A DNA stretch of 64,000 bases, taken from the NCBI GenBank assembly GCA_021825295.1, contig JAKAHV010000008.1, positions 1 through 64,000 on the forward strand. The letters are read 5' to 3'. Of the stretch, positions 1 to 64,000 are shown piece after piece. Within the stretch, counting starts at the first letter, position 1, and every line of letters begins with the position of its first letter. The notes beneath the pieces are model-generated. The model saw nothing but the letters and a program-made list of their open reading frames with translations, made no database searches and was not told the DNA's origin. Source of the stretch: Nitrospirota bacterium. GTDB taxonomy: Bacteria; Nitrospirota; Thermodesulfovibrionia; Thermodesulfovibrionales; JdFR-88. Made by a program: the position numbers and the translations under genes.

Positions 1-102
1 CGACTGCCCTATGCAACAACGCCTGAGGACTACAAGCAACTTACTCCGCTATACCTTGACCGTGGCGAGTTCGACGCTATGCCCACCCCTGTACTTCTCT
101 AA
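1..102 (+). CDS. C-terminal fragment of an unidentified protein (cut by window edge)
   Basis: Reading frame 1 is open from the first base to a TAA at 100-102, giving 33 residues that end MPTPVLL. The composition looks protein-like, but I do not recognise the family and the start lies outside the window. The next gene downstream is on the opposite strand and more than 600 bases away, so context gives no help. Confidence 0.4.
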   Translation, partial: RLPYATTPEDYKQLTPLYLDRGEFDAMPTPVLL

Positions 103-741
103 ACGCTTACACTGTATGCGATGATTATATATTTTGTTTGCCCGGGCAGCCTAAATTGGGAGGCACGATTACGGGATACGGCCCCGTGCAGTTCTCCGAA
201 GAACCAGACTTCTCAAAAGGTGAACGATATGCAACGGGGGGCCCCCTTTTAGCAAGTGGACGCCTCAGGAGAAAACAAGAAATATATCTGTGGCTATCCT
301 CAAAATGCGCGCGGCCAGCAAAGGGATATGTCCGGCGATGTCTTCTTTGGATGAGTCTGAACGAAACAAGGCGGCCGATTGGTTTAACTGGCTCTGCCGC
401 AAAAGAGTCTCAAATCCGCATTTTTAAAATCAGGTTATCTCTTTTCATTCTCAACATCACACTAGAAAATGCTAGAGAAAAGGTTAGGGTCAGGTCTTTG
501 AATCTTGACATTTAGATTCACATTCCAGGAATCGTGGCACGGAATGACCGCAAAAATGGCGGGGCGCAGCAAGCAGCGCCCCTATGCAACGCTCCTGCGC
601 CCCGCCAAGAGGGAATACAAGAATTCTTTCGGAATCTACCAATCGGATGCAGAAGCAATTGCGCTAATTATTGGCCGAAGTCCGCGCCCTTCAGCTTGTT
701 CCGGGAAGTGCGAACTTCTGGCCGAATCTCTTGTTCGGGAA
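103..741. other. 640-base stretch with no supported gene
   Basis: This stretch lies between the partial gene at the left edge and the 3' end of ilvD. Open frames exist (for example 138-515 on the plus strand), but none shows a domain, a good ribosome binding site or protein-like composition. A segment near 488-515 containing GGTCAGGTCTTTGAATCTTG resembles sequence often seen beside IS200-like or REP-associated transposases. That is a memory-based impression; no transposase is visible. Confidence 0.35.
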
Positions 742-2400
<1,659 letters not shown>

Positions 2401-2457
2401 TTTTGGAAAAAAACATCCTCCCCGTTCTTAAATTGTAAAGGACGATACGAATGCGGC

Positions 2458-2688
2458 CTAATTGATAGAGTGGTTTTTCCTGTACTTTGTAATGAGTTCC
2501 TCCATGCGGTCCCTTTTAAGGAGTTTCAATTTCTGGATACGCTTTTTTTCGATCTCTTCCTCTATGCTCAGGTAGTGCTTCCCGGCCAGGTCTGCCGCCT
2601 GGCTATCCAGAACCCTGTGCTCCGCCGCAAGCTTCTTGAACTCCTCGCTTTCCTTCGTAAGGATCTCCGCAATTTGCTCGTCTTTCAT
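2458..2688 (-). CDS. DUF465 (YdcH-like) small coiled-coil protein
   Basis: 76 residues starting MKDEQIAEIL. I chose this ATG because AAAGGAGGACAGCGG lies directly before it; a longer in-frame reading from 2739 has an implausible Cys/Phe-rich head. The protein is a short, highly charged helical hairpin with the family core HRVLDSQAADL followed by a Lys-rich IQKLKLLKRDRM segment. DUF465 proteins are small and of unknown function. It lies 54 bases downstream of hemG and just upstream of ilvD on the same strand. Confidence 0.85.
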   Translation of the reverse strand: MKDEQIAEILTKESEEFKKLAAEHRVLDSQAADLAGKHYLSIEEEIEKKRIQKLKLLKRDRMEELITKYRKNHSIN

Positions 2689-2742
2689 CCGCTGTCCTCC
2701 TTTACAAAAAAAGTAACATACGAATCGCCGAAAAGACAAGGG

Positions 2743-4128
2743 TTACAGCATCTTACCTATATTTTGAGCCAGAGCGAAAGAATTGTCGATACAGTCGTTG
2801 AGCGCGATGCCCCGGAAGGCGTTGCCGGTTATGAAAAAACCGCGGTGGGCGGCAAGTTTCTCGTCCATCTTTTTCAGCCTTTCCGCATGGCCCAGGGGAT
2901 ACTGCGGAATGGCCCTTTCATGGCGGAAAACCCTTACAAAATCAGGATTTGCCTTAAGCCCGAGCATTCCCCCCAGCTCTCCCATCACCAGGGAGAGGAG
3001 TTTTTCATCATCCAGCATCGCCAGAGCGGACGCCCTGGCCCCTCCGGCCATCACCCTTAACAGGACGTGCCCCTCCGGCGCGCGCTCGGGGAATATGCTG
3101 GAGTCGTAAAGCATCCCCAGTATCTTCCTGCCTTCCCTGAAGGGCACCAGAAAGCCGAAGGCGTCCACCGGGAAAGGGAGTTTTTCCCTCCTGAAGCCGA
3201 GGCTCACGACCGAGACTGCCGGATATTCGATGTCCCGGACAAGACCGGCGAGGCCTTTGTCGAAGCCATCGAGTATTTTCGCCGCCTCGTAGGCAGGACA
3301 GGCAAGGACGACCGCATCAGCTTCAATGGCCTCCGCTTTTTCGGTATGCACCCGGTAGCCGCTGCCGCCTTCAATTTTTTCGATCCCCGCCACCCTGAAG
3401 CCGGTCTTCAGCCTCTCCCCCAGAACTGTCCTCAGCGCGGTTACAAGCTCCTCCATTCCTCCCGAAAAGGAGGACAAGACGCCGCCCGGTCCGGCCCCGA
3501 CCGGCCCCTTCCCGGACTTTTTGGCCTCCTTTCCAAGGGCGATCATCGCCTTAATGAGGCTGCCGTACTTGCGTTCCATGGCCTTTATCTTCGGGAAACA
3601 GCTCTCAACGCTCATCTTCTCCGGGTTTCCGGCAAATACGCCGGAGGCCATCGGGTCTATCAGGTTCTCGTAGGCCTGTCTGCCCAGGCGTCTTGAGGCG
3701 AAGCCCGCAAGGGTCTCGTCGTCTTTATTGGCGGCAATGAAGGGCTCAAGGGCGATGCGGAGTTTTCCTAGTGGGGAGAGAACGCCGGATGTGAGAAAGG
3801 AGGCCGGGTTCTCCGGCAGGAGCCTCAGATGTCCTTTCAGGTAAATGAACCTCTTCCTGGCCGAATCGGAGCTGCGCAGCACCTTCAGCCCGAGTCCGCC
3901 GGCCACCTGGAGCGTGCGGGGCCTGTTGTCAAGGAACCCGTTTACGCCCCATTCGCAGATATAGCCGCCGGCCTTTTCAGTCCTGATCTTTCCCCCGGGC
4001 CGGCTGTCAGCTTCAAGGACGACCGGATCGGCGGAGCCGCTCAGGAAATGGGCAAGGGAGAGCCCGGAGATGCCGCCGCCCACGATCGCTACCTTCAGTC
4101 TGTCCGCGGAGCCGCTCGCTTTTACCAG
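2743..4128 (-). CDS. hemG: protoporphyrinogen oxidase (HemY/PPOX flavoprotein type)
   Basis: FAD-dependent oxidase for the penultimate haem step, protoporphyrinogen IX to protoporphyrin IX. The Rossmann motif VAIVGGGISGLSLAHFL is at the N-terminus, with an ADSRPGGKIRTE segment after it and the C-terminal GNAFRGIALNDCI flavin-binding motif. The first GTG in frame (4083) would cut off the first beta strand KVAIV. The frame is open further upstream but has no ATG, GTG or TTG. A CTG at 4128-4126 sits 5 bases after AAGGAG and overlaps the end of hemH; a second CTG at 4098 is directly before KVAIV. I prefer 4128, giving 461 residues. The function is secure; the start codon is inferred. Confidence 0.9.
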   Translation of the reverse strand: MVKASGSADRLKVAIVGGGISGLSLAHFLSGSADPVVLEADSRPGGKIRTEKAGGYICEWGVNGFLDNRPRTLQVAGGLGLKVLRSSDSARKRFIYLKGHLRLLPENPASFLTSGVLSPLGKLRIALEPFIAANKDDETLAGFASRRLGRQAYENLIDPMASGVFAGNPEKMSVESCFPKIKAMERKYGSLIKAMIALGKEAKKSGKGPVGAGPGGVLSSFSGGMEELVTALRTVLGERLKTGFRVAGIEKIEGGSGYRVHTEKAEAIEADAVVLACPAYEAAKILDGFDKGLAGLVRDIEYPAVSVVSLGFRREKLPFPVDAFGFLVPFREGRKILGMLYDSSIFPERAPEGHVLLRVMAGGARASALAMLDDEKLLSLVMGELGGMLGLKANPDFVRVFRHERAIPQYPLGHAERLKKMDEKLAAHRGFFITGNAFRGIALNDCIDNSFALAQNIGKML

Positions 4129-5084
4129 GAAAGCTCCTTCATCTTGTCCAGCACCATCTCTTTAAACGCCTCAATCAGCATCGGGTGGCAATTCAGGGCC
4201 GGGGCGCGCCTGAGCTCGATGCCCAGCTCGCCGGCCAGCCGCTTATATAATATATCAATCTCGTAGAGCGTCTCAATGTGGTCCGAGACGAAACTTACCG
4301 GCACCGCAAGCACCCTTTTCACCCCGCGCCCCGCAAGCTCCCGGAGCATCTCGTCCGTGTAGGGGGCCAGCCATTTGACAGGCCCCGTGCGGGACTGGTA
4401 ACTGAGGGCATAATCCACGGGGAGCCGCCTCAGGACCGCATCTATCGTGCGGCGGATATGCCCGACGTAGGGGTCGCCGCCCTCCACTATCTTCATGGGA
4501 AGCCCGTGGGCGCTGAAAAGGACGAATACGCCGCCGCCGCCAAAAGAGCCGATGCCCTTTTTAATCGTCTCCGTCAGGGCCTCTATGTAGAGCGGATGTT
4601 CGCACCATTGCTCAATCGCCCCCACGCTGATCCCGAGCCCGGAGGCCTCCGCGTTCAGTTGATGCAGCGACGAGCCGGTGGTGGCGATGGAGTAATGGGG
4701 ATAAAGCGACAGGGCTATCAACTTTCTGACGCCCTCGCGGTGCATCCCGCGGACCGCCTCGCCTATATACGGGCTCCAGTAGCGCATGCCGAAGGAGACA
4801 TTGAAGTCACCGTAAGGTTTCAGCGCCTGCGCCAGCGCGGCGGCCTGCGCGCCCGTGAATTCGGCAAGCGGGGATTTTCCGCCAATGAGCGCGTACGCCT
4901 GTCTCGCCTTTGCCGACCTCCATGCGGCTATTGCCCAGGCGATCGGCCTTTGAAGCGGGGCGGGCCCGAGCCGGATAATCATCCGGTCCGCGAAGAGGTT
5001 GAACAGGAATGGCCTTACCGCGCGAAGGCTGTCGGGCCCCCCGAGGTTCAGCAGGAGAACGCCTATGGGGCCTCTGCCGCTCAG
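4122..5084 (-). CDS. hemH: ferrochelatase
   Basis: Inserts ferrous iron into protoporphyrin IX. An ATG at 4982 gives only 286 residues and lacks the family N-terminus. Reading upstream in the same frame restores it: GVLLLNLGGPDSL, then RPFLFNLFADRMIIRL. The frame has a stop codon right before a CTG at 5084-5082, whose TG overlaps the TGA stop of hemE. From that CTG the protein is 320 residues, the usual ferrochelatase length. The catalytic region SAHGLPM and the DHIETLYEID motif are intact. hemE, hemH and hemG overlap one another, so they form one transcript. The non-canonical start is inferred from length and homology. Confidence 0.92.
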   Translation of the reverse strand: MSGRGPIGVLLLNLGGPDSLRAVRPFLFNLFADRMIIRLGPAPLQRPIAWAIAAWRSAKARQAYALIGGKSPLAEFTGAQAAALAQALKPYGDFNVSFGMRYWSPYIGEAVRGMHREGVRKLIALSLYPHYSIATTGSSLHQLNAEASGLGISVGAIEQWCEHPLYIEALTETIKKGIGSFGGGGVFVLFSAHGLPMKIVEGGDPYVGHIRRTIDAVLRRLPVDYALSYQSRTGPVKWLAPYTDEMLRELAGRGVKRVLAVPVSFVSDHIETLYEIDILYKRLAGELGIELRRAPALNCHPMLIEAFKEMVLDKMKELSW

Positions 5085-6118
5085 CTAACCCGGCCGCCCT
5101 TCCCGCTCAGCTCGTGCACGATGTCAACCAGGGCCTTCGCGTTGTCAACCGGTATCTCGGGCAGTATGCCGTGGCCCAGGTTGAAGATATGCCCCTTTGC
5201 CGGCTTCGCCTTTTCAAGTATCTCGCGCACCTTCGGCCTAAAATCCGCGGGGGACATCATGAGGGCGCAGGGGTCCAGGTTGCCCTGCACCACGAACCTT
5301 TTGCCGAGCTTTTTCGCCGCCTCGCCGATATCAATCCGCCAGTCGACCCCTATGGCCACGGCCCCGGAGGCCTTTATCTCCTTCAAAAGCCCTGCGCACC
5401 CGTTTACAAAATAGATGATCGGCGCACCCTCGCCCTTAAGCTCCTTTATTATCTGCTTTACATACGGCAGGGCGTAGGCGCGGTAGTCGTCCGGGGAGAG
5501 CACGCCGGCCCAGGTGTCAAAGAGCTGCACGGCATCGGCCCCCGCCCTTATCTGCGCCCGGAGATAGGCCGTCACGGTGTCGGTTATCTTCGTCATCAGT
5601 CCGCCGAAGAGGCCGTGATTCTGGTACATCATCTTCTTTGTGTTGAGGAAATTCCTGGAGCCCCCGCCCTCTATCATGTACGTGGCGAGGGTGAAGGGCG
5701 CCCCCGCGAACCCTATGAGCGGCACCTTAAGCCCCGCCTTGAGGATTTTAACGGTCTCCAGGACAAACGGCAGGTCGTCTTCGGGATCCGGCACGGAAAG
5801 CCTTTCGACGAGCGACCGGCTCCTGATGGGCTCGGCCAGGGAAGGCCCGTGTTTTTCGGAAAAGGCAAGCTTCATCCCCATCGCCTCTACCGGTATAAGG
5901 ATGTCGGAAAACAATATGGCCGCGTCCACGCCTAAAATGTCAACGGGCTGGAACGTGACCTTGGCCGCCAGCTCGGGCGTCTTGCACAGGGTAAGGAAAT
6001 CCACGCCCTCCCTCACCTGCCTGTACTCGGGCAGGTACCTGCCGGCCTGGCGCATGATCCAGATGGGCGTGTAGGAAGTCTGCTCGCCCCTGAGAACCTT
6101 AAGAAAGGTATCGTTCAT
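5081..6118 (-). CDS. hemE: uroporphyrinogen III decarboxylase
   Basis: 345 residues, full length. Decarboxylates the four acetate side chains of uroporphyrinogen III to give coproporphyrinogen III. The signature IWIMRQAGRYLPEYR is near residues 20-34, and GFAGAPFTLATYMIEG follows mid-protein. The start is a normal ATG with GGAGG six bases upstream. Its TGA is overlapped by the putative CTG start of hemH, so translation of the two is likely coupled. No oxygen-dependent or oxygen-independent coproporphyrinogen oxidase (HemF or HemN) is seen in the window. Confidence 0.97.
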   Translation of the reverse strand: MNDTFLKVLRGEQTSYTPIWIMRQAGRYLPEYRQVREGVDFLTLCKTPELAAKVTFQPVDILGVDAAILFSDILIPVEAMGMKLAFSEKHGPSLAEPIRSRSLVERLSVPDPEDDLPFVLETVKILKAGLKVPLIGFAGAPFTLATYMIEGGGSRNFLNTKKMMYQNHGLFGGLMTKITDTVTAYLRAQIRAGADAVQLFDTWAGVLSPDDYRAYALPYVKQIIKELKGEGAPIIYFVNGCAGLLKEIKASGAVAIGVDWRIDIGEAAKKLGKRFVVQGNLDPCALMMSPADFRPKVREILEKAKPAKGHIFNLGHGILPEIPVDNAKALVDIVHELSGKGGRVS

Positions 6119-6199
6119 GAAAGACCTCCACCTGGAGTTTTTTATTTGCTGCCTTATGCAAAGAAGAACCGGGTATAAAGGTCCCCGGATTGGACCGGA

Positions 6200-7315
6200 T
6201 TATCCTGACTGGCCCTTTTCGCCCGGCCTGCCCTTATTCCCCGGTCTGATTTCGCGCTTCGTCATCTTGAGCGGCACATGGCTGCAGAAGGGCTCCTCCT
6301 CCAGGTAATCGCCGGTGAGTGAATAGGCCCTGGCCCTGCACCCGCCGCAGACGTTTATGTATTCGCAGGAGCCGCACTTACCCTTGTAACTCTTGAAATC
6401 CCTCAGCTCGCGGAAAAGCCCGGAGTTCTCCCAGATGTCCTTGAATGAGCTCTGCCTGACATTGCCGGCCGGCTTCGGGAAGTAGCTGCACGGCAGGACG
6501 TTTCCATCCACATCTATTAGGCATATGAGCTGCCCCGCTATGCAGCCCTTCGCCCCACCGGTGGAGAATTTAAGCGTCCTTCTCTCGAATTTGGACTTTT
6601 CGCCGCGCGCCCTCTGGAGCACGACCCTGTAGTAATGGGGCGCGCATGTCGGGCGCACGAGCATATCTTTTTCGTCCTTCTCCATGCGGTAGTGCCAGTC
6701 CAGTATCTCCTCGTAGTCCTCCCTGGAGATAAGCTCGTTCATGATCTCCTCGCCCCTTCCCGTAGGCACTATCATGAACATGTACCAGGCCGTCGCCCCA
6801 AGATCCTTTGCAAGCCGGTAGACTTTGGGTATCTCCTCCTGGTTCCGTTTGGTGAAGGAGGAATTTATTATGAACTCTATCCCGTGCCTGCGGAAAAGGC
6901 CGGCCGCGGCGGTTATGCCCCGGAAAGCCCCTTTCACCGACCTGAAATCGTCATGCACCTCCTCCGTGGAGCCGTCGAGGCTTAGCGACACGATCCTTAT
7001 TCCGGAAGCCTTGATCTTTTCGCATGTCTCCTCCGTCACAAGCATGCCGTTTGTGGCAAGGCACATCCTGAGCCCAAGCCCGGTGCCGTGCCCGGCGATC
7101 TCAAAGACGTCGTCCCTCAGAAGAGGCTCGCCGCCCGAAAGCACGATTACAGGCTTCGCATAGGAGGCGATGTCCTCAAGCAGCCTGAAGGCCTCGGCGG
7201 TCGTGAAATCGGGATGGCCGCTCACCTCCATCTCCGAGGATGAGCGGCAGTGGACGCACCTCAGATTGCATCTGCGGGTGATCTCCCAGGCTATCCATTT
7301 CGGGGCAAATTCCAT
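6200..7315 (-). CDS. radical SAM/SPASM protein, AhbD/NirJ-like (haem biosynthesis)
   Basis: 371 residues. The radical SAM motif CNLRCVHC is near residue 16 in the context [19 protein letters not shown], typical of the AhbC/AhbD/NirJ group. A C-terminal SPASM-type region binds extra Fe-S clusters ([23 protein letters not shown], then a last Cys). AhbD makes haem b by oxidative decarboxylation of coprohaem in the sirohaem-dependent route; NirJ acts in haem d1 synthesis. The gene lies 18 bases downstream of hflX and upstream of hemE, so a tetrapyrrole role is well supported by context. I cannot separate AhbD from other members by eye; a short peptide-maturase role is less likely. Confidence 0.75.
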
Positions 7316-7333
7316 TTCGCCCTTATTATACCT

Positions 7334-9096
7334 TTACCTGAGCAGCTTTTTCATTGCCGGCCGGCAGCTTGCCGAAAGCGCTTCTTCGAGCGCGGCATAG
7401 AGAGGGCCGAACGTGGAAGGTTTCAGCGCGGATATCGCCACCGCCCCGTAGCGCGCCGAAAGCGCCCTGGCCACATCCGGGGAAAGCCTGTCGGTCTTGT
7501 TGAAGACCAGCAGTCCCGGCTTGGACGAGAGCCCCAGCTCGTCGAGTATCTTCGACACGGAGTCCATCTGCTGGGGGAACCCCGGGTTCGACGCATCCAC
7601 CACATGCAGAAGGAGGTCCGCGTCCTCCAGCTCCTCAAGGGTCGCCTTGAAGGCCGCGACGAGGTCTTTGGGCAGGTCCCGTATGAAGCCCACGGTGTCG
7701 GTTATGATCGCCTCCCTCTGCTGCGCGGGGCCGGAAAACTCCGCACTCACGGGGAATTTCAGGCGCCTGCTGGCGGTGTCCAGGGTGGCGAACATCCTGT
7801 CCTCGACGGCGGTCTCCGACCCGGTAAGCGCGTTTAGCAGGGTCGATTTCCCGGCGTTCGTGTATCCGACGATGGAGACGATGGGAATCCCCTGCCCGAC
7901 CCTTCTTTTTTTCCTCTGCAGCCGGCCCAGCGAGAGGGCCTTCAACTGGCGCTCCAGGAGGTGAATGCGGTCCCTGACGCGCCTGCGGTCCACTTCCAGC
8001 TTGGTCTCGCCCGGCCCCCTGCCGCCGATTCCCCCCATGAGGCGGGACATGGCGGACCCCTTGCCGGCAAGCCTCGGCAACAGATATTTAAGCTGCGCCA
8101 GCTCCACCTGGACCTTGCCTTCGCGGCTGCCCGCCCGCCTGGCGAATATGTCCAGGATGAGCTGTGAGCGGTCGATGACCTTCAGCTCCGTGAGGCCGGT
8201 TATGGACTTTATCTGCGAGGGTCCCAAATCCTGGTCGAAGATAAGAAGGGTGGCGCCCTTGTCCAGGGCGTCTATTATCAGCTCCTTCATCCGGCCCGCG
8301 CCCATCAGGTATTTGGGGTTGATCTCCTTTGGCCGCTGTATTACGGCATCCAGCACGAGCACGCCCGCGGAGCGCGCAAGCTCCTTCAATTCATCCATCG
8401 ATTCCTCAAGCGAAGGCCCGCCCGGGGACGAAACGGGCCCGCCGGGCACAAACGTCCTTCCCCCGCGGGTCCTGACGGAGACGCCTACCAGAATCGCGCG
8501 CTCCCTTTTATCCTGTTCGAAGTGCCTCCTCCTGGACATCTCGCCCTCCAGGGCGGAGATAAACCCGCCAAAATCGAAACGAAGCCGGCTTATGTCCCCG
8601 AAATCGTGCACTTCGAGCCTTTTGCCTGAATCTCTTTCACGGCCATCGCCGCCGGAATAGCCCGGCAGCAGGTGGGCCAGTTGGACAGCCCCGGGCTGAC
8701 CGTCTTCATGCACCCCTATGGCGCAGACCAGATCGAGGCGCAGGAGGGCCAGGTCGGTGAGATCGTCACGCGTGAGTTTCTCGTCACCCTTCAGGTGGGT
8801 ATGGACAAGCCGCAGCCCCCTCAGGGCCTTTTTGCCCAGCGGATGGGCCTCCAGCGACGGTATAAATATGCCCCTGGCATCCCCCGCGATGACCTGCAAG
8901 ACCGCGCCGCGCCTGTCGATAAGGACCCCAAGCTGACGGCCCATACGCGCGGACAGCGAAGACAGATACCTGGCAAGCTCCTGGGTGACGACTTCATCCG
9001 GCGGGACCCTTCTCCTGAAAACCCTTTCCAGGAGGCGCAGCTCGCTTCCCTTGAGGCCGGATATATTGCCGGTTATGGAAGGTATTTTAGAGACAT
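7334..9096 (-). CDS. hflX: GTPase HflX, 5' end frameshifted
   Basis: Ribosome-associated GTPase that splits stalled 70S particles. The G domain has G1 GYTNAGKSTLL, G3 DTVGF and G4 NKTD; the HflX domain contains LIFDQDLGPSQ and the GGIGGRGPGETKLE linker. The ATG at 8944 starts too late, because family sequence continues upstream as ITGNISGLKGSELRLLERVF. That frame has no start codon before a stop. An ATG at 9096 after AAAGGAG reads MSLKYLP-stop; adding one A in the run at 9085-9088 gives MSLKIPSITGNISG. So the 5' end carries a one-base deletion, a sequencing error or an unusual start. The region 7334-9087 is coding. Confidence 0.9.
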
Positions 9097-9368
9097 CTCC
9101 TTTTGGCCATCTCTAGATATATTTTACCAGATTACAAAAAACACCTCCCGGCCAATCATGGCGGGCAGTTGCAGGGTCTCCCCTCCTTTTTTGTGTTTTC
9201 CGTTCAAGACAAAAAGCCTAACATTCCGTTTTAAAATGATTCTTTCAGCCCCGTTGTTCAAATCGTTCAATCGGCCCCCCGTCCAGGAACGTCAATTGCG
9301 TCTCGCCCGCGGATTGCCGGCTCCACCGGTCCCTTTTTTCATGTGCCTTCCCTTTCCGGCTCCGGTTA

Positions 9369-9407
9369 AATGAACCTCCCCGCCGTCTCTGCAGCGGGAG
9401 GTTCATT
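9369..9407. repeat. 12-bp perfect inverted repeat at the start of the DUF559 gene
   Basis: AATGAACCTCCC (9369-9380) and GGGAGGTTCATT (9396-9407) are exact reverse complements around a 15-base loop. The pair covers the apparent ATG of the DUF559 gene. It may be a hairpin hiding the start codon, or the scar of a small mobile element that replaced the gene's original 5' end. Confidence 0.6.
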
Positions 9408-9714
9408 ATGGCGTCATTTACGGGCAAAGCGCATGGATGGTTTAAAATTCAGACGTCAGCACCCGATGGGGAAATATATCGTTGATTTTGTATGCCTGGA
9501 AAAGAAGATTGTAATCGAGCTGGACGGCGGTCAACATACTGAACCGGCTGCAGAAGCATATGACGGCTTAAGGGATAACTGGCTTGAGAAGCGGGGATAT
9601 CGAGTATTACGTTTCTGGGATAATGATGTCCTGCTGAATATTCAGGGAATTCTTGAGCCTTTTTTATTTTTTCCATTTTTTAACCTCAAAGCTGCTTTTC
9701 CCGCGAATCTGTAA
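9370..9714 (+). CDS. DUF559 (Vsr-fold endonuclease-like) protein, N-terminus truncated
   Basis: 114 residues. The core KFRRQHPMGKYIVDFVCLEK followed by IVIELDGGQH is characteristic of DUF559, a restriction-endonuclease-like fold. WLEKRGYRVLRFWDNDVL completes the domain. Family members usually begin with about 25 more residues before the LW motif. Here the reading starts inside a 12-bp inverted repeat, so the head is missing or replaced. A 110-base copy of its middle (9548-9657) occurs again at 28407-28516. Probably a decaying or mobile gene; activity is doubtful. Confidence 0.65.
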   Translation: MNLPAVSAAGGSLWRHLRAKRMDGLKFRRQHPMGKYIVDFVCLEKKIVIELDGGQHTEPAAEAYDGLRDNWLEKRGYRVLRFWDNDVLLNIQGILEPFLFFPFFNLKAAFPANL

Positions 9715-9756
9715 CCAATCTGTAACTTCAACCCTGATAGTATTCACTGAAAACGA

Positions 9757-9772
9757 TGGTCAGGAAAAGGCA
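9757..9772 (+). promoter_or_regulatory. possible sigma-54 promoter for the PEP-CTERM gene
   Basis: TGG at 9757-9759 and GCA at 9770-9772 give the GG-N10-GC spacing of a -24/-12 promoter, about 60 bases before the gene at 9834. PEP-CTERM genes in several lineages are controlled by the sigma-54 PrsK/PrsR system. The inner bases match the consensus only partly. Confidence 0.25.
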
Positions 9773-9833
9773 TTTTGCCATTTAAAATAAAAATCCTGAT
9801 AAATTCTTTTGTATATCAAAGGAGGGAGACGAG

Positions 9834-10787
9834 ATGAAGAGATTTTCATTTTCAGCCGGTTTATGTCTGTTTTTTTTAGTTTTTTTATCCGGAAGCGTGT
9901 GGGCGGAAATTATTAATTATCCCGGCGCCGTGGCTACTTACGCCAGGGGCGTCAACGGCTCCGGCGATGTTGCGGGGTATTACACCGATGGGACGGGCAC
10001 GCACGGGTTTCTGGATTCGGGGGGCAGCTTCACCTCAATTGACGCCCCCGGCGCGGAAAACACTTTGGTCACGGGCATAAACGGCGCCGGCGGCATGACC
10101 GGGTTTTACAGCGTTGGGTCAACGGATTACGGATTTGTCGATTCCGGCGGCAGCTTTACGTCATTCAGTGTTCCGGGGGCGGCCGATATGAGCGCCGGCG
10201 GCATCAACGACTCCGGTGAAATCGCGGGGACTTACGTTGACGGCGCTACTCACAGGTATACAGGCTTTCTTTACTACTTAGGCGGGAGCCTTACCCCGAT
10301 CAGTGTTCCGGGAGCCACGCTGACTAACGTAAACGGCATAAACAATGCCGGTGAAGTTGTGGGAACTTACCAGGACGCGGCGGGAGAACACGGGTTTATT
10401 TATGCCAACGGGTCATTTACCAGGATCGATGCCCCGGGCGCAAGCGGAGGCTTCACCGAAGCTATGGGCATAAATGACCTTGGCGAAATCGCGGGATTAT
10501 ACAGTGACGGTACTGCCTCATACGGGTTTACCGATATCGCGGGCAATTTCACCACCGTAGACCTGGACCACCTTTTAACCGCTGTTTATGGCCTGAACGA
10601 CTTCGGTGATACAGTGGGCACATTTGTTGATACCTCTTCGCCGGAGTGGCAATACCGCGGGTTTGAAGAGGGCACCGCGAGTCAGTCCGTGCCTGAGCCG
10701 CCCACTTTTCTCCTCCTGGGTGCGGCCTTAACGGGGATCGTCATAACGCGGAAGCTGCTTTTAACAAAACAAAGCGACCCGGCCTGA
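9834..10787 (+). CDS. secreted HAF-repeat protein with PEP-CTERM sorting signal
   Basis: 317 residues. It has a clear signal peptide (MKRFSFSAGLCLFFLVFLSG, cleavage near VWA-E). The body holds about seven degenerate repeats of roughly 38 residues built on GINDSGEIAGTYVDG and GSFTSIDAPGA, typical of HAF-type beta-propeller-like repeats. The C-terminus is VPEPPTFLLLGAALTGIVI followed by basic residues, a textbook PEP-CTERM tail, so it should be processed by exosortase and tied to exopolysaccharide export. No exosortase gene is in the window. The start follows AAAGGAGGGAGACGAG. The gene stands alone and ends in a good terminator. Confidence 0.9.
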   Translation: MKRFSFSAGLCLFFLVFLSGSVWAEIINYPGAVATYARGVNGSGDVAGYYTDGTGTHGFLDSGGSFTSIDAPGAENTLVTGINGAGGMTGFYSVGSTDYGFVDSGGSFTSFSVPGAADMSAGGINDSGEIAGTYVDGATHRYTGFLYYLGGSLTPISVPGATLTNVNGINNAGEVVGTYQDAAGEHGFIYANGSFTRIDAPGASGGFTEAMGINDLGEIAGLYSDGTASYGFTDIAGNFTTVDLDHLLTAVYGLNDFGDTVGTFVDTSSPEWQYRGFEEGTASQSVPEPPTFLLLGAALTGIVITRKLLLTKQSDPA

Positions 10788-10813
10788 AAATAGAGCCTTT
10801 TATTTCAGTGTTT

Positions 10814-10847
10814 ACAGAGGACCCGAATCCAGAACCGGGTCCTCTGT
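10814..10847 (+). terminator. rho-independent terminator after the PEP-CTERM gene
   Basis: ACAGAGGACCCG and CGGGTCCTCTGT form a 12-bp perfect stem with a 10-base loop, followed by TTTCC. It lies 27 bases past the stop codon. Confidence 0.8.
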
Positions 10848-10943
10848 TTCCAATATGCATCTCTCCGTGGAAAATCGCTTCCGCAACGGAAACTGATTAA
10901 GAAAGATAATTTTGGTATGCTTGACCCATCGGGCTTGAAATAA

Positions 10944-10970
10944 TGTGTACATTATTTTATTCTGTACACA
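10944..10970. promoter_or_regulatory. palindromic operator before the toxin-antitoxin pair
   Basis: TGTGTAC (10944-10950) and GTACACA (10964-10970) are exact inverted repeats with a 13-base A/T-rich centre, just before the SD AGGAGG at 10972. Antitoxins of this kind bind such palindromes in their own promoter, so this is a likely autoregulatory site. Confidence 0.6.
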
Positions 10971-10985
10971 TAGGAGGTGGCATCA

Positions 10986-11195
10986 ATGCAGACTGCGGAA
11001 AAGGTGCGCAAGCAGTTTCGTCTCGACCCGGGCAAGATACTCATGGTCAAAAGGATCACGCATGCTTCAACCGAAACTGAAGCAATCAACAGGGCCCTGG
11101 ACATGGTAATCGCAAATGACAAAATCCGGAAGGCGCTTGCGGCGGCGAAGGGCAAGGGCAAAATCGAGGACGTATTTGGCAGAGTATCCGCTTAA
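10986..11195 (+). CDS. VapB-like antitoxin
   Basis: 69 residues from an ATG eight bases after AGGAGG; a GTG three codons earlier overlaps the SD and is less likely. The TETEAINRALDMVIAND stretch is the helix pattern of a ribbon-helix-helix DNA-binding antitoxin. The C-terminal KGKIEDVFGRVSA would wrap the toxin. It overlaps the following PIN-domain gene, the usual antitoxin-first order, and a palindrome precedes it. The family is assigned by size, fold pattern and partner. Confidence 0.75.
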   Translation: MQTAEKVRKQFRLDPGKILMVKRITHASTETEAINRALDMVIANDKIRKALAAAKGKGKIEDVFGRVSA

Positions 11196-11616
11196 GGCCG
11201 TCTGCGATACCTCGATTTACATTCCTTTCATAAATCATGGAATAACGCATCCGGCGTTTTCCGAAAAGTCTTTCTCTCCGGTGTTGCACATGAGTGCGGT
11301 TGTCCTTTCGGAACTGTACGCGGGGGCGCACGACCGGCAGACAATCAGACTTCTGGATAAATTGCACCGGACTTTTCAGGACGCCGGGCGGCTTATTGTG
11401 CCTGACGGCAGTGATTGGCAACATACGGGCGCCATTATTGCCAGGCTCAGAACGAAATATGGTTTTGAGGCCAGATATCTCTCCCGGATACAAAATGACA
11501 TTCTTATTGCCTTTTCCGCGCGCAGGATCGGGGCGTTTGTCTTCACGCGTAACGAAAAGGACTTCCGGCGGATAAGGGAATTTATGGATTTTCATATCTA
11601 TGGGGGAAATAAATGA
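11176..11616 (+). CDS. VapC-like PIN-domain toxin
   Basis: 146 residues from a TTG with GAGGA five bases upstream; an ATG at 11116 lies deep inside the antitoxin gene and yields an Arg-rich head, so I rejected it. PIN acidic residues are visible: Asp in VCDTSIYIPF, Glu in LSELYAG, Asp in QNDILIAFSA and the final TRNEKDF. PIN toxins are Mg-dependent RNases, often cutting tRNA or rRNA. The gene overlaps the antitoxin by 20 bases, so translation is coupled. Confidence 0.8.
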   Translation: MAEYPLKAVCDTSIYIPFINHGITHPAFSEKSFSPVLHMSAVVLSELYAGAHDRQTIRLLDKLHRTFQDAGRLIVPDGSDWQHTGAIIARLRTKYGFEARYLSRIQNDILIAFSARRIGAFVFTRNEKDFRRIREFMDFHIYGGNK

Positions 11617-11826
11617 ATATCATCATGGATGTCCCTGTTTTCATGCTGATACTCTTCCCCTGCGCTATCCCGCCCGATGTATGCAATGCCGGTTGAAACA
11701 TGGCATCTTCAGCAGATTCTCGGTAAGCAACCTTACGTCCAGGAACTATGCGTAAGCGGATGCTAACAGTTGGCGCGTGTTATCCCCTCAACTCTGCTAC
11801 GAAATAGAAGCACCGTTATGGCAATT

Positions 11827-13164
11827 TCAGTTTGAATCATGCATTCCGGATGGATGAGTCGGCTGGCTGACCATTATAGGCAGCGATTCCAGCTTCGGGA
11901 TTCCCGCAACCCGTTCAAGCTGGGATTTATTGACGAGAAGATTCAATTTTGTGTTAATCATCTGGTCACGCGCATCAGCAAGCAGGGTTTCCGCCTGGAC
12001 AAGCGAAAGAATATCAGCCTCGCCTATTTTATATTCTCCAAACGCCAGCGAATAATTATGCTCCGCATTATGCAATTGATTCTTCGCTACAGTGAGATCC
12101 TCAATTGACGTTAAATAATTATCATAGGTCTTCTGAAGATCGAGCACAAGTTGCCGTTTTGTTTCGTCCAGTGTAGCTTCGGATGAAGTCGTTGAGATCG
12201 CAGCCGCCTTTTGTCGGAAAAACTTGCCCAGTTCGAAAATATTCCATTTGGCGGACAATCCCACGTATCTGTCTTCAGGGATGAGAACGATGCCGGGCGC
12301 GGCGCCAATCGATTTTACATAAGCGGCATCAGCAGATATTGTTGGCCAGAAGGCGCTTAACTCAAGAGATCTGTCGAACCGTGCAATCTTGACAGTATCT
12401 GCCGCCTGTTTTATTTCCGGCTTTCGGAGGACCGCCTTTCTCAGGCTTTCAATGGCTGGAAGTGTCGGGATAAAAGATAACGCTCCCTCAAGTGAAGGCT
12501 TCGCCTCAAGCGGCATCCCAATCAGAGAGTCCAGGTCAGCAAATGCCTGTCTTAATTCGCCGCGCGCGGCCACGACGTTATATTTCGCCTGTTCCAGCCG
12601 GACTGATGCCTGGAGCATATCAGAGAGTTTTACAATACCAAATTTATACCGTCCTTTTGCAACATCGTAGTCTCTTTGAGCATCGTCAAGCTGTAATTTT
12701 TTTGAATCGAGCGAAGCCTTCCCGGCGAGCACGGAATAAAACGCGACTTTTACATCGTATTCGAGGGCGATAAGCGTTTTCCGAAGGTTTTCCTTGTCGC
12801 TGTCTGAATTCAGAAGCGCAATGTTTCTGTTCGCTTGCCGCTTGCCGCCATCAAAAAGGATGTATGATAAGTCGAACTGATAGACCTGCGCGTTGTAATC
12901 TGGAAATTGATTGTAGTGCCGGTCATAAGACCCTGAAGCATCGAGGCTAGGCAGATATGGCCCAAGAGACGCTGTTGCCAGGGCTTTGGTTGCTCTTGCC
13001 TTCAGCATTGCCGCCCTATATGCAGGTAGTCTTTCCCTGGCCATGTTAATGGCTTCTCCAATGGTCAATGCATTTACCAGGTTAGGTAGTATTAAAAAAA
13101 TAACGCACAAGAGGAGCCAATATCTGCCCATGATCGCTCTCACGCTGAATACAGAAGGTTTCAT
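11827..13164 (-). CDS. TolC-family outer-membrane efflux protein (type I secretion)
   Basis: 445 residues. A signal peptide (YWLLLCVIFLILPNLVNA) precedes two TolC-type repeats starting LTIGEAINMARERLPAYRAA. Long helical segments rich in Ala, Gln and Lys (LQKTYDNYLTSIEDLTVAKNQ) form the periplasmic tunnel. It is the last gene of the minus-strand secretion operon, 26 bases after the HlyD gene, and should be the outer-membrane duct of the exporter. It was named by fold features and context; sequence in this family is diverse. Confidence 0.9.
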   Translation of the reverse strand: MKPSVFSVRAIMGRYWLLLCVIFLILPNLVNALTIGEAINMARERLPAYRAAMLKARATKALATASLGPYLPSLDASGSYDRHYNQFPDYNAQVYQFDLSYILFDGGKRQANRNIALLNSDSDKENLRKTLIALEYDVKVAFYSVLAGKASLDSKKLQLDDAQRDYDVAKGRYKFGIVKLSDMLQASVRLEQAKYNVVAARGELRQAFADLDSLIGMPLEAKPSLEGALSFIPTLPAIESLRKAVLRKPEIKQAADTVKIARFDRSLELSAFWPTISADAAYVKSIGAAPGIVLIPEDRYVGLSAKWNIFELGKFFRQKAAAISTTSSEATLDETKRQLVLDLQKTYDNYLTSIEDLTVAKNQLHNAEHNYSLAFGEYKIGEADILSLVQAETLLADARDQMINTKLNLLVNKSQLERVAGIPKLESLPIMVSQPTHPSGMHDSN

Positions 13165-13190
13165 GCTGACATATTTTTATTTGCGTCTCT

Positions 13191-14564
13191 CTATCTCTCG
13201 GTCAGGCTTTCTTTTTCGTATTTCTTGAACGGGGACAGAAAAAATTCAATAATCCTCCTTTTTCCCGTTTTTATTTCCACAGAGCAAGTCATGCCTGGCT
13301 CCAGAGGGACCAGCTTGCCATGCACAAGCATATGCGTTTTCTCCATGCTAACCTTTATTTTATAGACCAGCCCCTTTTTCTTGTCTTCAAAGGCATCAGG
13401 GCTTACCTGTTTGACCACTCCTTTGACTACTCCATACTTTTGAAAGGAAAAAGTATCCAGTTTGATCTTCGCCTGCTGTCCAGCCTTTACAAAACCAATG
13501 TCCTTATTCTCTACCGTGGCCTCCACAACCAGGGACGTCCCCTTTGGCACTATTGACGCAAGAGTTTGCGCCGTGGTCACGACGCCGCCTATTGTATGGA
13601 CTTTCAGCCCCTGCACGGTGCCTGAAACCGGAGAAACAAGCCTTTCAAGCTTGTACCGCTGCCGAGCTTTTATCATATCATCCTGGTACGTCAATATTTT
13701 ATTTTCGCTATCAACAATATCCCCGAGGATGTCTTTTTCACGACCGCGCTGCAAGGCAACAAGCATCTGTTTCGCCTCAAGCAGACTTTCCTTTGCCCGT
13801 GCAACTTCTTTTTTTTGGGCTTCATACTCTTGTTCGGCCGTAAAAAGCTCCTTTTGCTTCTCCAGATGCTCCATTTTGCTGATGTAATCGGCCTTGTATG
13901 CCGCGTTATAGGCTGATGCCTCCTGCCTCAATATCCAACGGGTTTTCAGGTATTGTTCAAGCGTGGCTTCGGCGCCTTGCAGAGCGTCCTTCCGTTGTTC
14001 GATTACCGCCTGTTGGGCCTCTTCTTTTGCATCGTATTCAGCCTTTTTGGTGTCGATCAGCCGCCGCTCCAGGGCCGGAACTTCTGGCGATATCTCTTTC
14101 CCATCGGGAATTCCTGGAAGATCGCTTTTTCTGCCCGTAAGCTCTTCGATCAGGCGCTGCTTGCCTGCGAGTTGGATCGCAAGGTCTTTGCTTGTGCTTT
14201 CAACGTCGGCTCTGTCCATTGTGGGGTCCATTTCGATTAGAAGCTGCCCTTTTTTTACCTGCTGGCCCTCGTAGATAAAGATGGCCCTGATAACTCCCGT
14301 ATCGAGTGGCTGGATTTCTTTGATCCTGCCGTCCGGGATTATTTTGCCCCTCGCCATGGCGACCTCATCCACCCGCCCGAAATATGCCCAGAGAAATGCT
14401 CCTATCAAAAGGATAAGCATTACCCAGATCAGGATTCTTTTGGCCGGCGACGGCGGAGTTTCCTCAATTTCGAGGGCGGGGGGCAGAAACTCATATTCGA
14501 GATTGTCCTGGGCGTATTTGCGCTTGATATCCTGAAGAAATTTCCTGATGGATGGCCGTTTCAT
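13191..14564 (-). CDS. HlyD-family periplasmic adaptor (type I secretion)
   Basis: 457 residues. One N-terminal membrane helix (ILIWVMLILLIGAFLWAYFG) follows a cytosolic stretch. Then come the half-lipoyl motif VDEVAMARGKIIPDG and EIQPLDTGVIRAIFIYEGQQ, a long coiled coil near residues 150-310, the second half-lipoyl LERLVSPVSGTVQGLKVHTI, and a beta-barrel C-terminus ending in GMTCSVEIKTGKRRIIEFF, the HlyD signature. It bridges the ABC exporter and the TolC-like duct. The ABC gene ends 16 bases upstream. Confidence 0.95.
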   Translation of the reverse strand: MKRPSIRKFLQDIKRKYAQDNLEYEFLPPALEIEETPPSPAKRILIWVMLILLIGAFLWAYFGRVDEVAMARGKIIPDGRIKEIQPLDTGVIRAIFIYEGQQVKKGQLLIEMDPTMDRADVESTSKDLAIQLAGKQRLIEELTGRKSDLPGIPDGKEISPEVPALERRLIDTKKAEYDAKEEAQQAVIEQRKDALQGAEATLEQYLKTRWILRQEASAYNAAYKADYISKMEHLEKQKELFTAEQEYEAQKKEVARAKESLLEAKQMLVALQRGREKDILGDIVDSENKILTYQDDMIKARQRYKLERLVSPVSGTVQGLKVHTIGGVVTTAQTLASIVPKGTSLVVEATVENKDIGFVKAGQQAKIKLDTFSFQKYGVVKGVVKQVSPDAFEDKKKGLVYKIKVSMEKTHMLVHGKLVPLEPGMTCSVEIKTGKRRIIEFFLSPFKKYEKESLTER

Positions 14565-14580
14565 TTACTTTTTACCGGCC

Positions 14581-16791
14581 TCATAATGCTCTTTGCTGCT
14601 GGCTATAAAGGTGATTATACAATCCCGGCCGGGCAAGCAGTTCATCGTGGCTTCCGTATTCCACCACCTGACCACGGTCGATTACGAGGATTTTGTGAGC
14701 GTCTCTCAAGGTCGATAGTCTGTGCGCTATGATAAGAACGGTCCTTCCCTCGCACATGCTTCTTAAATTACGCTGGATGATGCTTTCCGATTCATAATCC
14801 AATGCCGACGTAGCCTCATCGAAGATTAAAAGCCGGGGATTGGTCAGAAGGGCTCTTGCGATGGCGATGCGTTGCCTCTGGCCTCCGGAAAGCGCCGTAC
14901 CCTGTTCACCCACTACCGTATCGTATCCTTCCGGTAATTCCAGGATGAAATCATGGGCCCCGGCCAGCTCCGCCACCCTGACGACCTCGGACATCGGCGC
15001 GGATGGATAATGTATCGCTATATTGTCCCTGACACTCCCGTTAAACAGAAAATTCTCCTGAAGGACAACACCTATTTGCCGCCGCAACCACGCCGGATCG
15101 GCCAAGGCAATATCAACACCGTCTATAAGAATTCTTCCTCCTTCAGGGATATATAGCCTTTGAAGAAGCTTCGCCATGGTGCTCTTGCCGGAGCCGCTTC
15201 TGCCCACTATGCCCAAAACGGTGCCTGCCGGGACCGCAAGCGAAACATTTCTCAGGATTTCCGGGCCGTCCACCCGGTATCTGCACCGTACGCCCTCCAT
15301 CCGGATATGCCCTTTTACCGCGGGCAGCCTGGCCTTTGCCGGGTTCATGGCGGGTTCCGGCATCGCGTTGAAAATGTCACCAAGACGCTTGAGGGAGATG
15401 CCAACCTGCTGAAAATCCTGCCACATCTGTGTGAGTCTCATTACAGGATCGCTCACCCTTCCGGAGAGCATCTGGAAGGCGATAAGCTCACCAACAGTCA
15501 GCTTACCACCGATGACAAGGAGAGCGCCGTACCAGAGAATAACAAGATAGGATATCCTGTTTATCATCTGGCCCAGGGCGCTGCCTATGCCTGATATCTG
15601 GTAAGTCTTGAAGCTTGAAACAATGTATTTTGAGAAAAGCCCCTCCCATTTTTTCTGGGTCTCCGGCTCCAGGGCGAAGGATTTGACCGTCTGTACGCCC
15701 GCGACCGATTCCACCAGATAGGATTGCGCGTCCGCCCCCCGGCTGAACCGTTCGTCAAGATGATGCCGCAGCATGGGCCTGATTATCAGCGACAGGGCCG
15801 CGAAAAAAGGGAGGATAGCCAGCGCCACTAGGGTCAGGGGAACGCTGTAAAAAAACATCACCGCGACAAAAACAAATACAAACATGAGGTCCAGCATGAG
15901 GGTCAAAGGCGAGCCGGTCAAAAAACGGCGAATGGTCTCGAGTTCCCGCACTCTGGCGATCGTGTCACCAACGCGTCTTACTTCAAAGTACCGCAGCGGC
16001 AAGGCAAAAAGATGCCGGAAGAGTCTCGTCCCCAGATGCACATCAATGCGGTTTGTCGTGTGCGTAAAAACATATGTCCTCAGAATATTCAGGGCGGCCT
16101 CAAATAAAGTTATCGTTAAAAGTCCGATGGCAAGCACATCAAGTGTGGTAAGCCCATTATGGACAAGCACCTTGTCTATTACGACCTGGGTAAAAATCGG
16201 CGTGACGAGGGCAAATATCTGCAGCACCAGCGAGGCTATAAGGACATCATATAATGGCTTCCTATATTTCCAAAGAGAAGGCAAAAACCACTTAAGCCCG
16301 AATATCTCCTCTTTTTTTAAAAAGCCGCGCTGTGTAAACAGGACAAGATTGCCTGTCCAGATTTCGGAGAATTCCTCCAGTTTAAGAATGCGTGGCCGTT
16401 GCTCGCCGGGATGCATGACAAGGATTTTGGCCGGATCAGCCTTTGCCAGCACAATATAGGACAGCTTGTCCCGCGCTTCCTGGCCGTCCCAGGCCTTGAT
16501 CTCGGCAATAGCCGGAAGAGGAAGTTTTACCAGTCTCTCAAAAGAAAGATTTGCCGACTTTGTCTTAAAGCCAAGCTCCCTGCCCGCGCGGATGATGTCG
16601 CTTGCGGACATGCCGCCCTCCCCGATTGCAAATGTGTGCTTGATCTGGGCAGGGTCTGCCGCCACGCCGTGAAAACGCGCAATCATTATAAGGCAACTAA
16701 GACCAGTGTCGATCCCGCCGCAAGACCCATGAGCCTCGTTACGAGACTCGTGGTTACTATTTCCCTCTGTTTTATCCGTGCTCACTGCCAT
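14581..16791 (-). CDS. type I secretion ABC exporter with degenerate C39 domain (HlyB-like)
   Basis: 736 residues in the order C39-like domain (about 20-150), six-helix membrane domain (about 165-450), ATPase (about 490-730). The ATPase has Walker A GRSGSGKST, signature LSGGQRQR and Walker B LLIFDEATSALD. In C39 peptidases the catalytic Cys sits in a DCG motif; here the motif reads GIDTGLSCLIMIARFHG, with Thr in its place. So it should bind rather than cleave its cargo, as HlyB does for RTX proteins. This fits a cargo with a C-terminal secretion signal instead of a double-Gly leader. Confidence 0.95.
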   Translation of the reverse strand: MAVSTDKTEGNSNHESRNEAHGSCGGIDTGLSCLIMIARFHGVAADPAQIKHTFAIGEGGMSASDIIRAGRELGFKTKSANLSFERLVKLPLPAIAEIKAWDGQEARDKLSYIVLAKADPAKILVMHPGEQRPRILKLEEFSEIWTGNLVLFTQRGFLKKEEIFGLKWFLPSLWKYRKPLYDVLIASLVLQIFALVTPIFTQVVIDKVLVHNGLTTLDVLAIGLLTITLFEAALNILRTYVFTHTTNRIDVHLGTRLFRHLFALPLRYFEVRRVGDTIARVRELETIRRFLTGSPLTLMLDLMFVFVFVAVMFFYSVPLTLVALAILPFFAALSLIIRPMLRHHLDERFSRGADAQSYLVESVAGVQTVKSFALEPETQKKWEGLFSKYIVSSFKTYQISGIGSALGQMINRISYLVILWYGALLVIGGKLTVGELIAFQMLSGRVSDPVMRLTQMWQDFQQVGISLKRLGDIFNAMPEPAMNPAKARLPAVKGHIRMEGVRCRYRVDGPEILRNVSLAVPAGTVLGIVGRSGSGKSTMAKLLQRLYIPEGGRILIDGVDIALADPAWLRRQIGVVLQENFLFNGSVRDNIAIHYPSAPMSEVVRVAELAGAHDFILELPEGYDTVVGEQGTALSGGQRQRIAIARALLTNPRLLIFDEATSALDYESESIIQRNLRSMCEGRTVLIIAHRLSTLRDAHKILVIDRGQVVEYGSHDELLARPGLYNHLYSQQQRAL

Positions 16792-16801
16792 GTGAATAGT
16801 T

Positions 16802-17638
16802 TTAAATTATGGTGACGTTCCGAATATTAAGTCCCGGTTTTTCCCAGAAGCTGGCGGTGGCATATTTGCCGAACAGATCAGGAGGAATACAGGGTTTTTG
16901 CTCTATGTATTCGACTTTGTTATGTACTTTGTGCAACCCCGGCATCCCTATGCTACTGTCATAATCCGGCTCATCGTAAACGACATTGTCAAAGTCATGG
17001 GCAAATGGCGGTTCTCCCAGTTCAGTATAGAGCCGGTCAAGAGTGTGCCTGGGCTCTTTTGCCAGATGATCGTACGGCACAAGAATCAGCCGTTTAGCCT
17101 CTTTTCCAAACCAGGCCTCACGCAGAGCGCACCAAGCCAGGCCGATCAGGCCTGTATCGAAATTCATCAGCGTTTCAACACGGGAATAGATCGAAGCACC
17201 TGGCTGGAAATTAAATATGCGTGAAAGCTCCAAAGGATTACTGATAAGCATGCGCTCGATGCTGTTGATAATCCAACCGATTCCACGCACACAACAGATA
17301 ATGCGCGCTTGCGGGTATATTTCCCCAATCAATGAGGCTCGTCCGGTCCAGGTGCGGTTGGTGTCGAAGACAACGCCGTCCAGCGGAACATCGGCGTAAT
17401 ACGCATCAAAGATCCCTCGCAAGATAGCGGTTCTCCTAGCGTTGTCAAAGAACGGCTTGAATTCGCCTCCACACATTGGAGAATGAACAGCGCCGCACAA
17501 GGCGGCAACGGGGCTGGTCATGGCAGCGGTAAAACGAGGATTTTGACGCAACAACGCGCACAGAAGGGTTGAACCTGAACGAGGCAGGCCTGAGATTAAA
17601 TGAATTCGTGTGATCATGAGTTGACGGTATTCTGCCAT
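16802..17638 (-). CDS. sulfotransferase (RaxST/tyrosylprotein-sulfotransferase-like)
   Basis: 278 residues. The PAPS phosphosulfate loop SGLPRSGSTLLCALLRQNP is at residues 16-34. RIICCVRGIGWIINSIERM supplies the Arg/Ser pair that binds the 3'-phosphate, and VVFDTNRTWTGR lies between. Such enzymes move sulfate from PAPS to a hydroxyl. The pattern recalls RaxST and other bacterial protein sulfotransferases as I remember them. AAGGAAGGAC precedes the ATG. The gene sits between the presumed cargo gene and the exporter genes, which suggests it modifies the exported protein; that link is inferred. Confidence 0.85.
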   Translation of the reverse strand: MAEYRQLMITRIHLISGLPRSGSTLLCALLRQNPRFTAAMTSPVAALCGAVHSPMCGGEFKPFFDNARRTAILRGIFDAYYADVPLDGVVFDTNRTWTGRASLIGEIYPQARIICCVRGIGWIINSIERMLISNPLELSRIFNFQPGASIYSRVETLMNFDTGLIGLAWCALREAWFGKEAKRLILVPYDHLAKEPRHTLDRLYTELGEPPFAHDFDNVVYDEPDYDSSIGMPGLHKVHNKVEYIEQKPCIPPDLFGKYATASFWEKPGLNIRNVTII

Positions 17639-17721
17639 GTCCTTCCTTACGCCGGAACGCTTTGTTGTAGCATCGAGCCCACTGAAGCGGTCCGGATGCC
17701 TTATGCGTTAATTAACCAATT

Positions 17722-17755
17722 AACCAGCCCACCCCTTGGAAGGAGCGGGCTGGTT
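17722..17755 (-). terminator. intercistronic hairpin between cargo gene and sulfotransferase
   Basis: AACCAGCCC (17722-17730) and GGGCTGGTT (17747-17755) form a perfect 9-bp stem. On the minus strand it is followed by AATTGGTTAATT, a weak U-tract. It probably acts as a partial terminator or RNA stabiliser that makes more cargo than exporter. Confidence 0.5.
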
Positions 17756-17785
17756 CTGATGTTTCAGGAAAGAGGCCCTCTCCTT

Positions 17786-20068
17786 TCAATGATGATTGTT
17801 TACTGCTAGAACCGGAGTTTGCAGGAACGATTCCTGGGGTGCTAGTTCATGTGTTTGACCGGAGGGTCCTGAACCGAAACCAGCCATGGCCTGTATTAAT
17901 TGGTTAAGACCATTCCCAGACACATCCGCTCCCGCCGACTGTCCGGGCTCATAAAGCGACTGAATACCCGCGATGTCCGTCGCATCAAGCGTTTGATTAT
18001 TCGACGTCAATTCATAGCACATTATAGAGTTCGGGTCTGCGTCACAAGCCAGTCCCAAGGCATGGCCGATCTCATGGAGAAGTGTCTGGGACAATGAGGC
18101 ATCAGTCCCGGAATAAACTTGCTGTCCTGTGGAACTGGTGGTCAGTGCATCTTGGGAAGGGTCTTCCAGCCGGACGATTACACCTGGTTCGATCTTTTCC
18201 TCGTAGTCCCGCAAGCTGGTGAAGCCGACAATACCGCTATTGGTGGTATCGAAATCACCCCAGCCAATTCTTATGTCAGATTTCGAAGAGTCCGGGACTT
18301 CCTCGAAAGTGATGCCGGCCGCCGCTCCCCATGAAGCAAACGCCTGCTGCACGGCTGCCTCGTCGCTGCCGTTCATATAACTGCTGAAAGGCGAAGCCGA
18401 GGAGCCAGGATTGTCCGCCAGACTCCATGTAATAATCTTGCTATCCCATTTTGCGCCTTCTAGAACGGCAGAGCCTGCTCCCGGTGCTTGCGGCGCCATT
18501 GATGCCATAGCTTCAGCTTCATGCAGACCGGCCTCTGCGGCATTAGCTGCCGCGAAATCGCCAGTTGCAAAGTCTTGTCGGCTGATTGGTCCGATATTCT
18601 TACCAAGTGCTGCCTTGATAACCGCCTGATTGCCTGCTAAACCATATCCATATCCATATCCGCCATATCCGCCGGAAAAAGAAACGCTATAACCAACAAA
18701 ACTGCTACCGGTATAATCAATATATCCCCCGCTTGATCCAGTATCAAAATTATACCCATCATAGGTGACCGCAATATTTGCACCTGAAATGACATCATTA
18801 GTGCCGATGATATGCAACGTGTCACTCGCATTTGCATATATAGTATCATGGCTGCCGTAGACGTACACAGCGTCACCCGTGCCCAGATTTATGCCATTAC
18901 CGTTGCCGTACACATTGGCCTGGGCATTGTTGTTCACATAAACGCCTGTGCTCTGCCCGTTTGCCGTTGCGCCCCCAAATGCATCCTTGTTGGCGTACAC
19001 CGCGTCGTACGAATTATTGGTGTTGCCGATCATCGCTAAATCATCGGCTCCCGAGTAGATGGTATTGCCCCCGCCAAAGGCCTGCAAACTGTCACCCGTC
19101 CCCAGGTTGACCTGGTCGCCGTTGCCGTTTGCCCAGGCTTGGGAATTATCATCTAAGGTGATTTGCGCACTCGACGCGTTCACGTTATCCGCACTGCCAT
19201 TCGTTCCAGTTATGGTAACCTGCGCGTTGGCGCTTTCGGTAATGCTGTTTCCACCCTCGTTGACGGTCGCCGAGGCGCCGTTCGCAATATTTATGGCAGC
19301 ATTGATCAGGGTCAAGTTTGCACCTGTGCCCGTGACACTGGCGTTTTCTGTGCCATTGGCCGCAGTACTTGTCGTTTCGTCGAACTGAAGATTTCCAGAA
19401 GTAAATGCTTCGATGTTTACAGTCTGCGTCGTCGCATTAATCTGGATCGAATCGGCGGTATTCCCTGGATTATTTTCAGCAACCGTCACCACAGGATTAC
19501 CGTTAATATCGGTCGTTGAAGATACCGTCTGGTTATCCGACGTTTGAGTCATTGTTGTTGGCAAAATGTTACCCCAAGCTGGGGCCCAATGAGGTCCCCT
19601 TAGTCCCAAATCTTGAGGCACAGTAATACCGGCGGCGGTTAAAGCAGTATCAGCGGCGGAATTGGAATTAAGCGTTAACGGCGAATAGTTTAAGTTTTCA
19701 TTTGTGATTTGCTGCTCGGCTTCTTCAATTGCCGCCCATTGCGAGCTAAGATCAGCGCCAGATGCTACAGTTTCTGTTTGAAAACTAGGGTTCACTAAAT
19801 AACCGAGAGCATCACTCACTGTGGTATCTGCAAGCGACCCGGATGTGCATGCCAACGTTCCCCAATCTGTCGAGCTTCCTGATGCGCCTGAAGACAATTG
19901 AGAAAGTTGGCTACTAAGCACAGTCGGCCCATTTGCGGTAGGAGCACAAGTGGCAATAAATCGCTGCCCAGAAGAATTCGTATAAACCAAGGTCTCGTGA
20001 TACCAAGTGGTTCCCGTCCCTGGTATTTGCCCCAACGGCTCGAAGAAAATCTGAATGGATTCGCTCAT
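17786..20068 (-). CDS. large metzincin-like protein, presumed type I secretion cargo
   Basis: 760 residues, Asn/Gly/Thr/Ser-rich, no signal peptide, SD AAAGGAG seven bases from the ATG. Residues about 160-460 are repeats built on VNLGTGDSLQAFGGGNTIYS and GINLGTGDAVYVYGSHDTIY, like RTX or beta-roll cargo. A Gly/Tyr-rich run (SGGYGGYGYGYG) is near residue 470. Residues about 525-710 look like an M10 catalytic domain: HEIGHALGLAC from 665, Met-turn SIMCY, DIAGIQSLYEPG. The third zinc position is Cys675, not His. The tail LNQLIQAMAGFGSGPSGQT resembles C-termini of other type I cargo as I remember them. Proteolytic activity is unproven. Confidence 0.8.
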   Translation of the reverse strand: MSESIQIFFEPLGQIPGTGTTWYHETLVYTNSSGQRFIATCAPTANGPTVLSSQLSQLSSGASGSSTDWGTLACTSGSLADTTVSDALGYLVNPSFQTETVASGADLSSQWAAIEEAEQQITNENLNYSPLTLNSNSAADTALTAAGITVPQDLGLRGPHWAPAWGNILPTTMTQTSDNQTVSSTTDINGNPVVTVAENNPGNTADSIQINATTQTVNIEAFTSGNLQFDETTSTAANGTENASVTGTGANLTLINAAINIANGASATVNEGGNSITESANAQVTITGTNGSADNVNASSAQITLDDNSQAWANGNGDQVNLGTGDSLQAFGGGNTIYSGADDLAMIGNTNNSYDAVYANKDAFGGATANGQSTGVYVNNNAQANVYGNGNGINLGTGDAVYVYGSHDTIYANASDTLHIIGTNDVISGANIAVTYDGYNFDTGSSGGYIDYTGSSFVGYSVSFSGGYGGYGYGYGLAGNQAVIKAALGKNIGPISRQDFATGDFAAANAAEAGLHEAEAMASMAPQAPGAGSAVLEGAKWDSKIITWSLADNPGSSASPFSSYMNGSDEAAVQQAFASWGAAAGITFEEVPDSSKSDIRIGWGDFDTTNSGIVGFTSLRDYEEKIEPGVIVRLEDPSQDALTTSSTGQQVYSGTDASLSQTLLHEIGHALGLACDADPNSIMCYELTSNNQTLDATDIAGIQSLYEPGQSAGADVSGNGLNQLIQAMAGFGSGPSGQTHELAPQESFLQTPVLAVNNHH

Positions 20069-20092
20069 GTAATAGCTCCTTTCATGATCTAA

Positions 20093-20578
20093 TCACAGGC
20101 AGGCTCGTTGTATTGTGGCAGCTATCTTCTGCACAACACTGTAATCGTCAGCTCTGCGCGGACGCAAGACAACGTTAACACTTATTTTGCAAGCCAGCGT
20201 TGAAACGTACTGATCGATAGTCGCGAAAACAGCATATTTATTTGGATCCCTCTCTGGTAAATTAGGATTTGGTTGATGAGGATATACTTTAAATCCAGCG
20301 GCGCGGAGGATCGCTTCGGCTTCATCAAATGAACTACCATCTGGTATGTACTTGACTACTGTATCTGTTATTGAAACGCCAAACATGATCGCATGCTCAT
20401 CCGAAAGTTTCTTATAAGCCAAATCTATTGCAATCCTTAGTTGTTTTCCACGTGCTTCAATATCGCTCATATTTTCCCTCTGCCTTCGGTTTGAATTCCC
20501 TTGCGGCCACGCTGAAAATGCGATTCCTATCGTCGAGATTATTACAAAAATAGCCAAAGCTACTTTTTTTATATCCAT
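20093..20578 (-). CDS. small exported or membrane-anchored protein of unknown function
   Basis: 161 residues. An N-terminal helix (VALAIFVIISTIGIAFSA) acts as signal peptide or anchor. The rest is soluble alpha/beta with a motif EAILRAAGFKVYPHQPNPN and two Cys late in the protein that could pair outside the cytosol. SD AGGAG lies seven bases before the ATG. It is the first gene of the secretion operon, 24 bases ahead of the cargo gene, so it may help fold, hold or inhibit the cargo. I recognise no family. Confidence 0.65.
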   Translation of the reverse strand: MDIKKVALAIFVIISTIGIAFSAWPQGNSNRRQRENMSDIEARGKQLRIAIDLAYKKLSDEHAIMFGVSITDTVVKYIPDGSSFDEAEAILRAAGFKVYPHQPNPNLPERDPNKYAVFATIDQYVSTLACKISVNVVLRPRRADDYSVVQKIAATIQRACL

Positions 20579-20756
20579 ACGCTATCTCCTAATTCCCCCT
20601 CGCCGTGATATATGTCCAATCCTCACTAACTCAACTTTCAAGCTTAATCGCGATAAGCCTGACCAGCGTAACACTGGAAAAGCGTTCCGGGCGTCACTCG
20701 CCCTTCATCTCCGCGGCATAGTGATTCCTGGAGAGCGCCTACTCCAAAGGTAAATT
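20579..20756 (-). promoter_or_regulatory. structured 5' leader of the secretion operon, possible pseudoknot
   Basis: About 178 bases lie between the predicted transcription start and the first ATG. On the minus strand, TGGAG/CTCCA (20746-20729) makes a first hairpin. TCACT (20724-20720) can pair with the loop AGTGA of the hairpin GGGCG-AGTGA-CGCCC (20703-20689), a pseudoknot. CCAG/CTGG near 20666-20680 gives another hairpin. This layout suggests a riboswitch or protein-binding leader, but I could not match it to a known class. Confidence 0.45.
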
Positions 20757-20762
20757 TGACGT

Positions 20763-20792
20763 AGTATAAGAAGAAAAAAAAAAAATTGTCAA
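20763..20792 (-). promoter_or_regulatory. sigma-70-type promoter of the secretion operon
   Basis: Read on the minus strand: TTGACA (20792-20787), an 18-base spacer that is almost all T, then TATACT (20768-20763). Both boxes are near consensus. The poly-T spacer is unusual and may bend or weaken the promoter. Confidence 0.75.
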
Positions 20793-21385
20793 CCAAAAAT
20801 TGTGCTAAAATTTCTTCAAAATTACCGTTTTTCAAAGGTTTTTGTTATTTAATTTTTTACAAAACTTCAATTTTAGATCAACTTGTTCGCCTGTTGGTAG
20901 AGGACTATGTTGAACCTTTTTATATTCAACCGCTGTAATTAAACAGCTATGCGGATTTGCCAGGAGAGGCGCTTGAAAGCATGACGCTAACAGCAGCGAT
21001 GCGGCTTCAAAGTTATTCGCACCATGCTATAAGATGTCAAACAGGTGACCTCCGCGCTTCGAAACGCTATTCGCGCAAATACTCGCTCAGGCGCGTTACC
21101 TTGCCGTATTTCCAAATCCTGAGCATTGTCTTGTCCCCTGCGACCATGGCGTCCTCACCACCGGAGACGCCTATACAAAATACGAATTGAAACATGCGTT
21201 CTGCCAAATATCTGAAACAACCAAATTTCAGGGCATACTTTAGTATCCGCCGCTTCCCTCTCCCAGTGAGGAATGGAAGGGGTAATTTGAATCGGGCTTC
21301 GGCGGTCAAAGACGTTGATTTTAAAAAGTAATCCGCGCCGGACTTGCTCACGAAACCATATCAGCTTAGATGGTTTATCAACCAT
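20793..21385. other. 600-base A/T-rich spacer without a supported gene
   Basis: It separates the secretion operon promoter from the 3' end of the SNF2 gene. A GTTGAAC...CAACC hairpin lies near 20908-20930. A minus-strand frame at 21067-21351 (94 codons) ends in a plausible stretch, AGDKTMLRIWKYGKVTRL, but its first half is not protein-like and it matches nothing I know. It may be a gene remnant. Confidence 0.4.
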
Positions 21386-23620
21386 TTACTCAAGCAGGAA
21401 ACGGAAGTCCGCCCTGGTGATTGAAAACCCTTTGCCGCCCCGCCCCGAATCTTCCATGACCGCCTTGTATAGTTCCAGTTTCCTCTTTTTGAGCGCCATC
21501 ATTTTTTCCTCTATCGTGTGCCGCATGAGTATGCGGGTAATCGTGACGTTCTTTTTCTGCCCGATGCGATGGGCCCGGTCGGAGGCCTGGTTCTCCACGG
21601 CAGGGTTCCACCACGGGTCCAGATGAAACACATAGGACGCCTTCGTGAGGTTCAGGCCCTGCCCGCCGGCCTTCAGGCTCAGAAGAAACACGGACTGGCC
21701 TTCTTCCTGCTGGAACGTCTCGATGAGTTTTTTCCTCTTTGCCACTGGTGTTGAGCCGTCAAGCCTCAGAAATCTGATTTCATGTCTTTTGAGGTCATCC
21801 TCAAGCACGTCAAGGAAAGACGTAAACTGGGAAAACACCAATGCGCTGTGATTTTCTTCAAGGAGTTCCCGCAGGCCTTCGATCAAGAAGACGATCTTTG
21901 GCGACGGCTCCCTGAACTCGGGCAACAGGAGCCGCGGAGAGACGCAGATCTGTCTCAACTTGAGAATAGCAGTAAGCGCGATTATCTGGGCCTGCTGACG
22001 GGTTTTTGTGCTGTAGGCCTCGTCAATCGTCCTTTTAACCTGCTCCACCGTCTTTTTGTACAGGGCCTTCTGCTTGTCGGTGAGGTCAAGATAAACGTCG
22101 GTTTCGGTCTTGGGCGGAAGCTCCTTAAGTATCTTCTCCTTGGTCCTTCGAAGCACAAACGGCCTGGTCCGCCTGATAATCCTGTCCAGGGCCGGAGATG
22201 CTTCCCGCCTGATAAGAGGGCTGAACTCGTCGTAATCGCCCATCAGTCCGGGGACGGCAAGGTCGATTATCGAATAGTATTCGCCGACATGGTTTTCAAG
22301 GGGCGTCCCGGTCATGGCGAGTTTGAACCCGCTCTTTAACTGCCTGGCGGCGCCGGTTACATCGGCAAAGATGTTCTTTATGGCCTGCGCCTCGTCGAAG
22401 ACGATCACATCAAACCGGATGTCCCTGAGTTTTTCGATATCCCTGCGCAAAAGACCATAGGTCGTAAGCACAACATCATGCCCCTTGAAAGAAACTTTCC
22501 GGTCCTTGCCGGTATAGAAAACGGTTTTAAGCCCTGGATAAAATCTTTTCATCTCGTTTTCCCAGTTAAACAGAAGGCTGGTTGGCAGGACGACAAGGTG
22601 CGGGCGCTTTCCGTCTCCCGCCGGGCTTTTGACAAGCCCCTCCCTGACGGCGGCCAGAAGGCTGATGGCCTGGACGGTCTTTCCGAGCCCCATGTCGTCG
22701 GCCAGGCAGGCCCCGAACCTGTTTTCATATAAAAAGGAAAGCCAGTAATAACCCTCCTTCTGGTAGCGCCGGAGCCTGGCCTTCAGCTTTGACGGCAGAG
22801 GTCTTGCCTCCAGTCTTTCAAAGGCGGCAAGCCTGCCCATGATCCGTTCGTCTTCGGAGGGCAGTTTCACCTTCACGCCGAGCTTTCTAAGCGCGATCCA
22901 GTCCAGGATCTGGAGCCGCGGGACATTGACGACCTTTTTTTCTTTTTCGCGTGCGGCTTCCGTCCCGCCGGTTTTATACATGCCGGAAATTAGCCGGAAG
23001 ATTTTTTGGGAGTTTGCATCCATAATCCGGACATAGCCGTCCTCCTCGCCTGCCCCCCTGCCCGCCAGTATCCTTTGCCATGTCTCGTCATCTATAAGCT
23101 TGCCGTCGCAGCGGATCTCGGGTCTGATCTCGAACCAGTCGAGATTCGATTGCCTCGCCGCGTCAAAGGCGAATTCCCACGAGCTGAGCTTCACTGGCTT
23201 ATGCTCAAAAAAGAGTTCGATGCCCTCCGCTTTAAGCCTTTCATAGAGCGCCGGCAAGCCTTCGCTCATCTCCGCGGCGGGGACGGCCATCATGTCGTGC
23301 GACCTCATGCCCTTGAATATCTCCCATCCGAATATCCCGTAAGGTATCCTGTAAAGGGTAAGCTCTTTTTTCTTGTTGACCGGGGCGGTCAGCCACCGCA
23401 GTCCGTCGAGCAGCAACCGGCACTCATCGAGATTAAAAGCGGCAAGGTACCGTTTGAGCATCTCGGCCGCCTTTCGGCGAAACCGGCGTTTTCCGAATAC
23501 GGGGAACCTACTCAGGAAGACGCCAAGAAGGCATTGGAACTGGCAAAAAATATCACGATATGGTTCAGGGAAAAGTTGAAGTTTTAGCTTCGGCCTGTAG
23601 CAAGCTACAGGGAATTGCAA
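21386..23620 (-). CDS. SNF2-family helicase/ATPase, 5'-truncated
   Basis: 744 codons open. The motor is complete: motif I ADDMGLGKTVQA, motif II FDEAQAIKN, motif III MTGTPLENH, and helicase C-terminal motifs FSQFTSFLD, LRLDGST, SLKAGGQGLNLT and DRAHRIGQ. Bacterial relatives often carry a SWIM zinc finger and about 300 more residues in front. Here the first ~47 codons are the antisense of a HEPN remnant and of a palindromic repeat, and the apparent TTG start lies inside the repeat. True helicase sequence begins near 23480. It is probably a broken gene, though the motor could still be expressed. Confidence 0.85.
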   Translation of the reverse strand: MQFPVACYRPKLKLQLFPEPYRDIFCQFQCLLGVFLSRFPVFGKRRFRRKAAEMLKRYLAAFNLDECRLLLDGLRWLTAPVNKKKELTLYRIPYGIFGWEIFKGMRSHDMMAVPAAEMSEGLPALYERLKAEGIELFFEHKPVKLSSWEFAFDAARQSNLDWFEIRPEIRCDGKLIDDETWQRILAGRGAGEEDGYVRIMDANSQKIFRLISGMYKTGGTEAAREKEKKVVNVPRLQILDWIALRKLGVKVKLPSEDERIMGRLAAFERLEARPLPSKLKARLRRYQKEGYYWLSFLYENRFGACLADDMGLGKTVQAISLLAAVREGLVKSPAGDGKRPHLVVLPTSLLFNWENEMKRFYPGLKTVFYTGKDRKVSFKGHDVVLTTYGLLRRDIEKLRDIRFDVIVFDEAQAIKNIFADVTGAARQLKSGFKLAMTGTPLENHVGEYYSIIDLAVPGLMGDYDEFSPLIRREASPALDRIIRRTRPFVLRRTKEKILKELPPKTETDVYLDLTDKQKALYKKTVEQVKRTIDEAYSTKTRQQAQIIALTAILKLRQICVSPRLLLPEFREPSPKIVFLIEGLRELLEENHSALVFSQFTSFLDVLEDDLKRHEIRFLRLDGSTPVAKRKKLIETFQQEEGQSVFLLSLKAGGQGLNLTKASYVFHLDPWWNPAVENQASDRAHRIGQKKNVTITRILMRHTIEEKMMALKKRKLELYKAVMEDSGRGGKGFSITRADFRFLLE
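23489..23587 (+). pseudogene. C-terminal remnant of a HEPN-domain protein
   Basis: The plus strand reads FSEYGEPTQEDAKKALELAK, then NITIWFREKLKF and a TAG. The PT-x-EDA-x-x-AL-x-x-A pattern with a final aromatic/basic helix is typical of the last helix of HEPN domains, partners of minimal nucleotidyltransferases in toxin-antitoxin pairs. Upstream, the sequence becomes SNF2 coding on the other strand, so only this tail survived a rearrangement. Confidence 0.5.
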
Positions 23621-23629
23621 GTTAAAAAG
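23594..23629. repeat. 36-bp palindromic repeat, copy 1
   Basis: CCTGTAGCAAGCTACAGG (8-bp arms, AA centre) followed by GAATTGCAAGTTAAAAAG. A second copy with one mismatch lies at 37258-37293. Here it follows the HEPN remnant and overlaps the apparent SNF2 start. Confidence 0.85.
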
Positions 23630-23704
23630 CCAGTGTGCGAATTTTTGAAAAAACCTTCATTTTGGAAAGAAATTCTATTTCGTAGAGCCGGCGCTTTGTC
23701 TAAC

Positions 23705-25705
23705 CTACCATCTCCTGGTCAGGCTCGCGAAGAAGGCGTGGGCATGGCCGGACGTGTATTCGGGGTTCAGGCTGTTGACCGCGCTGTCAAAGTTGCTGAA
23801 GAAATAACTGAGCCCTATTTCCGTCTTCTCGCGCACGGCCCACCTGGCCTTTACGGAATAGACGGTCTCCTTTATGTCCAGGGTCGAAAAGACGGACAGG
23901 GGAAGCAGGGAGCCGTTTGCCGAAAAATCGTACTGGCTTGCCGGAGAGAACTGGCCGCTGGCGGAGAAGCGGTTCACCGCCGCCGTCAGACCAAGCCTTC
24001 TGACCGGCGAGTAGTTGGCGGAGACCGTGTAGTTATGCGATACGTCGGTGTAGGGCACATTCTGGTCCACCAGCGGCGCGCCCGCGGGGACTGCCGCCGT
24101 GTAAACCAGGTCCTGCCTCACCCTTGAGCGCCAGTAGGCATAGCCGGCCTCAAGCGTTATGTTCCGCCTGACCGGCAGCATGAGATTGCCGGCGAATTTG
24201 TCCCTTCGCACGTCCCTGTTCGTGGCGTTCGTGATGGCGGACGTGGATTCGTCGATTATCTGCAGGTTGTCCCTCGTCTCATGGGAAAGCTCATAACTGG
24301 CGAAGGCCGTGATGCCGCCCAGGAAGCTCCATGTGGCCGACAGGGTGCCGGAGTCGCCGTTGTTGGGCTCGTAGTTGTATGCCGGAGAGCCGTACCATTC
24401 GTGTTTGTATTCCCCCCTGATTTTCAGCGTCCGGACGGGGCGGTAATCCACGTTGAGCGAAGTCTTCGCGCTCCTGGTGGATGCGGGCAGCAGCCCGCCC
24501 AGCCAGTAGGTGTAGTTTTCGCGCCTTTCGTCGCTCCAGACGATCTGGCCGCTTGCCGTCAGATTGCAGGCAATCCGGTATCGCGCTATCCCCGTGACGG
24601 TGTCCGTCACCGAGGAGATGGGAGGCCGGATGGAGTTGATTGCGAAAGCGGGCGGCACCGGCTGGCCGAACTGGTTGTAGAGCCGCGTCAGAAATTCGGT
24701 CGCGCTCGCGTTGTCCTCGGAAAGCTCCTCGTGCCTGTACCTTGCCACCAGCATGAGCGGAGTGACCGGTATCACCCTTACCTCGGCGTTTCCAAAGAAA
24801 TAATCGGCGGCCGCCTGGCTGGTCTCATTCCTCCTTGAGACCTTCGACAGCGTGCCCATGGCATAAATCATCCCGGTATACGATGTGTGGATCCTGAAGG
24901 TGTCCGTATTGCCCTCGAATTCGGGTATCAGGTTATGGATCAGGAGCCCGTCCGTGTAATTGCAGCTGCCATTGCCGCAGCCCATTACGTTATTGTCGGC
25001 TGAAAACCTCTTGAACCCGTGGGAATAATCCATCTCCACCGGGCCGAGGTGGCCGTTCAGCCCCACCCTTATATCGGTCGTGCGCATGTCAACGGGCCTG
25101 TCCTCGGCGACCCTTTCGATATCGCCGGGGCTGGAGAAGGAGCCGGAGCCGCCAAGGAATATCTGCTGGATGTCTCCGGACTGCACCACGTTCATGCCCT
25201 GCAGATAAACATGAAAAGGATATTCGTGCGTCTTGAAGCGCAGGAAGACGCGGTTGATCCCCTCTCTTACCCCATAGTGGACACCGGAGTCGTACTGCCG
25301 CACCCCGAAATCCTGGCCCGGCGGATTGCCGATGAGGGTAATATTGGGCAGGTTATGGTAGAGACTGCTTCCCAGGAACCTGGAGAGGACCGTATCGCTG
25401 TAAGCGTAGCGCAAATCGGCGAAATAGTCCTTCGGATTCAGGACGTCAAGCTCCAGGTGCACACGGTTGGGGAAAGGAAAGGCGATGATCTCGCCTCCCG
25501 CGCCAAGGGAAGCCTCCGGGTAGCCGTAGGGCAGCGCGTAGCTGCCGCCGCTCAGATGGGCGTCAGTGAAACCTCCCCACAGACTGTATTCGGGGGCTAT
25601 CTTCGGGTATTTGTAGACCTGGTTGTCCGTTTCGTCCTGCGCGTAGGCCGCCGCGGCAAGCATAATGAGTATCACCGGCAGGAAAAGGGCTGTCCGCCAC
25701 CTCAC
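23705..25705 (-). CDS. MtrB/PioB-family outer-membrane beta-barrel porin
   Basis: 666 residues from a GTG whose TG overlaps the TGA of the upstream cytochrome; the signal peptide (LFLPVILIMLAAAAYA) then falls at the right place. The mature protein is a run of amphipathic beta strands rich in Tyr, Arg and Ser, with YAYSDTVLSRFLGSSLYHNL and the FKRFSADNNVMG region seen in MtrB-like proteins, and it ends in Arg-Trp. These porins hold a decahaem cytochrome in the outer membrane and make an electron conduit. The order cytochrome-porin with overlapping stop and start fits a porin-cytochrome complex. Confidence 0.88.
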   Translation of the reverse strand: MRWRTALFLPVILIMLAAAAYAQDETDNQVYKYPKIAPEYSLWGGFTDAHLSGGSYALPYGYPEASLGAGGEIIAFPFPNRVHLELDVLNPKDYFADLRYAYSDTVLSRFLGSSLYHNLPNITLIGNPPGQDFGVRQYDSGVHYGVREGINRVFLRFKTHEYPFHVYLQGMNVVQSGDIQQIFLGGSGSFSSPGDIERVAEDRPVDMRTTDIRVGLNGHLGPVEMDYSHGFKRFSADNNVMGCGNGSCNYTDGLLIHNLIPEFEGNTDTFRIHTSYTGMIYAMGTLSKVSRRNETSQAAADYFFGNAEVRVIPVTPLMLVARYRHEELSEDNASATEFLTRLYNQFGQPVPPAFAINSIRPPISSVTDTVTGIARYRIACNLTASGQIVWSDERRENYTYWLGGLLPASTRSAKTSLNVDYRPVRTLKIRGEYKHEWYGSPAYNYEPNNGDSGTLSATWSFLGGITAFASYELSHETRDNLQIIDESTSAITNATNRDVRRDKFAGNLMLPVRRNITLEAGYAYWRSRVRQDLVYTAAVPAGAPLVDQNVPYTDVSHNYTVSANYSPVRRLGLTAAVNRFSASGQFSPASQYDFSANGSLLPLSVFSTLDIKETVYSVKARWAVREKTEIGLSYFFSNFDSAVNSLNPEYTSGHAHAFFASLTRRW

Positions 25706-26832
25706 CGTGTGAACCACCCTTCCCCGGATGCGGGCGGCAGGTCGGAGCCATGTATCTGCGAATGGCAGTCCGTGCACCTGGTATAGAGGGCGGCCCTGCG
25801 CGCCAGAGGATCGGCCGGATTTATCCTGTGCCCTTCATGGCACTGGAGGCAGAGAAAAGGCTGCCTCAGCTTAAGCAGGTCGTTGTTCGGCGAGCCGTGC
25901 TGGTTGTGGCAGATAAGGCAGTTTTCCGTGTTTTCCGCATGCTCGTAAATGAAGGGGCCCTCCTTGTCCGCGTGGCACTGGGTGCAGGTGGCCTTGATAG
26001 TCGGTTTCCTTAAAAGCTTAGGGTTTCCCCCGTGGGGGTCGTGACAGTCGGTGCAGAATATCTTGCCTTCGGGCACCGGATGATGGCTTGGCTGATTGAA
26101 TTCGCTCTTGACGTCCTGGTGGCACCTGAAACACATCGCAGCCGTGTCCCTGGGGCTCACGATGAGGTCCGGCCCGTGGTGGATATTGTGGCAATCCTCG
26201 CAGGCCACGCCGTTTAGGGCATGGGGGCTTGTGTCCCAGGCGTGAAGATTGAAAGTGGCGTTGCCGGTATGGCATTTAAGGCATATCAGGGATTTCGCCG
26301 TCGGAGGCAGGCGCTTTATGTCGATGAGCGTTTTATAGTTGCAGGAGAGGATCTTCCCCTGCGCTTCCGCCTCCTTCACCTTCCGGCGCGTAAGCCCCTT
26401 TATGGCCAGGCTCCCCGGCCCGTGGCAGGACTCGCAGTCCACAATAGGCAGGCCGGATTTGGGCGAGAGCTGGGCGCCCATCGTGCTCGCCTCAAAGTCC
26501 TTCTTTATCTGGTCGTGGTAATGGCAGGCCCTCAGGCAGTTGGCATTGCCCACATAGTCGGCATCGAACCTGCCCACCAGCATCTTCTCATAATCCTTTA
26601 TGGGTATAAGAGGCTTCGAGGTTTTCAGGGTCTCGCAGCCCGACGGCAACAGCAGGGCCGCCAGCGCCAGAAAAACTCCGGGGAGAAGAAACCTGCGAAA
26701 AGCAACACCCCTCCCCTTGTCCGCTGGGAGGTTCCATCCGGATGGATTTTCACTTTCAACGCGGGGAGTTTTTCTATCTTTTATTTTTATTCGCTCGCTT
26801 GCCCCTTTCAGGACAATACGCTCGCTTTGCAT
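25702..26832 (-). CDS. DmsE/MtrA-like decahaem c-type cytochrome lipoprotein
   Basis: 376 residues. Nine CxxCH haem motifs start at residues 133, 184, 211, 234, 260, 283, 305, 328 and 353. A CxxxCH (CLRACH) lies at 99-104 where the first haem of the family belongs, so ten haems are likely. A lipobox LLPSGC places the lipid on Cys66. The ATG follows GGGGGATTA, but the 43 residues before the hydrophobic helix are unusually many and charged, and no other canonical start lies between. It should pass electrons from periplasmic carriers through the adjoining MtrB-like barrel. Confidence 0.88.
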   Translation of the reverse strand: MQSERIVLKGASERIKIKDRKTPRVESENPSGWNLPADKGRGVAFRRFLLPGVFLALAALLLPSGCETLKTSKPLIPIKDYEKMLVGRFDADYVGNANCLRACHYHDQIKKDFEASTMGAQLSPKSGLPIVDCESCHGPGSLAIKGLTRRKVKEAEAQGKILSCNYKTLIDIKRLPPTAKSLICLKCHTGNATFNLHAWDTSPHALNGVACEDCHNIHHGPDLIVSPRDTAAMCFRCHQDVKSEFNQPSHHPVPEGKIFCTDCHDPHGGNPKLLRKPTIKATCTQCHADKEGPFIYEHAENTENCLICHNQHGSPNNDLLKLRQPFLCLQCHEGHRINPADPLARRAALYTRCTDCHSQIHGSDLPPASGEGWFTR

Positions 26833-26920
26833 TAATCCCCCACTGCATATAAAAAAAGCCGTGGAAAAATATATATATTAGACCCTCAAAAAGTCAAGCT
26901 CGGGTAATCAGGTGTGTCAA

Positions 26921-26960
26921 GGCAAAGTAGAAATGTCCTACTTTGGGCAAAGTAGAAATG
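26921..26960. repeat. 15-bp direct repeats, possible IS21-type end
   Basis: GGCAAAGTAGAAATG occurs at 26921-26935 and again at 26946-26960. Multiple short terminal repeats with this kind of sequence are typical of IS21-family ends as I remember them. No transposase is nearby, so this would be a relic. Confidence 0.45.
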
Positions 26961-27030
26961 CCCGGTCATGGGGTTGTGCCCGCGTCAGGATGGGGCCCCA
27001 TGGCCGCTTGTTAAAGCGCGGCGGGTGTGG

Positions 27031-28170
27031 CTAGGGAGCGATTTTTTTTATGGCCTTCTCGATGAATGCGGCTCCGCCGGAAAGGCAGGTTTGAACGATT
27101 TCAGAGCCGATCGCCTTTGCCTCCCTGTAAGTCTCATCAACCGCCTTTTCAACGCCTGTCCAGTCTGCCCGCCGGCCGTCTCCGCCTTTTTCAAGGAAAA
27201 GGCCGATGGCCTTGTCTATCCGCCCGGAAAGGAGCTTCCTGTAGCCCGCCAGGAAGACGGCGTAGAACGCCAGGGAACCCTCCTTCCTTCCGTCGATGAT
27301 GTAGCGAAGCATCCCTTCAGGGCAGGTGTCCGCGAGCACGTCTTTCAAGGCCCTGAGGAACATGGCGTGCCTTGCCTCCCGGGTGTCCGCAAGCACCTCC
27401 GGCCATGCCGGGCCGAGCCTTTTCCGCTCGGCCGCCTCTCCAAGCTCGTGCCTTATGTACGTCCTCAGCTCCTCCTTCGAAACGGCTGACAGGATTTTTA
27501 AAATCCCGGGGTCTGCCTCGGCCCCGGCCTCCGCCTTGTGCAAAATCCCCTGGCCGAGGCCGTAATACGAGAACGCCGCCTGCAGGAGACCGGATTGTTT
27601 TGCCCTGTATTCCTCGAATTTCTGCCATATGAGATTTTCATTGGTCTCCAGGCGCGCAAAGACGCAGTCCCCGACGAGCATGGCCGCCGCGGCCGAAAGG
27701 TCCCTCGCGTATTCCCTGCCGCAAGTATAGATTTCGAGGCCGTCGAGCCTCTCGCGCCCGATGACATCGGCAAGAAAGAATGTGGTCCTCAGATGGGGCC
27801 CGCAGCCGGCCGCGTAAACGAGCCTGCGGTCAGCCAGTATCCGGTTTATGCCGGGCAGATCAAACGGGTCGAAGCGTGAGCCGCCGTCAGGGCCGCTCGC
27901 CACACTGGCGGCCGGACCGGCCGGCCCCCCTGTCTCAACCAGTCCGAACGGACGCCCGGCAACCTCGCCCCAAAGGGCCTCCCTTTCGCCAATCCACCCG
28001 GATATAAGCGCGTTTTGCACCTTCTGCCAGGGCCGCAGGCCGTGCTCCGAGTAATATAGCTCCCGAAGCCTCATCAAAAGCCCGCAGACGGAATAAGCGC
28101 CCCAGCTTTTGGCGTCCGCGATATTGCAGTTGCCCTTTACGCTCTTTAAGAGCCTCTCATCGGGAGTCAT
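27031..28170 (-). CDS. conserved hypothetical protein, possibly Sfum_1244-like
   Basis: 379 residues, cytosolic, mostly helical, no signal peptide. It contains NCNIADAKSWGAYSVCGLLM near the start, a YAAGCGPHLRTTFFLADVIG segment and a C-terminal GGAAFIEKAIKKIAP. The family resembles one I recall as Sfum_1244/DUF6866, found in anaerobic deltaproteobacteria; its function is unknown. A Gly/Pro/Ala-rich low-complexity insert lies near residues 75-95. It stands alone between the cytochrome conduit and a repeat-rich gap. Confidence 0.75.
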   Translation of the reverse strand: MTPDERLLKSVKGNCNIADAKSWGAYSVCGLLMRLRELYYSEHGLRPWQKVQNALISGWIGEREALWGEVAGRPFGLVETGGPAGPAASVASGPDGGSRFDPFDLPGINRILADRRLVYAAGCGPHLRTTFFLADVIGRERLDGLEIYTCGREYARDLSAAAAMLVGDCVFARLETNENLIWQKFEEYRAKQSGLLQAAFSYYGLGQGILHKAEAGAEADPGILKILSAVSKEELRTYIRHELGEAAERKRLGPAWPEVLADTREARHAMFLRALKDVLADTCPEGMLRYIIDGRKEGSLAFYAVFLAGYRKLLSGRIDKAIGLFLEKGGDGRRADWTGVEKAVDETYREAKAIGSEIVQTCLSGGAAFIEKAIKKIAP

Positions 28171-28592
28171 TACTAAATGATAACACGGGTGTTTCAGGAT
28201 GCGTAAACGGGCAGTCCGCCAATGCGCTTATTTGATGTAAATATACTCCGGCGTTAAAATAAAAGGCTCTTCAGGGTTTAGTATGGGTTAAAATAGTTTC
28301 TCCTGAGGAAGATGGCAGGGGCACAGGGTTGAGAGGGCGGGGGAGGCTGTTATCTCCTCTCCCAAGGGGAGAGGCAGGGAGAGGGTGCTTAATAATGACT
28401 GACAGACTGCAGAAGCATATGACGGCTTAAGGGATAACTGGCTTGAGAAGCAGGGATATCGAATATTACGTTTCTGGGATAATGATGTCCTGCTGAATAT
28501 TCAGGGAATTCTTGAGGCACCTTTATCCCCTCCCCTCAAGGGAGGGGGAATACCCACAGGAAACCCGGTAGAGCCAAATAAAAAAACCGGAA
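28171..28592. other. 420-base repeat-rich gap
   Basis: It holds short inverted repeats common in intergenic junk (CTCTCCCAAGGGGAGAG near 28355, CCCCTCCCCTCAAGGGAGGG near 28528) and the DUF559 fragment listed separately. I see no intact gene. The truA start follows within 50 bases of the last repeat. Confidence 0.6.
28407..28516 (+). pseudogene. internal fragment of a DUF559 gene (second copy)
   Basis: 110 bases matching 9548-9657 with two differences that I can see. It encodes AEAYDGLRDNWLEKQGYRIL and then RFWDNDVLLNIQGILE, with neither the catalytic DGGQH part nor a start codon. It is bounded by low-complexity repeats. Confidence 0.85.
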
Positions 28593-29408
28593 ATGCCCGC
28601 AAGAAAGATAAGACTCCTGCTCGAATATGACGGCACCCGCTACAGCGGCTGGCAGAGCCAGCGCAAGGGCGATGGCGTCCCCACCATCCAGGAAGAAATT
28701 GAAAAGCAGTTGAAGAAACTCCTGAAATCGGGGGATGTGTCCGTCGTTTCCGCGGGAAGGACGGACGCGGGGGTGCATGCCCTGGGCCAGGTGGCGGCCT
28801 TTATCGCGGCAGAGGGCTTCGACCTGGCGCCGGACGTAGTGAGAAAGGCCATGAACGCCATGCTGCCTTCAGACATAAGCGTGATTGAGGCCGCCGACTG
28901 CCCCGCAATGTTCCACCCGAGACGGGACGCAATAAAAAAGACCTATTTCTATCTGATCGCGGCCATGGCCCGCCCGCCCGTCTTTGTCAGGCCCTATTCG
29001 TGGCGGCTGCCTTTCCGCCTGGACCTGGAGCAGATGAAGATGGCTGCCCGGCCCCTTGTGGGGAAGATGGATTTTTCCTCGTTCCGGGCATCCGGGTGCG
29101 GGGCGAAGACGCCTGTGAAAGAGCTTTTTTCGGTTGAAATAACGCCGCTTCGGGAAGTGGAGTTTCTGACCGTACGGCTCAGCGGGGATTTCATCAGGAT
29201 CAGCATTACGGCGGATGCGTTCCTGAGGCACATGGCCAGAAACATCGTGGGCACCCTCGTCGAGGCCGGCAGGGGCAGGATAAGGCCGGAACAGATGGAA
29301 GAGATCATCGCCTGCCGGGACAGGCGGCTTGCGGGGCCGACCGCGCCGGCCCGCGGATTGTTTCTGGAGAGGGTATATTACCGTCCTGATCAGGCAGGCG
29401 GCCGCTGA
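28593..29408 (+). CDS. truA: tRNA pseudouridine(38-40) synthase TruA
   Basis: 271 residues. Isomerises uridines 38-40 in the anticodon arm. The catalytic motif SAGRTDAGVHA carries Asp58; N-terminal EYDGTRYSGWQSQ and C-terminal FLRHMARNIVGTLVEAGRG are family signatures. The ATG at 28593 matches the usual N-terminus. It is the only plus-strand gene here and converges on the DksA-like gene with a 13-base gap. Confidence 0.97.
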   Translation: MPARKIRLLLEYDGTRYSGWQSQRKGDGVPTIQEEIEKQLKKLLKSGDVSVVSAGRTDAGVHALGQVAAFIAAEGFDLAPDVVRKAMNAMLPSDISVIEAADCPAMFHPRRDAIKKTYFYLIAAMARPPVFVRPYSWRLPFRLDLEQMKMAARPLVGKMDFSSFRASGCGAKTPVKELFSVEITPLREVEFLTVRLSGDFIRISITADAFLRHMARNIVGTLVEAGRGRIRPEQMEEIIACRDRRLAGPTAPARGLFLERVYYRPDQAGGR

Positions 29409-29421
29409 CCGCCCGGCCGGT

Positions 29422-29988
29422 TCAGATGCTGGTTTCCCTCTCGAGCGCCTCCAGTATCTCTTTCTTCTCCTGGTCTTCCTTGCAGTATATGGCGAAAGGA
29501 AGCACCTTCAGGCGCTCGATGTCTATCTCCTCGCCGCACTCCTCGCAGATGCCGTAGGTGCCTTCATCCAGTTTCCTGAGGGCCTCGTCTATCTTGGCCA
29601 GGTTTCCCCTGTGGGTGCTGAGCTGCTTCAGGCTTATGTCCTCGGAGAGGTCGATCACCGACCAGTCGCCGTCGTCCAGGGCGGTCTCCACAATCTGCCT
29701 GTTCTCCCCGCTGATGATCCTGCCTATCTCCTTTTTCGCTTCGCCGAGGATTACGTCGCGTTGCCGGAGAAGCTCCCTTCTGAGCGCGGCCGTTCTGTCC
29801 GCGGGCTCCTCCGCCTGCCTGGATTTTGGAGCAGGGGTTTTCGCCGCGGGGGCCGCTTCCTTGCCGGCTGCCGCTTTCTCTTTTTCCGGGCGGGATGAAG
29901 CCGGGGGCCGGGGCTTCTTTTCCCCCGTATGCTTCCCGGCAGGCTCCTGCCTGCCGGCAGGCCCTTTTGCGGTTTTTTTCGTGGGCAT
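29422..29988 (-). CDS. DksA/TraR-type zinc-finger protein with basic N-terminal tail
   Basis: 188 residues. The C-terminal zinc finger is GICEECGEEIDIERLKVLPF then AIYC, with four Cys. A coiled coil (about 65-140) contains ALDDGDWSVIDLSEDISL. DksA proteins enter the RNA polymerase secondary channel and tune transcription, often with ppGpp. The first ~65 residues are Lys/Ala/Pro-rich, low-complexity and histone-like, which is not standard for DksA. It ends the rpsB-tsf-pyrH-frr transcript, two bases after the 46-aa gene, so expression tracks translation capacity. Confidence 0.88.
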   Translation of the reverse strand: MPTKKTAKGPAGRQEPAGKHTGEKKPRPPASSRPEKEKAAAGKEAAPAAKTPAPKSRQAEEPADRTAALRRELLRQRDVILGEAKKEIGRIISGENRQIVETALDDGDWSVIDLSEDISLKQLSTHRGNLAKIDEALRKLDEGTYGICEECGEEIDIERLKVLPFAIYCKEDQEKKEILEALERETSI

Positions 29989-29990
29989 TT

Positions 29991-30131
29991 TTATTTTTTC
30001 TCCTGCTCGGCGGGATCGGTTTCCTTATAGATCTCCTGGATGCTCCTGATCTTTATGCCTGCCTGCTGAAGGGCCTTCTGTATATCCACGGTCTTTGCGT
30101 CTTCTACTTTCAGCATGAAATTGGATTTCAT
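29991..30131 (-). CDS. 46-residue conserved-looking small protein
   Basis: Starts with ATG eight bases after GGAGG and ends with TAA two bases before the DksA-like gene. The sequence opens MKSNFMLKVEDAKTVDIQKA, then has ALQQAGIKIRSIQEIYKE, and ends in charged residues. It reads like a small ferredoxin-fold (beta-alpha-beta) domain, with no low-complexity or antisense character. It sits three bases after frr and should be co-translated with it. Function unknown. Confidence 0.75.
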   Translation of the reverse strand: MKSNFMLKVEDAKTVDIQKALQQAGIKIRSIQEIYKETDPAEQEKK

Positions 30132-30134
30132 CGT

Positions 30135-30692
30135 CTAGACCTCCATTATCTCTTTTTCCTTGATTTCGAGAAGGTCGTCAACCTTCCCGATATAGGAATC
30201 GGTTATTTTCTGGACCTCGGCGATGGTTTTTTTCACCTCATCCTCGCTTATGTGCTGGTCTTTTTCGAGCTTCTTGACATGCTCGTTCATATCGCGCCGG
30301 ATGTTCCTCAGGGCCACGCGTGTCTCCTCGGCCTTTTTCTTGACCACCTTTGCCAGTTCGCGCCTGCGCTCCTCGGTGAGCATGGGTATGGGCAGCCTGA
30401 TGACCTTCCCGTCATTGGCCGGGGTCAGGCCAAGGTCGGATTTCATCAGCGCGCGCTCAATCTCGCCGATCATCTTCTGCTCCCACGGCTGGATGACTAT
30501 CAGGCGGCTTTCGGGCACGGAGAGGGCGGCAACCTGCTGGATAGGGGTGGGGGTATTGTAGTAGTCGACCATTATCCCCTCCAGAAGCGACAGCGAAGCC
30601 CTTCCGGTCCTTACCGAATTGAACTCCTTATGGAGGGCGTCTATTGCGCCGTCCATGCGGTGAAGGAGCTTGTCCTTTATCGCCTTTTCCAT
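30135..30692 (-). CDS. frr: ribosome recycling factor
   Basis: 185 residues, full length. With EF-G it splits the post-termination ribosome. Signature stretches: FNSVRTGRASLSLLEGIMV, PWEQKMIGEIERAL, and IPMLTEERRRELAKVVKKKA followed by EETRVALRNIRRD. Only one base separates it from pyrH, the standard rpsB-tsf-pyrH-frr order. Confidence 0.98.
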   Translation of the reverse strand: MEKAIKDKLLHRMDGAIDALHKEFNSVRTGRASLSLLEGIMVDYYNTPTPIQQVAALSVPESRLIVIQPWEQKMIGEIERALMKSDLGLTPANDGKVIRLPIPMLTEERRRELAKVVKKKAEETRVALRNIRRDMNEHVKKLEKDQHISEDEVKKTIAEVQKITDSYIGKVDDLLEIKEKEIMEV

Positions 30693-30693
30693 A

Positions 30694-31428
30694 TTAATCT
30701 ATTATAGTGCCTACTTTTTTCCCCGCAACAAGGCCCTTTATGTTGCCTTTCCCCTTGAGATTAAATACCACAATCGGCATGTGGTTGTCCATACATAAAG
30801 TTATGGCGGTGGAATCCATCACCTTGAGCCCCTTCCTTATCACGTCCAGGTATGATATCCTGTCGTACTTCTTCGCCCTGGGGTCCTTGACCGGGTCCGC
30901 GGTATAGACGCCGTCCACCTTGGTCGCCTTGAAGATCACGTCCGCCCCGATTTCCATCGCCCTCAGGGCCGCGGCGGTGTCCGTGGTGAAATACGGGTTG
31001 CCGGTGCCCGCGGCGAAGATGACGACACGCCCCTTTTCGAGGTGCCTTACCGCCTTTCTCCTTATGTACGGCTCGGCAAGCTCGCGCATCTCTATTGCGG
31101 ACTGCACCCTGGTGGGGATGTCCAGCTTCTCAAGGGCGTTCTGGACGGCAAGGGCGTTGATGACAGTCGCCAGCATGCCCATGTAGTCCGCCGACGACCG
31201 CTCCATGCCCTGGGCCGACGCCTCGATGCCCCTGAATATGTTGCCTCCGCCTATTACAAGGGCTATCTGGGCCCCTGTCTTCAGCGTATCCCTGACCTCA
31301 TGGGCTATGAAATCGACGGTCCCGGGGTCTATGCCGTAGGAGCGCTCCCCCATCAGGGCCTCTCCGCTCAGCTTTATGAGAAGGCGCTTGAAGCCGGGGT
31401 TTTTTACCTTTTGGGCGGCGGCACTCAT
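30694..31428 (-). CDS. pyrH: UMP kinase
   Basis: 244 residues from the ATG at 31428, which clears the tsf stop; a longer in-frame reading to 31482 overlaps tsf and adds 18 atypical residues. Phosphorylates UMP to UDP. Family motifs: [38 protein letters not shown] and [11 protein letters not shown]. It lies between tsf and frr. Confidence 0.97.
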
Positions 31429-31447
31429 CTTTTGGGGAACACCCCCC

Positions 31448-32044
31448 TTATTTCGCGGTTTCGCCAAGCTGGTACCTTGCAAAACGTCTGACTATGATAT
31501 TTTCCCCTATCTTGGCCACCTTCTCCGTGATGATGTCCTTCACCTTCTTCTTTCCCTCCGGGTCCTTCACGAATATCTGGTCCAGAAGGCAGCTCTCCTC
31601 ATAGAATTTTTCAAGCTTGCCCTGGATTATCTTTTCGACAACATGCTCCGGCTTGCCCTGGACCTGGGCCTTGTAGATCTCCTTTTCGTGGTCGATTACG
31701 TCCTGCGGGACGTCATCCCTCTGCAGGTAAGCCGGGCTTGCCGCCGCCACGTGCATGGCGATGTCCTTCGCGAGCCCCTTGAAATCCTCCGTGCGCGCGA
31801 CAAAGTCCGTCTCGCAGTTGATCTCCAGGAGCACGCCTATCTTGTCCATGTGTATGTAAGAGCTTACAAGCCCCTGCGAGGCCGTCCGCGCGGCCTTTTT
31901 CTGGGCGGTCGCCATCCCCTTCTGCCTGAGGATATCCACTGCCTTGTCCATGTCCCCGCCGGTCTGCTCGAGGGCCTTCTTGCACTCCATCATGCCGGCG
32001 CCGGTCTTCTCCCGGAGGTTCCTTACCAGTTCCGCGGTAATCAT
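31448..32044 (-). CDS. tsf: translation elongation factor Ts
   Basis: 198 residues, the short form found in several non-proteobacterial phyla. Exchanges GDP for GTP on EF-Tu. The N-terminal UBA-like part [19 protein letters not shown] and the core [11 protein letters not shown] are diagnostic. Its ATG overlaps the rpsB stop by four bases, coupling the two. Confidence 0.98.
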
Positions 32045-32874
32045 TGCGCCGCCCCTCCCGGCAATTCGCTGGCGCCTGCGGCGCCGCCCACCGGCGTTTC
32101 CCCGGCCAGCCCGGCTGGGGCCGGCACGGCCTCTTCCGCGGCCTTCTTTTCCTCTATCTTCGCCTCTTCGGCCGCCTGCGCCGTCTTTTTGTTGTATATC
32201 TCCCTGCCGGCTATCACCGCCTCGGCCATCTTGGAGGAGATGAGCGTAATGGCCCTGATGGCATCGTCGTTACCGGGGATGACATAATCTATCTCGTCCG
32301 GGTCGCAGTTCGTGTCGACTATCGCCACAGAGGGTATCGAGAGCTTCCTGACCTCCGAAACCACTATCCTCTCCTTCTTGGGGTCCACGATGAAGACCGC
32401 CCCCGGAAGCTGGGTCATGCCCTTTATGCCGCTTAAATATTTTTCCAGCTTTGCCCTTTCCTTTTCGAGGAGGGACACCTCTTTTTTGGTGAGGCGGCTA
32501 TACGTGCCGTCCTCGCGCATGGTGTTTATCTTCTGCAGCCTGTCGATGCTCTTTCTCACGGTCTGGAAGTTGGTCAGCATCCCGCCCAGCCAGCGCTGGT
32601 TCACCCAGAACACGCCGGCCCTCTTCGCCTCCTCCGAAATGGAGTCCTGGGCCTGCTTCTTGGTGCCAACGAACAAAACAGACTGGTTTTCAGCCGCCAC
32701 GTCGCGGATGAAATTATATGCCTCCTCGAGACCCTTCAGGGTCTTCTGAAGGTCTATGATGTATATGCCGTTTCTCTCCCCGAAGATGTACCGCTTCATC
32801 TTGGGGTTCCATCTCTTGACCTGGTGCCCGAAATGGACGCCGGCCTCGAGAAGCTCCTTCATTGTCGCTATCAT
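32041..32874 (-). CDS. rpsB: 30S ribosomal protein S2
   Basis: 277 residues from the ATG at 32874; the open frame extends to 32931 but adds a basic head foreign to S2. Motifs: [30 protein letters not shown] and [19 protein letters not shown]. The last ~45 residues ([16 protein letters not shown] and a Gly/Ala/Pro tail) extend beyond the E. coli form. It is the first gene of the translation operon. Confidence 0.97.
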
Positions 32875-33133
32875 CGCTTGCTTTTCCCCCTTTTCCGGTT
32901 TTTTCCGCCGCCCTCGCCCCTTTGCCCGCATTATCCGGGACCAGCCGGGGTCGATTTGCCGGGCGTGTGTAAGTTAGCTTTTTAGCTTATCATGAAAGTT
33001 TTCTTTTTTCAATAATAATAAAGGATTCAAAAGGTTGTGTCCCGGTCCGGACAATACGGCCGGGGCAAAAAAATCCCGGCGGCAAAGGGGAAAAAGTGAG
33101 GCCGCGGCCGCCCGCGTGTTAAAATCACATACC

Positions 33134-33853
33134 ATGATAGGGCTCGTTTCATCCGTCCCGTTCGAGGCCGGGCTTATACTCGAATCCCTGAAAAGGAAAA
33201 CGGGTGGGGTTTCATCTCCGCTCGTTGAAGGGACGGCCGGCAGGAGGAAGGTGGCCTACATATGCTCCGGCATAGGGGTTGTCAACGCCGCCCGCGCCCT
33301 CGCCATCCTGGCCGAAAGGACAAGACCGGAGGCGGTCATTTTCTTCGGCATAGGCGGCGCATACGCCTCAAGCGGGCTCCGTAAAGGGGACCTTGCCGCG
33401 GCCAGCGTGGAGGTCTACGCGGGGGGCGGTCTGACTGAGGGGGGAAAACGGGCGGCGGCATCCCCGGCAGGGCCATATGACGGCTTCAAGGCCCTGGGGT
33501 TTCCGCTTCTAACAAAGGGCGGGAGGGATTATTTCAGCAGCTTCCCCCTGGACAAACGCCTGCTCAAAGAGGCAAAAAAAAGCATCCCCGGCCTGCGGAC
33601 CGGCCGGTTTCTTACGGTATGGGCCGCCTGCAGGTCAACCAGGAAAGCCGGCCTGCTGGGCGGCAGATACGGCGCGATAGTGGAGAACATGGAGGGCGCG
33701 GCAGCCACCCACACCTCCCTCTTCTACGGCATCCCCCTGCTGGAGATAAGGGGGATAAGCAACATGGCGGGAGAGCCGCCTTCCAGATGGATCAAGGAGG
33801 AGGCCGCCATCAACTGCCAGAAGGCGGTTCTCGGATTGCTCGAAGTCCTGTAA
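33134..33853 (+). CDS. mqnB: futalosine hydrolase (menaquinone, futalosine route)
   Basis: 239 residues from MIGLVSSVPFEAG; a longer frame to 33035 adds a basic head without family character. Releases hypoxanthine from futalosine to give dehypoxanthine futalosine. Nucleoside-phosphorylase fold motifs: CSGIGVVNAARAL, FFGIGGAYASSGL and the purine-binding VENMEGAAATH. No other mqn gene is in the window. It indicates menaquinone made without the classical Men pathway. Confidence 0.88.
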   Translation: MIGLVSSVPFEAGLILESLKRKTGGVSSPLVEGTAGRRKVAYICSGIGVVNAARALAILAERTRPEAVIFFGIGGAYASSGLRKGDLAAASVEVYAGGGLTEGGKRAAASPAGPYDGFKALGFPLLTKGGRDYFSSFPLDKRLLKEAKKSIPGLRTGRFLTVWAACRSTRKAGLLGGRYGAIVENMEGAAATHTSLFYGIPLLEIRGISNMAGEPPSRWIKEEAAINCQKAVLGLLEVL

Positions 33854-33942
33854 AATTCGGCCTTTTTGAAAACATCCGTCCCGGATTTGTATAATCAGGG
33901 ATATGCTTGGAAATCCGCTCATGACAAGGTCCCCCTCCTGTA

Positions 33943-35733
33943 ATGAATGATGTGATCAAGGCAGCCGGCGAGCGGGAAACCAGCAAGCTCGGGGAACTGG
34001 CCAGTCTCCTTAAAAAATTCCATATCACCGAGCACACCGCGCTCATAATCCTCTCGTTCCTTGTGGGGGCGCTCGCGGGGCTTGCGAACATCCTTTTCCG
34101 CTCCACGCTGAACCTCGTGCACCAGGTTGTCTTCGTCCAGGGCTCAAGACTCCTCTCCATAGACCAGGGCGGTCTTCACCGGGTCCTGCTGCCGCTTCTT
34201 CCTGTGGCCGGCGCGCTTCTTATCATCCCTCTGTCGCTGGCCTTCCCGGGCGAGGTGAACGGCTACGGCTTCCCCAAATTCATTGAGCTTGTGAACATAA
34301 GGGGCGGCGTGATAAGGATAAGAAATATCCTTCTTAAAACCCTTGCCCCCGCGCTCACCATAGGCACCGGCGGCTCGGCGGGCGTGGAGGGGCCGATTGC
34401 CATCATCGGGGGGACTGTGGGTTCCGGCGTCGGACAGCTCTTCCGGGCCTCGGGAAGCCGGATGAAGCTGCTGATTGCCGCGGGGTCCGCCGGGGCCATA
34501 GCCGCCACATTCAACGCCCCCATAGCAGGCGTGATGTTCGCGATAGAGATAGTGCTGCTTGGGGACTACGAGATTTCGTCCTTCGCGGCCATAGTCATAT
34601 CCTCCGGCATCGCAACCGTCATATCCAGGGGATTTTACGGTTCGACCCCTGCCTTCTCCGTCCCGCAATACCATTTGAGAAGCCCTGTGGAGATACCGCT
34701 TTACATATTTTTCGGCGTGCTGGCCGGCACGCTGGCCGTCATCTACATAAAGGTGTTCCACAGGATAAATGACGTGTTTGACGCGCTTGTGGTGCACCCC
34801 CAGATGAAGCCCGTAATCGGGGCCCTCATCGTCGGCCTGATCGGGATATTCCTTCCCCAGGTCATGGGCAACGGCTACGAGTTCATCGAGGCATCCCTCA
34901 TGGGGAAAATCGTGTTTCCCGTGATGGTCGCGCTCGTAATTCTAAAGATCCTCGCCACTTCCGCCACCATCGGCTCCGGCGGGGCGGGCGGGGTCTTTGC
35001 GCCCTCGCTTTTCATAGGGGCGATGGCGGGAGGAAGCTACGGCTGGCTCGTCCACTGGCTTTTCCCCGCCTACACGGCGTCGCCCGGCGCCTACGCCACG
35101 GTGGGCATCGGCTCCTTTCTTGCCGCTGCGACCCACGCGCCGCTTACCGGGATCTTCCTTCTCTTCGAGATGACCGGCAACTACAGGATAATAATCCCCC
35201 TGATGTTCTCCTCCATAATCGGCACACTCGTGGCAAAAAGGCTTTATCCGGATTCGATCGACACCGTGGACATCACAAAAAAGGGGATAAAGATACACAT
35301 GGGGCGGGAAGCCGCCATCATGAGCGGCATCCGGATAAAAGACATCATGAGAGGTGATTTCATAACAGCGCCCGAGGACTCGACGCTGGACGCCATCATA
35401 AACGACATGATCGGCAAGGAGAAATTCTATATCCCCGTAGTAAACCCCGAAGGGCTGATGACCGGCATAGTCTCCTTTCAGGACGTAAGGCCCGTGCTGC
35501 TTGAGGAGAAGATAAAAGGCATTGTCAGGGCAAGGCAGGTCGCAACCGAGGAGGTCATCGTGATGTACCCGGACGAAGACCTCAACGCGGCGATTGAAAG
35601 GTTTTCGCTGAAGGACATAGCCGAGATCCCGGTGGTGACGAGACAGGAGCCCAAAAAAGTAATCGGTATGGTAAGCAGAGGAGACGTAATTTCCGCCTAT
35701 AACAAGGAGGTCCTGAAAAAAAGGAAGTCCTGA
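33943..35733 (+). CDS. CLC-family chloride channel/transporter with C-terminal CBS pair
   Basis: 596 residues. The membrane domain (about 30-440) has the selectivity motifs GTGGSAGVEGPIAIIGG (gating Glu kept; the common Arg of GREGP is Val) and GSGGAGGVFAPSLFIGA. Residues about 465-590 form two CBS domains (IMRGDFITAPEDSTLDAI and VIVMYPDEDLNAAIERF) that sense adenine nucleotides. The gating Glu suggests a proton-coupled antiporter, but this is not certain. Its 3' end overlaps the convergent MFS gene by 152 bases. Confidence 0.93.
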   Translation: MNDVIKAAGERETSKLGELASLLKKFHITEHTALIILSFLVGALAGLANILFRSTLNLVHQVVFVQGSRLLSIDQGGLHRVLLPLLPVAGALLIIPLSLAFPGEVNGYGFPKFIELVNIRGGVIRIRNILLKTLAPALTIGTGGSAGVEGPIAIIGGTVGSGVGQLFRASGSRMKLLIAAGSAGAIAATFNAPIAGVMFAIEIVLLGDYEISSFAAIVISSGIATVISRGFYGSTPAFSVPQYHLRSPVEIPLYIFFGVLAGTLAVIYIKVFHRINDVFDALVVHPQMKPVIGALIVGLIGIFLPQVMGNGYEFIEASLMGKIVFPVMVALVILKILATSATIGSGGAGGVFAPSLFIGAMAGGSYGWLVHWLFPAYTASPGAYATVGIGSFLAAATHAPLTGIFLLFEMTGNYRIIIPLMFSSIIGTLVAKRLYPDSIDTVDITKKGIKIHMGREAAIMSGIRIKDIMRGDFITAPEDSTLDAIINDMIGKEKFYIPVVNPEGLMTGIVSFQDVRPVLLEEKIKGIVRARQVATEEVIVMYPDEDLNAAIERFSLKDIAEIPVVTRQEPKKVIGMVSRGDVISAYNKEVLKKRKS

Positions 35734-37039
35734 ACCCCGGCCAGATAATATCGGGCTCCTGCGCCGCACGCGTTATCCCCGCCACGCTTGAAAGCAGGCG
35801 GATGGAGCTTATCCTCTCAACCCGCCTCACCTCCCTGACGCCGAAAGGGATGAAAAAGGCCGCGACCAGTCCGGCCGCGGTGGAAACCAGAAAGAGCGAG
35901 AATATCCTGTGTCCTAAAACGGGAGGCAGCAGAGGTATGAGAAGGCCCCCCGCGAGCGCGCCCAGGCAAAGTCCGGTTCCCGTCGCCGCGTTTAAATGGG
36001 CGATGCGGCCCGTCCTGTCGCCGGGGCTTGATGCATCGTACACGAAATTCGAGGCCGACAGATTGAACCCGGCCCAGATGAACCCGGAGAGGACCTGCGC
36101 CAGTATCAGATACAGGGGGCTGCTGCCGGCGAGCCAGAGCGCCGGCACAAACACCACGAGCCTGGAGGTCACCCTGATGATCTTCATATTGCCGGTCCTG
36201 TCCGCATGCCTGCCCCACCGCTTCATTGACAGGTAGATTGCGAGGGCCTGCACGGAGCTGACCGCAATGTAGGTGGTATAGGCGAAGTGCAGGTCCTTCA
36301 GCATCAGCACCGTAAAAAACGGGCCCGCCATGTTCGCGGAGAAATTGATTGCCCCCACGAAAAAGGCAAACCGGGTGAAATTGCTGAGCCCGCCGCGGGC
36401 CGGCAGGCCCTGGCTTGCCTGCTTCATCGCCGGCTCTTCCATGCGCCTCAGGCACCTCCACGAAAAAATCCTGGATACAAAGGCCGCGACGAAAAGCGCG
36501 GCGAAGCCCGTGAAGATATCAGTTGCCCTCGCGAAGCCAAGCACGATGGCCGCTATCAATGCGGCAACGACGGATATGATGCCCAGCACCTGGTTTCGCC
36601 AGCCGAAATACTCGCCCCATTTCTCCTTTTCGACTATCTCGGACATCATGCTGCTCCAGGCCGGGTAGACCATGGCGCCGGACGAGGTAAAAAGCGCCAC
36701 GGCAGCCATGAAGACCCACGGGGCCGGCCGCCCGGAGAGAAAAAACGCCTGCAGCGCCATGAACAGAAGCGAGAGGGCCTGCAGGGGGACAAACAGGTCC
36801 ATTACGGGCCTCCTGGAACGGAACCTCTCCACCAGTGCCGGGCTTTTAAGCTGGATTATCGAGGCAAAAAGGTTCGGGACCGCGCCAAGGATGCCCACCT
36901 GGCCCACGGTGCCGCCCATGGCGAGCAGAAAGGGCGTGAAATAATTCTGGACAAACCCGCCCATCAGGCTTGCAAACACCCCGTCCAGAAACGAGTATCT
37001 CAGGGTCCTTTTTCTATCCGTGATTATTTTCTGCGCCAT
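35582..37039 (-). CDS. MFS transporter, unknown substrate
   Basis: 485 residues with about twelve membrane helices and the pattern FLDGVFASLMGGFVQNYFTP at the start. The intracellular loop 8-9 equivalent reads RWGRHADRTGNMKI. The substrate cannot be told from sequence. The last ~65 residues, after VERISSIRLLSSVAG, are Arg/Ser/Pro-rich, lack membrane character and lie largely antisense to the 3' end of the CLC gene. The original stop codon may have been lost. Confidence 0.85.
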   Translation of the reverse strand: MAQKIITDRKRTLRYSFLDGVFASLMGGFVQNYFTPFLLAMGGTVGQVGILGAVPNLFASIIQLKSPALVERFRSRRPVMDLFVPLQALSLLFMALQAFFLSGRPAPWVFMAAVALFTSSGAMVYPAWSSMMSEIVEKEKWGEYFGWRNQVLGIISVVAALIAAIVLGFARATDIFTGFAALFVAAFVSRIFSWRCLRRMEEPAMKQASQGLPARGGLSNFTRFAFFVGAINFSANMAGPFFTVLMLKDLHFAYTTYIAVSSVQALAIYLSMKRWGRHADRTGNMKIIRVTSRLVVFVPALWLAGSSPLYLILAQVLSGFIWAGFNLSASNFVYDASSPGDRTGRIAHLNAATGTGLCLGALAGGLLIPLLPPVLGHRIFSLFLVSTAAGLVAAFFIPFGVREVRRVERISSIRLLSSVAGITRAAQEPDIIWPGFRTSFFSGPPCYRRKLRLLCLPYRLLFWAPVSSPPGSRLCPSAKTFQSPR

Positions 37040-37257
37040 GGATTATTTTCTGCGAAATGGGGGGGAAACCCGTCGCTTTGGACCGGCTTGAAGCGCGGCC
37101 CTTTAAAAATGGTTTCAGGGGTTATTTTAAATGCCGGAGGGGGGTGCTGTCTGTGATTAGAATCGCAATTGATTGATTAAGGCGGGATTCAGATCGTCTT
37201 AAGGGCGAAGGGCAAAAGGATGCACTCCCCCCTCAAGGGGGAGGAGTTAGCGGAAAC

Positions 37258-37293
37258 CCTGTAGCAAGCTACAGGGAATTGCTAGTTAAAAAG
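37258..37293. repeat. 36-bp palindromic repeat, copy 2
   Basis: Same element as at 23594-23629 with one mismatch. It lies in the 284-base gap between the MFS gene and thiE, next to the inverted repeat CTCCCCCCTCAAGGGGGAG (37224-37243). I see no gene in that gap. Confidence 0.85.
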
Positions 37294-37323
37294 GGGGGGG
37301 CGGCGGCCGGAATCGATTTTGAG

Positions 37324-37983
37324 TCAGGCGGTCCGGTCAAAGGGCCTTAACGCCTCCAGAAACCGCCTCACATTGCCGCTGATGTCTCCGCGGGCAATCG
37401 CGGCCGAGACGGCTGCGGCATTGGCGCCGACCCTTATCACCCCGCCGATGTTCTCAGGGGTTATGCCGCCGATTGCAACCATAGGTATCTTCACCTGCCG
37501 CCTCACTTCCTGAAGCGGACCTATCCCCCTGGCAGGTCCCGCGTCCTTTGTGGCGGTCTCGAAGATGGGGCCGAATCCTATGTAGTCCGCCCCGCCTTCC
37601 GACGCCTCCCTAGCCTCGGCCATGTTATGGGTAGATATTCCAATCAGCTTGTTGCCCATAAGCCGCCTGGCCTCTTCAAGGGGGAAATCATCCTGCCCCA
37701 GGTGAACGCCGTCCGCATCCACCGCCAGCGCGATATCGGGGTAGTCGTTTATGAAAAGAAGGGCGCCATGTTCCCGGGAAATCCCGCGCAGATATGATGC
37801 GGCCTCGAACACCTGCCTCCTTGGGGCGTCTTTCATCCTCAACTGCACCCATTTCAGGCCGGCCAGAAACGCGGAGGCGGCCTGTTTTGCCGCGGGGACG
37901 CCGCAGGCGGATTCCTCCGCCGTGAGAAAGCAGAGGCCGCCCAGATACAGGCCGTGGGGGGATTCATTCGGGGAACGCTCCAT
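37324..37983 (-). CDS. thiE: thiamine-phosphate synthase
   Basis: 219 residues. Joins HMP-PP and thiazole phosphate to make thiamine phosphate. TIM-barrel motifs: WVQLRMKDAP, LLFINDYPDIALAVDADGVH, LGQDDFP, IGISTHN, GADYIGFGPIFETATKD and VAIGGITPENIGGV. The C-terminal gene of the acc/efp group, 25 bases after accC. No TPP riboswitch is seen before it. Confidence 0.95.
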   Translation of the reverse strand: MERSPNESPHGLYLGGLCFLTAEESACGVPAAKQAASAFLAGLKWVQLRMKDAPRRQVFEAASYLRGISREHGALLFINDYPDIALAVDADGVHLGQDDFPLEEARRLMGNKLIGISTHNMAEAREASEGGADYIGFGPIFETATKDAGPARGIGPLQEVRRQVKIPMVAIGGITPENIGGVIRVGANAAAVSAAIARGDISGNVRRFLEALRPFDRTA

Positions 37984-38008
37984 GGGGGCAGCAGGCAGGG
38001 ATCGAATC

Positions 38009-39361
38009 TCAGCCCGTGGGGGTTTCGGGCTTATGGAGTCTGTCCAGGAAGGAGGTGTTTATCCTGCCCTCCTTGAAATCCCTGTTTTCAAGGACCCGCT
38101 TGTGAAACGGGATCGTCGTTTTTATCCCCTCGATGACAAACTCGTCAAGGGCGCGCTTCATCCTCGCGATGGCCTCCTGCCTGTTGGAGCCGAATGTTAT
38201 CAGCTTGGCTATCAGCGAATCGTAGTGGGAGGGGACGGTCCAGCCGCAGTAGGCGGCGGTGTCCACCCGCACGCCGGGGCCGCCCGGCTGGTGCAGAAAC
38301 TCTATCTTCCCGGGCGAGGGGATGAAGCGGTCCGGGTCTTCCGCGTTTATCCTGCACTCTATGGCCGAGCCCCGCGGCTTGAAGACCTTTTTCGCCGTGA
38401 TGGGCATGCCCGCCGAAAGAAGTATCTGCTCCTTCACGAGGTCCACGCCCATGACCATCTCGGTCACCGGGTGCTCGACCTGCACCCTGGTGTTGAACTC
38501 CATGAAATAGACCTCCTCTTCGGGGGTGACAATGAACTCCACGGTGCCGATATTCCTGTATTTGACGGCCCTGGCCGCCCTTATGGCAAGCTCCCCCAGG
38601 CGCTTGCGGAGTTTTTCCGAGACAAAAGAAGAAGGAGACTCCTCGATCAGTTTCTGGTGCCTGCGCTGGATGGAGCATTCCCTCTCTCCCAGATGGATGA
38701 TCCTGCCCTTGGTGTCGGCCAGCACCTGGACCTCTATATGCCTTATGTCCTGGAGATATTTTTCAAGGTAGAGCTCGCTGGAGCCGAAGGCGGTAAGCGC
38801 CTCCCTCTGGGCCATGTAAAACGCGTCTTCTATCTGCTCCTCGGCGTTTACTATCTTCATGCCCCTGCCGCCCCCGCCCATGGAGGCCTTGATGATGCAG
38901 GGGAAACCTATCTTCTTTGCGGCCTTTACCGCCGCGGCCACGCTGTCCAGGGGGCCGTCGCTGCCGGGCACAACCGGCACGCCCCTCCTCTTCATCACCT
39001 GCCTGGCCTTGGCCTTGTCCCCGCCAAGCCTGATGTTGTCCGGCGACGGACCGATAAACGCTATTCCGGAGGCGGCGCAGGCCTCGGCGAACTGCGGGTT
39101 TTCGGACAGGAACCCGTAGCCGGGATGAATGGCCTCGGAGTCCGTTATCTCGGCGGCGGTCAGTATCGCGGGCACGTTCAGATAGCTCTGCTCGGCCTGG
39201 GCGGGCCCTATGCAGATGGCCTCGTCCGCGAGTCTGACATGCATGTTCTGCCGGTCGGCCTCCGAATAGACGGAGACCGTGCGGATGTCAAGCTCGCGGC
39301 AAGCCCTGATTATCCTGACGGCGATCTCCCCCCGGTTGGCTATCAATATCTTTTTAAACAT
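38009..39361 (-). CDS. accC: biotin carboxylase subunit of acetyl-CoA carboxylase
   Basis: 450 residues. Carboxylates biotin on BCCP using ATP and bicarbonate. ATP-grasp motifs: KASMGGGGRGMKIV, HIEVQVLAD, ECSIQRRHQKLIEESPS and FMEFNTRVQVEHPVTEM. It begins three bases after the accB stop, the usual accBC pairing. Confidence 0.98.
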   Translation of the reverse strand: MFKKILIANRGEIAVRIIRACRELDIRTVSVYSEADRQNMHVRLADEAICIGPAQAEQSYLNVPAILTAAEITDSEAIHPGYGFLSENPQFAEACAASGIAFIGPSPDNIRLGGDKAKARQVMKRRGVPVVPGSDGPLDSVAAAVKAAKKIGFPCIIKASMGGGGRGMKIVNAEEQIEDAFYMAQREALTAFGSSELYLEKYLQDIRHIEVQVLADTKGRIIHLGERECSIQRRHQKLIEESPSSFVSEKLRKRLGELAIRAARAVKYRNIGTVEFIVTPEEEVYFMEFNTRVQVEHPVTEMVMGVDLVKEQILLSAGMPITAKKVFKPRGSAIECRINAEDPDRFIPSPGKIEFLHQPGGPGVRVDTAAYCGWTVPSHYDSLIAKLITFGSNRQEAIARMKRALDEFVIEGIKTTIPFHKRVLENRDFKEGRINTSFLDRLHKPETPTG

Positions 39362-39364
39362 TTA

Positions 39365-39802
39365 TTATTGCTGGACGGCGGGCTCTATCAGGAAAAGCGG
39401 CTCTCCGTATTCGACCGGCTGGCCGTTTTCGACCAGGACCTTCACAACCTGGCCCTCGATTTCGGACTCGATTTCATTCATGAGCTTCATGGCCTCCACT
39501 ATGCAGAGCACCTGGCCCTTTTTCACGAAGGAGCCGATCTCCACGAAGGACGGGGCCTCCGGGGTGGGCGCCCTGTAGAAAGTCCCTACAAGCGGGGCCG
39601 TTATCGTTATGAGGCGATCTTTTTCGGCCTCTTCATGTTTTATCTGCGGGGGCGCGCCCGGCGCCTCCGCCGGAAACTCGACCGAGGTGTAGAACCGTCC
39701 GCGCCGGATCTTTACCTTCGAGCCCTCCTTCTCCACCTGTATCTCGGTGACGTCGGTGTCTTTAAGAAGCTCCAGGAGAGCCTTTATGTCCTCTAACTCC
39801 AT
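39365..39802 (-). CDS. accB: biotin carboxyl carrier protein of acetyl-CoA carboxylase
   Basis: 145 residues. The biotin domain occupies the last ~75 residues with EAMKLMNEIESE, biotin on Lys106; the FYRAPTPEAPSFVEIG stretch is typical of AccB. The N-terminal half is the usual charged domain. It abuts efp with no gap on one side and accC on the other. Confidence 0.98.
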   Translation of the reverse strand: MELEDIKALLELLKDTDVTEIQVEKEGSKVKIRRGRFYTSVEFPAEAPGAPPQIKHEEAEKDRLITITAPLVGTFYRAPTPEAPSFVEIGSFVKKGQVLCIVEAMKLMNEIESEIEGQVVKVLVENGQPVEYGEPLFLIEPAVQQ

Positions 39803-40363
39803 CTACTTGACCCTCTCCACGTATTCCCCGGTCCTCGTGTCCACCCGGATGACGTCCCCGATATTTATATGAAACGGCACCTTTATGGTCGCCCCGGTCT
39901 CGAGCTTGGCGGGCTTGTAGCCGCCGGCGGCCGTGTCCCCCTTGAAGCCGGGCTCCGTCTGCGCCACCTGGAGCTCCACAAAGGTCGGCAGTTCCGTACC
40001 GATCGGGGCGCCCTTGTAATAGAGCACCGTCGCCACGGTGTTTTCCTTGAGAAAAAGCCTGGCGTCCCCGAGCTGATTTTCATTGAAAGGCACCTGCTCA
40101 TAGCTTTCCGTATCCATGAAATAGTACAGGCCGTCCTGGTAATAGAGATACTGCATCGCCTTTTCTTCCAGTTCGGGACGGTCGAACTTCTCGCCGGACC
40201 GGAATGTGTCCTCCAGGACGTTGCCTGTCTTCAGGCTCTTCATCCTAGTGCGCACGACGGCGCCGCCGCGCCCCATCTTCACGTGCTGGAAATCCACTAT
40301 CTCGCAGGGCTCGCCCTTGTATACTATCTTCATGCCTTTTCTGAAATCGCTTGTCGAAATCAC
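39803..40363 (-). CDS. efp: elongation factor P
   Basis: 186 residues, three beta-barrel domains. Relieves ribosome stalling at polyproline. The tip loop of domain I reads KMGRGGAVV: position 32 is Arg, and the Lys34 that E. coli lysylates is absent. Arg32 matches the type that EarP rhamnosylates in Pseudomonas; no modifying enzyme is in the window. The C-terminal signature FHINIGDVIRVDTRTGEYVE is intact. Gene order pepQ-efp-accB-accC is widespread. Confidence 0.97.
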   Translation of the reverse strand: MISTSDFRKGMKIVYKGEPCEIVDFQHVKMGRGGAVVRTRMKSLKTGNVLEDTFRSGEKFDRPELEEKAMQYLYYQDGLYYFMDTESYEQVPFNENQLGDARLFLKENTVATVLYYKGAPIGTELPTFVELQVAQTEPGFKGDTAAGGYKPAKLETGATIKVPFHINIGDVIRVDTRTGEYVERVK

Positions 40364-40393
40364 GCTTTGAAAAACCTCCCCTGTATGTGAAAC

Positions 40394-41521
40394 CTAAATT
40401 CCGCTTTTGCCTCTGGGCAGATGGGTGAGCACTTCCGGGCGGTCTTCCGCCAGGTATACCATGTCCTCGATTCTTACGCCCCCAAGCCCGGGGACATAAA
40501 TGCCCGGTTCTATTGTAAAGACCGTTCCGCGGGCAAGCGGCTTATTTAGCCCCGGACGTGGCGAAACCCCGGGCTGCTCATGCACTTCCAGACCGATGCC
40601 ATGCCCGAGGCTGTGCCCGAAATACTCCCCATAGCCTGCCTGTTTTATAACATATCTGGCCGAATTGTCAATATCTTTCGGCCTCTTGCCGCCGCCGTCC
40701 CCCTTCGAATACGCCTTCGTCACGAAGGCGACGGCCTCGGACCGGGCCTGAAACACGGTCCGGTAAATCCTCTTTTTCCGGGCCAAGCCCGGCCCCTTTT
40801 GCCCCCCCGCAATCAGAAAAGTCCTGGTCATGTCGGAGCAGTAGCCTTCGCACTCGGCCCCCCAGTCTATTACGACCAGATCGCCCGGCGCAATCCTGCG
40901 CCCGGTGGGCCTGGCATGCGGAATTGCGGAGTTCTCGCCGGATGCCACTATCGCGGGAAAGGCCGGCTTTTGGGACCCCTTCTTTAAAATCGCCTCCTCA
41001 AGGCGCAGGGCCAGCGCCTTTTCAGTTACGCCAGGCCTGATATGGCCCTTTATATCGTTAAAGGCATCCTCGGCCCGCTTGACAGCCTTCCTGATGCACT
41101 CCATTTCATAATCGTCCTTGATGGTCCTCAGCCCTTCTACAACCCCGCCCAGCGGGACCACCCCCGACCCGAAAATACGCCTGAGCTTTTCGTAAAAGCC
41201 ATAGGAGACGGTCTTCTCGAAGGCAAGTTTTTTATTTTCGGCCGCCAGCCTGCGGCTAAGCCGCGCAAGCGTCCTCTCCAGCGTGCCCTTTATGACGATT
41301 GTCTCGTAGAGACGCCCCGCCTCGCCAAGCGCGCCGCCGCCGTATCTGGAGTCCGTAATGAAAAGGGCCTCTTTCCCGGTGACGATCACGTAGCCCGCGG
41401 AGCCTGTAAACCCCGTCAGGTACCTGACGTTCACCAGGTTGCTTACCAGGAGGGCGCCAGCCCCCTTCAGGGCTGTCCGCAGGGCGGCCAGTCTTTTTTG
41501 GAGAGACTCGACGGGCGTCAA
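40394..41521 (-). CDS. pepQ: M24 metallopeptidase, Xaa-Pro aminopeptidase type
   Basis: 375 residues. Creatinase-like N-terminal domain ([20 protein letters not shown]), then the pita-bread domain with metal ligands in [47 protein letters not shown] and GVRIEDM. Cuts peptides before proline. Its start overlaps the aroQ stop by four bases. Downstream efp acts on polyproline translation, so the pairing makes sense. Confidence 0.93.
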
Positions 41522-41970
41522 TGCTTGTGCGGGACCCCTTCCAGAAGTATCTTCGCCGCGGCCCGCAGGGCCAGCATGTAGCTGCCCGGCCCAAAACCGC
41601 TTATCTGCCCGAGCGCGACCTCCGCTATGTATGAGCGCCTGCGGAATTCCTCGCGCCTGTGGATGTTCGAAAGGTGCACCTCAATGGCCGGCTTTTCCAC
41701 CGCCGATATCGCATCCCGGATGGCAATGCTCGTGTGCGTGTAGGCCGCCGGATTTATGATCAGCAGGTCATAGTCGGCCGCCTGGATTGCATCGATTATC
41801 CCCGCCTCGCTGTTTGTCTGCACGGCGGCGATCTCGAGCCCCAGCCGGCCGGCCATCGCCTTCATCGCCTCATTTATCTGGTCAAGCGTGCCGGCGCCGT
41901 AAACAGAAACCTCGCGCCTTCCAAGCAGGTTCAGATTCGGTCCGTGAATCACCTTTACCTTCGGCATCAC
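41518..41970 (-). CDS. aroQ: type II 3-dehydroquinate dehydratase
   Basis: 150 residues, the small dodecameric type. Third step of the shikimate pathway. Motifs: [14 protein letters not shown] with catalytic Tyr24 just after (SVYG), [29 protein letters not shown] and [14 protein letters not shown]. It overlaps the copZ-like stop by four bases. Confidence 0.97.
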
Positions 41971-42179
41971 TCGTGCTCCTGCACCACTCTGTAGCCGGCG
42001 TTTTTTATCGCCTGCTCTATCTCCGTGCGCCCCGTCTTGCCTTCATCGTACCGGACAACGGCCTTCCCGATTTCCACCTGTGAGCCTGCCACTCCGCTTA
42101 CGGCTTCCACGGCCTTCCTGACAGCCATGACACAATGCTGGCAACTCATGCCCTCAATCTTGATGGTGGCCTCCGTCAT
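41967..42179 (-). CDS. heavy-metal-associated (CopZ-like) copper chaperone
   Basis: 70 residues, one HMA domain. GMSCQHC near residues 9-15 binds Cu(I) or another soft metal; the C-terminal IKNAGYRVV is the usual last helix and strand. No P-type ATPase is nearby, so its partner is elsewhere. It overlaps aroQ by four bases and leads that operon. Confidence 0.92.
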
Positions 42180-42397
42180 TCTGGTTCCTCCTGAAAAAGT
42201 AAATTATAAAAACCAATATTTTCAGAAACTTACCCGGAAGACCAAAGACTTTTCTTTAACAAATGCCCGAAAAACGCCTCCCGGAAAATCCATCCACCCC
42301 GCGGCGGGGCGAGCTGCAACGGCAATCATGCCGCGGCAATGGCGTAAAAATAAAACAAGACTTTTTCAGCAGCCCGTTAAATGCCGGGGGAAAAAAA

Positions 42398-42787
42398 TCA
42401 GAAATCGCTTTCTATCCGGCCAGCGGCCTGCCTCAGATAGAACCTGCCCTTTCCGAGGCTTGCATCCGGCCTCATCACAAGGGCAAGGCAATACTCCGGG
42501 TTGATTCTACGAATTATTATAACGCAGGTCTGCGCGAGGATGGTAATTTCGACAGCGTCCCCGATCTGAAGATTTCTCGCGGCCCTGCCCGCCTCTCTTA
42601 TGATTTGCGAAGTCTCAGCCCCGATGGTCTCGGGATCCATAATTCCAGACCCGGGGAATTCCTCCCGTGAAGTTCCGGATGCGATGGCGCCCTCGCCCAC
42701 CGGGATGCCGTCCGTCCCGAGTATCACGGCATAGAGCACGCCTTCCGCCTTTTCGGTCACTTCCTTAAGGGCTTCCGAAAAAGTCAT
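42398..42787 (-). CDS. roadblock/LC7-domain protein
   Basis: 129 residues from MTFSEALKEV; the frame extends to 42823 inside the previous gene with a non-domain head. The fold is alpha-beta-beta-alpha-beta: VLYAVILGTDGIPVGEG, EIIREAG-type helix and VIIIRRINPEYCLALVM. Roadblock proteins pair with small Ras-like GTPases (MglB type) or act as dimer scaffolds. It overlaps the 3' end of the TPR gene by 23 bases, so the two are coupled. No MglA-like GTPase is in the window. Confidence 0.82.
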   Translation of the reverse strand: MTFSEALKEVTEKAEGVLYAVILGTDGIPVGEGAIASGTSREEFPGSGIMDPETIGAETSQIIREAGRAARNLQIGDAVEITILAQTCVIIIRRINPEYCLALVMRPDASLGKGRFYLRQAAGRIESDF

Positions 42788-43952
42788 CTTTTTTTCTTTT
42801 GGCCGACTCAAGGAATGCGCCAAGCATGGATATCTTCACGTCATCTTCGATGCCAAGGAGTTTAATAAGCATCTTCAGCTCTTCATGGCTCTGGAGGGCC
42901 CGAACGTCATCAGGATAAAGCTCCAGGTGTCTTCTGAGCAGGAGAAGCCCCCGGGCATACTCTCCCTTTTGAACCAGGAAATCGGTTTTCGAAAAAACAT
43001 CATCTGCCGTTCCGGTTCCGGCCTCTTCGCCGCCTGTCGCGATTGCAGAGTCATCCTCTATGACATCGTCTTTCAACTCGTCGTCTTCGATTACATCATC
43101 GGCCCCGGCTTCGATCTCGTCCACCGTTTCGATTTCGGCCCCAGCCTCTATTACAATCCCGCCGTCCTCTTCGCGGTCATCCTCCCCGTTTTTCTCGAAC
43201 CAGCCGGCCAGGTCTTCCTCCGCGGGCTGCGAGGCCTCCACAGGCTGCAAAGCGCCTTCCGCCTCTTCTTCCCCCGTCTCCAAAGAGATTTCTCCTGCGT
43301 CTCCGGTCCGGGCCGGGCTTTCACCCTCGTCCCCGCCCCCAACCGCCGGTCCTTCCGCGGCGGCGAAACTCGCATCATCAACCCTGATATCCTCTGATTC
43401 ACCTGCGATGGGATTTTCCCCGGGCCCTGCATCTACCCCCCGAACGGGACCGGCGGCGGGCTCTACGGATACCGGTTCTTCCGGTGTCCCGGCGCCCCCC
43501 GGCTCTTCCATTGCCCCGGCTGCGCCAGGTTCCGGGGACGCCGCGCCGGGCGCATCCCGGCCGTTCAGTTTCTCCAGGGCTTCCTTTGCTTCCATATCCA
43601 TGGGGTTTAGGCGGACAACCATTTCGAACGATCTCTTCGCGTTTTCCAGGTCCCCCAGGCTGAGATAGATGTCCGCCAGCCTTCTCTGGGCGAAGAGGTT
43701 GTCCGGGATGGCATCAGCCACGCGCCTGAATTCCACCAGCGCGGCCTCCAGGTTGTCTTCCTCGAGGTAGAGCTTGCCCAGGGCGACCCGCGCGCTCATG
43801 TAGTCGGGCTGTCTTTCAAGCCCGTCGTGAAGCACCTGGACCGCCTCCACACGCAGGCCGGCCTTTCTCAATTCATCGGCAAGGGATATGAAAAGCCTGG
43901 ATGAGGGGTCTTTCTGGACCCGTTCCTTCAATCTCTCAAGTTCGCCAGGCAT
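42765..43952 (-). CDS. TPR protein with long acidic linker
   Basis: 395 residues. Three or four TPR units (about 1-135: VEAVQVLHDGLERQPDYMSA, LEAALVEFRRVADAIPDN, LENAKRSFEMVVRLNPMD), then about 180 residues rich in Glu, Asp, Ala and Pro, and a last TPR-like unit (GEYARGLLLLRRHLELYPDD). Cytosolic scaffold. Overlap with the roadblock gene suggests they work together, perhaps as in Mgl-type polarity or motility systems; that is inference. Confidence 0.85.
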   Translation of the reverse strand: MPGELERLKERVQKDPSSRLFISLADELRKAGLRVEAVQVLHDGLERQPDYMSARVALGKLYLEEDNLEAALVEFRRVADAIPDNLFAQRRLADIYLSLGDLENAKRSFEMVVRLNPMDMEAKEALEKLNGRDAPGAASPEPGAAGAMEEPGGAGTPEEPVSVEPAAGPVRGVDAGPGENPIAGESEDIRVDDASFAAAEGPAVGGGDEGESPARTGDAGEISLETGEEEAEGALQPVEASQPAEEDLAGWFEKNGEDDREEDGGIVIEAGAEIETVDEIEAGADDVIEDDELKDDVIEDDSAIATGGEEAGTGTADDVFSKTDFLVQKGEYARGLLLLRRHLELYPDDVRALQSHEELKMLIKLLGIEDDVKISMLGAFLESAKRKKDDFFGSP

Positions 43953-43982
43953 TGTAGATTTTCAATTAATAATACTTAAAAG

Positions 43983-45182
43983 TCAAGCATTCAGAAGCTG
44001 TAAAACACTATCCAGGATTTCGTTGGCAACATCTTCCTTGTCCATCATGGGGATCTCCCTGCGGCCTCCCCCCCGTTCAATAATCGTCACCGCGTTTGTC
44101 CGGCAATCGAAACCGGCCCCCGGCCTTGTGACATCGTTAAAAACGATCATGTCAAGCCCTTTTTTCTTCATCTTCCCCTCGGCCCTCCCGGTGCCGGAGC
44201 CGGTCTCCGCCGCAAACCCGACCGTAAAAGGCCTCTTCCGCCGCCGGGAGACCTCGAGCAAAATATCATGCGTTGCTTTAAGTTTCAGGTCTAAAGTATC
44301 CGATTTTGAAATCTTTTCCGTAAATGTCTCTTCGGGTGTAAAATCCGCCGGAGCGGCGGCCATAATCAGCACCCCGGCATCATTCACTTCCTCCAGGACG
44401 GCTTTTCCCATCTGGGCCGCGGTCTCCACGCGGATGAATTTCCCGATGCCGGAAGGCGGCTCTATTGCGGTGGGGCCGCTTATGAGTGTGACGTCCGCCC
44501 CGCGGGCGGCGGCCGCCCTTGCCAGTGCAAACCCCATCCTGCCGCTTGAGCGGTTGGAAATGAACCTGACCGGGTCGATCTGTTCCCTCGTGGGGCCAGC
44601 GGTCACGAGCACCCGCCGGCCCTGAAAATCCTTGCCGGCAAAGGCGTCCCTTGCGGCCTCCACAATCCTCTCCACGGCGGCCATCCGGCCGATGCCGGCG
44701 GCTCCGCAGGCAAGCGGCCCTTCCTCGGGGGCTATCTCGATTGCTCCGAGCGCGTTTTTAAGGAAATCCAGGTTTCTTCCGAATGCCGGATGAGTGTACA
44801 TCGCGGGGTTCATGGCGGGAGCGACAAGTGTTTTTCCCTTATAAGCCAGAAAGCATGCCGTAATGATGTCGTCCGCCACCCCGAGGGCCATCCTGCTTAT
44901 GGTATTCGCGGTGGCCGGGGCCACGATGAACAGGTCGGCGGACGCGGCAAGGTTCACATGCGCCAGGGGTTCTTCCAGGAGGCTTGTGAGGGGCTTCCGG
45001 CCGGATGCAAGCTCCAGTGAAAGGGGTGTTATAAAATTCAAGGAAGCGGATGTCATGATGACCCTCACATCCGCTTCCTCGTCTTTCAGCCTCCTGGCAA
45101 GCTCGACCGCCTTGTAAGCGGCAACGCTGCCGGTTACCCCCAAAAGCAGGTTTTTATTCTTTAGGGGACTCCTCTTCGCCAT
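43983..45182 (-). CDS. coaBC: phosphopantothenoylcysteine decarboxylase/phosphopantothenate-cysteine ligase
   Basis: 399 residues from MAKRSPLKNKNLLLG; the frame opens at 45308 inside rpoZ with an Arg-rich head that I reject. CoaC half: GVTGSVAAYKAVELAR, APATANTISRMALG and APAMNPAMYTHPA with the flavin site. CoaB half: VTAGPTREQIDPVRFISNRS and AAAPADFTPEE. It makes 4'-phosphopantetheine for CoA. Its start overlaps the rpoZ stop by 29 bases. Confidence 0.96.
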   Translation of the reverse strand: MAKRSPLKNKNLLLGVTGSVAAYKAVELARRLKDEEADVRVIMTSASLNFITPLSLELASGRKPLTSLLEEPLAHVNLAASADLFIVAPATANTISRMALGVADDIITACFLAYKGKTLVAPAMNPAMYTHPAFGRNLDFLKNALGAIEIAPEEGPLACGAAGIGRMAAVERIVEAARDAFAGKDFQGRRVLVTAGPTREQIDPVRFISNRSSGRMGFALARAAAARGADVTLISGPTAIEPPSGIGKFIRVETAAQMGKAVLEEVNDAGVLIMAAAPADFTPEETFTEKISKSDTLDLKLKATHDILLEVSRRRKRPFTVGFAAETGSGTGRAEGKMKKKGLDMIVFNDVTRPGAGFDCRTNAVTIIERGGGRREIPMMDKEDVANEILDSVLQLLNA

Positions 45183-45558
45183 TTTTTTCCACAAAAAGCT
45201 CCTCGAGGCCCTCCTTGCCCTTCTCCTCTTTCTCATGCAGGTACACCTTGAGGTCGCGTTCGAGTTCCGAGAGTTCTTCCACCCTCGCCTCGCGCTTCTT
45301 CGTTTCAAGGAGCCGGCGCATATCGAGTTTCTTTGCCTCCTCCAGGGCGGTGCGCGCCTCTTCGCCGGTCAGAAACTCAAGCTGGTTTTCCACGGCTTCG
45401 AGAATGCCCTGTGAGGCCACCTTCCTGTATTTGCTCGGCAGTTTCGCTTTTGCGCCCAGGGAAAGGTCCTTCGCCCTTTGAGAGGCGATTGTCACCAGGC
45501 GGAACCTGCTGTCTATGTTCTTCTTTTCTATCTTGACGGGCAGCGATATTATGTCCAT
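45154..45558 (-). CDS. rpoZ: RNA polymerase omega subunit
   Basis: 134 residues. The omega core IDSRFRLVTIASQRAKDLSL is clear, followed by KYRKVASQGILEAVENQLEF. The C-terminal ~60 residues are a charged coiled coil (LRDLK/EEKGKEGLEELF type) beyond the E. coli length. Position between gmk and coaBC is the conserved bacterial order. Confidence 0.88.
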   Translation of the reverse strand: MDIISLPVKIEKKNIDSRFRLVTIASQRAKDLSLGAKAKLPSKYRKVASQGILEAVENQLEFLTGEEARTALEEAKKLDMRRLLETKKREARVEELSELERDLKVYLHEKEEKGKEGLEELFVEKNGEEESPKE

Positions 45559-45570
45559 CAGTCCACCTCC

Positions 45571-46263
45571 TTATTCGTTCAGCTTGAAATGTTTCTCCAC
45601 CCAGGCCGGGTCGACCCTTTTCGCGCGCGATCTCTCCGCCAGTATGACCGCCTTAAGGCGCTCCAGGGCCTCTTCGAGCCTGTCGTTCACTATAACATAA
45701 TCATACATCCCGTATTGCATTATTTCTCCGGCCGCGTTTTGAATCCTGAGCTTCACCTGCTCCGGGGAGTCGGATTTCCGGTTTTCAAGCCTCTGCCTTA
45801 GCGCCTCCATGGACGGGGGCAGGACGAATATGTACAGCGCCTCCGGCAGCTCCCTGTTTTCCCCTTTTTCCTTTTTCTCCCTGATCTGCCTTGCGCCCTG
45901 CGTGTCTATGTCCAGTATGACGTCCACGCCGCGGGCAAGCAGCCCGTTGAGGTCTTTAAGCGAGGTCCCGTAGCGGTTCCCATGGACCTCCGCGCTTTCA
46001 AGAAATTCTCCCCTTCCGGCCATGGAGGCAAACTCCTCTTCCCGGATGAAATGGTAATCCACGCCGTCCCTCTCGCCTTCCCTTGGCCTTCTCGTGGTGT
46101 ACGAGACTGACTCCTCCATGTCCGGCACGGTCTTTAACATCTCGCGCACAAGCGTGGTCTTGCCCGCGCCGGAGGGGGCGGAAATTATAAAGAGCGTGCC
46201 GGGGGCGATGTGTCCGCCCGTGGAGAGCCGCCGTGCCGCCTCCGGCCGCCCGAAATTATTCAT
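45571..46263 (-). CDS. gmk: guanylate kinase
   Basis: 230 residues. Phosphorylates GMP. P-loop [17 protein letters not shown], then [36 protein letters not shown] and [15 protein letters not shown]. The first ~20 residues (to IAPGTLF) exceed most family members, but the start overlaps the upstream gene by eight bases, which fits. Confidence 0.97.
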
Positions 46264-46540
46264 TCTGCGCCGGCCTGCCCAAAAACCTCTGCGTGATGGT
46301 CTCCGCCTGGAGGGCGGAGAGTATCACGTGGTCGCTGTCGGTTATCAGGATGGAGCGTGTGCGCCTTCCCTCGGTCGCGTCAACGAGCTTTCCCCTTTCG
46401 CGCGCCTCTTCCCGGAGGCGTTTCATGGGGGCCGAGCCCGGAGTGAGTATGGCCACCACCTTCGCCCCCGCCACCATGTTGCCGAACCCTATATTGACAA
46501 GGACCGGGGCAAGATCGTCTTTTTTAGCCGTCATATCCAT
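46256..46540 (-). CDS. RemA/YlzA-like (DUF370) regulatory protein
   Basis: 94 residues. The core [20 protein letters not shown] and [19 protein letters not shown] defines DUF370. In Bacillus RemA is a DNA-binding ring that activates biofilm matrix genes. The order yicC-DUF370-gmk-rpoZ is conserved across many phyla, so orthology is likely. It overlaps gmk by eight bases. Confidence 0.93.
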
Positions 46541-46559
46541 CGGGAATGAAAATTCCGGT

Positions 46560-47405
46560 TCATTGGAGGTTCTGGGCCTGCTGCCGGATCCTCTCCACCT
46601 CCGTCTTGAACTCTATTACCCTGGCGGTAATCTCCATGTCAGTGGTCTTTGAGCCTATGGTGTTGGCCTCCCTGTGGAGCTCCTGCAGGAGGAAATCCAG
46701 CTCTCTGCCTATTTTATCATTACCGCCAATGATTTTTCTCATCTGCCCGAGATGGCCCGTGATCCTCGTCAGCTCCTCGGCGATATCGGCCTTCTCGGCC
46801 AGTATCGCCGCCTCCTGCATCAGGCGCCCCTCGTCCCATCCGCTCTCCTGGAGCATCGATTTTATCTTCGAGGCGAACTTCTCCTTGAGGGCGGAAAGTG
46901 TCACGGGCAGGAGATCTTTCATCCGGCCGTTTATCCGTTCGAGCATCTCCAGGCGGCCCGTAATGTCTTCGGCTATCATCAGGCCCTCCTTGGCCCTCAT
47001 CGCCTCCACCTGGGAGATCGCCTCCTCGCATGCCTCCGTGAATGAAACGATATCGTAGCCGGTCTCCTCGGAGATAAACAGGTCCTTCATGGCAAGAAGC
47101 TCCGGCAGGCCGGCCGGAGCGCCGATGGAAAGCTCCCTTCTGAGCCCCTCCAGGGCCTCGTACACCTGCTTGGCCTTTGATGCGTTCAGGCTAAAACCCT
47201 GCCTGCCGGGTTTTACAACCGCGAAGACATCGAATCTGCCCCTGGCAAACCTGCCCCTTATGATGTTTCTGAGAGGGACCTCCTGCTCCATGAGGCCAGG
47301 GGAAAGCCGTAAATTCATCTCCAGAAACCTGCTGTTCAAAGAGCGGATTTCCACCCTGAAATCGCCTTTTTCGGAAGAGCCGAAACCTGTCATTCCCTGG
47401 AGCAT
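46560..47405 (-). CDS. yicC: YicC/YloC-family endoribonuclease
   Basis: 281 residues. The N-terminus [20 protein letters not shown] and the C-terminal [20 protein letters not shown] with NIIEFKTE-like [14 protein letters not shown] are diagnostic. E. coli YicC degrades the small RNA RyhB with PNPase. First gene of the gmk operon, 19 bases from the DUF370 gene. Confidence 0.94.
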
Positions 47406-47702
47406 AGCTATGATATTAAATCAGAAGCCGCCTTTAGTCAAAGAAAAAACCGTGGGAGCTGCGCCGGATTTGTGGGGCAGGCGTTGACGCAGACCTCCGG
47501 GAAAAAGAGAGTGCCATGATGCAACCGGCAGGTGATTTTGCCATTTGCCAATGCCTCTTAAAATAACTACAATCTAGATAGAAACCGGCATCCCTTTTCC
47601 GAAGCAAAACCCAAAGAAAAAACTGGCGGGGAACAAAAACCCTGGCGGCGATTTTCGAGCGCTGCCTCAAAAACATCAATTCCGGACCAAAAAGGCGGCT
47701 GC
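47406..47702. other. 297-base divergent intergenic region
   Basis: It separates yicC (minus) from the first OmcS-like gene (plus), so it must hold both promoters. I could not pick a convincing -35/-10 pair. GGCGG four bases before 47703 serves as a weak SD. Confidence 0.5.
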
Positions 47703-49010
47703 ATGAAGATTTTTGCCCTGAAAACAAAAACCGGCCTGCTGCGGGCCTTGCCCCTGCTGGTCATGATATCCGCCGGACTTTGGGCTCCGGGTGCCGCCCT
47801 GGCCTTCCATAACGGGGGGACCGGCGAGTGTGACGGCTGCCACACAACGCACCGTGCGCCGGCCATCATAACCCAGACCGCAACCGAGCATGGCGTCTAT
47901 ATGTTAAAAGGGTCCGATGCGGGTTCGACGTGTCTGAATTGCCATCAGTCGGCCGGCCTCACCGGGCCAAACGGCTGGCACATAAGCACGCCGGAGGCCG
48001 AGATGCCCACCGGCATCCCCCCGAAACAGCTCACTCCCGGAGGCGATTTCGGATGGCTCAAAAAGGACTATACCTGGGGAACCGGAACCGGCATGCAAAC
48101 AAGCCCCGGATACAGGCACGGCCACAACATAGTCGCGGTAGATTACGGGTACAAGTCCAACCCGATTATCATGAGGGCCCCCGGCGGCTCGTATCCGTCC
48201 TCAAACCTTTCATGCGTCAGTTGCCACGACCCCCACGGGACCTTCCGCAGGAACATGGACGGCACGATTACCTCCTCCGGGCCAAAGATTTGCAATTCCG
48301 GCTCGTACGACACAAGCCCCGACCCCACCCCGGACTGCCCCGTCGGGGTCTACCGGCTGCTGGGAGGCATCGGCTACCAGCCCGGGGGCGGTTTTGAGTT
48401 TACCGCCAACCCGCCGGCCGCCGTCGCCCCTTCGGTCTATAACAGGCCGGAGGAAACGACGATGACACGCGTCGCCTACGGCTCCGGAATGTCTGAATGG
48501 TGCGAAAATTGCCATACCATGAATTCCAACAGCGGCCGCCACGGCCACCCGGCAGGCAGCGACGCCAGGCTGGGGACCCTGGCAAGAAACTACAATATGT
48601 ACATAAAAAGCGGAGACATTACCGGCACCAGCACCTCCTCCTACTTAAGCCTTGTGCCGTTCGAGGAAGGGACCTCCGACTACAGGGTCCTGAAATCCCA
48701 CGCGAAAAATGACGACTCCTACCTGCAGGGGCCGGATGAAAACGCCAACGTCATGTGCCTCACCTGCCACAGGGCCCACGCATCCGGCTGGGATTTCGGC
48801 CTGAGGTTCAACGCGAACGACCAGGATTTCATTACGACGTCAAACCAGGCAGCCATCCCGCTTTGGCCGGGCACCGACACAACCAGCAACGCCGACTGGG
48901 CGATGGGGAAGACGTCCGAGGAGACAAGAAGGGCCTATTACAACATCCCCGCAAGAAGGTTCTCCCCCTACCAGCGGACCCTCTGCAACAAATGCCACAT
49001 CCGGGACTGA
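47703..49010 (+). CDS. OmcS-like hexahaem cytochrome, copy 1
   Basis: 435 residues. Signal peptide to about residue 34 (AALA-FHNGG). Six CxxCH motifs start at 43, 77, 171, 267, 352 and 428. From memory it follows Geobacter OmcS (432 residues, six haems) block by block: FHNGGTGECDGCH, LTPGGDFGW, GHNIVAVDY, SCHDPHG, VYRLLGGIGYQP, VAPSVYNR, MSEWCENCH, SLVPFEEGT, TCHRAHASGWD, YQRTLCNKCH. OmcS polymerises into extracellular haem filaments, so this is a likely nanowire subunit or surface cytochrome. The extra His residues after haem sites fit bis-His ligation. Confidence 0.9.
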   Translation: MKIFALKTKTGLLRALPLLVMISAGLWAPGAALAFHNGGTGECDGCHTTHRAPAIITQTATEHGVYMLKGSDAGSTCLNCHQSAGLTGPNGWHISTPEAEMPTGIPPKQLTPGGDFGWLKKDYTWGTGTGMQTSPGYRHGHNIVAVDYGYKSNPIIMRAPGGSYPSSNLSCVSCHDPHGTFRRNMDGTITSSGPKICNSGSYDTSPDPTPDCPVGVYRLLGGIGYQPGGGFEFTANPPAAVAPSVYNRPEETTMTRVAYGSGMSEWCENCHTMNSNSGRHGHPAGSDARLGTLARNYNMYIKSGDITGTSTSSYLSLVPFEEGTSDYRVLKSHAKNDDSYLQGPDENANVMCLTCHRAHASGWDFGLRFNANDQDFITTSNQAAIPLWPGTDTTSNADWAMGKTSEETRRAYYNIPARRFSPYQRTLCNKCHIRD

Positions 49011-49092
49011 AACCCGGCGCTTGCCAAATTTTTAGTTTTTTTGGTAATTCCACCTTTACATTTCCAAAGGCCCCAATTTAAAATATAGCGGC

Positions 49093-50505
49093 ATGAGAAA
49101 GATGGTGGTTGCCTTGGCCCTTGTGGCGGTCGTCCTCGCCGGTGTCGATGCCAGGGGATGGGCATTCCATGACGGCGGCGTCGGCGCATGCGACGGATGC
49201 CACACTATGCACAATTCTCAGGGCAGCCAGCCGGTCCAGCTCAATAACGGGGCTGTCCCTTCCGCCACGGTCGGTCAGGCGGCCAATCAATATCTTCTAA
49301 AGGGCACGGACCCAAGTTCCACCTGCCTTAACTGCCATGAAGAGACGGGAGACGCTGCCGCCAGCGGCCAGTTCGTAAGCACCGCCCCGGCGGACATGCC
49401 TAATGGCTATCCTCCGATAGAGCTTACCCCTGGAGGGGATTTCGGGTGGCTAAAGAAAAGCTATGCGTGGGTGTACTCGGGCACCCAGTACACGGACCAG
49501 GGCCAAACCCACGGGCACAATATAATCGCGGCAGACTACAATTACGTGCAGGACACCGTAAACAACACGGCCCCCGGCGGCACATATCCCGCCTCCGCCC
49601 TTACCTGCATAAGCTGCCACGATCCTCACGGGAAATACAGGCGCAACGCGAACGGAAGCATTACAAAGGGCGGGGCCCCCATAATAGCGTCCGGCTCCTA
49701 CAATACAAGCCCTACCCCCGCGACCGGCCAGGCAGTCGGCGTTTACCGGCTCCTGGGAGGCGTGGGTTACCAGCCCGGCTATCTCCAGGGCAGCTACGCC
49801 TTTACTTACGCGTCGCCACCTGCTGTCGCTCCATCGGTTTACAACAGGTCCGAGGCAAGCACTCCGACTCGCGTGGCCTACGGCAGCGACGGCTCCAGCA
49901 ATGGAATGGGCTTCTGGTGCAAAAACTGCCATCCGAATATACACACCTATAACGGCCCGCCGGCGCCCTTGAACGTCTATAATCAAACGTACAGTTTCCC
50001 GCAAACTCACCCGATTGAACAACAGTTGAGCATGGTAACAAGCAGTTACAACGCATATGTGGAATCGGGGGTCTACACGGGCACTCAGAGCACATCCTAC
50101 TGGTCCATTGTGCCCTATGAGGAAAACACCACAAATTACGCGACCCTGGCATCCCATGCAAACAATAACGGCAGTTACCTGCAAGGCCCATCGACCAGTG
50201 ACTACGTCTCCTGCATGACCTGCCACCGGGCGCACGCCTCAGGTTGGGACTATATGCTTCGCTTCAACTATCTTGGCATAAATGACGGCCTGAACGGATG
50301 GACCCAGATCATAGACGACAACAGCGCCGGGGCCGTATGGCCGGACCCCGGCCTGGACCCTTACAAGGCCATGGGGCGCACCGTAACGGAAACGACGCAG
50401 GCATATTACGGCAGGCCGGCAAGCACCTATGCGGCCGTCCAGTATGTTTTATGCAATAAATGTCACTATGCCGGCATGGGAGGCGGCGGGGGCAGCGGCC
50501 GGTAA
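49093..50505 (+). CDS. OmcS-like hexahaem cytochrome, copy 2
   Basis: 470 residues. Signal peptide (VVALALVAVVLAGVDARGWA) then FHDGGVGACDGCHTMHNSQG. Six CxxCH motifs: CDGCH, CLNCH, CISCH, CKNCH, CMTCH, CNKCH. The same blocks as copy 1 are present (LTPGGDFGWL, GHNIIAADYNY, CHDPHGKYRR, VYRLLGGVGYQPG, TCHRAHASGWDYM), with longer loops between haems 3-5 and a Gly-rich tail. It is 82 bases after copy 1 and probably co-transcribed. The stop is only four bases from the convergent bioD stop, leaving no room for a separate terminator. Confidence 0.9.
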   Translation: MRKMVVALALVAVVLAGVDARGWAFHDGGVGACDGCHTMHNSQGSQPVQLNNGAVPSATVGQAANQYLLKGTDPSSTCLNCHEETGDAAASGQFVSTAPADMPNGYPPIELTPGGDFGWLKKSYAWVYSGTQYTDQGQTHGHNIIAADYNYVQDTVNNTAPGGTYPASALTCISCHDPHGKYRRNANGSITKGGAPIIASGSYNTSPTPATGQAVGVYRLLGGVGYQPGYLQGSYAFTYASPPAVAPSVYNRSEASTPTRVAYGSDGSSNGMGFWCKNCHPNIHTYNGPPAPLNVYNQTYSFPQTHPIEQQLSMVTSSYNAYVESGVYTGTQSTSYWSIVPYEENTTNYATLASHANNNGSYLQGPSTSDYVSCMTCHRAHASGWDYMLRFNYLGINDGLNGWTQIIDDNSAGAVWPDPGLDPYKAMGRTVTETTQAYYGRPASTYAAVQYVLCNKCHYAGMGGGGGSGR

Positions 50506-50509
50506 CTCC

Positions 50510-51223
50510 TTAGCAAGTCCAGGTGCGGAGCAGATTTAGGTCCAGGTTTTTCCTTGCGGCCTTTTCAAGGGCCGAAGCGCCCAGGCCGGCCAGACTCGGA
50601 AAGATTCCGATTAGCGGCACGCCTGCCAGTTCTCTTATCGCTTGCGGGTTCGTGCGCCATGAGGGGTCCATATCTTCGCCAGCAGCGCCGCAGCGATTTA
50701 TTACCACCCCGGCCACCTTTGCGCCAGCGCCCAGCGCGCACCGCACCGTCAGAAGCGTGTGGTTTATCGTCCCCAGGCCCGCTCTTGCGACAACAATGAC
50801 CGGAAGCCCCAGATCGCCTATCAGATCGAGAACGAAATAATCCCTCCTGATTGGCACAAGCAGGCCCCCTACCCCCTCGACAACGGCCGCATCGTATTTT
50901 TCCGACAACCCTTTAAATGTCCTTTTTATCCTCTCCGGTTCGATGCGGACCCCCTCTATCCCGGCCGCAACCATCGGGGCAAGCGGGGCCTCCAGGGCGT
51001 AGGGGGTCACCATGGAGATGTCTTCATCCATCCCCGCCATTGTCCTCAGAAAAGTCCCGTCCCCGGGGACCAGGGTATCGCCATCTCTTCGGCAGCCGGA
51101 CTCAACCGGCTTCATCGCAAAAACGGAGAGCCCGGCGCTCTTCAAAAGACGCACGAGCGCGGCCGAGACGACCGTCTTTCCTACGCCCGTATCGGTCCCC
51201 GTCACAAAAAAACCCTTTGGCAT
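50510..51223 (-). CDS. bioD: dethiobiotin synthetase
   Basis: 237 residues. Closes the ureido ring of biotin using ATP and CO2. P-loop FVTGTDTGVGKTVVSAALV at the start; MKPVESGCRRDGDTL and VVEGVGGLLVPIRRDY follow. It supplies the cofactor used by AccB. No other bio gene is in the window. Confidence 0.96.
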   Translation of the reverse strand: MPKGFFVTGTDTGVGKTVVSAALVRLLKSAGLSVFAMKPVESGCRRDGDTLVPGDGTFLRTMAGMDEDISMVTPYALEAPLAPMVAAGIEGVRIEPERIKRTFKGLSEKYDAAVVEGVGGLLVPIRRDYFVLDLIGDLGLPVIVVARAGLGTINHTLLTVRCALGAGAKVAGVVINRCGAAGEDMDPSWRTNPQAIRELAGVPLIGIFPSLAGLGASALEKAARKNLDLNLLRTWTC

Positions 51224-51682
51224 GTCTTAGATTAACACACCCTCCTTTTAATCCCGTCCCTCTTCTTTCCCCAACCCCGCCTTAAAATCGGTAATGCATC
51301 AGATTTCGCCAGTCAATGGCGCCTCCAAACAAACCTGGCATGTGCGAATCGCGCGTGAGGCAGAAGGTGGATAGGGGCAGCCCGGAGATGGACGTCCGGG
51401 CAGGCATGAGCGAAGTGTGGTTGGCGGTGAGCGAGACGCGCCCTGGGGGCCCACGCGGGATGAAGTGTGCGGCCCACATTGGCGCGGGCAGCGAATCGCC
51501 GGCCGCGCTTCGCTTATCTCCCCATACGTTGGCTCCTCACGCTTACATACGCCGGCTTGGAAATGCCAGACGATAGCGTCCGGAGTGAACCCGCAAAGAG
51601 AAGGTTGAGAGGGGGGTTTAACAGCAGGGGTTTGGGGGAGTATCCCCCAAAGAGATAAAAAAGAGCGGGTGGGCGGGTTCCA
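51224..51682. other. 460-base gap, no supported gene
   Basis: Plus-strand frames at 51316-51576 and 51467-51658 are open, but they are Arg/Ala-rich with no domain I know. An inverted repeat TTTGGGGGA-GTA-TCCCCCAAA (about 51632-51652) could end the SDR gene; it is preceded on the minus strand by a U-rich stretch rather than followed by one. GGAGATGGACGTCCGGGCA-type short inverted repeats hint at a structured RNA or a decayed element. Confidence 0.4.
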
Positions 51683-52399
51683 TTATATCCTGCTCTCAAC
51701 CGAAAAGACCTGTCCGGTCACGCATTTCATTTCAAGGAGTCCGGCGATGAAAGAAGCTGCCTCCCCGGGGTCTGACAGCCTGCCAATGAGGCTCTCTTTT
51801 TCCGCCTCCCGCATGGCGGCCGCCGCGGCCGCGCCCATCCGGGTGGGCATATAGCCCGGCAGCACGGCGTTTACGCGGATATTGTGCGCTCCAAGCTCCG
51901 CCGCCGCCCCGATGGTAAGCCCAATAAGCGCGGCCTTCGATGCGCTGTAAGCCGCCTGGCCCCGCTTGCCCTTCAGGCCGGAGTACGAGGAGATGTTTAT
52001 GATATGCCCCCCGCCGCCCTCAGCCATCAGCGGCGCGAAGGCCCGGATCGCATTGAAGGCACCGGTGAGGTTCACCCTTATGACTTCGTCCCACTTCGCG
52101 GGCGAATGCCTTACGAGCAGGGCGTCCCTGGTGATCGCGGCGCAGTTTATGAGGGCATCGAGCCTGCCCCATCGCCTCCGGAGGGCTTCCGCCATGGAAT
52201 TGACCTCCTCATACACACCCACGTCCGCCTGAAGCGCGATGGCCGATGCCCCCATCGCCTCAGTAAGTCTTTCCGCCCCGGCCCGGTCATTATGGAAATT
52301 TACGGCGACCCTGTAGCCCGCCCTGACGAGAGTCACGGCCATGGCGCTCCCAAGCCCGCCCGTGCCGCCCGTGATGAGTACGGTTTGAATCCAGGCCAT
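51683..52399 (-). CDS. SDR-family 3-oxoacyl-ACP reductase-like (FabG-like)
   Basis: 238 residues from MAWIQTVLITGG; the open frame to 52528 adds 43 residues of non-domain sequence. NAD(P) motif TGGTGGLGSAMAV, then NCAAITRD (usual NNAG region, here NCAA), catalytic Ser in INISSYSG and YSASKAA (Tyr/Lys pair). Ends VTGQVFSVESRI. FabG reduces 3-oxoacyl-ACP, but SDRs are versatile. It is alone, with no fatty-acid genes adjacent. Confidence 0.82.
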   Translation of the reverse strand: MAWIQTVLITGGTGGLGSAMAVTLVRAGYRVAVNFHNDRAGAERLTEAMGASAIALQADVGVYEEVNSMAEALRRRWGRLDALINCAAITRDALLVRHSPAKWDEVIRVNLTGAFNAIRAFAPLMAEGGGGHIINISSYSGLKGKRGQAAYSASKAALIGLTIGAAAELGAHNIRVNAVLPGYMPTRMGAAAAAAMREAEKESLIGRLSDPGEAASFIAGLLEMKCVTGQVFSVESRI

Positions 52400-52650
52400 A
52401 AGGGGAATATAACAGATTGAAGGCCACCCGCGCCAGGGACCTGGGCCCGCAATGGGACTCGGATTTGTGGGGCAAGGCGGGGCATCCGTCCCGCCTTTGG
52501 CGGGATTCCGGACGCGCCATTTACACAAATCTGATTTATAATGTTTCCGGGGCCAGGGGAATCATAGGTAGCGGCATGTTGAGGCGCAGGAATTTAGGTA
52601 TCGGTGCGGTTTCAGGGTTGGCTTGCGACGCAGATTGAAGGAGAACAAGG

Positions 52651-53877
52651 ATGGGAAAACCTGGAAAAGCCGGCCGTCCCGCATGTAATTTTCAAAGGCG
52701 TCAGATAAAAAAGGGGAAACCTGTCCTCTCCTTCAACCTCGGTTCCTCCTCGCTGAAATTTGCCCTGTTTCTGATGGGCGAAAAAGAGAAACTGCTGGCC
52801 CGTGGAGAAGTGGAGCGGATAGGGGCCCCGGGCGGCCGGTTCCGGATGAGCGACGCGGAAAACCGGGTCCTCGAAGATGCGCAGGGCGACTTCCCGGAGC
52901 ATCTGATTGCGGTCAAAGCGGTCTTTTCCGCCCTGGAAAAACTGGATCTTCCGAGGCCCCGGGCCGTGGGGCATCGCGTCGTCCACGGCGGCGCGGAACA
53001 CTCGCATCCGGCAATAATAGACAGGGGCCTCCTGGTCGAACTGAAAAAGTTGATACCCTTTGCCCCCCTTCATCTGCCGTATGAGATCAGGTGCATGGAG
53101 GCGGTAGCCGGTCATTTCCCGGAAATCCCCCAGGTCGCCTGTTTCGATACCGCGTTCCACCGGCGGATGCCGGAGATCGCCCAGCGGTTCCCCCTCCCTG
53201 GCGACCTCTGGGACGATGGCGTGAGGCGCTACGGTTTTCACGGCCTCTCGTATGAATATATCCTGAGCGTTCTGGGGGCGAGAGCCCGCGGGCGCGTCAT
53301 CATGGCGCATCTGGGAAACGGGGCAAGCATGGCCGCGGTCAAAAACGGACGGCCCATGGACACCACCATGGGATTTTCACCAACCGGGGGTTTCATGATG
53401 GGCACCCGGAGCGGCGACCTGGACCCCGGCATCCTGATTTATCTGATGGCTGAAAAAGGCTATGATGCCGGCAGGATAGAACACCTGGTAAACCACCAGG
53501 CCGGGCTGCTCGGGGTCTCCGGCATCAGCGCCGATATGAAAACGCTCCTGGACAGCAGAAGGGATGACCCCCGGGCCGCCCTGGCCGTTGACATGTTCTG
53601 CTATCATCTGCGCAGGCAGGCAGGGGCCCTGGCTGCCGTTCTAGGCGGAATAGACACATTCGTATTCACTGGCGGCATCGGGGAGAGGGCCGCTGCGGTC
53701 CGAAGGGATGTCTGCCGCGGCCTTGATCACCTTGGCATTTATATCGATTCTCACAGCAACAAAATCCACGCCCCCGTCATTTCGAGGCCGGCCGGCCCGT
53801 GCACTGTAATGGTAATACCCGCCAATGAGGACCTGATGATCGCGCGCCATACGTTCAGACTGCTGAGCGGGGAATAG
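52651..53877 (+). CDS. ackA: acetate kinase
   Basis: 408 residues, SD GAAGGAG ahead of the ATG. Makes ATP from acetyl phosphate or the reverse. Motifs: FNLGSSSLKF, GHRVVHGGAEH, CFDTAFHRRMP, RYGFHGLSYEY, HLGNGASMAAV and GFSPTGGFMMGTRSGDLDPG. The N-terminal ~22 residues before KPVLSF are extra and basic. No pta gene adjoins it. Confidence 0.95.
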   Translation: MGKPGKAGRPACNFQRRQIKKGKPVLSFNLGSSSLKFALFLMGEKEKLLARGEVERIGAPGGRFRMSDAENRVLEDAQGDFPEHLIAVKAVFSALEKLDLPRPRAVGHRVVHGGAEHSHPAIIDRGLLVELKKLIPFAPLHLPYEIRCMEAVAGHFPEIPQVACFDTAFHRRMPEIAQRFPLPGDLWDDGVRRYGFHGLSYEYILSVLGARARGRVIMAHLGNGASMAAVKNGRPMDTTMGFSPTGGFMMGTRSGDLDPGILIYLMAEKGYDAGRIEHLVNHQAGLLGVSGISADMKTLLDSRRDDPRAALAVDMFCYHLRRQAGALAAVLGGIDTFVFTGGIGERAAAVRRDVCRGLDHLGIYIDSHSNKIHAPVISRPAGPCTVMVIPANEDLMIARHTFRLLSGE

Positions 53878-53951
53878 CTGCGGAGAGATACATGTTTTTG
53901 TTCCAATTCCGGAAGCATTTTTCCATCCGGCTCAGGACAGCGGCGTTAATT

Positions 53952-53994
53952 GTGTTTTCAGTCACTGAAAAACACGGCATAACATGGCATGTTA
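53952..53994. repeat. two adjacent inverted repeats after ackA
   Basis: GTGTTTTCAGT-C-ACTGAAAAACAC (53952-53975, one bulged base) is followed five bases later by TAACATGGCATGTTA (53980-53994), a 7-1-7 palindrome. The first may be a terminator-like hairpin; the second looks like an operator for the M23-bactofilin genes downstream. Confidence 0.5.
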
Positions 53995-54138
53995 CTTCCC
54001 GGAAAAACGAAACCGCGGCCACCAGGGATATGCTTGTTTCAAAAATAAGATTTTTTTAAAAAAAGGACTCTTCAGATTCCAGTGGGTAAATTGCCAAAAA
54101 AAATTTCCGGCGGGGATTTTTTTGGGGGAGGAGGTCCG

Positions 54139-55011
54139 TTGCGGGGCATCAGGCTGCTCATTAAAAGGCTGTTTAAGCCCATAACGATCATGATAATACC
54201 CCATGACCGATCAGGCCCGTTCAGTTTTAAACTTCCTTCCATAGGCCTGATAATGGCCGCCGCGCTTGCCCTCGGAACGGTCGCGTATGCGGTCAGGGTT
54301 TCCATTAATGCCGCCAGGTACGATCAGATGAAAAAGAGACTGGATTACTATACCGGAGAATTCCTCGAATTAAACGATACGATTGTGGCGCTGAGGAAAA
54401 CACAGGAGGAGTTCGACAGGCTCTTCGGGCTCAAGACCAGGCGGGCCGTGCTGGAAAAATACAAGCCGGCCAGTGAGGGGTCCATCGATTTCGAGGACAT
54501 TAAAAGAAAGCTGAACGATTCGATGAAGATGGTTGCGGGAATCAGGAAATACCTGTCCAAGGAGAAAAGCCTCTATGATGCCCTCCCGGATGGTTGGCCG
54601 GTCGGAGGTGAAATAACCTCCCCTTTCGGGGAAAGGACAAATCCCATAACGGGACAGCCGGAGTTCCATGGGGGGATGGATATCGCCTGCAATACCGGCA
54701 CCCCCGTGCGCGCCACAGCGGACGGGATAGTGAGTTTCGCCGGCTGGGGACACGGCAGCGGCAACCTGGTGGCCATAGAGCATGGCCACGGGTATGCCAC
54801 CTTTTATGCGCACAACAGCAGGATCGTAGTCCGGGTGGGGCAGGTCGTAAAACGCGGGCAGATCATATCCTACAGCGGCTCGACCGGTTATTCCACCGGC
54901 CCGCACGTCCACTACGAAATCTGGAAAGACGGCAAGCGGATCAACCCCCAACCCTATTTGCTGGGAAAAGTCTTCTTTCAAGGAGGATCACAAAATGTTT
55001 TCAAAAAGTGA
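54139..55011 (+). CDS. M23-family peptidoglycan peptidase (LytM-like), membrane-anchored
   Basis: 290 residues from a TTG four bases after GGAGGAGG; a GTG at 54082 gives a Gly-rich head without sense. One membrane helix (IGLIMAAALALGTVAYAV), a coiled coil (about 65-130), then the M23 domain: SPFGERTNPITGQPEFHGGM with zinc ligands His and Asp (HGGMD), GNLVAIEHGHGYATFYAH and GPHVHYEIW. Cuts cell-wall cross-bridges. Its end overlaps the bactofilin gene by 17 bases, a pairing known for cell-shape control. Confidence 0.93.
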   Translation: MRGIRLLIKRLFKPITIMIIPHDRSGPFSFKLPSIGLIMAAALALGTVAYAVRVSINAARYDQMKKRLDYYTGEFLELNDTIVALRKTQEEFDRLFGLKTRRAVLEKYKPASEGSIDFEDIKRKLNDSMKMVAGIRKYLSKEKSLYDALPDGWPVGGEITSPFGERTNPITGQPEFHGGMDIACNTGTPVRATADGIVSFAGWGHGSGNLVAIEHGHGYATFYAHNSRIVVRVGQVVKRGQIISYSGSTGYSTGPHVHYEIWKDGKRINPQPYLLGKVFFQGGSQNVFKK

Positions 55012-55363
55012 ACGGAAAGTCGATGCTCTTATCGGCCCAAGCAGCGTTTTCAAAGGCAATGCGCAGGTAAAGGGCACTTTGCGCGTAGACGGCGTCCTTG
55101 AGGGCGACATCGAGACCGACTGGCTCGTCCTGGGCGAAAAGGGGCTGATAAAAGGCAATGTATCCGCAAAATCGGCGCTCATCGGCGGCAGGGTGGATGG
55201 AAACATCCGGGCCTCGGAGAACCTGGAGATAGAGCGGAAAGGCCAGGTGTCCGGAGATATTCATACGGCAAAACTTTCGGTTCACGAGGGCGGATGCATA
55301 AACGGCAGGACGAATATGCATAAGGTGGAAGCCAGTGTCGTCGAGCTGAAGCAGGCCAACTAG
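54995..55363 (+). CDS. bactofilin
   Basis: 122 residues. A right-handed beta-helix of short repeats: IGPSSVFKGNAQVKGTLRVD, GVLEGDIETDWLVLGEKG and IKGNVSAKSALIGGRVDGNI. Bactofilins polymerise without nucleotide and place cell-wall enzymes. SD AAGGAGG precedes the ATG, inside the M23 gene, so translation is coupled. The TAG stop touches the left end of a MITE-like element. Confidence 0.94.
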   Translation: MFSKSERKVDALIGPSSVFKGNAQVKGTLRVDGVLEGDIETDWLVLGEKGLIKGNVSAKSALIGGRVDGNIRASENLEIERKGQVSGDIHTAKLSVHEGGCINGRTNMHKVEASVVELKQAN

Positions 55364-55539
55364 AACCTATCTCAAAATCGCTTCCGGCTGCAAGAGGCCG
55401 AAATCACGGCATACGGCGTCGTACAGGGAAAATCGTCCTCAACGCAGCGCTGCTGCGCCTCCGGGCGATTTCCCCTTTCCTCCTTGCCTGCAGCGATTTC
55501 TTCTCTCTTTCGCTTCAGAATCAATTTTGAGATAGGTTC
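55363..55539. mobile_element. MITE-like element, about 177 bp
   Basis: Terminal inverted repeats GAACCTATCTCAAAAT (55363-55378) and ATTTTGAGATAGGTTC (55524-55539) are perfect over 16 bases. No frame inside is protein-like. The interior holds GAAATCGCTGCAGG-type sub-repeats in opposite orientation near each end. The left end starts on the last base of the bactofilin stop codon. Confidence 0.65.
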
Positions 55540-55549
55540 CAGAGATCAC

Positions 55550-55708
55550 TCAAAAAACCAGTCTTATGATTTTCGCCACGATTTCTTCAATGGGAAAGGA
55601 TATAAGGACAAGAGGAAGCATCGGAACGACCGCCCCCGCGAGAAGGGGCACAAAGGTTTCCAGATTCAGAGGAATGAGCCGCAGAGGTTTCCCGTTTTTA
55701 TTTTTACC
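55550..55708 (-). pseudogene. C-terminal remnant of a membrane protein
   Basis: 53 codons open, with no start codon, between an in-frame TAG and a TGA. The protein reads RLIPLNLETFVPLLAGAVVP then MLPLVLISFPIEEIVAKIIR, a helix hairpin typical of the end of an integral membrane protein. The composition is clearly coding. The rest of the gene is missing; the MITE-like element lies next to the stop side. Confidence 0.6.
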
Positions 55709-56032
55709 CTAGCATATGCCTGACTCCTGTCAACTTGACGTATGCTGAATTCATGCAGGCGACACCGGCCCGTGCCTTTGATAATACGAGGGTGGTCCCG
55801 GGCCTGATTCCCTGGCAGAGGGACTGGGCGCCAGGCCGCAGGAATATCAATTCACAACTGGGGGAAATGCCCCATTTTGCGCCAAATAAAACATTCCCAA
55901 AAACTAATACAACCAAAAAATCTTTAAATTTAAATAAGTTACTATCGGGCGCATAATTTGCTAATAAATATATTTAAAAAATATTTTTTTATTTTTTTGT
56001 AAATATCCCAGAGTTGCGGAGGGAAACATACC

Positions 56033-56299
56033 GTGAAAAATGGAAGGCATTATAAATGCCCTTTGACGCTTGAATCATGCATCGATTGCCGTGAGAGAAA
56101 AATTCTCAACCGCAAGGAGATATGCTTTTTCACTCTGGAGCCATGCTACTTTGGCGCAATAGACAGCCATCTGCGCACCGGGGGGCTTTCCGGCAACCAG
56201 GGCCCCGGTTGCGCGACGATTCCCAAATCCGCAGGAACATTTCAAACCTTTAAAGCCGGCAATCCGGTTTTAATGTCCGGGGCGCACCATGCGCATTGA
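56033..56299 (+). CDS. small Cys-rich protein of unknown function
   Basis: 88 residues from a GTG eight bases after CGGAGGGAA. Five of its six Cys lie in the first half: KCPLTLESCIDCRERKI and ICFFTLEPCYF, spaced like a zinc or Fe-S site. The second half is Gly-rich and may be unstructured. Its end overlaps the start of the regulator gene by 11 bases, so the pair is co-translated and probably co-functional, for example as a metal or redox sensor with its repressor. No family recognised. Confidence 0.6.
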   Translation: MKNGRHYKCPLTLESCIDCRERKILNRKEICFFTLEPCYFGAIDSHLRTGGLSGNQGPGCATIPKSAGTFQTFKAGNPVLMSGAHHAH

Positions 56300-56912
56300 T
56301 GTGGGCCGGACAAAAAACGAGATAATGATGCTGCTGAAAAAAACCGGCGGCCTTACGACCGAAGAGTTGAGCGGCCAGATAGGCATCACTCCTATGGGCA
56401 TCAGGCAGCATCTGCTCGCCCTGGAAAGAAAAAACCTGATAAGCCATGAAATGAAAAAACAGGGCATCGGAAGGCCGACTTTCATTTACAGGCTTACGGA
56501 TACCGCGGACGATATCTTCCCCAAGGATTACTCCGGATTTGCACTTAATCTGCTTTCAGACCTGGAGGCAATGGACGGCCGTGAAAAGATAGACGCCCTT
56601 TTCAAAAGGCGCAAAGAAAAGCTCCTCAGGGAAAGGGGACAGCTCCTTGCGAGGTATGACTTCAACGGCAAGGTCAGGGCGCTTTCAAATTTGTTTGAAG
56701 AGGACGGATATTTTGTCGAGCTTGCCAATGGGAGGCAGAACTATATTCTGAATCTGTATAACTGCCTGTTTTTAAAAATTTCAAACCGCTACAGGACGGC
56801 CTGCAATTACGAAATAGAGCTTGTTGCCGAACTCCTTGGCAGGCAGGTCACACTGGAAAAGACGGCATCGGCCGGCGACACTTTCTGCTCCGTCAGAATC
56901 CCCAAGAGATAA
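56289..56912 (+). CDS. SufR-like helix-turn-helix transcriptional regulator
   Basis: 207 residues. An N-terminal winged helix (IMMLLKKTGGLTTEELSGQI, GITPMGIRQHLLALERKNLI) with the beta wing KKQGIGRPTFIYRLT matches the SufR/YtrA-DeoR-like group. The C-terminal domain has Cys at YNCLFL, RTACNYE and TFCSVRI, three of the ligands that SufR uses for an Fe-S cluster. Likely a repressor that senses Fe-S status or redox. The target is unknown; the coupled Cys-rich gene is the first candidate. Confidence 0.82.
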   Translation: MRIDVGRTKNEIMMLLKKTGGLTTEELSGQIGITPMGIRQHLLALERKNLISHEMKKQGIGRPTFIYRLTDTADDIFPKDYSGFALNLLSDLEAMDGREKIDALFKRRKEKLLRERGQLLARYDFNGKVRALSNLFEEDGYFVELANGRQNYILNLYNCLFLKISNRYRTACNYEIELVAELLGRQVTLEKTASAGDTFCSVRIPKR

Positions 56913-56946
56913 ACCGTTTGCCGGCAGATTACCCGCCCCGTACTCT

Positions 56947-56982
56947 CAGGAAATCCCGGTGGCCAGCCTGCGGGAATTCCTG
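56947..56982. terminator. stem-loop between convergent genes
   Basis: CAGGAAATCCCG and CGGGAATTCCTG pair with one mismatch around a 12-base loop, 35 bases past the regulator stop and 28 bases before the THUMP gene end. There is no U-tract, so termination is only suggested. Confidence 0.4.
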
Positions 56983-57009
56983 AATATCCTGCCTGAGTGA
57001 GGGCGCGGA

Positions 57010-57567
57010 TCACCTGATTTTTATGAGGGGGTATCTTTCCTTCATCCGCCTCGTGATGAGGCCGATGCCGGCCACATTTCCGGCGGTCTCCAGGACGATC
57101 ATCTTCTCAAACCCCTCGATGTCCACTACGGCCTTTTCCCCCTCTTTTCCGAGGGATTCCATGATGAAACCGTCCAGTTTCTTTTCCGTATCCTGGCTCG
57201 AAATCTCGCCTTTATGCCCTCTTCTTACGACGCGGACAAAGAATCTGCAATCTGCCAGTTGATCAACATAACGGGAAACCGCTTCCTCCGCCTTTTCCGC
57301 AAAATCCGTGACATCAAATTGAAAGTTCCCCTCTATGGGTACGACTTGTCCAAGCGGCCGCAGCTTCCCCGGACTTTTCAGTCTCATGTCTTCCAGCGCA
57401 TCCAGAAAGCCGCGCACATCCCCAACATGCCCCAGGACAACATCGCGATACCCGGAATGCCTGAATTCGCCCAATTTTTTCAGAAGCCACAATAAATAGC
57501 GCTCCTGTCTCCTCTGCGCCGTTGCCAGGATGTTCCATTCCCTGGCGCAACCGCCGGCCTTTCCCAT
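57010..57567 (-). CDS. THUMP-domain protein
   Basis: 185 residues. N-terminal REWNILATAQRRQERYLLWL and the core FVRVVRRGHKGEISSQDTEK, then VVDIEGFEKMIVLETAGNVA and GIGLITRRMKERYPLIKIR, give the THUMP pattern seen in the Tan1-like RNA-binding family. THUMP domains bind tRNA; no catalytic domain is attached, so it may be an adaptor for a tRNA-modifying enzyme. Confidence 0.8.
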   Translation of the reverse strand: MGKAGGCAREWNILATAQRRQERYLLWLLKKLGEFRHSGYRDVVLGHVGDVRGFLDALEDMRLKSPGKLRPLGQVVPIEGNFQFDVTDFAEKAEEAVSRYVDQLADCRFFVRVVRRGHKGEISSQDTEKKLDGFIMESLGKEGEKAVVDIEGFEKMIVLETAGNVAGIGLITRRMKERYPLIKIR

Positions 57568-57661
57568 AATGGAATCATATCAGCATTGGAGGATATCCGC
57601 CCGGTTCTTGAGGGAGGGAGCAAGCGGACGGACCACGGCGCGCCGCATCTAAAGAAACGGC

Positions 57662-58747
57662 TTACCGGATGAAATTTAGCCCGGATTGTGTTGCGAAGCC
57701 CACAGCCTCTTCAAATTCAGCCGGCATGAGCCGCCGGTTGATCTCCGGGTAAAGATGGGCCCTCCAGCAGGGATAATACTGGTCCATGAGATTGACCAGG
57801 CATCTGTCCCTGATGTTTTCCGCTATCCACTTCAGCACGGGCTTTGTGCAGCATTCCACATGTCCAGGCAATACCAGATGCCTCACTGTCATCTCGGCGT
57901 GCGCCGAACCGATTAAATGGTTTCTGGAAGACACTCCGAAATACCCCTTCACCTTTGAGAGTCTCAGTGCGCAGCCGTCGTTGCCGTATTTGAAATCCGA
58001 AAGGTACATGTCCACAATCCCGTTCAGTATATCCATTGTCTTTTCGGTCATGTACATGTTGGAGTTCCAGACAACCGCCACATTCTCCCTGCAATACTTC
58101 AGGGCCTCTATAATCCAGAAAAGCTGGGGAGTGGGCTCGCCGCCCACGAAATTGACGTTTCTCGCCCCCTCCCTCCTCCTGGCATCGATGATCCCGGCCA
58201 GGGTCTTTGCATCTGTCCGCGTCCCCTCTTCATACCACTGCGAGATGGTCCAGTTCTGGCAAAACTGGCACTTAAACGGGCAACCCATGAAAAAGACCGT
58301 ATGGCTGGGCGTAATGTAGGGTTCTTCTCCCATATGTATGAACTCCGTCGAAATCAGACAGCGGGCCCCGACACGGCAGACCCCGAGCTCGCCGGCCCAC
58401 CTGTTTACTCCGCATCTCCTCTCGCACAACTGGCAGGATTCCATGATCCTTTTAACCAGCAGCAGTTTCAAATCCAGCAGCGATCTTCCATCCGTTTCCA
58501 GGCCTTCCGGACCTGCTTCTCCGGCGTCTGTCCGCCTCCTGGCTTCGTTAAAAACCTTCATTGACCGCCCGTGCGCCTCCCACAGGGCCCCGATGTCCGC
58601 CCTTTCATCGAATTCCGCTTTGATCCCCTTCGAAATCCGGAAGAAGGCGGGCAGTTGTCCCCTGACTATTTTTATATACCTGGGGAAGAGCTTCCTGACT
58701 GCCGGCATGTCCAGCGCGGACACCGAATCCGGCCTTAAATATTCCAT
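57662..58747 (-). CDS. radical SAM protein, PflA/activase-like
   Basis: 361 residues. Cys motif GCPFKCQFCQNW (CxxxCxxC) with preceding CQLCERRCGVNR and CRVG, an N-terminal extra Cys cluster usual in the PflA-like and AMMECR1-associated subgroup. FVGGEPTPQLF replaces the GGEP motif region. The C-terminal part is a partial TIM barrel. Likely activates an enzyme or modifies a small molecule; substrate unknown. No glycyl-radical enzyme is nearby. Confidence 0.85.
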   Translation of the reverse strand: MEYLRPDSVSALDMPAVRKLFPRYIKIVRGQLPAFFRISKGIKAEFDERADIGALWEAHGRSMKVFNEARRRTDAGEAGPEGLETDGRSLLDLKLLLVKRIMESCQLCERRCGVNRWAGELGVCRVGARCLISTEFIHMGEEPYITPSHTVFFMGCPFKCQFCQNWTISQWYEEGTRTDAKTLAGIIDARRREGARNVNFVGGEPTPQLFWIIEALKYCRENVAVVWNSNMYMTEKTMDILNGIVDMYLSDFKYGNDGCALRLSKVKGYFGVSSRNHLIGSAHAEMTVRHLVLPGHVECCTKPVLKWIAENIRDRCLVNLMDQYYPCWRAHLYPEINRRLMPAEFEEAVGFATQSGLNFIR

Positions 58748-58800
58748 ATGATTATTTTACATCGGCCCTGAGGACGCCTGCATCACATGAAATGCAATGC

Positions 58801-59523
58801 CTAAACCAACTGCCTTTTTTCCGCGCCGGCCCCGCCGCTTTTTGCCTTTCTCCTCCTCAAAAGCAGCCCAGCCCTCAGAAGCGCCGATTCAAGATCGGCG
58901 AAATCCGTCCTGCTTCCCCCCTCCTCCTGCCATAGTTGAAGAAGCATCTCCAGGACGTTTTTGCCGCCCCTTAAACCCCTGGGGACAAGCCCGAAATCCC
59001 TTGCCGCCGCCAACACAAGCTCCTGGGGAAGAGGTTCCGCCTTCCGCCATAGCCCTCTCATCTCCCGCAGGAAGATATTTGCAGTTACATCCCCTATGCC
59101 CTTTGCGAGGGCCTTGATCCTTGCCTCAAGTTCAAGGCTGTCCGCTGAGCGCATGTGCAGTTCGTTCAGATCGCCTCTGTATTCATCCAGAAGGGACCGG
59201 CTCATATCGAGAAGCTTCGTTGCGGTCTTGAAATCGTATCTGGCATAACCGCCCCGGTCAAGGATATCCACCAGTCCGTCCCATCCGGTCCTGAGGACCG
59301 CCCCGGGGGATGTAACATTCGCCTTTTCGAACTCCGCGTAAGTCCTCTTTGCAACGGCCTGGGATATCCTGGCGCCGAAAAGCACCGATGCAAGCAGCCA
59401 CTTGAAGATATCGTCCGCATGAAGCCCGGAGAGTTTGATGCCCAGCTCGCTGGAGAACCTTCCCCCAAACTTCCCGGCCAGCTCCGTTAACGGCCTCGCC
59501 GCTCCTTGAGTTCGCGAAGTCAT
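58801..59523 (-). CDS. HhH-GPD (endonuclease III-like) DNA glycosylase-type protein
   Basis: 240 residues from MTSRTQGAARPL; the open frame to 59616 adds 31 implausible residues. The helical core FKWLLASVLFGARISQAVAK and the helix-hairpin-helix IKALAKGIGDVTANIFLREM resemble base-excision glycosylases. The Fe-S Cys set of Nth is absent, and I cannot place the catalytic Asp or Lys with confidence, so activity is uncertain. Confidence 0.65.
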   Translation of the reverse strand: MTSRTQGAARPLTELAGKFGGRFSSELGIKLSGLHADDIFKWLLASVLFGARISQAVAKRTYAEFEKANVTSPGAVLRTGWDGLVDILDRGGYARYDFKTATKLLDMSRSLLDEYRGDLNELHMRSADSLELEARIKALAKGIGDVTANIFLREMRGLWRKAEPLPQELVLAAARDFGLVPRGLRGGKNVLEMLLQLWQEEGGSRTDFADLESALLRAGLLLRRRKAKSGGAGAEKRQLV

Positions 59524-59656
59524 GAAAATTTCACACCTGCGCCCTCGGGATCCTTTCCGGCCTGTGGGCCGTGAAATGTTGTTGATATCCCACTGAACAT
59601 ACTTCAATTTTATCACCGCGGTCTTTGTTCCAGCCGGGGACTATTTTGAATAGGCC

Positions 59657-60910
59657 TTAGTGGACGGAACAGGAAAAGCACGGGTCGTAGGCCCTTATGA
59701 GCGCCTCCGCAAGCAGCCGGATGCGCTCCGCAGGTTTATCGATATTATTTTCGATCAGTCTTCTCAGGTTTTCCTCGATTCCAAGGTAATTATGGGCCGT
59801 CGGGGTGACGATGTCGGCTTTTCGCACGACCCCTCTGCGGTCAACGGCATAGCGGTGATAGAGCAACCCCCTCGGGGCTTCGGTCAAAGCCGCGCCCTCG
59901 CCCTCCTTAGGCCTCAGCTTCGGAAGGGCCGTCCCGGATTGCACCTTATCAAGCAGCGCCCGGCATTCCTCGGTAAAATGGACGATCTCGACTGCCTGCG
60001 CCCGGATGTTGTAAAAAGGATTTTTATTTTTCCCGGCGAGGCCCGACTCCAGGGCAAGTTTCCTGGCGCTCTCCGAGAGCCTGTCCGGATGCAGGCTGAC
60101 CCTGGAGAGCGCGCCGACCATCAGCGCGCCCCTTCCCCTTACCGCCGTTTTTTTTGCGTTCGAGTATGGGACCTCCTTCTCATGAAAAAGCCTTTCGTAG
60201 TCTTCCTCTTCTCCGTCGAGGCCCATATCCGAGGAAATGCGCCCCTTGTTTACCGCGTACCCGCCCTCTTCCGAGAGCGCGACAAGCTCCGAATCGGTTT
60301 TCAAATCCGGCAGCTCAAGCGCTGAGACGGTTTTAAAAACGTCCATCATGTCTTCTCCGGCGGCAGGCAGGCCCGATCTCAGTCCGCGAATCCTGCCTTC
60401 ATCGGGCAGCGCGGTAAAGCCGCCCACGACCATCGAGACCGGATGGAGCGCCCTGCCTCCGCCAAAGGCCGCGGTAATGCCGTTAAAAACATCCTTGAGC
60501 CTTATGAATTTTTTCAAAAGGGCCTCTTCGCCCGGAAGAAGCTCCATGAAGGAACTCCTGCCATAATAATCGGGAAGCGCAAGCATGACAAGATGCACAA
60601 GGTGGCTGGAGGCTATCTGGCTGTATGACATGATTTTCCTGGCAAGAAGAACATTTTCATCAGGCTCAAAGCCTATTGCCTTTTCAATGGCGCGTATGGA
60701 TGTAACCATATGGGACACGGGGCATATCCCGCATATCCGGGCCACGATATCCGGGACCTCGTCGAAACTTCTGCCCACAAGCATCCCTTCAAAAAAACGG
60801 GGCGGCTCCCAGATATTTATCCTGAGGCGTCTGAGCTTCCCCCCCCGTATTTCAAATTCGACGCCCGCTTCGCCCTCGACCCTGCCCAGATAATCGATCT
60901 TTATCTTCAT
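59657..60910 (-). CDS. [NiFe] hydrogenase large subunit (sulfhydrogenase alpha)
   Basis: 417 residues. Ni-Fe ligands: RICGICPVSH near residue 58 and DPCFSCSVH at the very end. These fit group 3 (cytosolic, bidirectional, NAD(P)-linked) hydrogenases. The protein stops right after the His of the last motif, so there is no C-terminal peptide for a maturation protease. It is the last gene of the order beta-gamma-delta-alpha, the same as Pyrococcus hydBGDA. It oxidises H2 or makes it from NAD(P)H; direction is unknown. Confidence 0.93.
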   Translation of the reverse strand: MKIKIDYLGRVEGEAGVEFEIRGGKLRRLRINIWEPPRFFEGMLVGRSFDEVPDIVARICGICPVSHMVTSIRAIEKAIGFEPDENVLLARKIMSYSQIASSHLVHLVMLALPDYYGRSSFMELLPGEEALLKKFIRLKDVFNGITAAFGGGRALHPVSMVVGGFTALPDEGRIRGLRSGLPAAGEDMMDVFKTVSALELPDLKTDSELVALSEEGGYAVNKGRISSDMGLDGEEEDYERLFHEKEVPYSNAKKTAVRGRGALMVGALSRVSLHPDRLSESARKLALESGLAGKNKNPFYNIRAQAVEIVHFTEECRALLDKVQSGTALPKLRPKEGEGAALTEAPRGLLYHRYAVDRRGVVRKADIVTPTAHNYLGIEENLRRLIENNIDKPAERIRLLAEALIRAYDPCFSCSVH

Positions 60911-61674
60911 TTTTTCAGCTTCAACCCGTCAAAGAGGGTAAACCTTCTTTCTATCTCCTCCCCGCTTAAGCCCAACTGCCTGAATTTGTCTTTAAGGGCG
61001 GGAATGTTCGCCTGGCCCATCAGGCCGAAACATGAGTAGCAGGCCCTGTGGCAGGACGGACAGAGAGCGCCGCATCCGGCGTTCGTCACGGGTCCCATGC
61101 ACGGAAGCCCCTCATCCACAAGCAGGCAGATATTGCCCTTCATCTTGCACTCCACGCAGACGCTGTATTCAATAAACTCCGGCTTCCTGTCAAGGAGGAC
61201 GGAAACAAGGGCCTCTTCCAGGTCATGCCTGCCAGGCGGGCATCCTCTCACGCAGCCGTCAACCTTCACGTAGTCGCCCAGGACCGAGGGGCGTATGGAG
61301 GTGAGCCTGTACAATTTCTTCTGGTAGGCCCTCTTCTCGATTTCAAGTTCCAGGCCCCCCGCCTTAATCGCGGGGATGCCTCCCGCTATGGCGCATGAGC
61401 CGACGGCATAAAGAACAGCGCTGTTTTTCCTGATCTTCTTAAGCTCGACGGCCTGAAACGGCTCCGTAACGGTCCCCTCCACCAGGGCCAGGTCCAGGAG
61501 GCTGTCAAAGTCGCCTGATGAAGAGGCGAGCCTGAAGAAAGCAAAGTCAAAGGACTTTAAGGTATCTTCCAGGGACCTTTGGAAATAGGCCAGCTCGAAA
61601 CCGCAGCCCGTGCAGCAGGAGAACTTGAAAAACCCGGCCCGCGGCCTCCATTTTTCCCCGCTAGAAAAGGGCAT
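60907..61674 (-). CDS. [NiFe] hydrogenase small subunit (sulfhydrogenase delta)
   Basis: 255 residues. FKFSCCTGCGFELAYF near residue 20 holds the proximal cluster Cys pair; VGSCAIAGGIPAI, VDGCVRGCPPG and a C-terminal Cys-rich run (CVECKMKGNIC, PCMGPVTNAGCG, LCPSCHRACYSC) provide further cluster ligands. It passes electrons between Ni-Fe site and beta/gamma. Four-base overlap with the alpha gene. Confidence 0.93.
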   Translation of the reverse strand: MPFSSGEKWRPRAGFFKFSCCTGCGFELAYFQRSLEDTLKSFDFAFFRLASSSGDFDSLLDLALVEGTVTEPFQAVELKKIRKNSAVLYAVGSCAIAGGIPAIKAGGLELEIEKRAYQKKLYRLTSIRPSVLGDYVKVDGCVRGCPPGRHDLEEALVSVLLDRKPEFIEYSVCVECKMKGNICLLVDEGLPCMGPVTNAGCGALCPSCHRACYSCFGLMGQANIPALKDKFRQLGLSGEEIERRFTLFDGLKLKK

Positions 61675-62476
61675 CGGGATATCCCTTCAGCTCAGGGTAT
61701 GAAAAGACCGGCCCGTCCTTGCAGACAAACCAGACACCGTGCTGGCAATGCCCGCACAGGCCCATCCCGCACCTCATCCTTCTTTCCGGCGAGACGTAGA
61801 CGCTTGAGCCGGGGACGTCCTTCAGGAAAAGCTCGTCTGCCGCAAACCTCATCATGATCTCCGGCCCGCAGATGAAGGCCACTGTTTCAGCCGGCCGTAT
61901 TTGAAGCTCGCGCACGATTTCCGTAACCATGCCCGCGTGATGCCGCCAGCCTCCTCCGGGCTCGTCAACGGTCAGCCGCACATCGATCCCCTTTTTTCTC
62001 CAGTGCCTGAACTCGGTTTTAAAAATAACGCTGCCCGGGTCCCGGGCGCCATGAAGAAGCGTGATGCGCCTGGCCTGCAGTTTATCGGACATCTGTATCA
62101 CCGGCCTGATAGGGGCAAGCCCAAGCCCGCCCGATATGAGAACGAGGTGTTTCCCCCCGGCCTCGTTAACGGGCCAGCCCCTCCCGAAGGGCCCTCTCAG
62201 GAAAATTTCATCGCCCTGCCTGAAAGCGGACAGAAAATACGTGACCCTGCCCACCGCCCTGATTGTATGCTCAAGGAGGTCCGAGCCTTCCATGGGGACC
62301 CGGCTGAGGGAAATGGGCGCCTCCCCTACCCCTGGATAACCCACCATGTTGAACTGCCCGGGCGCTCCCGGAGGCAGTCCGCTCTCCGGCTCAAGAAGAA
62401 AGGTACTGACATCGCCTGTCTCCCGCCTGATGCCTCTTATTGCGGCTTTAAACGGAACATAAGGGTTTTTTCTCAT
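61661..62476 (-). CDS. sulfhydrogenase gamma subunit (FAD/NAD(P), 2Fe-2S)
   Basis: 271 residues from the ATG that overlaps the beta stop (ATGA); the frame opens to 62683 inside beta with an Arg-rich head. FAD domain: FNMVGYPGVGEAPISLS. NAD(P) domain: LISGGLGLAPIRPVIQM and VAFICGPEIMMRF. A C-terminal 2Fe-2S site: RRMRCGMGLCGHCQHG. Exchanges electrons with NAD(P)H. Its end overlaps the delta start by 14 bases. Confidence 0.94.
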   Translation of the reverse strand: MRKNPYVPFKAAIRGIRRETGDVSTFLLEPESGLPPGAPGQFNMVGYPGVGEAPISLSRVPMEGSDLLEHTIRAVGRVTYFLSAFRQGDEIFLRGPFGRGWPVNEAGGKHLVLISGGLGLAPIRPVIQMSDKLQARRITLLHGARDPGSVIFKTEFRHWRKKGIDVRLTVDEPGGGWRHHAGMVTEIVRELQIRPAETVAFICGPEIMMRFAADELFLKDVPGSSVYVSPERRMRCGMGLCGHCQHGVWFVCKDGPVFSYPELKGYPDALF

Positions 62477-63540
62477 TTCATCATTTCTTTTGCTATTTCG
62501 GTCAGGTCTATGCCCGTGGGGCACCACCTTATGCACCGGCCGCAGCCCACGGTGCCTTTCACGCCGAACTGCCCCTCGTAATCGAGCTTGTGAAAAACAA
62601 ACTGCCTGAGTCTCGCCTGCCTTTCCTGCCTGAAATTGCCCCCGTGGACCCTGGCGAAAGAGTAATCCTGGCAGGCGTCCCACCTTCTCATCCTTTTTAT
62701 GCCGGTCCGCGAAACACGGGTCTCATCGTAAATGTCATGGCAGAAGCATGTTGGGCAGACCATCACGCAGTTGGCGCAGGAAAGACACCTGCCCTCCGCG
62801 GTTTCCCTGAGTGCGGGATGGTCCGGGCGCGAAAGGAAAACCTCCCGAAGCCCGTCGGCCCTGAAATCCTTACTGAAGCTCTTTAAAAGTTCAAGCTCCA
62901 TCTCTTCCTTTCTTTTCCAGTCCTTTTCTTCCGGCGGCCTGCCCTCGATACGGAACAGCTTTCTTGCCCGTTCACTTTTAAGCTCCACAAGAAATTCGCC
63001 GTCCATATCCGTCAGGAGCACATCGTAACCCGATTGGGCCTTAAGGAAGGGCCCGGCGCCCACAAGATGGCAGAAACAAAACTCGGTGACCGCCCTGCAA
63101 TTAAGCGAAATGATAAGGGTGTTTTCCCTTCGGGCCCTGTAAAGCGGGTCCGGAAAGGCGCCCAGGAAGACCTTGTCCAGATAGAGTATCGCATGGGTGT
63201 CGCAGGCATGGACCCCGAAAAGCACCCTCTTTTGATGCGGCAGGGGCGGCTCTTTCGCCACAGGGCCCTCCGGCGTAATATCGAATGAAAGGATTTCCTC
63301 CTCGGGCTTCAAAAGAAAAGTTTTCCCCGGGGGCAGCATGGTGCTCCGGTAGCCGGGATTTATTTCATCAAATGAGAAGACTTCCCTGAATTCCGCCTCA
63401 TCCTTGACGCCCACGGGCCCGATGAGCTGGAAGTTCTCCCTGAGGCCTTCAACCCATGAGGCGAGCTGCTGCCTGGAAATGAGAATTTCATAATTTTTTT
63501 GGGAAGTGTTCTCCCCATTCATACCATTTCCACACATCAC
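62473..63540 (-). CDS. sulfhydrogenase beta subunit (two 4Fe-4S clusters)
   Basis: 355 residues. Two C-terminal ferredoxin-type sites: CLSCANCVMVCPTCFCHDIY and CGRCIRWCPTGID. GVHACDTHAILYLDKVFLG and the SFDEINPGYRSTMLPPGKTF stretch are family marks. It relays electrons from gamma to delta. An internal Met at residue 7 is an alternative start. Its 5' end overlaps the GAF gene by 53 bases. Confidence 0.92.
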   Translation of the reverse strand: MMCGNGMNGENTSQKNYEILISRQQLASWVEGLRENFQLIGPVGVKDEAEFREVFSFDEINPGYRSTMLPPGKTFLLKPEEEILSFDITPEGPVAKEPPLPHQKRVLFGVHACDTHAILYLDKVFLGAFPDPLYRARRENTLIISLNCRAVTEFCFCHLVGAGPFLKAQSGYDVLLTDMDGEFLVELKSERARKLFRIEGRPPEEKDWKRKEEMELELLKSFSKDFRADGLREVFLSRPDHPALRETAEGRCLSCANCVMVCPTCFCHDIYDETRVSRTGIKRMRRWDACQDYSFARVHGGNFRQERQARLRQFVFHKLDYEGQFGVKGTVGCGRCIRWCPTGIDLTEIAKEMMK

Positions 63541-64000
63541 TTTGCAGTTCCCGGTATTCCTTTTTTATGCGATCAAAAAGGCGTGCGTTCTCCATGGCAA
63601 CCGCCCCCTGGCAGGAAAGGCCGTTCAGAAAATCCATCTCCTCCTGCCTGAAACCATACGGATAGGATGTATATACCTTGAGTACGCCGGCTACCGAGCC
63701 CCTGACCGCGAGCGGTACGCAAAGCATCCCCGCTATGCCTTCCCTCGCCAGCTCATCCCTGTCCGGCAACTTGTCTTCCACGCCTATATCGGGCACGCTG
63801 ACGACATTGCATTCCAGGCATTGCCTGTCCAGCGGGCTTTTTTCGAGGGGGACAGGGCCTGTCGCCAGGTATTCGTCCGAGAGGCCAAACGCCGCCCTGG
63901 TCACGACCTCGTTCTTCTCCCTGTCCAGAATCCCTATCGAGGCGGCCCGGACACCCAGACCCGTCACGGCCGCCCTGACGATCAGACCCAAAACCTCGTC
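63488..64000 (-). CDS. GAF-domain protein, cut by window edge
   Basis: At least 170 residues, open through the right edge. The GAF core reads VRAASIGILDREKNEVVTRA, CNVVSVPDIGVEDKLPDRDE, GMLCVPLAVRGSVAGVLKVY and MDFLNGLSCQGAVAMENARL. After it comes a short helix ending EYRELQSDVWKWYEWGEHFP. GAF domains bind small ligands or sense redox. Overlap with the hydrogenase beta gene suggests it regulates or senses for the hydrogenase. More domains may lie upstream. Confidence 0.85.
   Translation of the reverse strand, partial: DEVLGLIVRAAVTGLGVRAASIGILDREKNEVVTRAAFGLSDEYLATGPVPLEKSPLDRQCLECNVVSVPDIGVEDKLPDRDELAREGIAGMLCVPLAVRGSVAGVLKVYTSYPYGFRQEEMDFLNGLSCQGAVAMENARLFDRIKKEYRELQSDVWKWYEWGEHFPKKL

Follow-up and report, generated by a model that had tools for sequence, protein, structure and literature searches.

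The DNA analysed here, referred to as the window, is a stretch of 64,000 nucleotides from a Nitrospirota bacterium (contig JAKAHV010000008.1 of assembly GCA_021825295.1). Six ORFs on its minus strand constitute an operon that spans positions 20578-11827, with intergenic gaps of about 10-150 bp (Table 1). A preliminary description, made from the letters of the sequence, had proposed this set of genes, and the ORF listing together with Pfam and NCBIfam confirmed all six ORFs and their families at the same place. The first gene codes for an exported-looking protein for which no Pfam or NCBIfam match and no relative in the compared loci was found. It is preceded by a sigma-70-like promoter match; 16 such sites occur in the region, against 11.0 expected from shuffles. 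The G+C content of the island is below that of its flanks.

Table 1. Features of the operon in the window, in the order of transcription.
Feature	Position	Strand	Basis or remark
Sigma-70-like promoter match	20763..20792	-	11/12 consensus bases; consensus match only
161-aa exported-looking protein with N-terminal hydrophobic stretch	20093..20578	-	ORF listing
760-aa putative type I cargo (repeat-like N-terminus, Gly/Tyr segment, M10 metzincin domain, QLIQAMA-type C-terminus)	17786..20068	-	PF00413
Gly/Tyr-rich segment SGGYGGYGYGYGLAG, residues 465-479, candidate modification site	18632..18676	-	
Metzincin zinc motif HEIGHALGLAC, residues 665-675	18044..18076	-	
PAPS-dependent sulfotransferase (ST), 278 aa, nearest solved relatives TPST1/2	16802..17638	-	PF13469
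HlyB-type ABC exporter, 736 aa, C39-like domain without catalytic Cys	14581..16791	-	TIGR01846
HlyD-type periplasmic adaptor, 457 aa	13191..14564	-	TIGR01843
TolC-type outer-membrane channel, 445 aa	11827..13164	-	PF02321

The genome to which the window belongs carries one copy of the ST gene, and an APS kinase is encoded elsewhere in it, outside the operon. A second Nitrospirae MAG contains the operon as well. This copy is 99.93% identical to that of the window over 9515 bp, including a flank that does not belong to the operon, and for this reason it was rejected as independent evidence; both copies probably come from the same population.

The ST matches the Sulfotransfer_3 family (PF13469) with an E value of 1.5e-12. 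When a profile of ten STs (A1) was used as query, TPST1 was the first match (E 1e-9), followed by TPST2 and, behind them, by polyketide-linked STs; no carbohydrate sulfotransferase was placed ahead of TPST. The AlphaFold2 model of the ST (pLDDT 84, pTM 0.81) led to a similar result in a fold search, in which TPST2 came first (E 1.1e-7, TM about 0.55), ranks 1-11 were all TPSTs and 3-O-sulfotransferases started at rank 13. There is also a weak match to NoeE (E 2e-4). Judged by profile and predicted fold, the nearest solved relatives of the ST are protein-tyrosine sulfotransferases and not carbohydrate or lipid enzymes, with 3-O-sulfotransferases close behind by fold. Clustering with lipid or carbohydrate sulfotransferases, the outcome that the preliminary description had regarded as fatal to its proposal, was not seen.

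Residues R20, R95, W97, R118, S126, E128, R153, D227 and H236 do not vary among the 137 STs compared, which include cellular and viral ones. Two of them, R20 and S126, belong to the PAPS-binding Arg and Ser motifs, which are kept as in TPST1 and TPST2. However, the ST differs from these enzymes in several respects: it is bacterial and presumably cytoplasmic, it is 15-17% identical to them, and T41 takes the place of their catalytic Glu (S or T in most relatives). Besides, its C-terminal part, in which the invariant D227 and H236 are located, lies outside the TPST match.

The HlyB-type ABC exporter, the HlyD adaptor and the TolC-type channel of a type I secretion system (T1SS) are all present in the operon. 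The ABC protein reaches 958 bits with the HlyB-type model TIGR01846 (cut-off 726) and the HlyD protein 365 bits with TIGR01843 (cut-off 209). The channel is recognised by the OEP family (PF02321, E 2.5e-51), its score with TIGR01844 (148 bits) being under the cut-off of 225. As in HlyB/HlyD/TolC secretion, the C39-like domain of the exporter lacks its catalytic Cys (the Cys of the DCG motif is replaced) and the linked 760-aa protein has no N-terminal hydrophobic stretch that could be recognised by eye as a Sec signal. In contrast to that kind of secretion, no canonical array of RTX nonapeptides was found in this protein and the operon includes a sulfotransferase.

The 760-aa protein, the putative cargo, carries a Peptidase_M10 domain (PF00413, E 4.6e-16) at residues 540-706. 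Its likeness to M10 metzincins (matrixins) extends to the HExxHxxGxx motif, in which both first His, the Glu and the Gly are present, and to a Met-turn. However, a Cys stands in place of the third zinc ligand, where His or Asp is expected. The C-terminal end, of the form QL[IVA]xAMA, is found in three of 1020 mechanical ORFs longer than 300 aa, and all three are linked to an ST and lie beside HlyB and HlyD genes. The Gly/Tyr-rich segment that had been reported near residue 470 is indeed there, starting at residue 465.

The same kind of operon is present in a second phylum, on Caballeronia plasmids, where the gene order is M10 cargo, ST, APS kinase, ABC, HlyD and TolC. The search for the set of cargo, ST and ABC/HlyD/TolC in other genomes, which had been put forward as a check, was successful and added an APS kinase, from which the ST would receive its co-substrate. 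This recurrence indicates that the set is beyond chance. The identity with the proteins of the window is 69% for the ST, 55% for the ABC exporter and 51% over 284 C-terminal residues for the cargo. The Gly/Tyr segment lies within this alignment and is kept as SGGYGFYGGYGFAG, in contrast to the divergent N-terminal repeats, which align poorly; the zinc motif of the Caballeronia cargo is HEIGHAFGLAD, that is, with Asp at the position of the third ligand. In both strains, SBC1 and SBC2, ORFs of 677 and 856 aa that resemble the two pieces of a single gene lie on either side of an IS110-type insertion (recognised by eye). Since the cargo gene is split in this way, the copy may be inactive, and it is evidence of a conserved arrangement and not of present function. 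The searches yielded no further copy of the M10-ST-T1SS operon that is both intact and independent.

The ST family is distributed sparsely and has spread by lateral transfer. At E 1e-20, it was detected in two of 246 Nitrospirota genomes, namely that of the window and one other, in which the ST precedes a DUF4347 protein (locus L082). Its relatives in GTDB contigs are mostly from Alphaproteobacteria (40-49% identity), and those on plasmids belong to Caballeronia (69%), Nostoc, Acetobacter, Komagataeibacter and Geminocystis. In a tree of 57 STs, the ST of the window pairs with that of Caballeronia with a support of 100/97 (bootstrap not settled).

Many members of the family are next to phage tail genes or to giant secreted proteins, the latter exported in different ways (T1SS, type V, DUF4347 giants). 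The neighbours were taken from mechanical ORFs, a sample of them being run against Pfam. This confirmed DUF4347 in the six neighbours tested for it (L050, L071, L073, L076, L079 and L082) and the ESPR type V signal in two of two (L148 and L151); two Gly-rich neighbours submitted to Pfam (L008 and L054) gave no family match. Judged from their N-termini, there are further neighbours of the ESPR type (L146, L149, L152, L153) and of the DUF4347 type (L074, L075, L077). In Nostoc, an RTX protein precedes the ST and an APS kinase follows it, and in genome G1198 an APS kinase or ATP sulfurylase adjoins the ST. Other contexts also exist. For instance, a relative of the ST is part of a LanC/C39-exporter locus in Solibacter, and no giant neighbour accompanies the STs of the MFS-TonB receptor-LacI group (11 rows of the tree), those on the Acetobacter and Komagataeibacter plasmids and several others. 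A family search around genome G733 found the ST in 112 of 234 genomes; the 20 loci examined from it showed mostly LacI/TonB/MFS or ESPR contexts, and no raxA/raxB arrangement was recognised among them.

Two counts were made of this linkage. According to a fixed mechanical rule, which is loose and misses even the cargo of the window, a cargo-like ORF lies within 1.5 kb of the ST in 25 of 62 ST loci, compared with 45 of 400 positions in 20 control regions. In an evenly drawn sample of Pseudomonadota, seven of 12 close STs are directly before a giant of the DUF4347 or LEPR type (at least about 1200 aa), and such a giant is present in 0/20 control regions (Fisher p 2e-4), under a criterion that was set after the loci had been seen and with L074 cut by the end of its stretch. 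Context also follows the ST tree, near relatives contributing to this: context classes, assigned by hand, change 6 times compared with a shuffled mean of 22.8, a difference whose strength is overstated by kinship among close relatives. The preliminary description had been ready to give up cargo modification if STs of this kind were not linked to such cargo elsewhere; large exported proteins do adjoin them and, in one case, the same M10 cargo and exporter.

Viral contigs provided 453 confirmed relatives of the ST, of which 80 were kept, many of their loci being near-duplicates. Up to two neighbours per side were listed for each and nine loci were examined further; ten neighbour proteins were compared with Pfam, and nine proteins, including the ST of the window, with PHROGs. 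Collagen-like tail proteins or tail-fibre genes adjoin the ST in two sampled phage loci (L164 and L186) by Pfam and PHROGs, although a search of the viral loci by sequence patterns had found no collagen-like neighbours. A YadA-head protein was identified in L207, and a neighbour in L217 matches an APS kinase model at 37 bits. A carbamoyltransferase is near the ST in L169, together with glycosyltransferases, and in L181, together with a 2OG-Fe(II) oxygenase. By sequence patterns, a P-loop kinase lies within two ORFs of the ST in 21 of the 80 loci, one of these kinases being the one with the APS kinase match, and a NodU/CmcH-type carbamoyltransferase in 22.

The closest described parallel is the raxX-raxSTAB cluster of Xanthomonas, in which a sulfotransferase with PAPS as donor is encoded with a type I exporter and the sulfated product leaves the cell (PMC6637879, PMC4216712). 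RaxX is there a precursor of 60 residues, whose double-Gly leader is cut by the C39 domain of RaxB (PMC6637879, PMC4216712). Homologues of raxST with about 40% identity have been reported in Proteobacteria and Cyanobacteria, in most cases with no raxA or raxB (Liu et al. 2019, PMC6637879). The window shares with RaxSTAB the linkage of a PAPS-type sulfotransferase to type I exporter genes. Compared by published residue numbers alone, the spacing from Arg-11 to Ser-118 in RaxST is 107, as in most of the ST family, and that of the window ST is 106 (PMC6637879). However, the linked protein of the window has 760 aa and bears a metzincin domain, the C39-like domain of its exporter lacks the Cys, and a TolC gene is found inside the operon. 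The RaxSTAB-like logic initially attributed to the operon is retained as far as the association of ST and exporter is concerned, but not for the secretion route: since the exporter is of the HlyB type with a degenerate C39 domain, this route is unlike the leader-cleaving one of RaxB.

These data can be explained if the operon works as a self-contained unit for modification and export, whose ST sulfates the cargo before this export, a reading to which we give slightly better than even chances. A cytoplasmic PAPS-dependent ST, related to RaxST-like and TPST enzymes, would sulfate the 760-aa cargo, most likely on Tyr, the best candidate being the Gly/Tyr segment from residue 465. The HlyB/HlyD/TolC machine would then export the cargo by means of a C-terminal signal and with no leader cleavage, and the sulfate carried outside the cell would change what the cargo binds. 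The common factor among the ST loci is the cargo and not the exporter, and sulfation of the cargo is therefore the best reading. It is supported by the gene set shared with Caballeronia, the TPST matches of the ST in profile and fold, the two neighbour counts, the agreement of context with the ST tree and the tail genes of the sampled phage loci. The APS kinase or ATP sulfurylase genes beside the ST in Caballeronia, Nostoc and G1198, the APS kinase elsewhere in the genome of the window and the P-loop kinases of the viral loci also speak for it. The absence of the TPST catalytic Glu counts against it. So does the lack of a Tyr motif common to the cargo classes, which was sought and rejected, the contexts of Tyr differing by class and none being common to all. 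The carbamoyltransferase neighbours, the close folds of 3-O-sulfotransferases, the STs without a giant neighbour and the IS-split cargo of Caballeronia also speak against the modify-and-export reading.

Some of these points would also fit an ST that sulfates a glycan, either on the cargo or at the cell surface (O-glycan, LPS or capsule), and that is placed by surface proteins because both serve the envelope. Since 22 of the 80 viral relatives are beside carbamoyltransferases, glycan sulfation is a serious rival, to which the glycosyltransferases of L169, the NoeE match, the fold proximity of the 3-O-sulfotransferases and the missing catalytic Glu also lend weight. Nevertheless, TPST leads the profile search with no carbohydrate sulfotransferase ahead of it, and no glycosyltransferase was noted among the ORFs adjoining the ST in the window, in Caballeronia or in the examined DUF4347 and ESPR loci, a minority of the neighbours having been scanned against Pfam. 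On balance we find this explanation rather unlikely. What had been said of the operon as a whole stands in part: the linkage of ST, cargo and exporter recurs and TPST is nearest, but the absent catalytic Glu, the lack of a common Tyr motif and the carbamoyltransferase and glycosyltransferase neighbourhoods of the viral STs weaken it.

It is improbable that the substrate of the ST is a small molecule or peptide exported by the T1SS, with the large protein as a separate passenger. RaxSTAB offers a precedent for this (PMC6637879), and the Solibacter locus also speaks for it; however, inspection of the ORFs listed for the operon (at least 60 aa) revealed no short RaxX-like precursor that starts with a double-Gly leader, the exporter lacks the Cys that its C39 domain would need for catalysis, and in many loci that are unrelated to each other the ST has a large protein as neighbour. 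Equally small is the probability that the ST came along with a laterally moved island as an unrelated passenger, with no action on the cargo. The lower G+C content of the island, the rarity of the ST among Nitrospirota genomes and the other contexts of the family would agree with such an origin, but the ST gene is separated from the ABC gene by a gap of 10 bp, gene order is kept with Caballeronia, and the M10-linked STs constitute one supported pair in the tree.

Sulfation of the cargo before export might extend well beyond this operon. The preliminary description had spoken of type I cargo; the pattern is wider, since it also takes in adhesins of type V, giants with DUF4347 and tail loci of phages. 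Tentatively, and with somewhat less than even confidence, we propose a cytoplasmic sulfation of giant proteins, whether secreted or belonging to the surface or to phage tails, by RaxST-like STs of bacteria and phages prior to export or assembly, whatever the route, the operon of the window being the type I metalloprotease form. RaxX is the one case of bacterial protein sulfation in the literature found, and a literature search that was thin on subscription journals retrieved no paper that describes STs in linkage with giant secreted proteins. This linkage, seen across many bacteria and phages, suggests that the sulfation of such proteins, or of something they carry, ahead of their release is a practice that has attracted little attention. 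If this is true, adhesins, proteases and phage tail proteins in a sulfated form would be widespread among the bacteria and phages of the environment.

The stretch of the window in which the sulfotransferase operon is embedded is likely to be a variable island, since its G+C content (0.47-0.54) lies below that of the flanks (0.55-0.61) and the SNF2 helicase encoded beside the operon was matched in only one of the seven relatives tested.

Features of the window and of related loci with their coordinates
Sequence	Coordinates	Strand	Feature
Window	9834-10787	+	PEP-CTERM protein that matches a HAF repeat; flanks the operon
Window	10000-24000		Likely variable island
L038 (Caballeronia)	7575-14872		Cargo region, split by an IS110-type element
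L156 (Caballeronia)			Cargo region, split by an IS110-type element
L007 (Candidatus Solibacter MAG)	9974-19053		Sulfotransferase relative, then LanC-like protein, HlyD-like protein and two ABC proteins

Both Caballeronia loci also carry, upstream, an ORF resembling formylglycine-generating enzymes. In three other loci (L050, L075 and L079), three tail-collar-like ORFs of the MDPFIGEIR type are found upstream of the sulfotransferase and its giant DUF4347 protein. No giant protein is found in L134-L142 and L144, where the sulfotransferase copies are adjoined by LacI-type regulators and, in most cases, TonB receptor and MFS genes are present as well; in L138, an ATP sulfurylase-APS kinase fusion also adjoins the sulfotransferase. 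The sulfotransferase family is also common in viral contigs (IMG/VR, loci L157-L236), being adjoined by carbamoyltransferases in 22 of the 80 loci and by tail-fibre or collagen-like genes in some.

One of the two ABC proteins of the Candidatus Solibacter locus contains a C39 peptidase domain, and this locus could possibly be devoted to a sulfated peptide.

Follow-up and report, generated by a model that had tools for sequence, protein, structure and literature searches.

Tandem OmcS-family hexahaem cytochrome genes of a Nitrospirota bacterium as candidates for conducting filaments

General features of the locus

The stretch of DNA analysed here (the window; 64,000 nucleotides) belongs to contig C39 of a Nitrospirota genome of 2.89 Mb that is 91% complete. 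Two cytochrome genes, designated A and B, lie on the same strand with a gap of 82 bp between a divergent yicC and a convergent bioD (Table 1). The positions given for the two open reading frames in the initial annotation were exact, each product contains six CxxCH motifs as had been claimed, and every OmcS landmark block quoted there was found in both proteins (FHN/DGG, GGDFGW, CHDPHG, YRLLGG(I/V)GYQP, CHRAHASGWD, and LCNKCH). The probable signal sequences end just before Phe-His, the mature N-terminus of OmcS, a pattern consistent with Sec export. Both genes are intact and under purifying selection, with dN/dS values of ~0.25 (A) and ~0.20 (B) in the comparison with a member of the same genus (genus-mate).

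The position of the promoter-like site upstream of A is partly conserved in relatives (TTGACA...) according to the alignment. GEMM elements are frequent on Geobacter cytochrome genes. Control by a known riboswitch was rejected, as Rfam searches at the gathering score gave no match in the window or in loci L009, L010, and L012 and nothing relevant near the A-B pair. No intrinsic terminator was found in the region 3' of B.

Table 1. Positions of the features identified in the window
Feature	Position	Strand	Remarks
Sigma-70-like promoter match upstream of A	47545..47573	+	TTGCCA-17-TACAAT; weak (3 sites found vs 1.6 expected)
Gene A, OmcS-type hexahaem cytochrome	47703..49010	+	435 aa; C-terminus ...CNKCHIRD
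Sec signal peptide of A, probable	47703..47804	+	...GAALA / FHNGG; sequence pattern aligned to mature OmcS residue 1
His50 of A, equivalent to OmcS mature His16 (inter-subunit ligand)	47850..47852	+	alignments
Canonical three-residue C-terminus IRD of A, after haem-6 CxxCH	48999..49007	+	
Gene B, OmcS-type hexahaem cytochrome	49093..50505	+	470 aa; insert after haem 4, Gly-rich C-terminal tail
Sec signal peptide of B, probable	49093..49164	+	...ARGWA / FHDGG; sequence pattern aligned to mature OmcS
His40 of B, equivalent to OmcS mature His16 (inter-subunit ligand)	49210..49212	+	alignments
Non-canonical C-terminal tail of B, haem-6 end	50467..50502	+	YAGMGGGGGSGR; pLDDT < 50
MtrA/DmsE-like periplasmic cytochrome, candidate conduit haem protein	25702..26832	-	nine CxxCH and one CxxxCH
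Probable outer-membrane barrel partner	23705..25777	-	overlaps end of MtrA-like gene

Homology to OmcS and predicted fold

The sole relative of A and B detected in the PDB by phmmer was OmcS (6ef8/6nef), which was matched over the whole mature length with E values of 3.2e-134 (A) and 9.4e-117 (B). Identities to mature OmcS were 56 and 53%, respectively, and were still 53 and 50% after the haem motifs and ligands had been masked. Global alignment scores were 1128 for A and 1033 for B, whereas the maxima of 200 shuffles were 83 and 67. Because of these shuffle scores and masked identities, the likeness to OmcS is placed far above chance and above what shared CxxCH motifs would give. In Foldseek searches with the AF2 monomer models (pLDDT 81.5 for A and 78.7 for B), the single significant match of each protein was 6ef8_A, with TM scores of 0.84/0.90 for A and 0.78/0.89 for B (0.90 and 0.89 being normalised to OmcS). 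Membership of A and B in the OmcS family, as judged from sequence and predicted fold, is solid, in support of the OmcS-like identity first assigned to both genes.

A and B share with OmcS of Geobacter sulfurreducens (GSU2504; PDB 6EF8/6NEF) the order of the six CxxCH motifs, the 12 histidine ligands including His16 (H16), the mature N-terminus FH.GG, and the predicted fold, and A also shares the CNKCHxxD ending. They differ from it in sequence (53-56% identity), in their Nitrospirota host, in their position outside an osc locus, and in that the filament is one that we infer; in addition, OmcS has neither the insert after haem 4 nor the Gly-rich tail of B.

Haem ligands and the inter-subunit histidine

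We take the inter-subunit ligand of OmcS to be mature His16 and the opposite ligand to be His332 of haem 5, the two residues to which Wang et al. reportedly assigned these roles in 2019. The OmcS numbering fits, as His332 is the histidine of the fifth CxxCH. OmcS has 12 histidine ligands, one of which, on haem 505, is supplied by the neighbouring subunit (PMC6584659). All 12 are kept in A and in B. Loss of the inter-subunit histidine had been named initially as evidence that would speak against filaments; in the alignment with OmcS, this residue is present as His50 of A and His40 of B, and it is likewise kept in the six other paralogues encoded in the genome. When these eight proteins and OmcS were aligned, the invariant histidines were the six of the CxxCH motifs and six others, among them the one at the H16 position.

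In a set of 171 distinct members of the family, drawn from several phyla, 11 of the ligands are kept in 170-171 proteins and H16 is absent in 21, a number that under-samples such members because one of the two patterns used to scan contigs included H16. These losses correspond to about four changes on the family tree. The retention of H16 in A and B is informative since it is the sole ligand that has been dropped repeatedly in the family. In the monomer model of A, much of the core has a pLDDT above 90, and the N-terminal arm bearing H16 contains low-pLDDT stretches (residues 36-41, 51-56, and 59-66), as expected if the arm packs on a neighbouring subunit. The presence of His16 may thus offer a cheap rule for sorting likely wire-formers from non-wire paralogues, a distinction called unresolved in PMC12977616.

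The H16-less proteins (L037 4631-5860 and 20 others) keep the remaining ligands. The one in L037, from another Nitrospirota genome, is encoded near gmk, yicC, bioD, and fabG, which are gene neighbours of A. Two Geobacteraceae encode OmcS paralogues that lack His16 and contain a seventh CxxCH near the N-terminus (L026 535-1764 and L045 425-1666).

Origin of the pair and comparison with omcS-omcT

In the genus-mate, the pair occurs at the equivalent position, with 75% (A) and 84% (B) identity. In four other family members, the A orthologue occurs alone at the yicC/bioD place and relatives of B are located elsewhere in the genome. The A orthologue adjoins bioD in five other family genomes and occupies the yicC-bioD interval wherever the contig extends far enough. 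As the initial annotation had it, A and B are two divergent copies in a row (54% identity), and a recent tandem duplication was rejected on the basis of this identity and the unlinked presence of both clades in family-mates.

A tandem arrangement of omcS and omcT is already known from Geobacter. Like A-B, the omcS-omcT tandem of Geobacterales consists of adjacent same-strand OmcS-family genes, and in Geobacterales relatives its upstream product has the CHxxD end and its downstream product a variant end, as in A-B. In the tree, however, the A and B clades are sisters (97/91) separate from Geobacterales OmcS and OmcT, a grouping that does not support orthology of the two genes to omcS and omcT. 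An assignment of B as an OmcT orthologue is disfavoured because B groups with A and the OmcT clade lies apart; a forced B+OmcT clade gave a p-AU of 0.076 and was thus not rejected. A and B are therefore paralogues of old standing, a pair comparable to omcS-omcT but without support from the tree for orthology to it. The two tandems also differ in context: omcS-omcT of Geobacterales lies directly before the osc block, whereas the A-B pair is on contig C39 and the osc-type block of this genome is on contig C17.

OmcS paralogues and an osc-type block elsewhere in the genome

The OmcS family is rare in Nitrospirota, being present in 12 of 296 sampled genomes. The genome studied here encodes eight members, namely A, B, one on contig C10, and five on contig C17, these five having a clade of their own, separate from A and B. 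This copy number is not a unique record, since one Geobacterales genome also has eight and the genus-mate yields eight matches, some of them at contig ends and perhaps split.

The five C17 paralogues are clustered at positions 78487-89445 of C17 (covered by L009 and L010), before an osc-type block, with a gene for an NHL-repeat protein between two of them. The block encodes a beta-propeller protein, a 772-aa putative barrel, an LpoB-like lipoprotein, a 382-aa protein, a peptidyl-prolyl isomerase (PPIase), and cytochromes with 26 and 15 haems. It matches the loci of Geobacterales relatives of G. sulfurreducens in every gene and in gene order; the C17 version differs in that the genes before it are five OmcS paralogues from a separate clade, with the NHL protein gene among them, whereas the Geobacterales block directly follows omcS-omcT. 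Judging from this gene content and order, the C17 block is complete and corresponds to the osc assembly cluster, so that osc-type machinery is encoded in the genome. The individual names OscD-H presumably apply to C17 genes, an assignment that draws on literature summaries. The osc cluster itself, a companion of omcS, has been described as a nanowire-assembly cluster (Shen et al. 2025, as cited in PMC13194489 and PMC12977616).

Genes for a narGHJI-type nitrate reductase and a cytochrome b6-like protein are located ~10 kb before the OmcS/osc cluster (C17 60001-68244, i.e. L009 1-8244). In a family-mate (L166; G003, C37 9500-20500), a B-type OmcS paralogue adjoins the osc locus, as do similar multi-membrane proteins resembling glycosyltransferases. 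Glycosylation of OmcS filaments has been reported.

OmcS has already been reported in Thermodesulfovibrionia from DeMMO metagenomes (PMC8478452), and OmcS-like cytochromes in syntrophic sulfate reducers (PMC10553843). Like A and B, these cytochromes occur outside Geobacter and have an inferred role in extracellular electron transfer. Those reports made gene-level homology calls, whereas the present analysis of A and B covers ligands, fold, copy number, and the assembly locus. The eight paralogues and the osc-like locus would amount to a well-equipped OmcS-type nanowire system in a genus of the Nitrospirota, far removed from Geobacter.

C-terminal ends in tandem pairs

B ends in CHYAGMGGGGGSGR and lacks the conserved CHxxD end, i.e. 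an Asp exactly three residues past the last CxxCH, which OmcS shares with 119 of the 159 family members that are complete. The changed end follows haem 6 (haem 506 of OmcS), and the low pLDDT of the tail suggests that it is disordered. In 40 tandem pairs, the upstream product was canonical and the downstream one variant in 20 (most of which are Geobacterales OmcT of one clade), the reverse applied in 4, and both were canonical in 16. The variant end has ~5 independent origins, four with a downstream and one with an upstream deviant. A rule that the downstream gene deviates is not claimed as statistically proven, the raw counts of 20 versus 4 pairs being reduced to ~4 versus 1 independent origins. 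Nevertheless, the variant tails of B and OmcT, both downstream in tandem pairs, are a hint of division of labour, and the asymmetry is regarded as a lead rather than a result. Since canonical and variant haem-6 ends are found together repeatedly, what OmcT-type partners do becomes accessible to testing.

Possible functions of A and B

A and B are good candidates for a known kind of filament that conducts electrons, and we consider it moderately probable that these OmcS-family, probably exported hexahaem cytochromes build an OmcS-like filament with inter-subunit haem ligation. Once loaded with haem in the periplasm, a subunit would use its N-terminal arm to supply the H16-equivalent histidine to haem 5 of the following subunit, resulting in a stacked-haem filament. 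Folding and export may proceed via the osc-type machinery of C17 (PPIase, channel-like proteins, and beta-propeller), which would have to act in trans because the pair is not in the osc locus. Periplasmic carriers could supply the electrons, as could a porin-cytochrome conduit, e.g. the MtrA-like module of the window. A is the better wire candidate, and B probably forms a second, related filament or is a modified subunit, since its C-terminal end at haem 6 is changed.

Family membership is no proof of polymerisation: among the four homologues of G. sulfurreducens, OmcS alone is known to polymerise, and OmcT, OmcJ, and GSU2501 are not known as wires (PMC12977616). A and B might instead be surface or extracellular cytochromes that remain monomers or small oligomers and act as relays or terminal reductases, as may hold for OmcT and OmcJ. 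Besides the single proven filament among these four homologues, the existence of H16-less members that keep the other ligands, and hence the probable occurrence of non-wire members, favours such a role; the position of the A-B pair outside the osc locus also counts against filaments, and there is dispute about whether OmcS filaments act as physiological conduits (PMC11077965). However, H16 is retained in A and B, in contrast to the 21 members that are likely not wires, and their genome contains an osc-type assembly block; we regard the monomeric or small-oligomer role as rather unlikely.

Even if filaments are formed, the two proteins may not be equivalent. A could be the wire subunit and B, through its remodelled haem-6 end, could cap, anchor, or branch the filament or link it to the cell-surface conduit; this lineage would then have two-component wires, and the S/T arrangement would have evolved more than once. 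Haem 506 of OmcS adjoins the narrow subunit interface (PMC6584659), the retention of H16 in B leaves one end of its interface intact, and the deviant is encoded by the downstream gene in 20 of the 24 mixed-end tandem pairs, including those of Geobacterales OmcT and B, in a family where the CHxxD end is canonical. The trend is, however, not significant after correction for relatedness, the B orthologues of family-mates are not adjacent to A, and the AU test does not firmly reject a single origin for the variant ends of B and OmcT (p-AU 0.076). Such a division of labour, with two-component wires and a repeated origin of the S/T arrangement, is accordingly rated as quite improbable; if it were true, proteins of the OmcT type would generally belong to filament ends or junctions.

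Candidate electron conduit in the window

The MtrA-like protein scored above the cut-off of TIGR03508 (DmsE family) and matched PDB 6r2q_A with an E value of 2.5e-40. We take 6R2Q to be the MtrCAB entry; the PDB file names its chain A otherwise than MtrA. The putative barrel partner had no match in Pfam or the PDB and resembled the GSU2204-family model NF041027 below the cut-off (E 8.8e-17). The MtrB-type conduit proposed for this genome in the initial annotation is therefore upheld as to the MtrA-like decahaem cytochrome, which has a probable barrel partner, but for that partner "MtrB-type" is a weaker assignment than was stated there. A porin-cytochrome module in the window is plausible from these sequence matches. 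As regards an extracellular MtrC, no multihaem protein (at least two CxxCH) other than A, B, and the MtrA-like protein was found in the window. A type I secretion set (TolC, HlyD, and HlyB with a C39-like domain) is encoded on the minus strand at 11827-20065 of the window, beside genes for a sulfotransferase and a matrixin-type protease.
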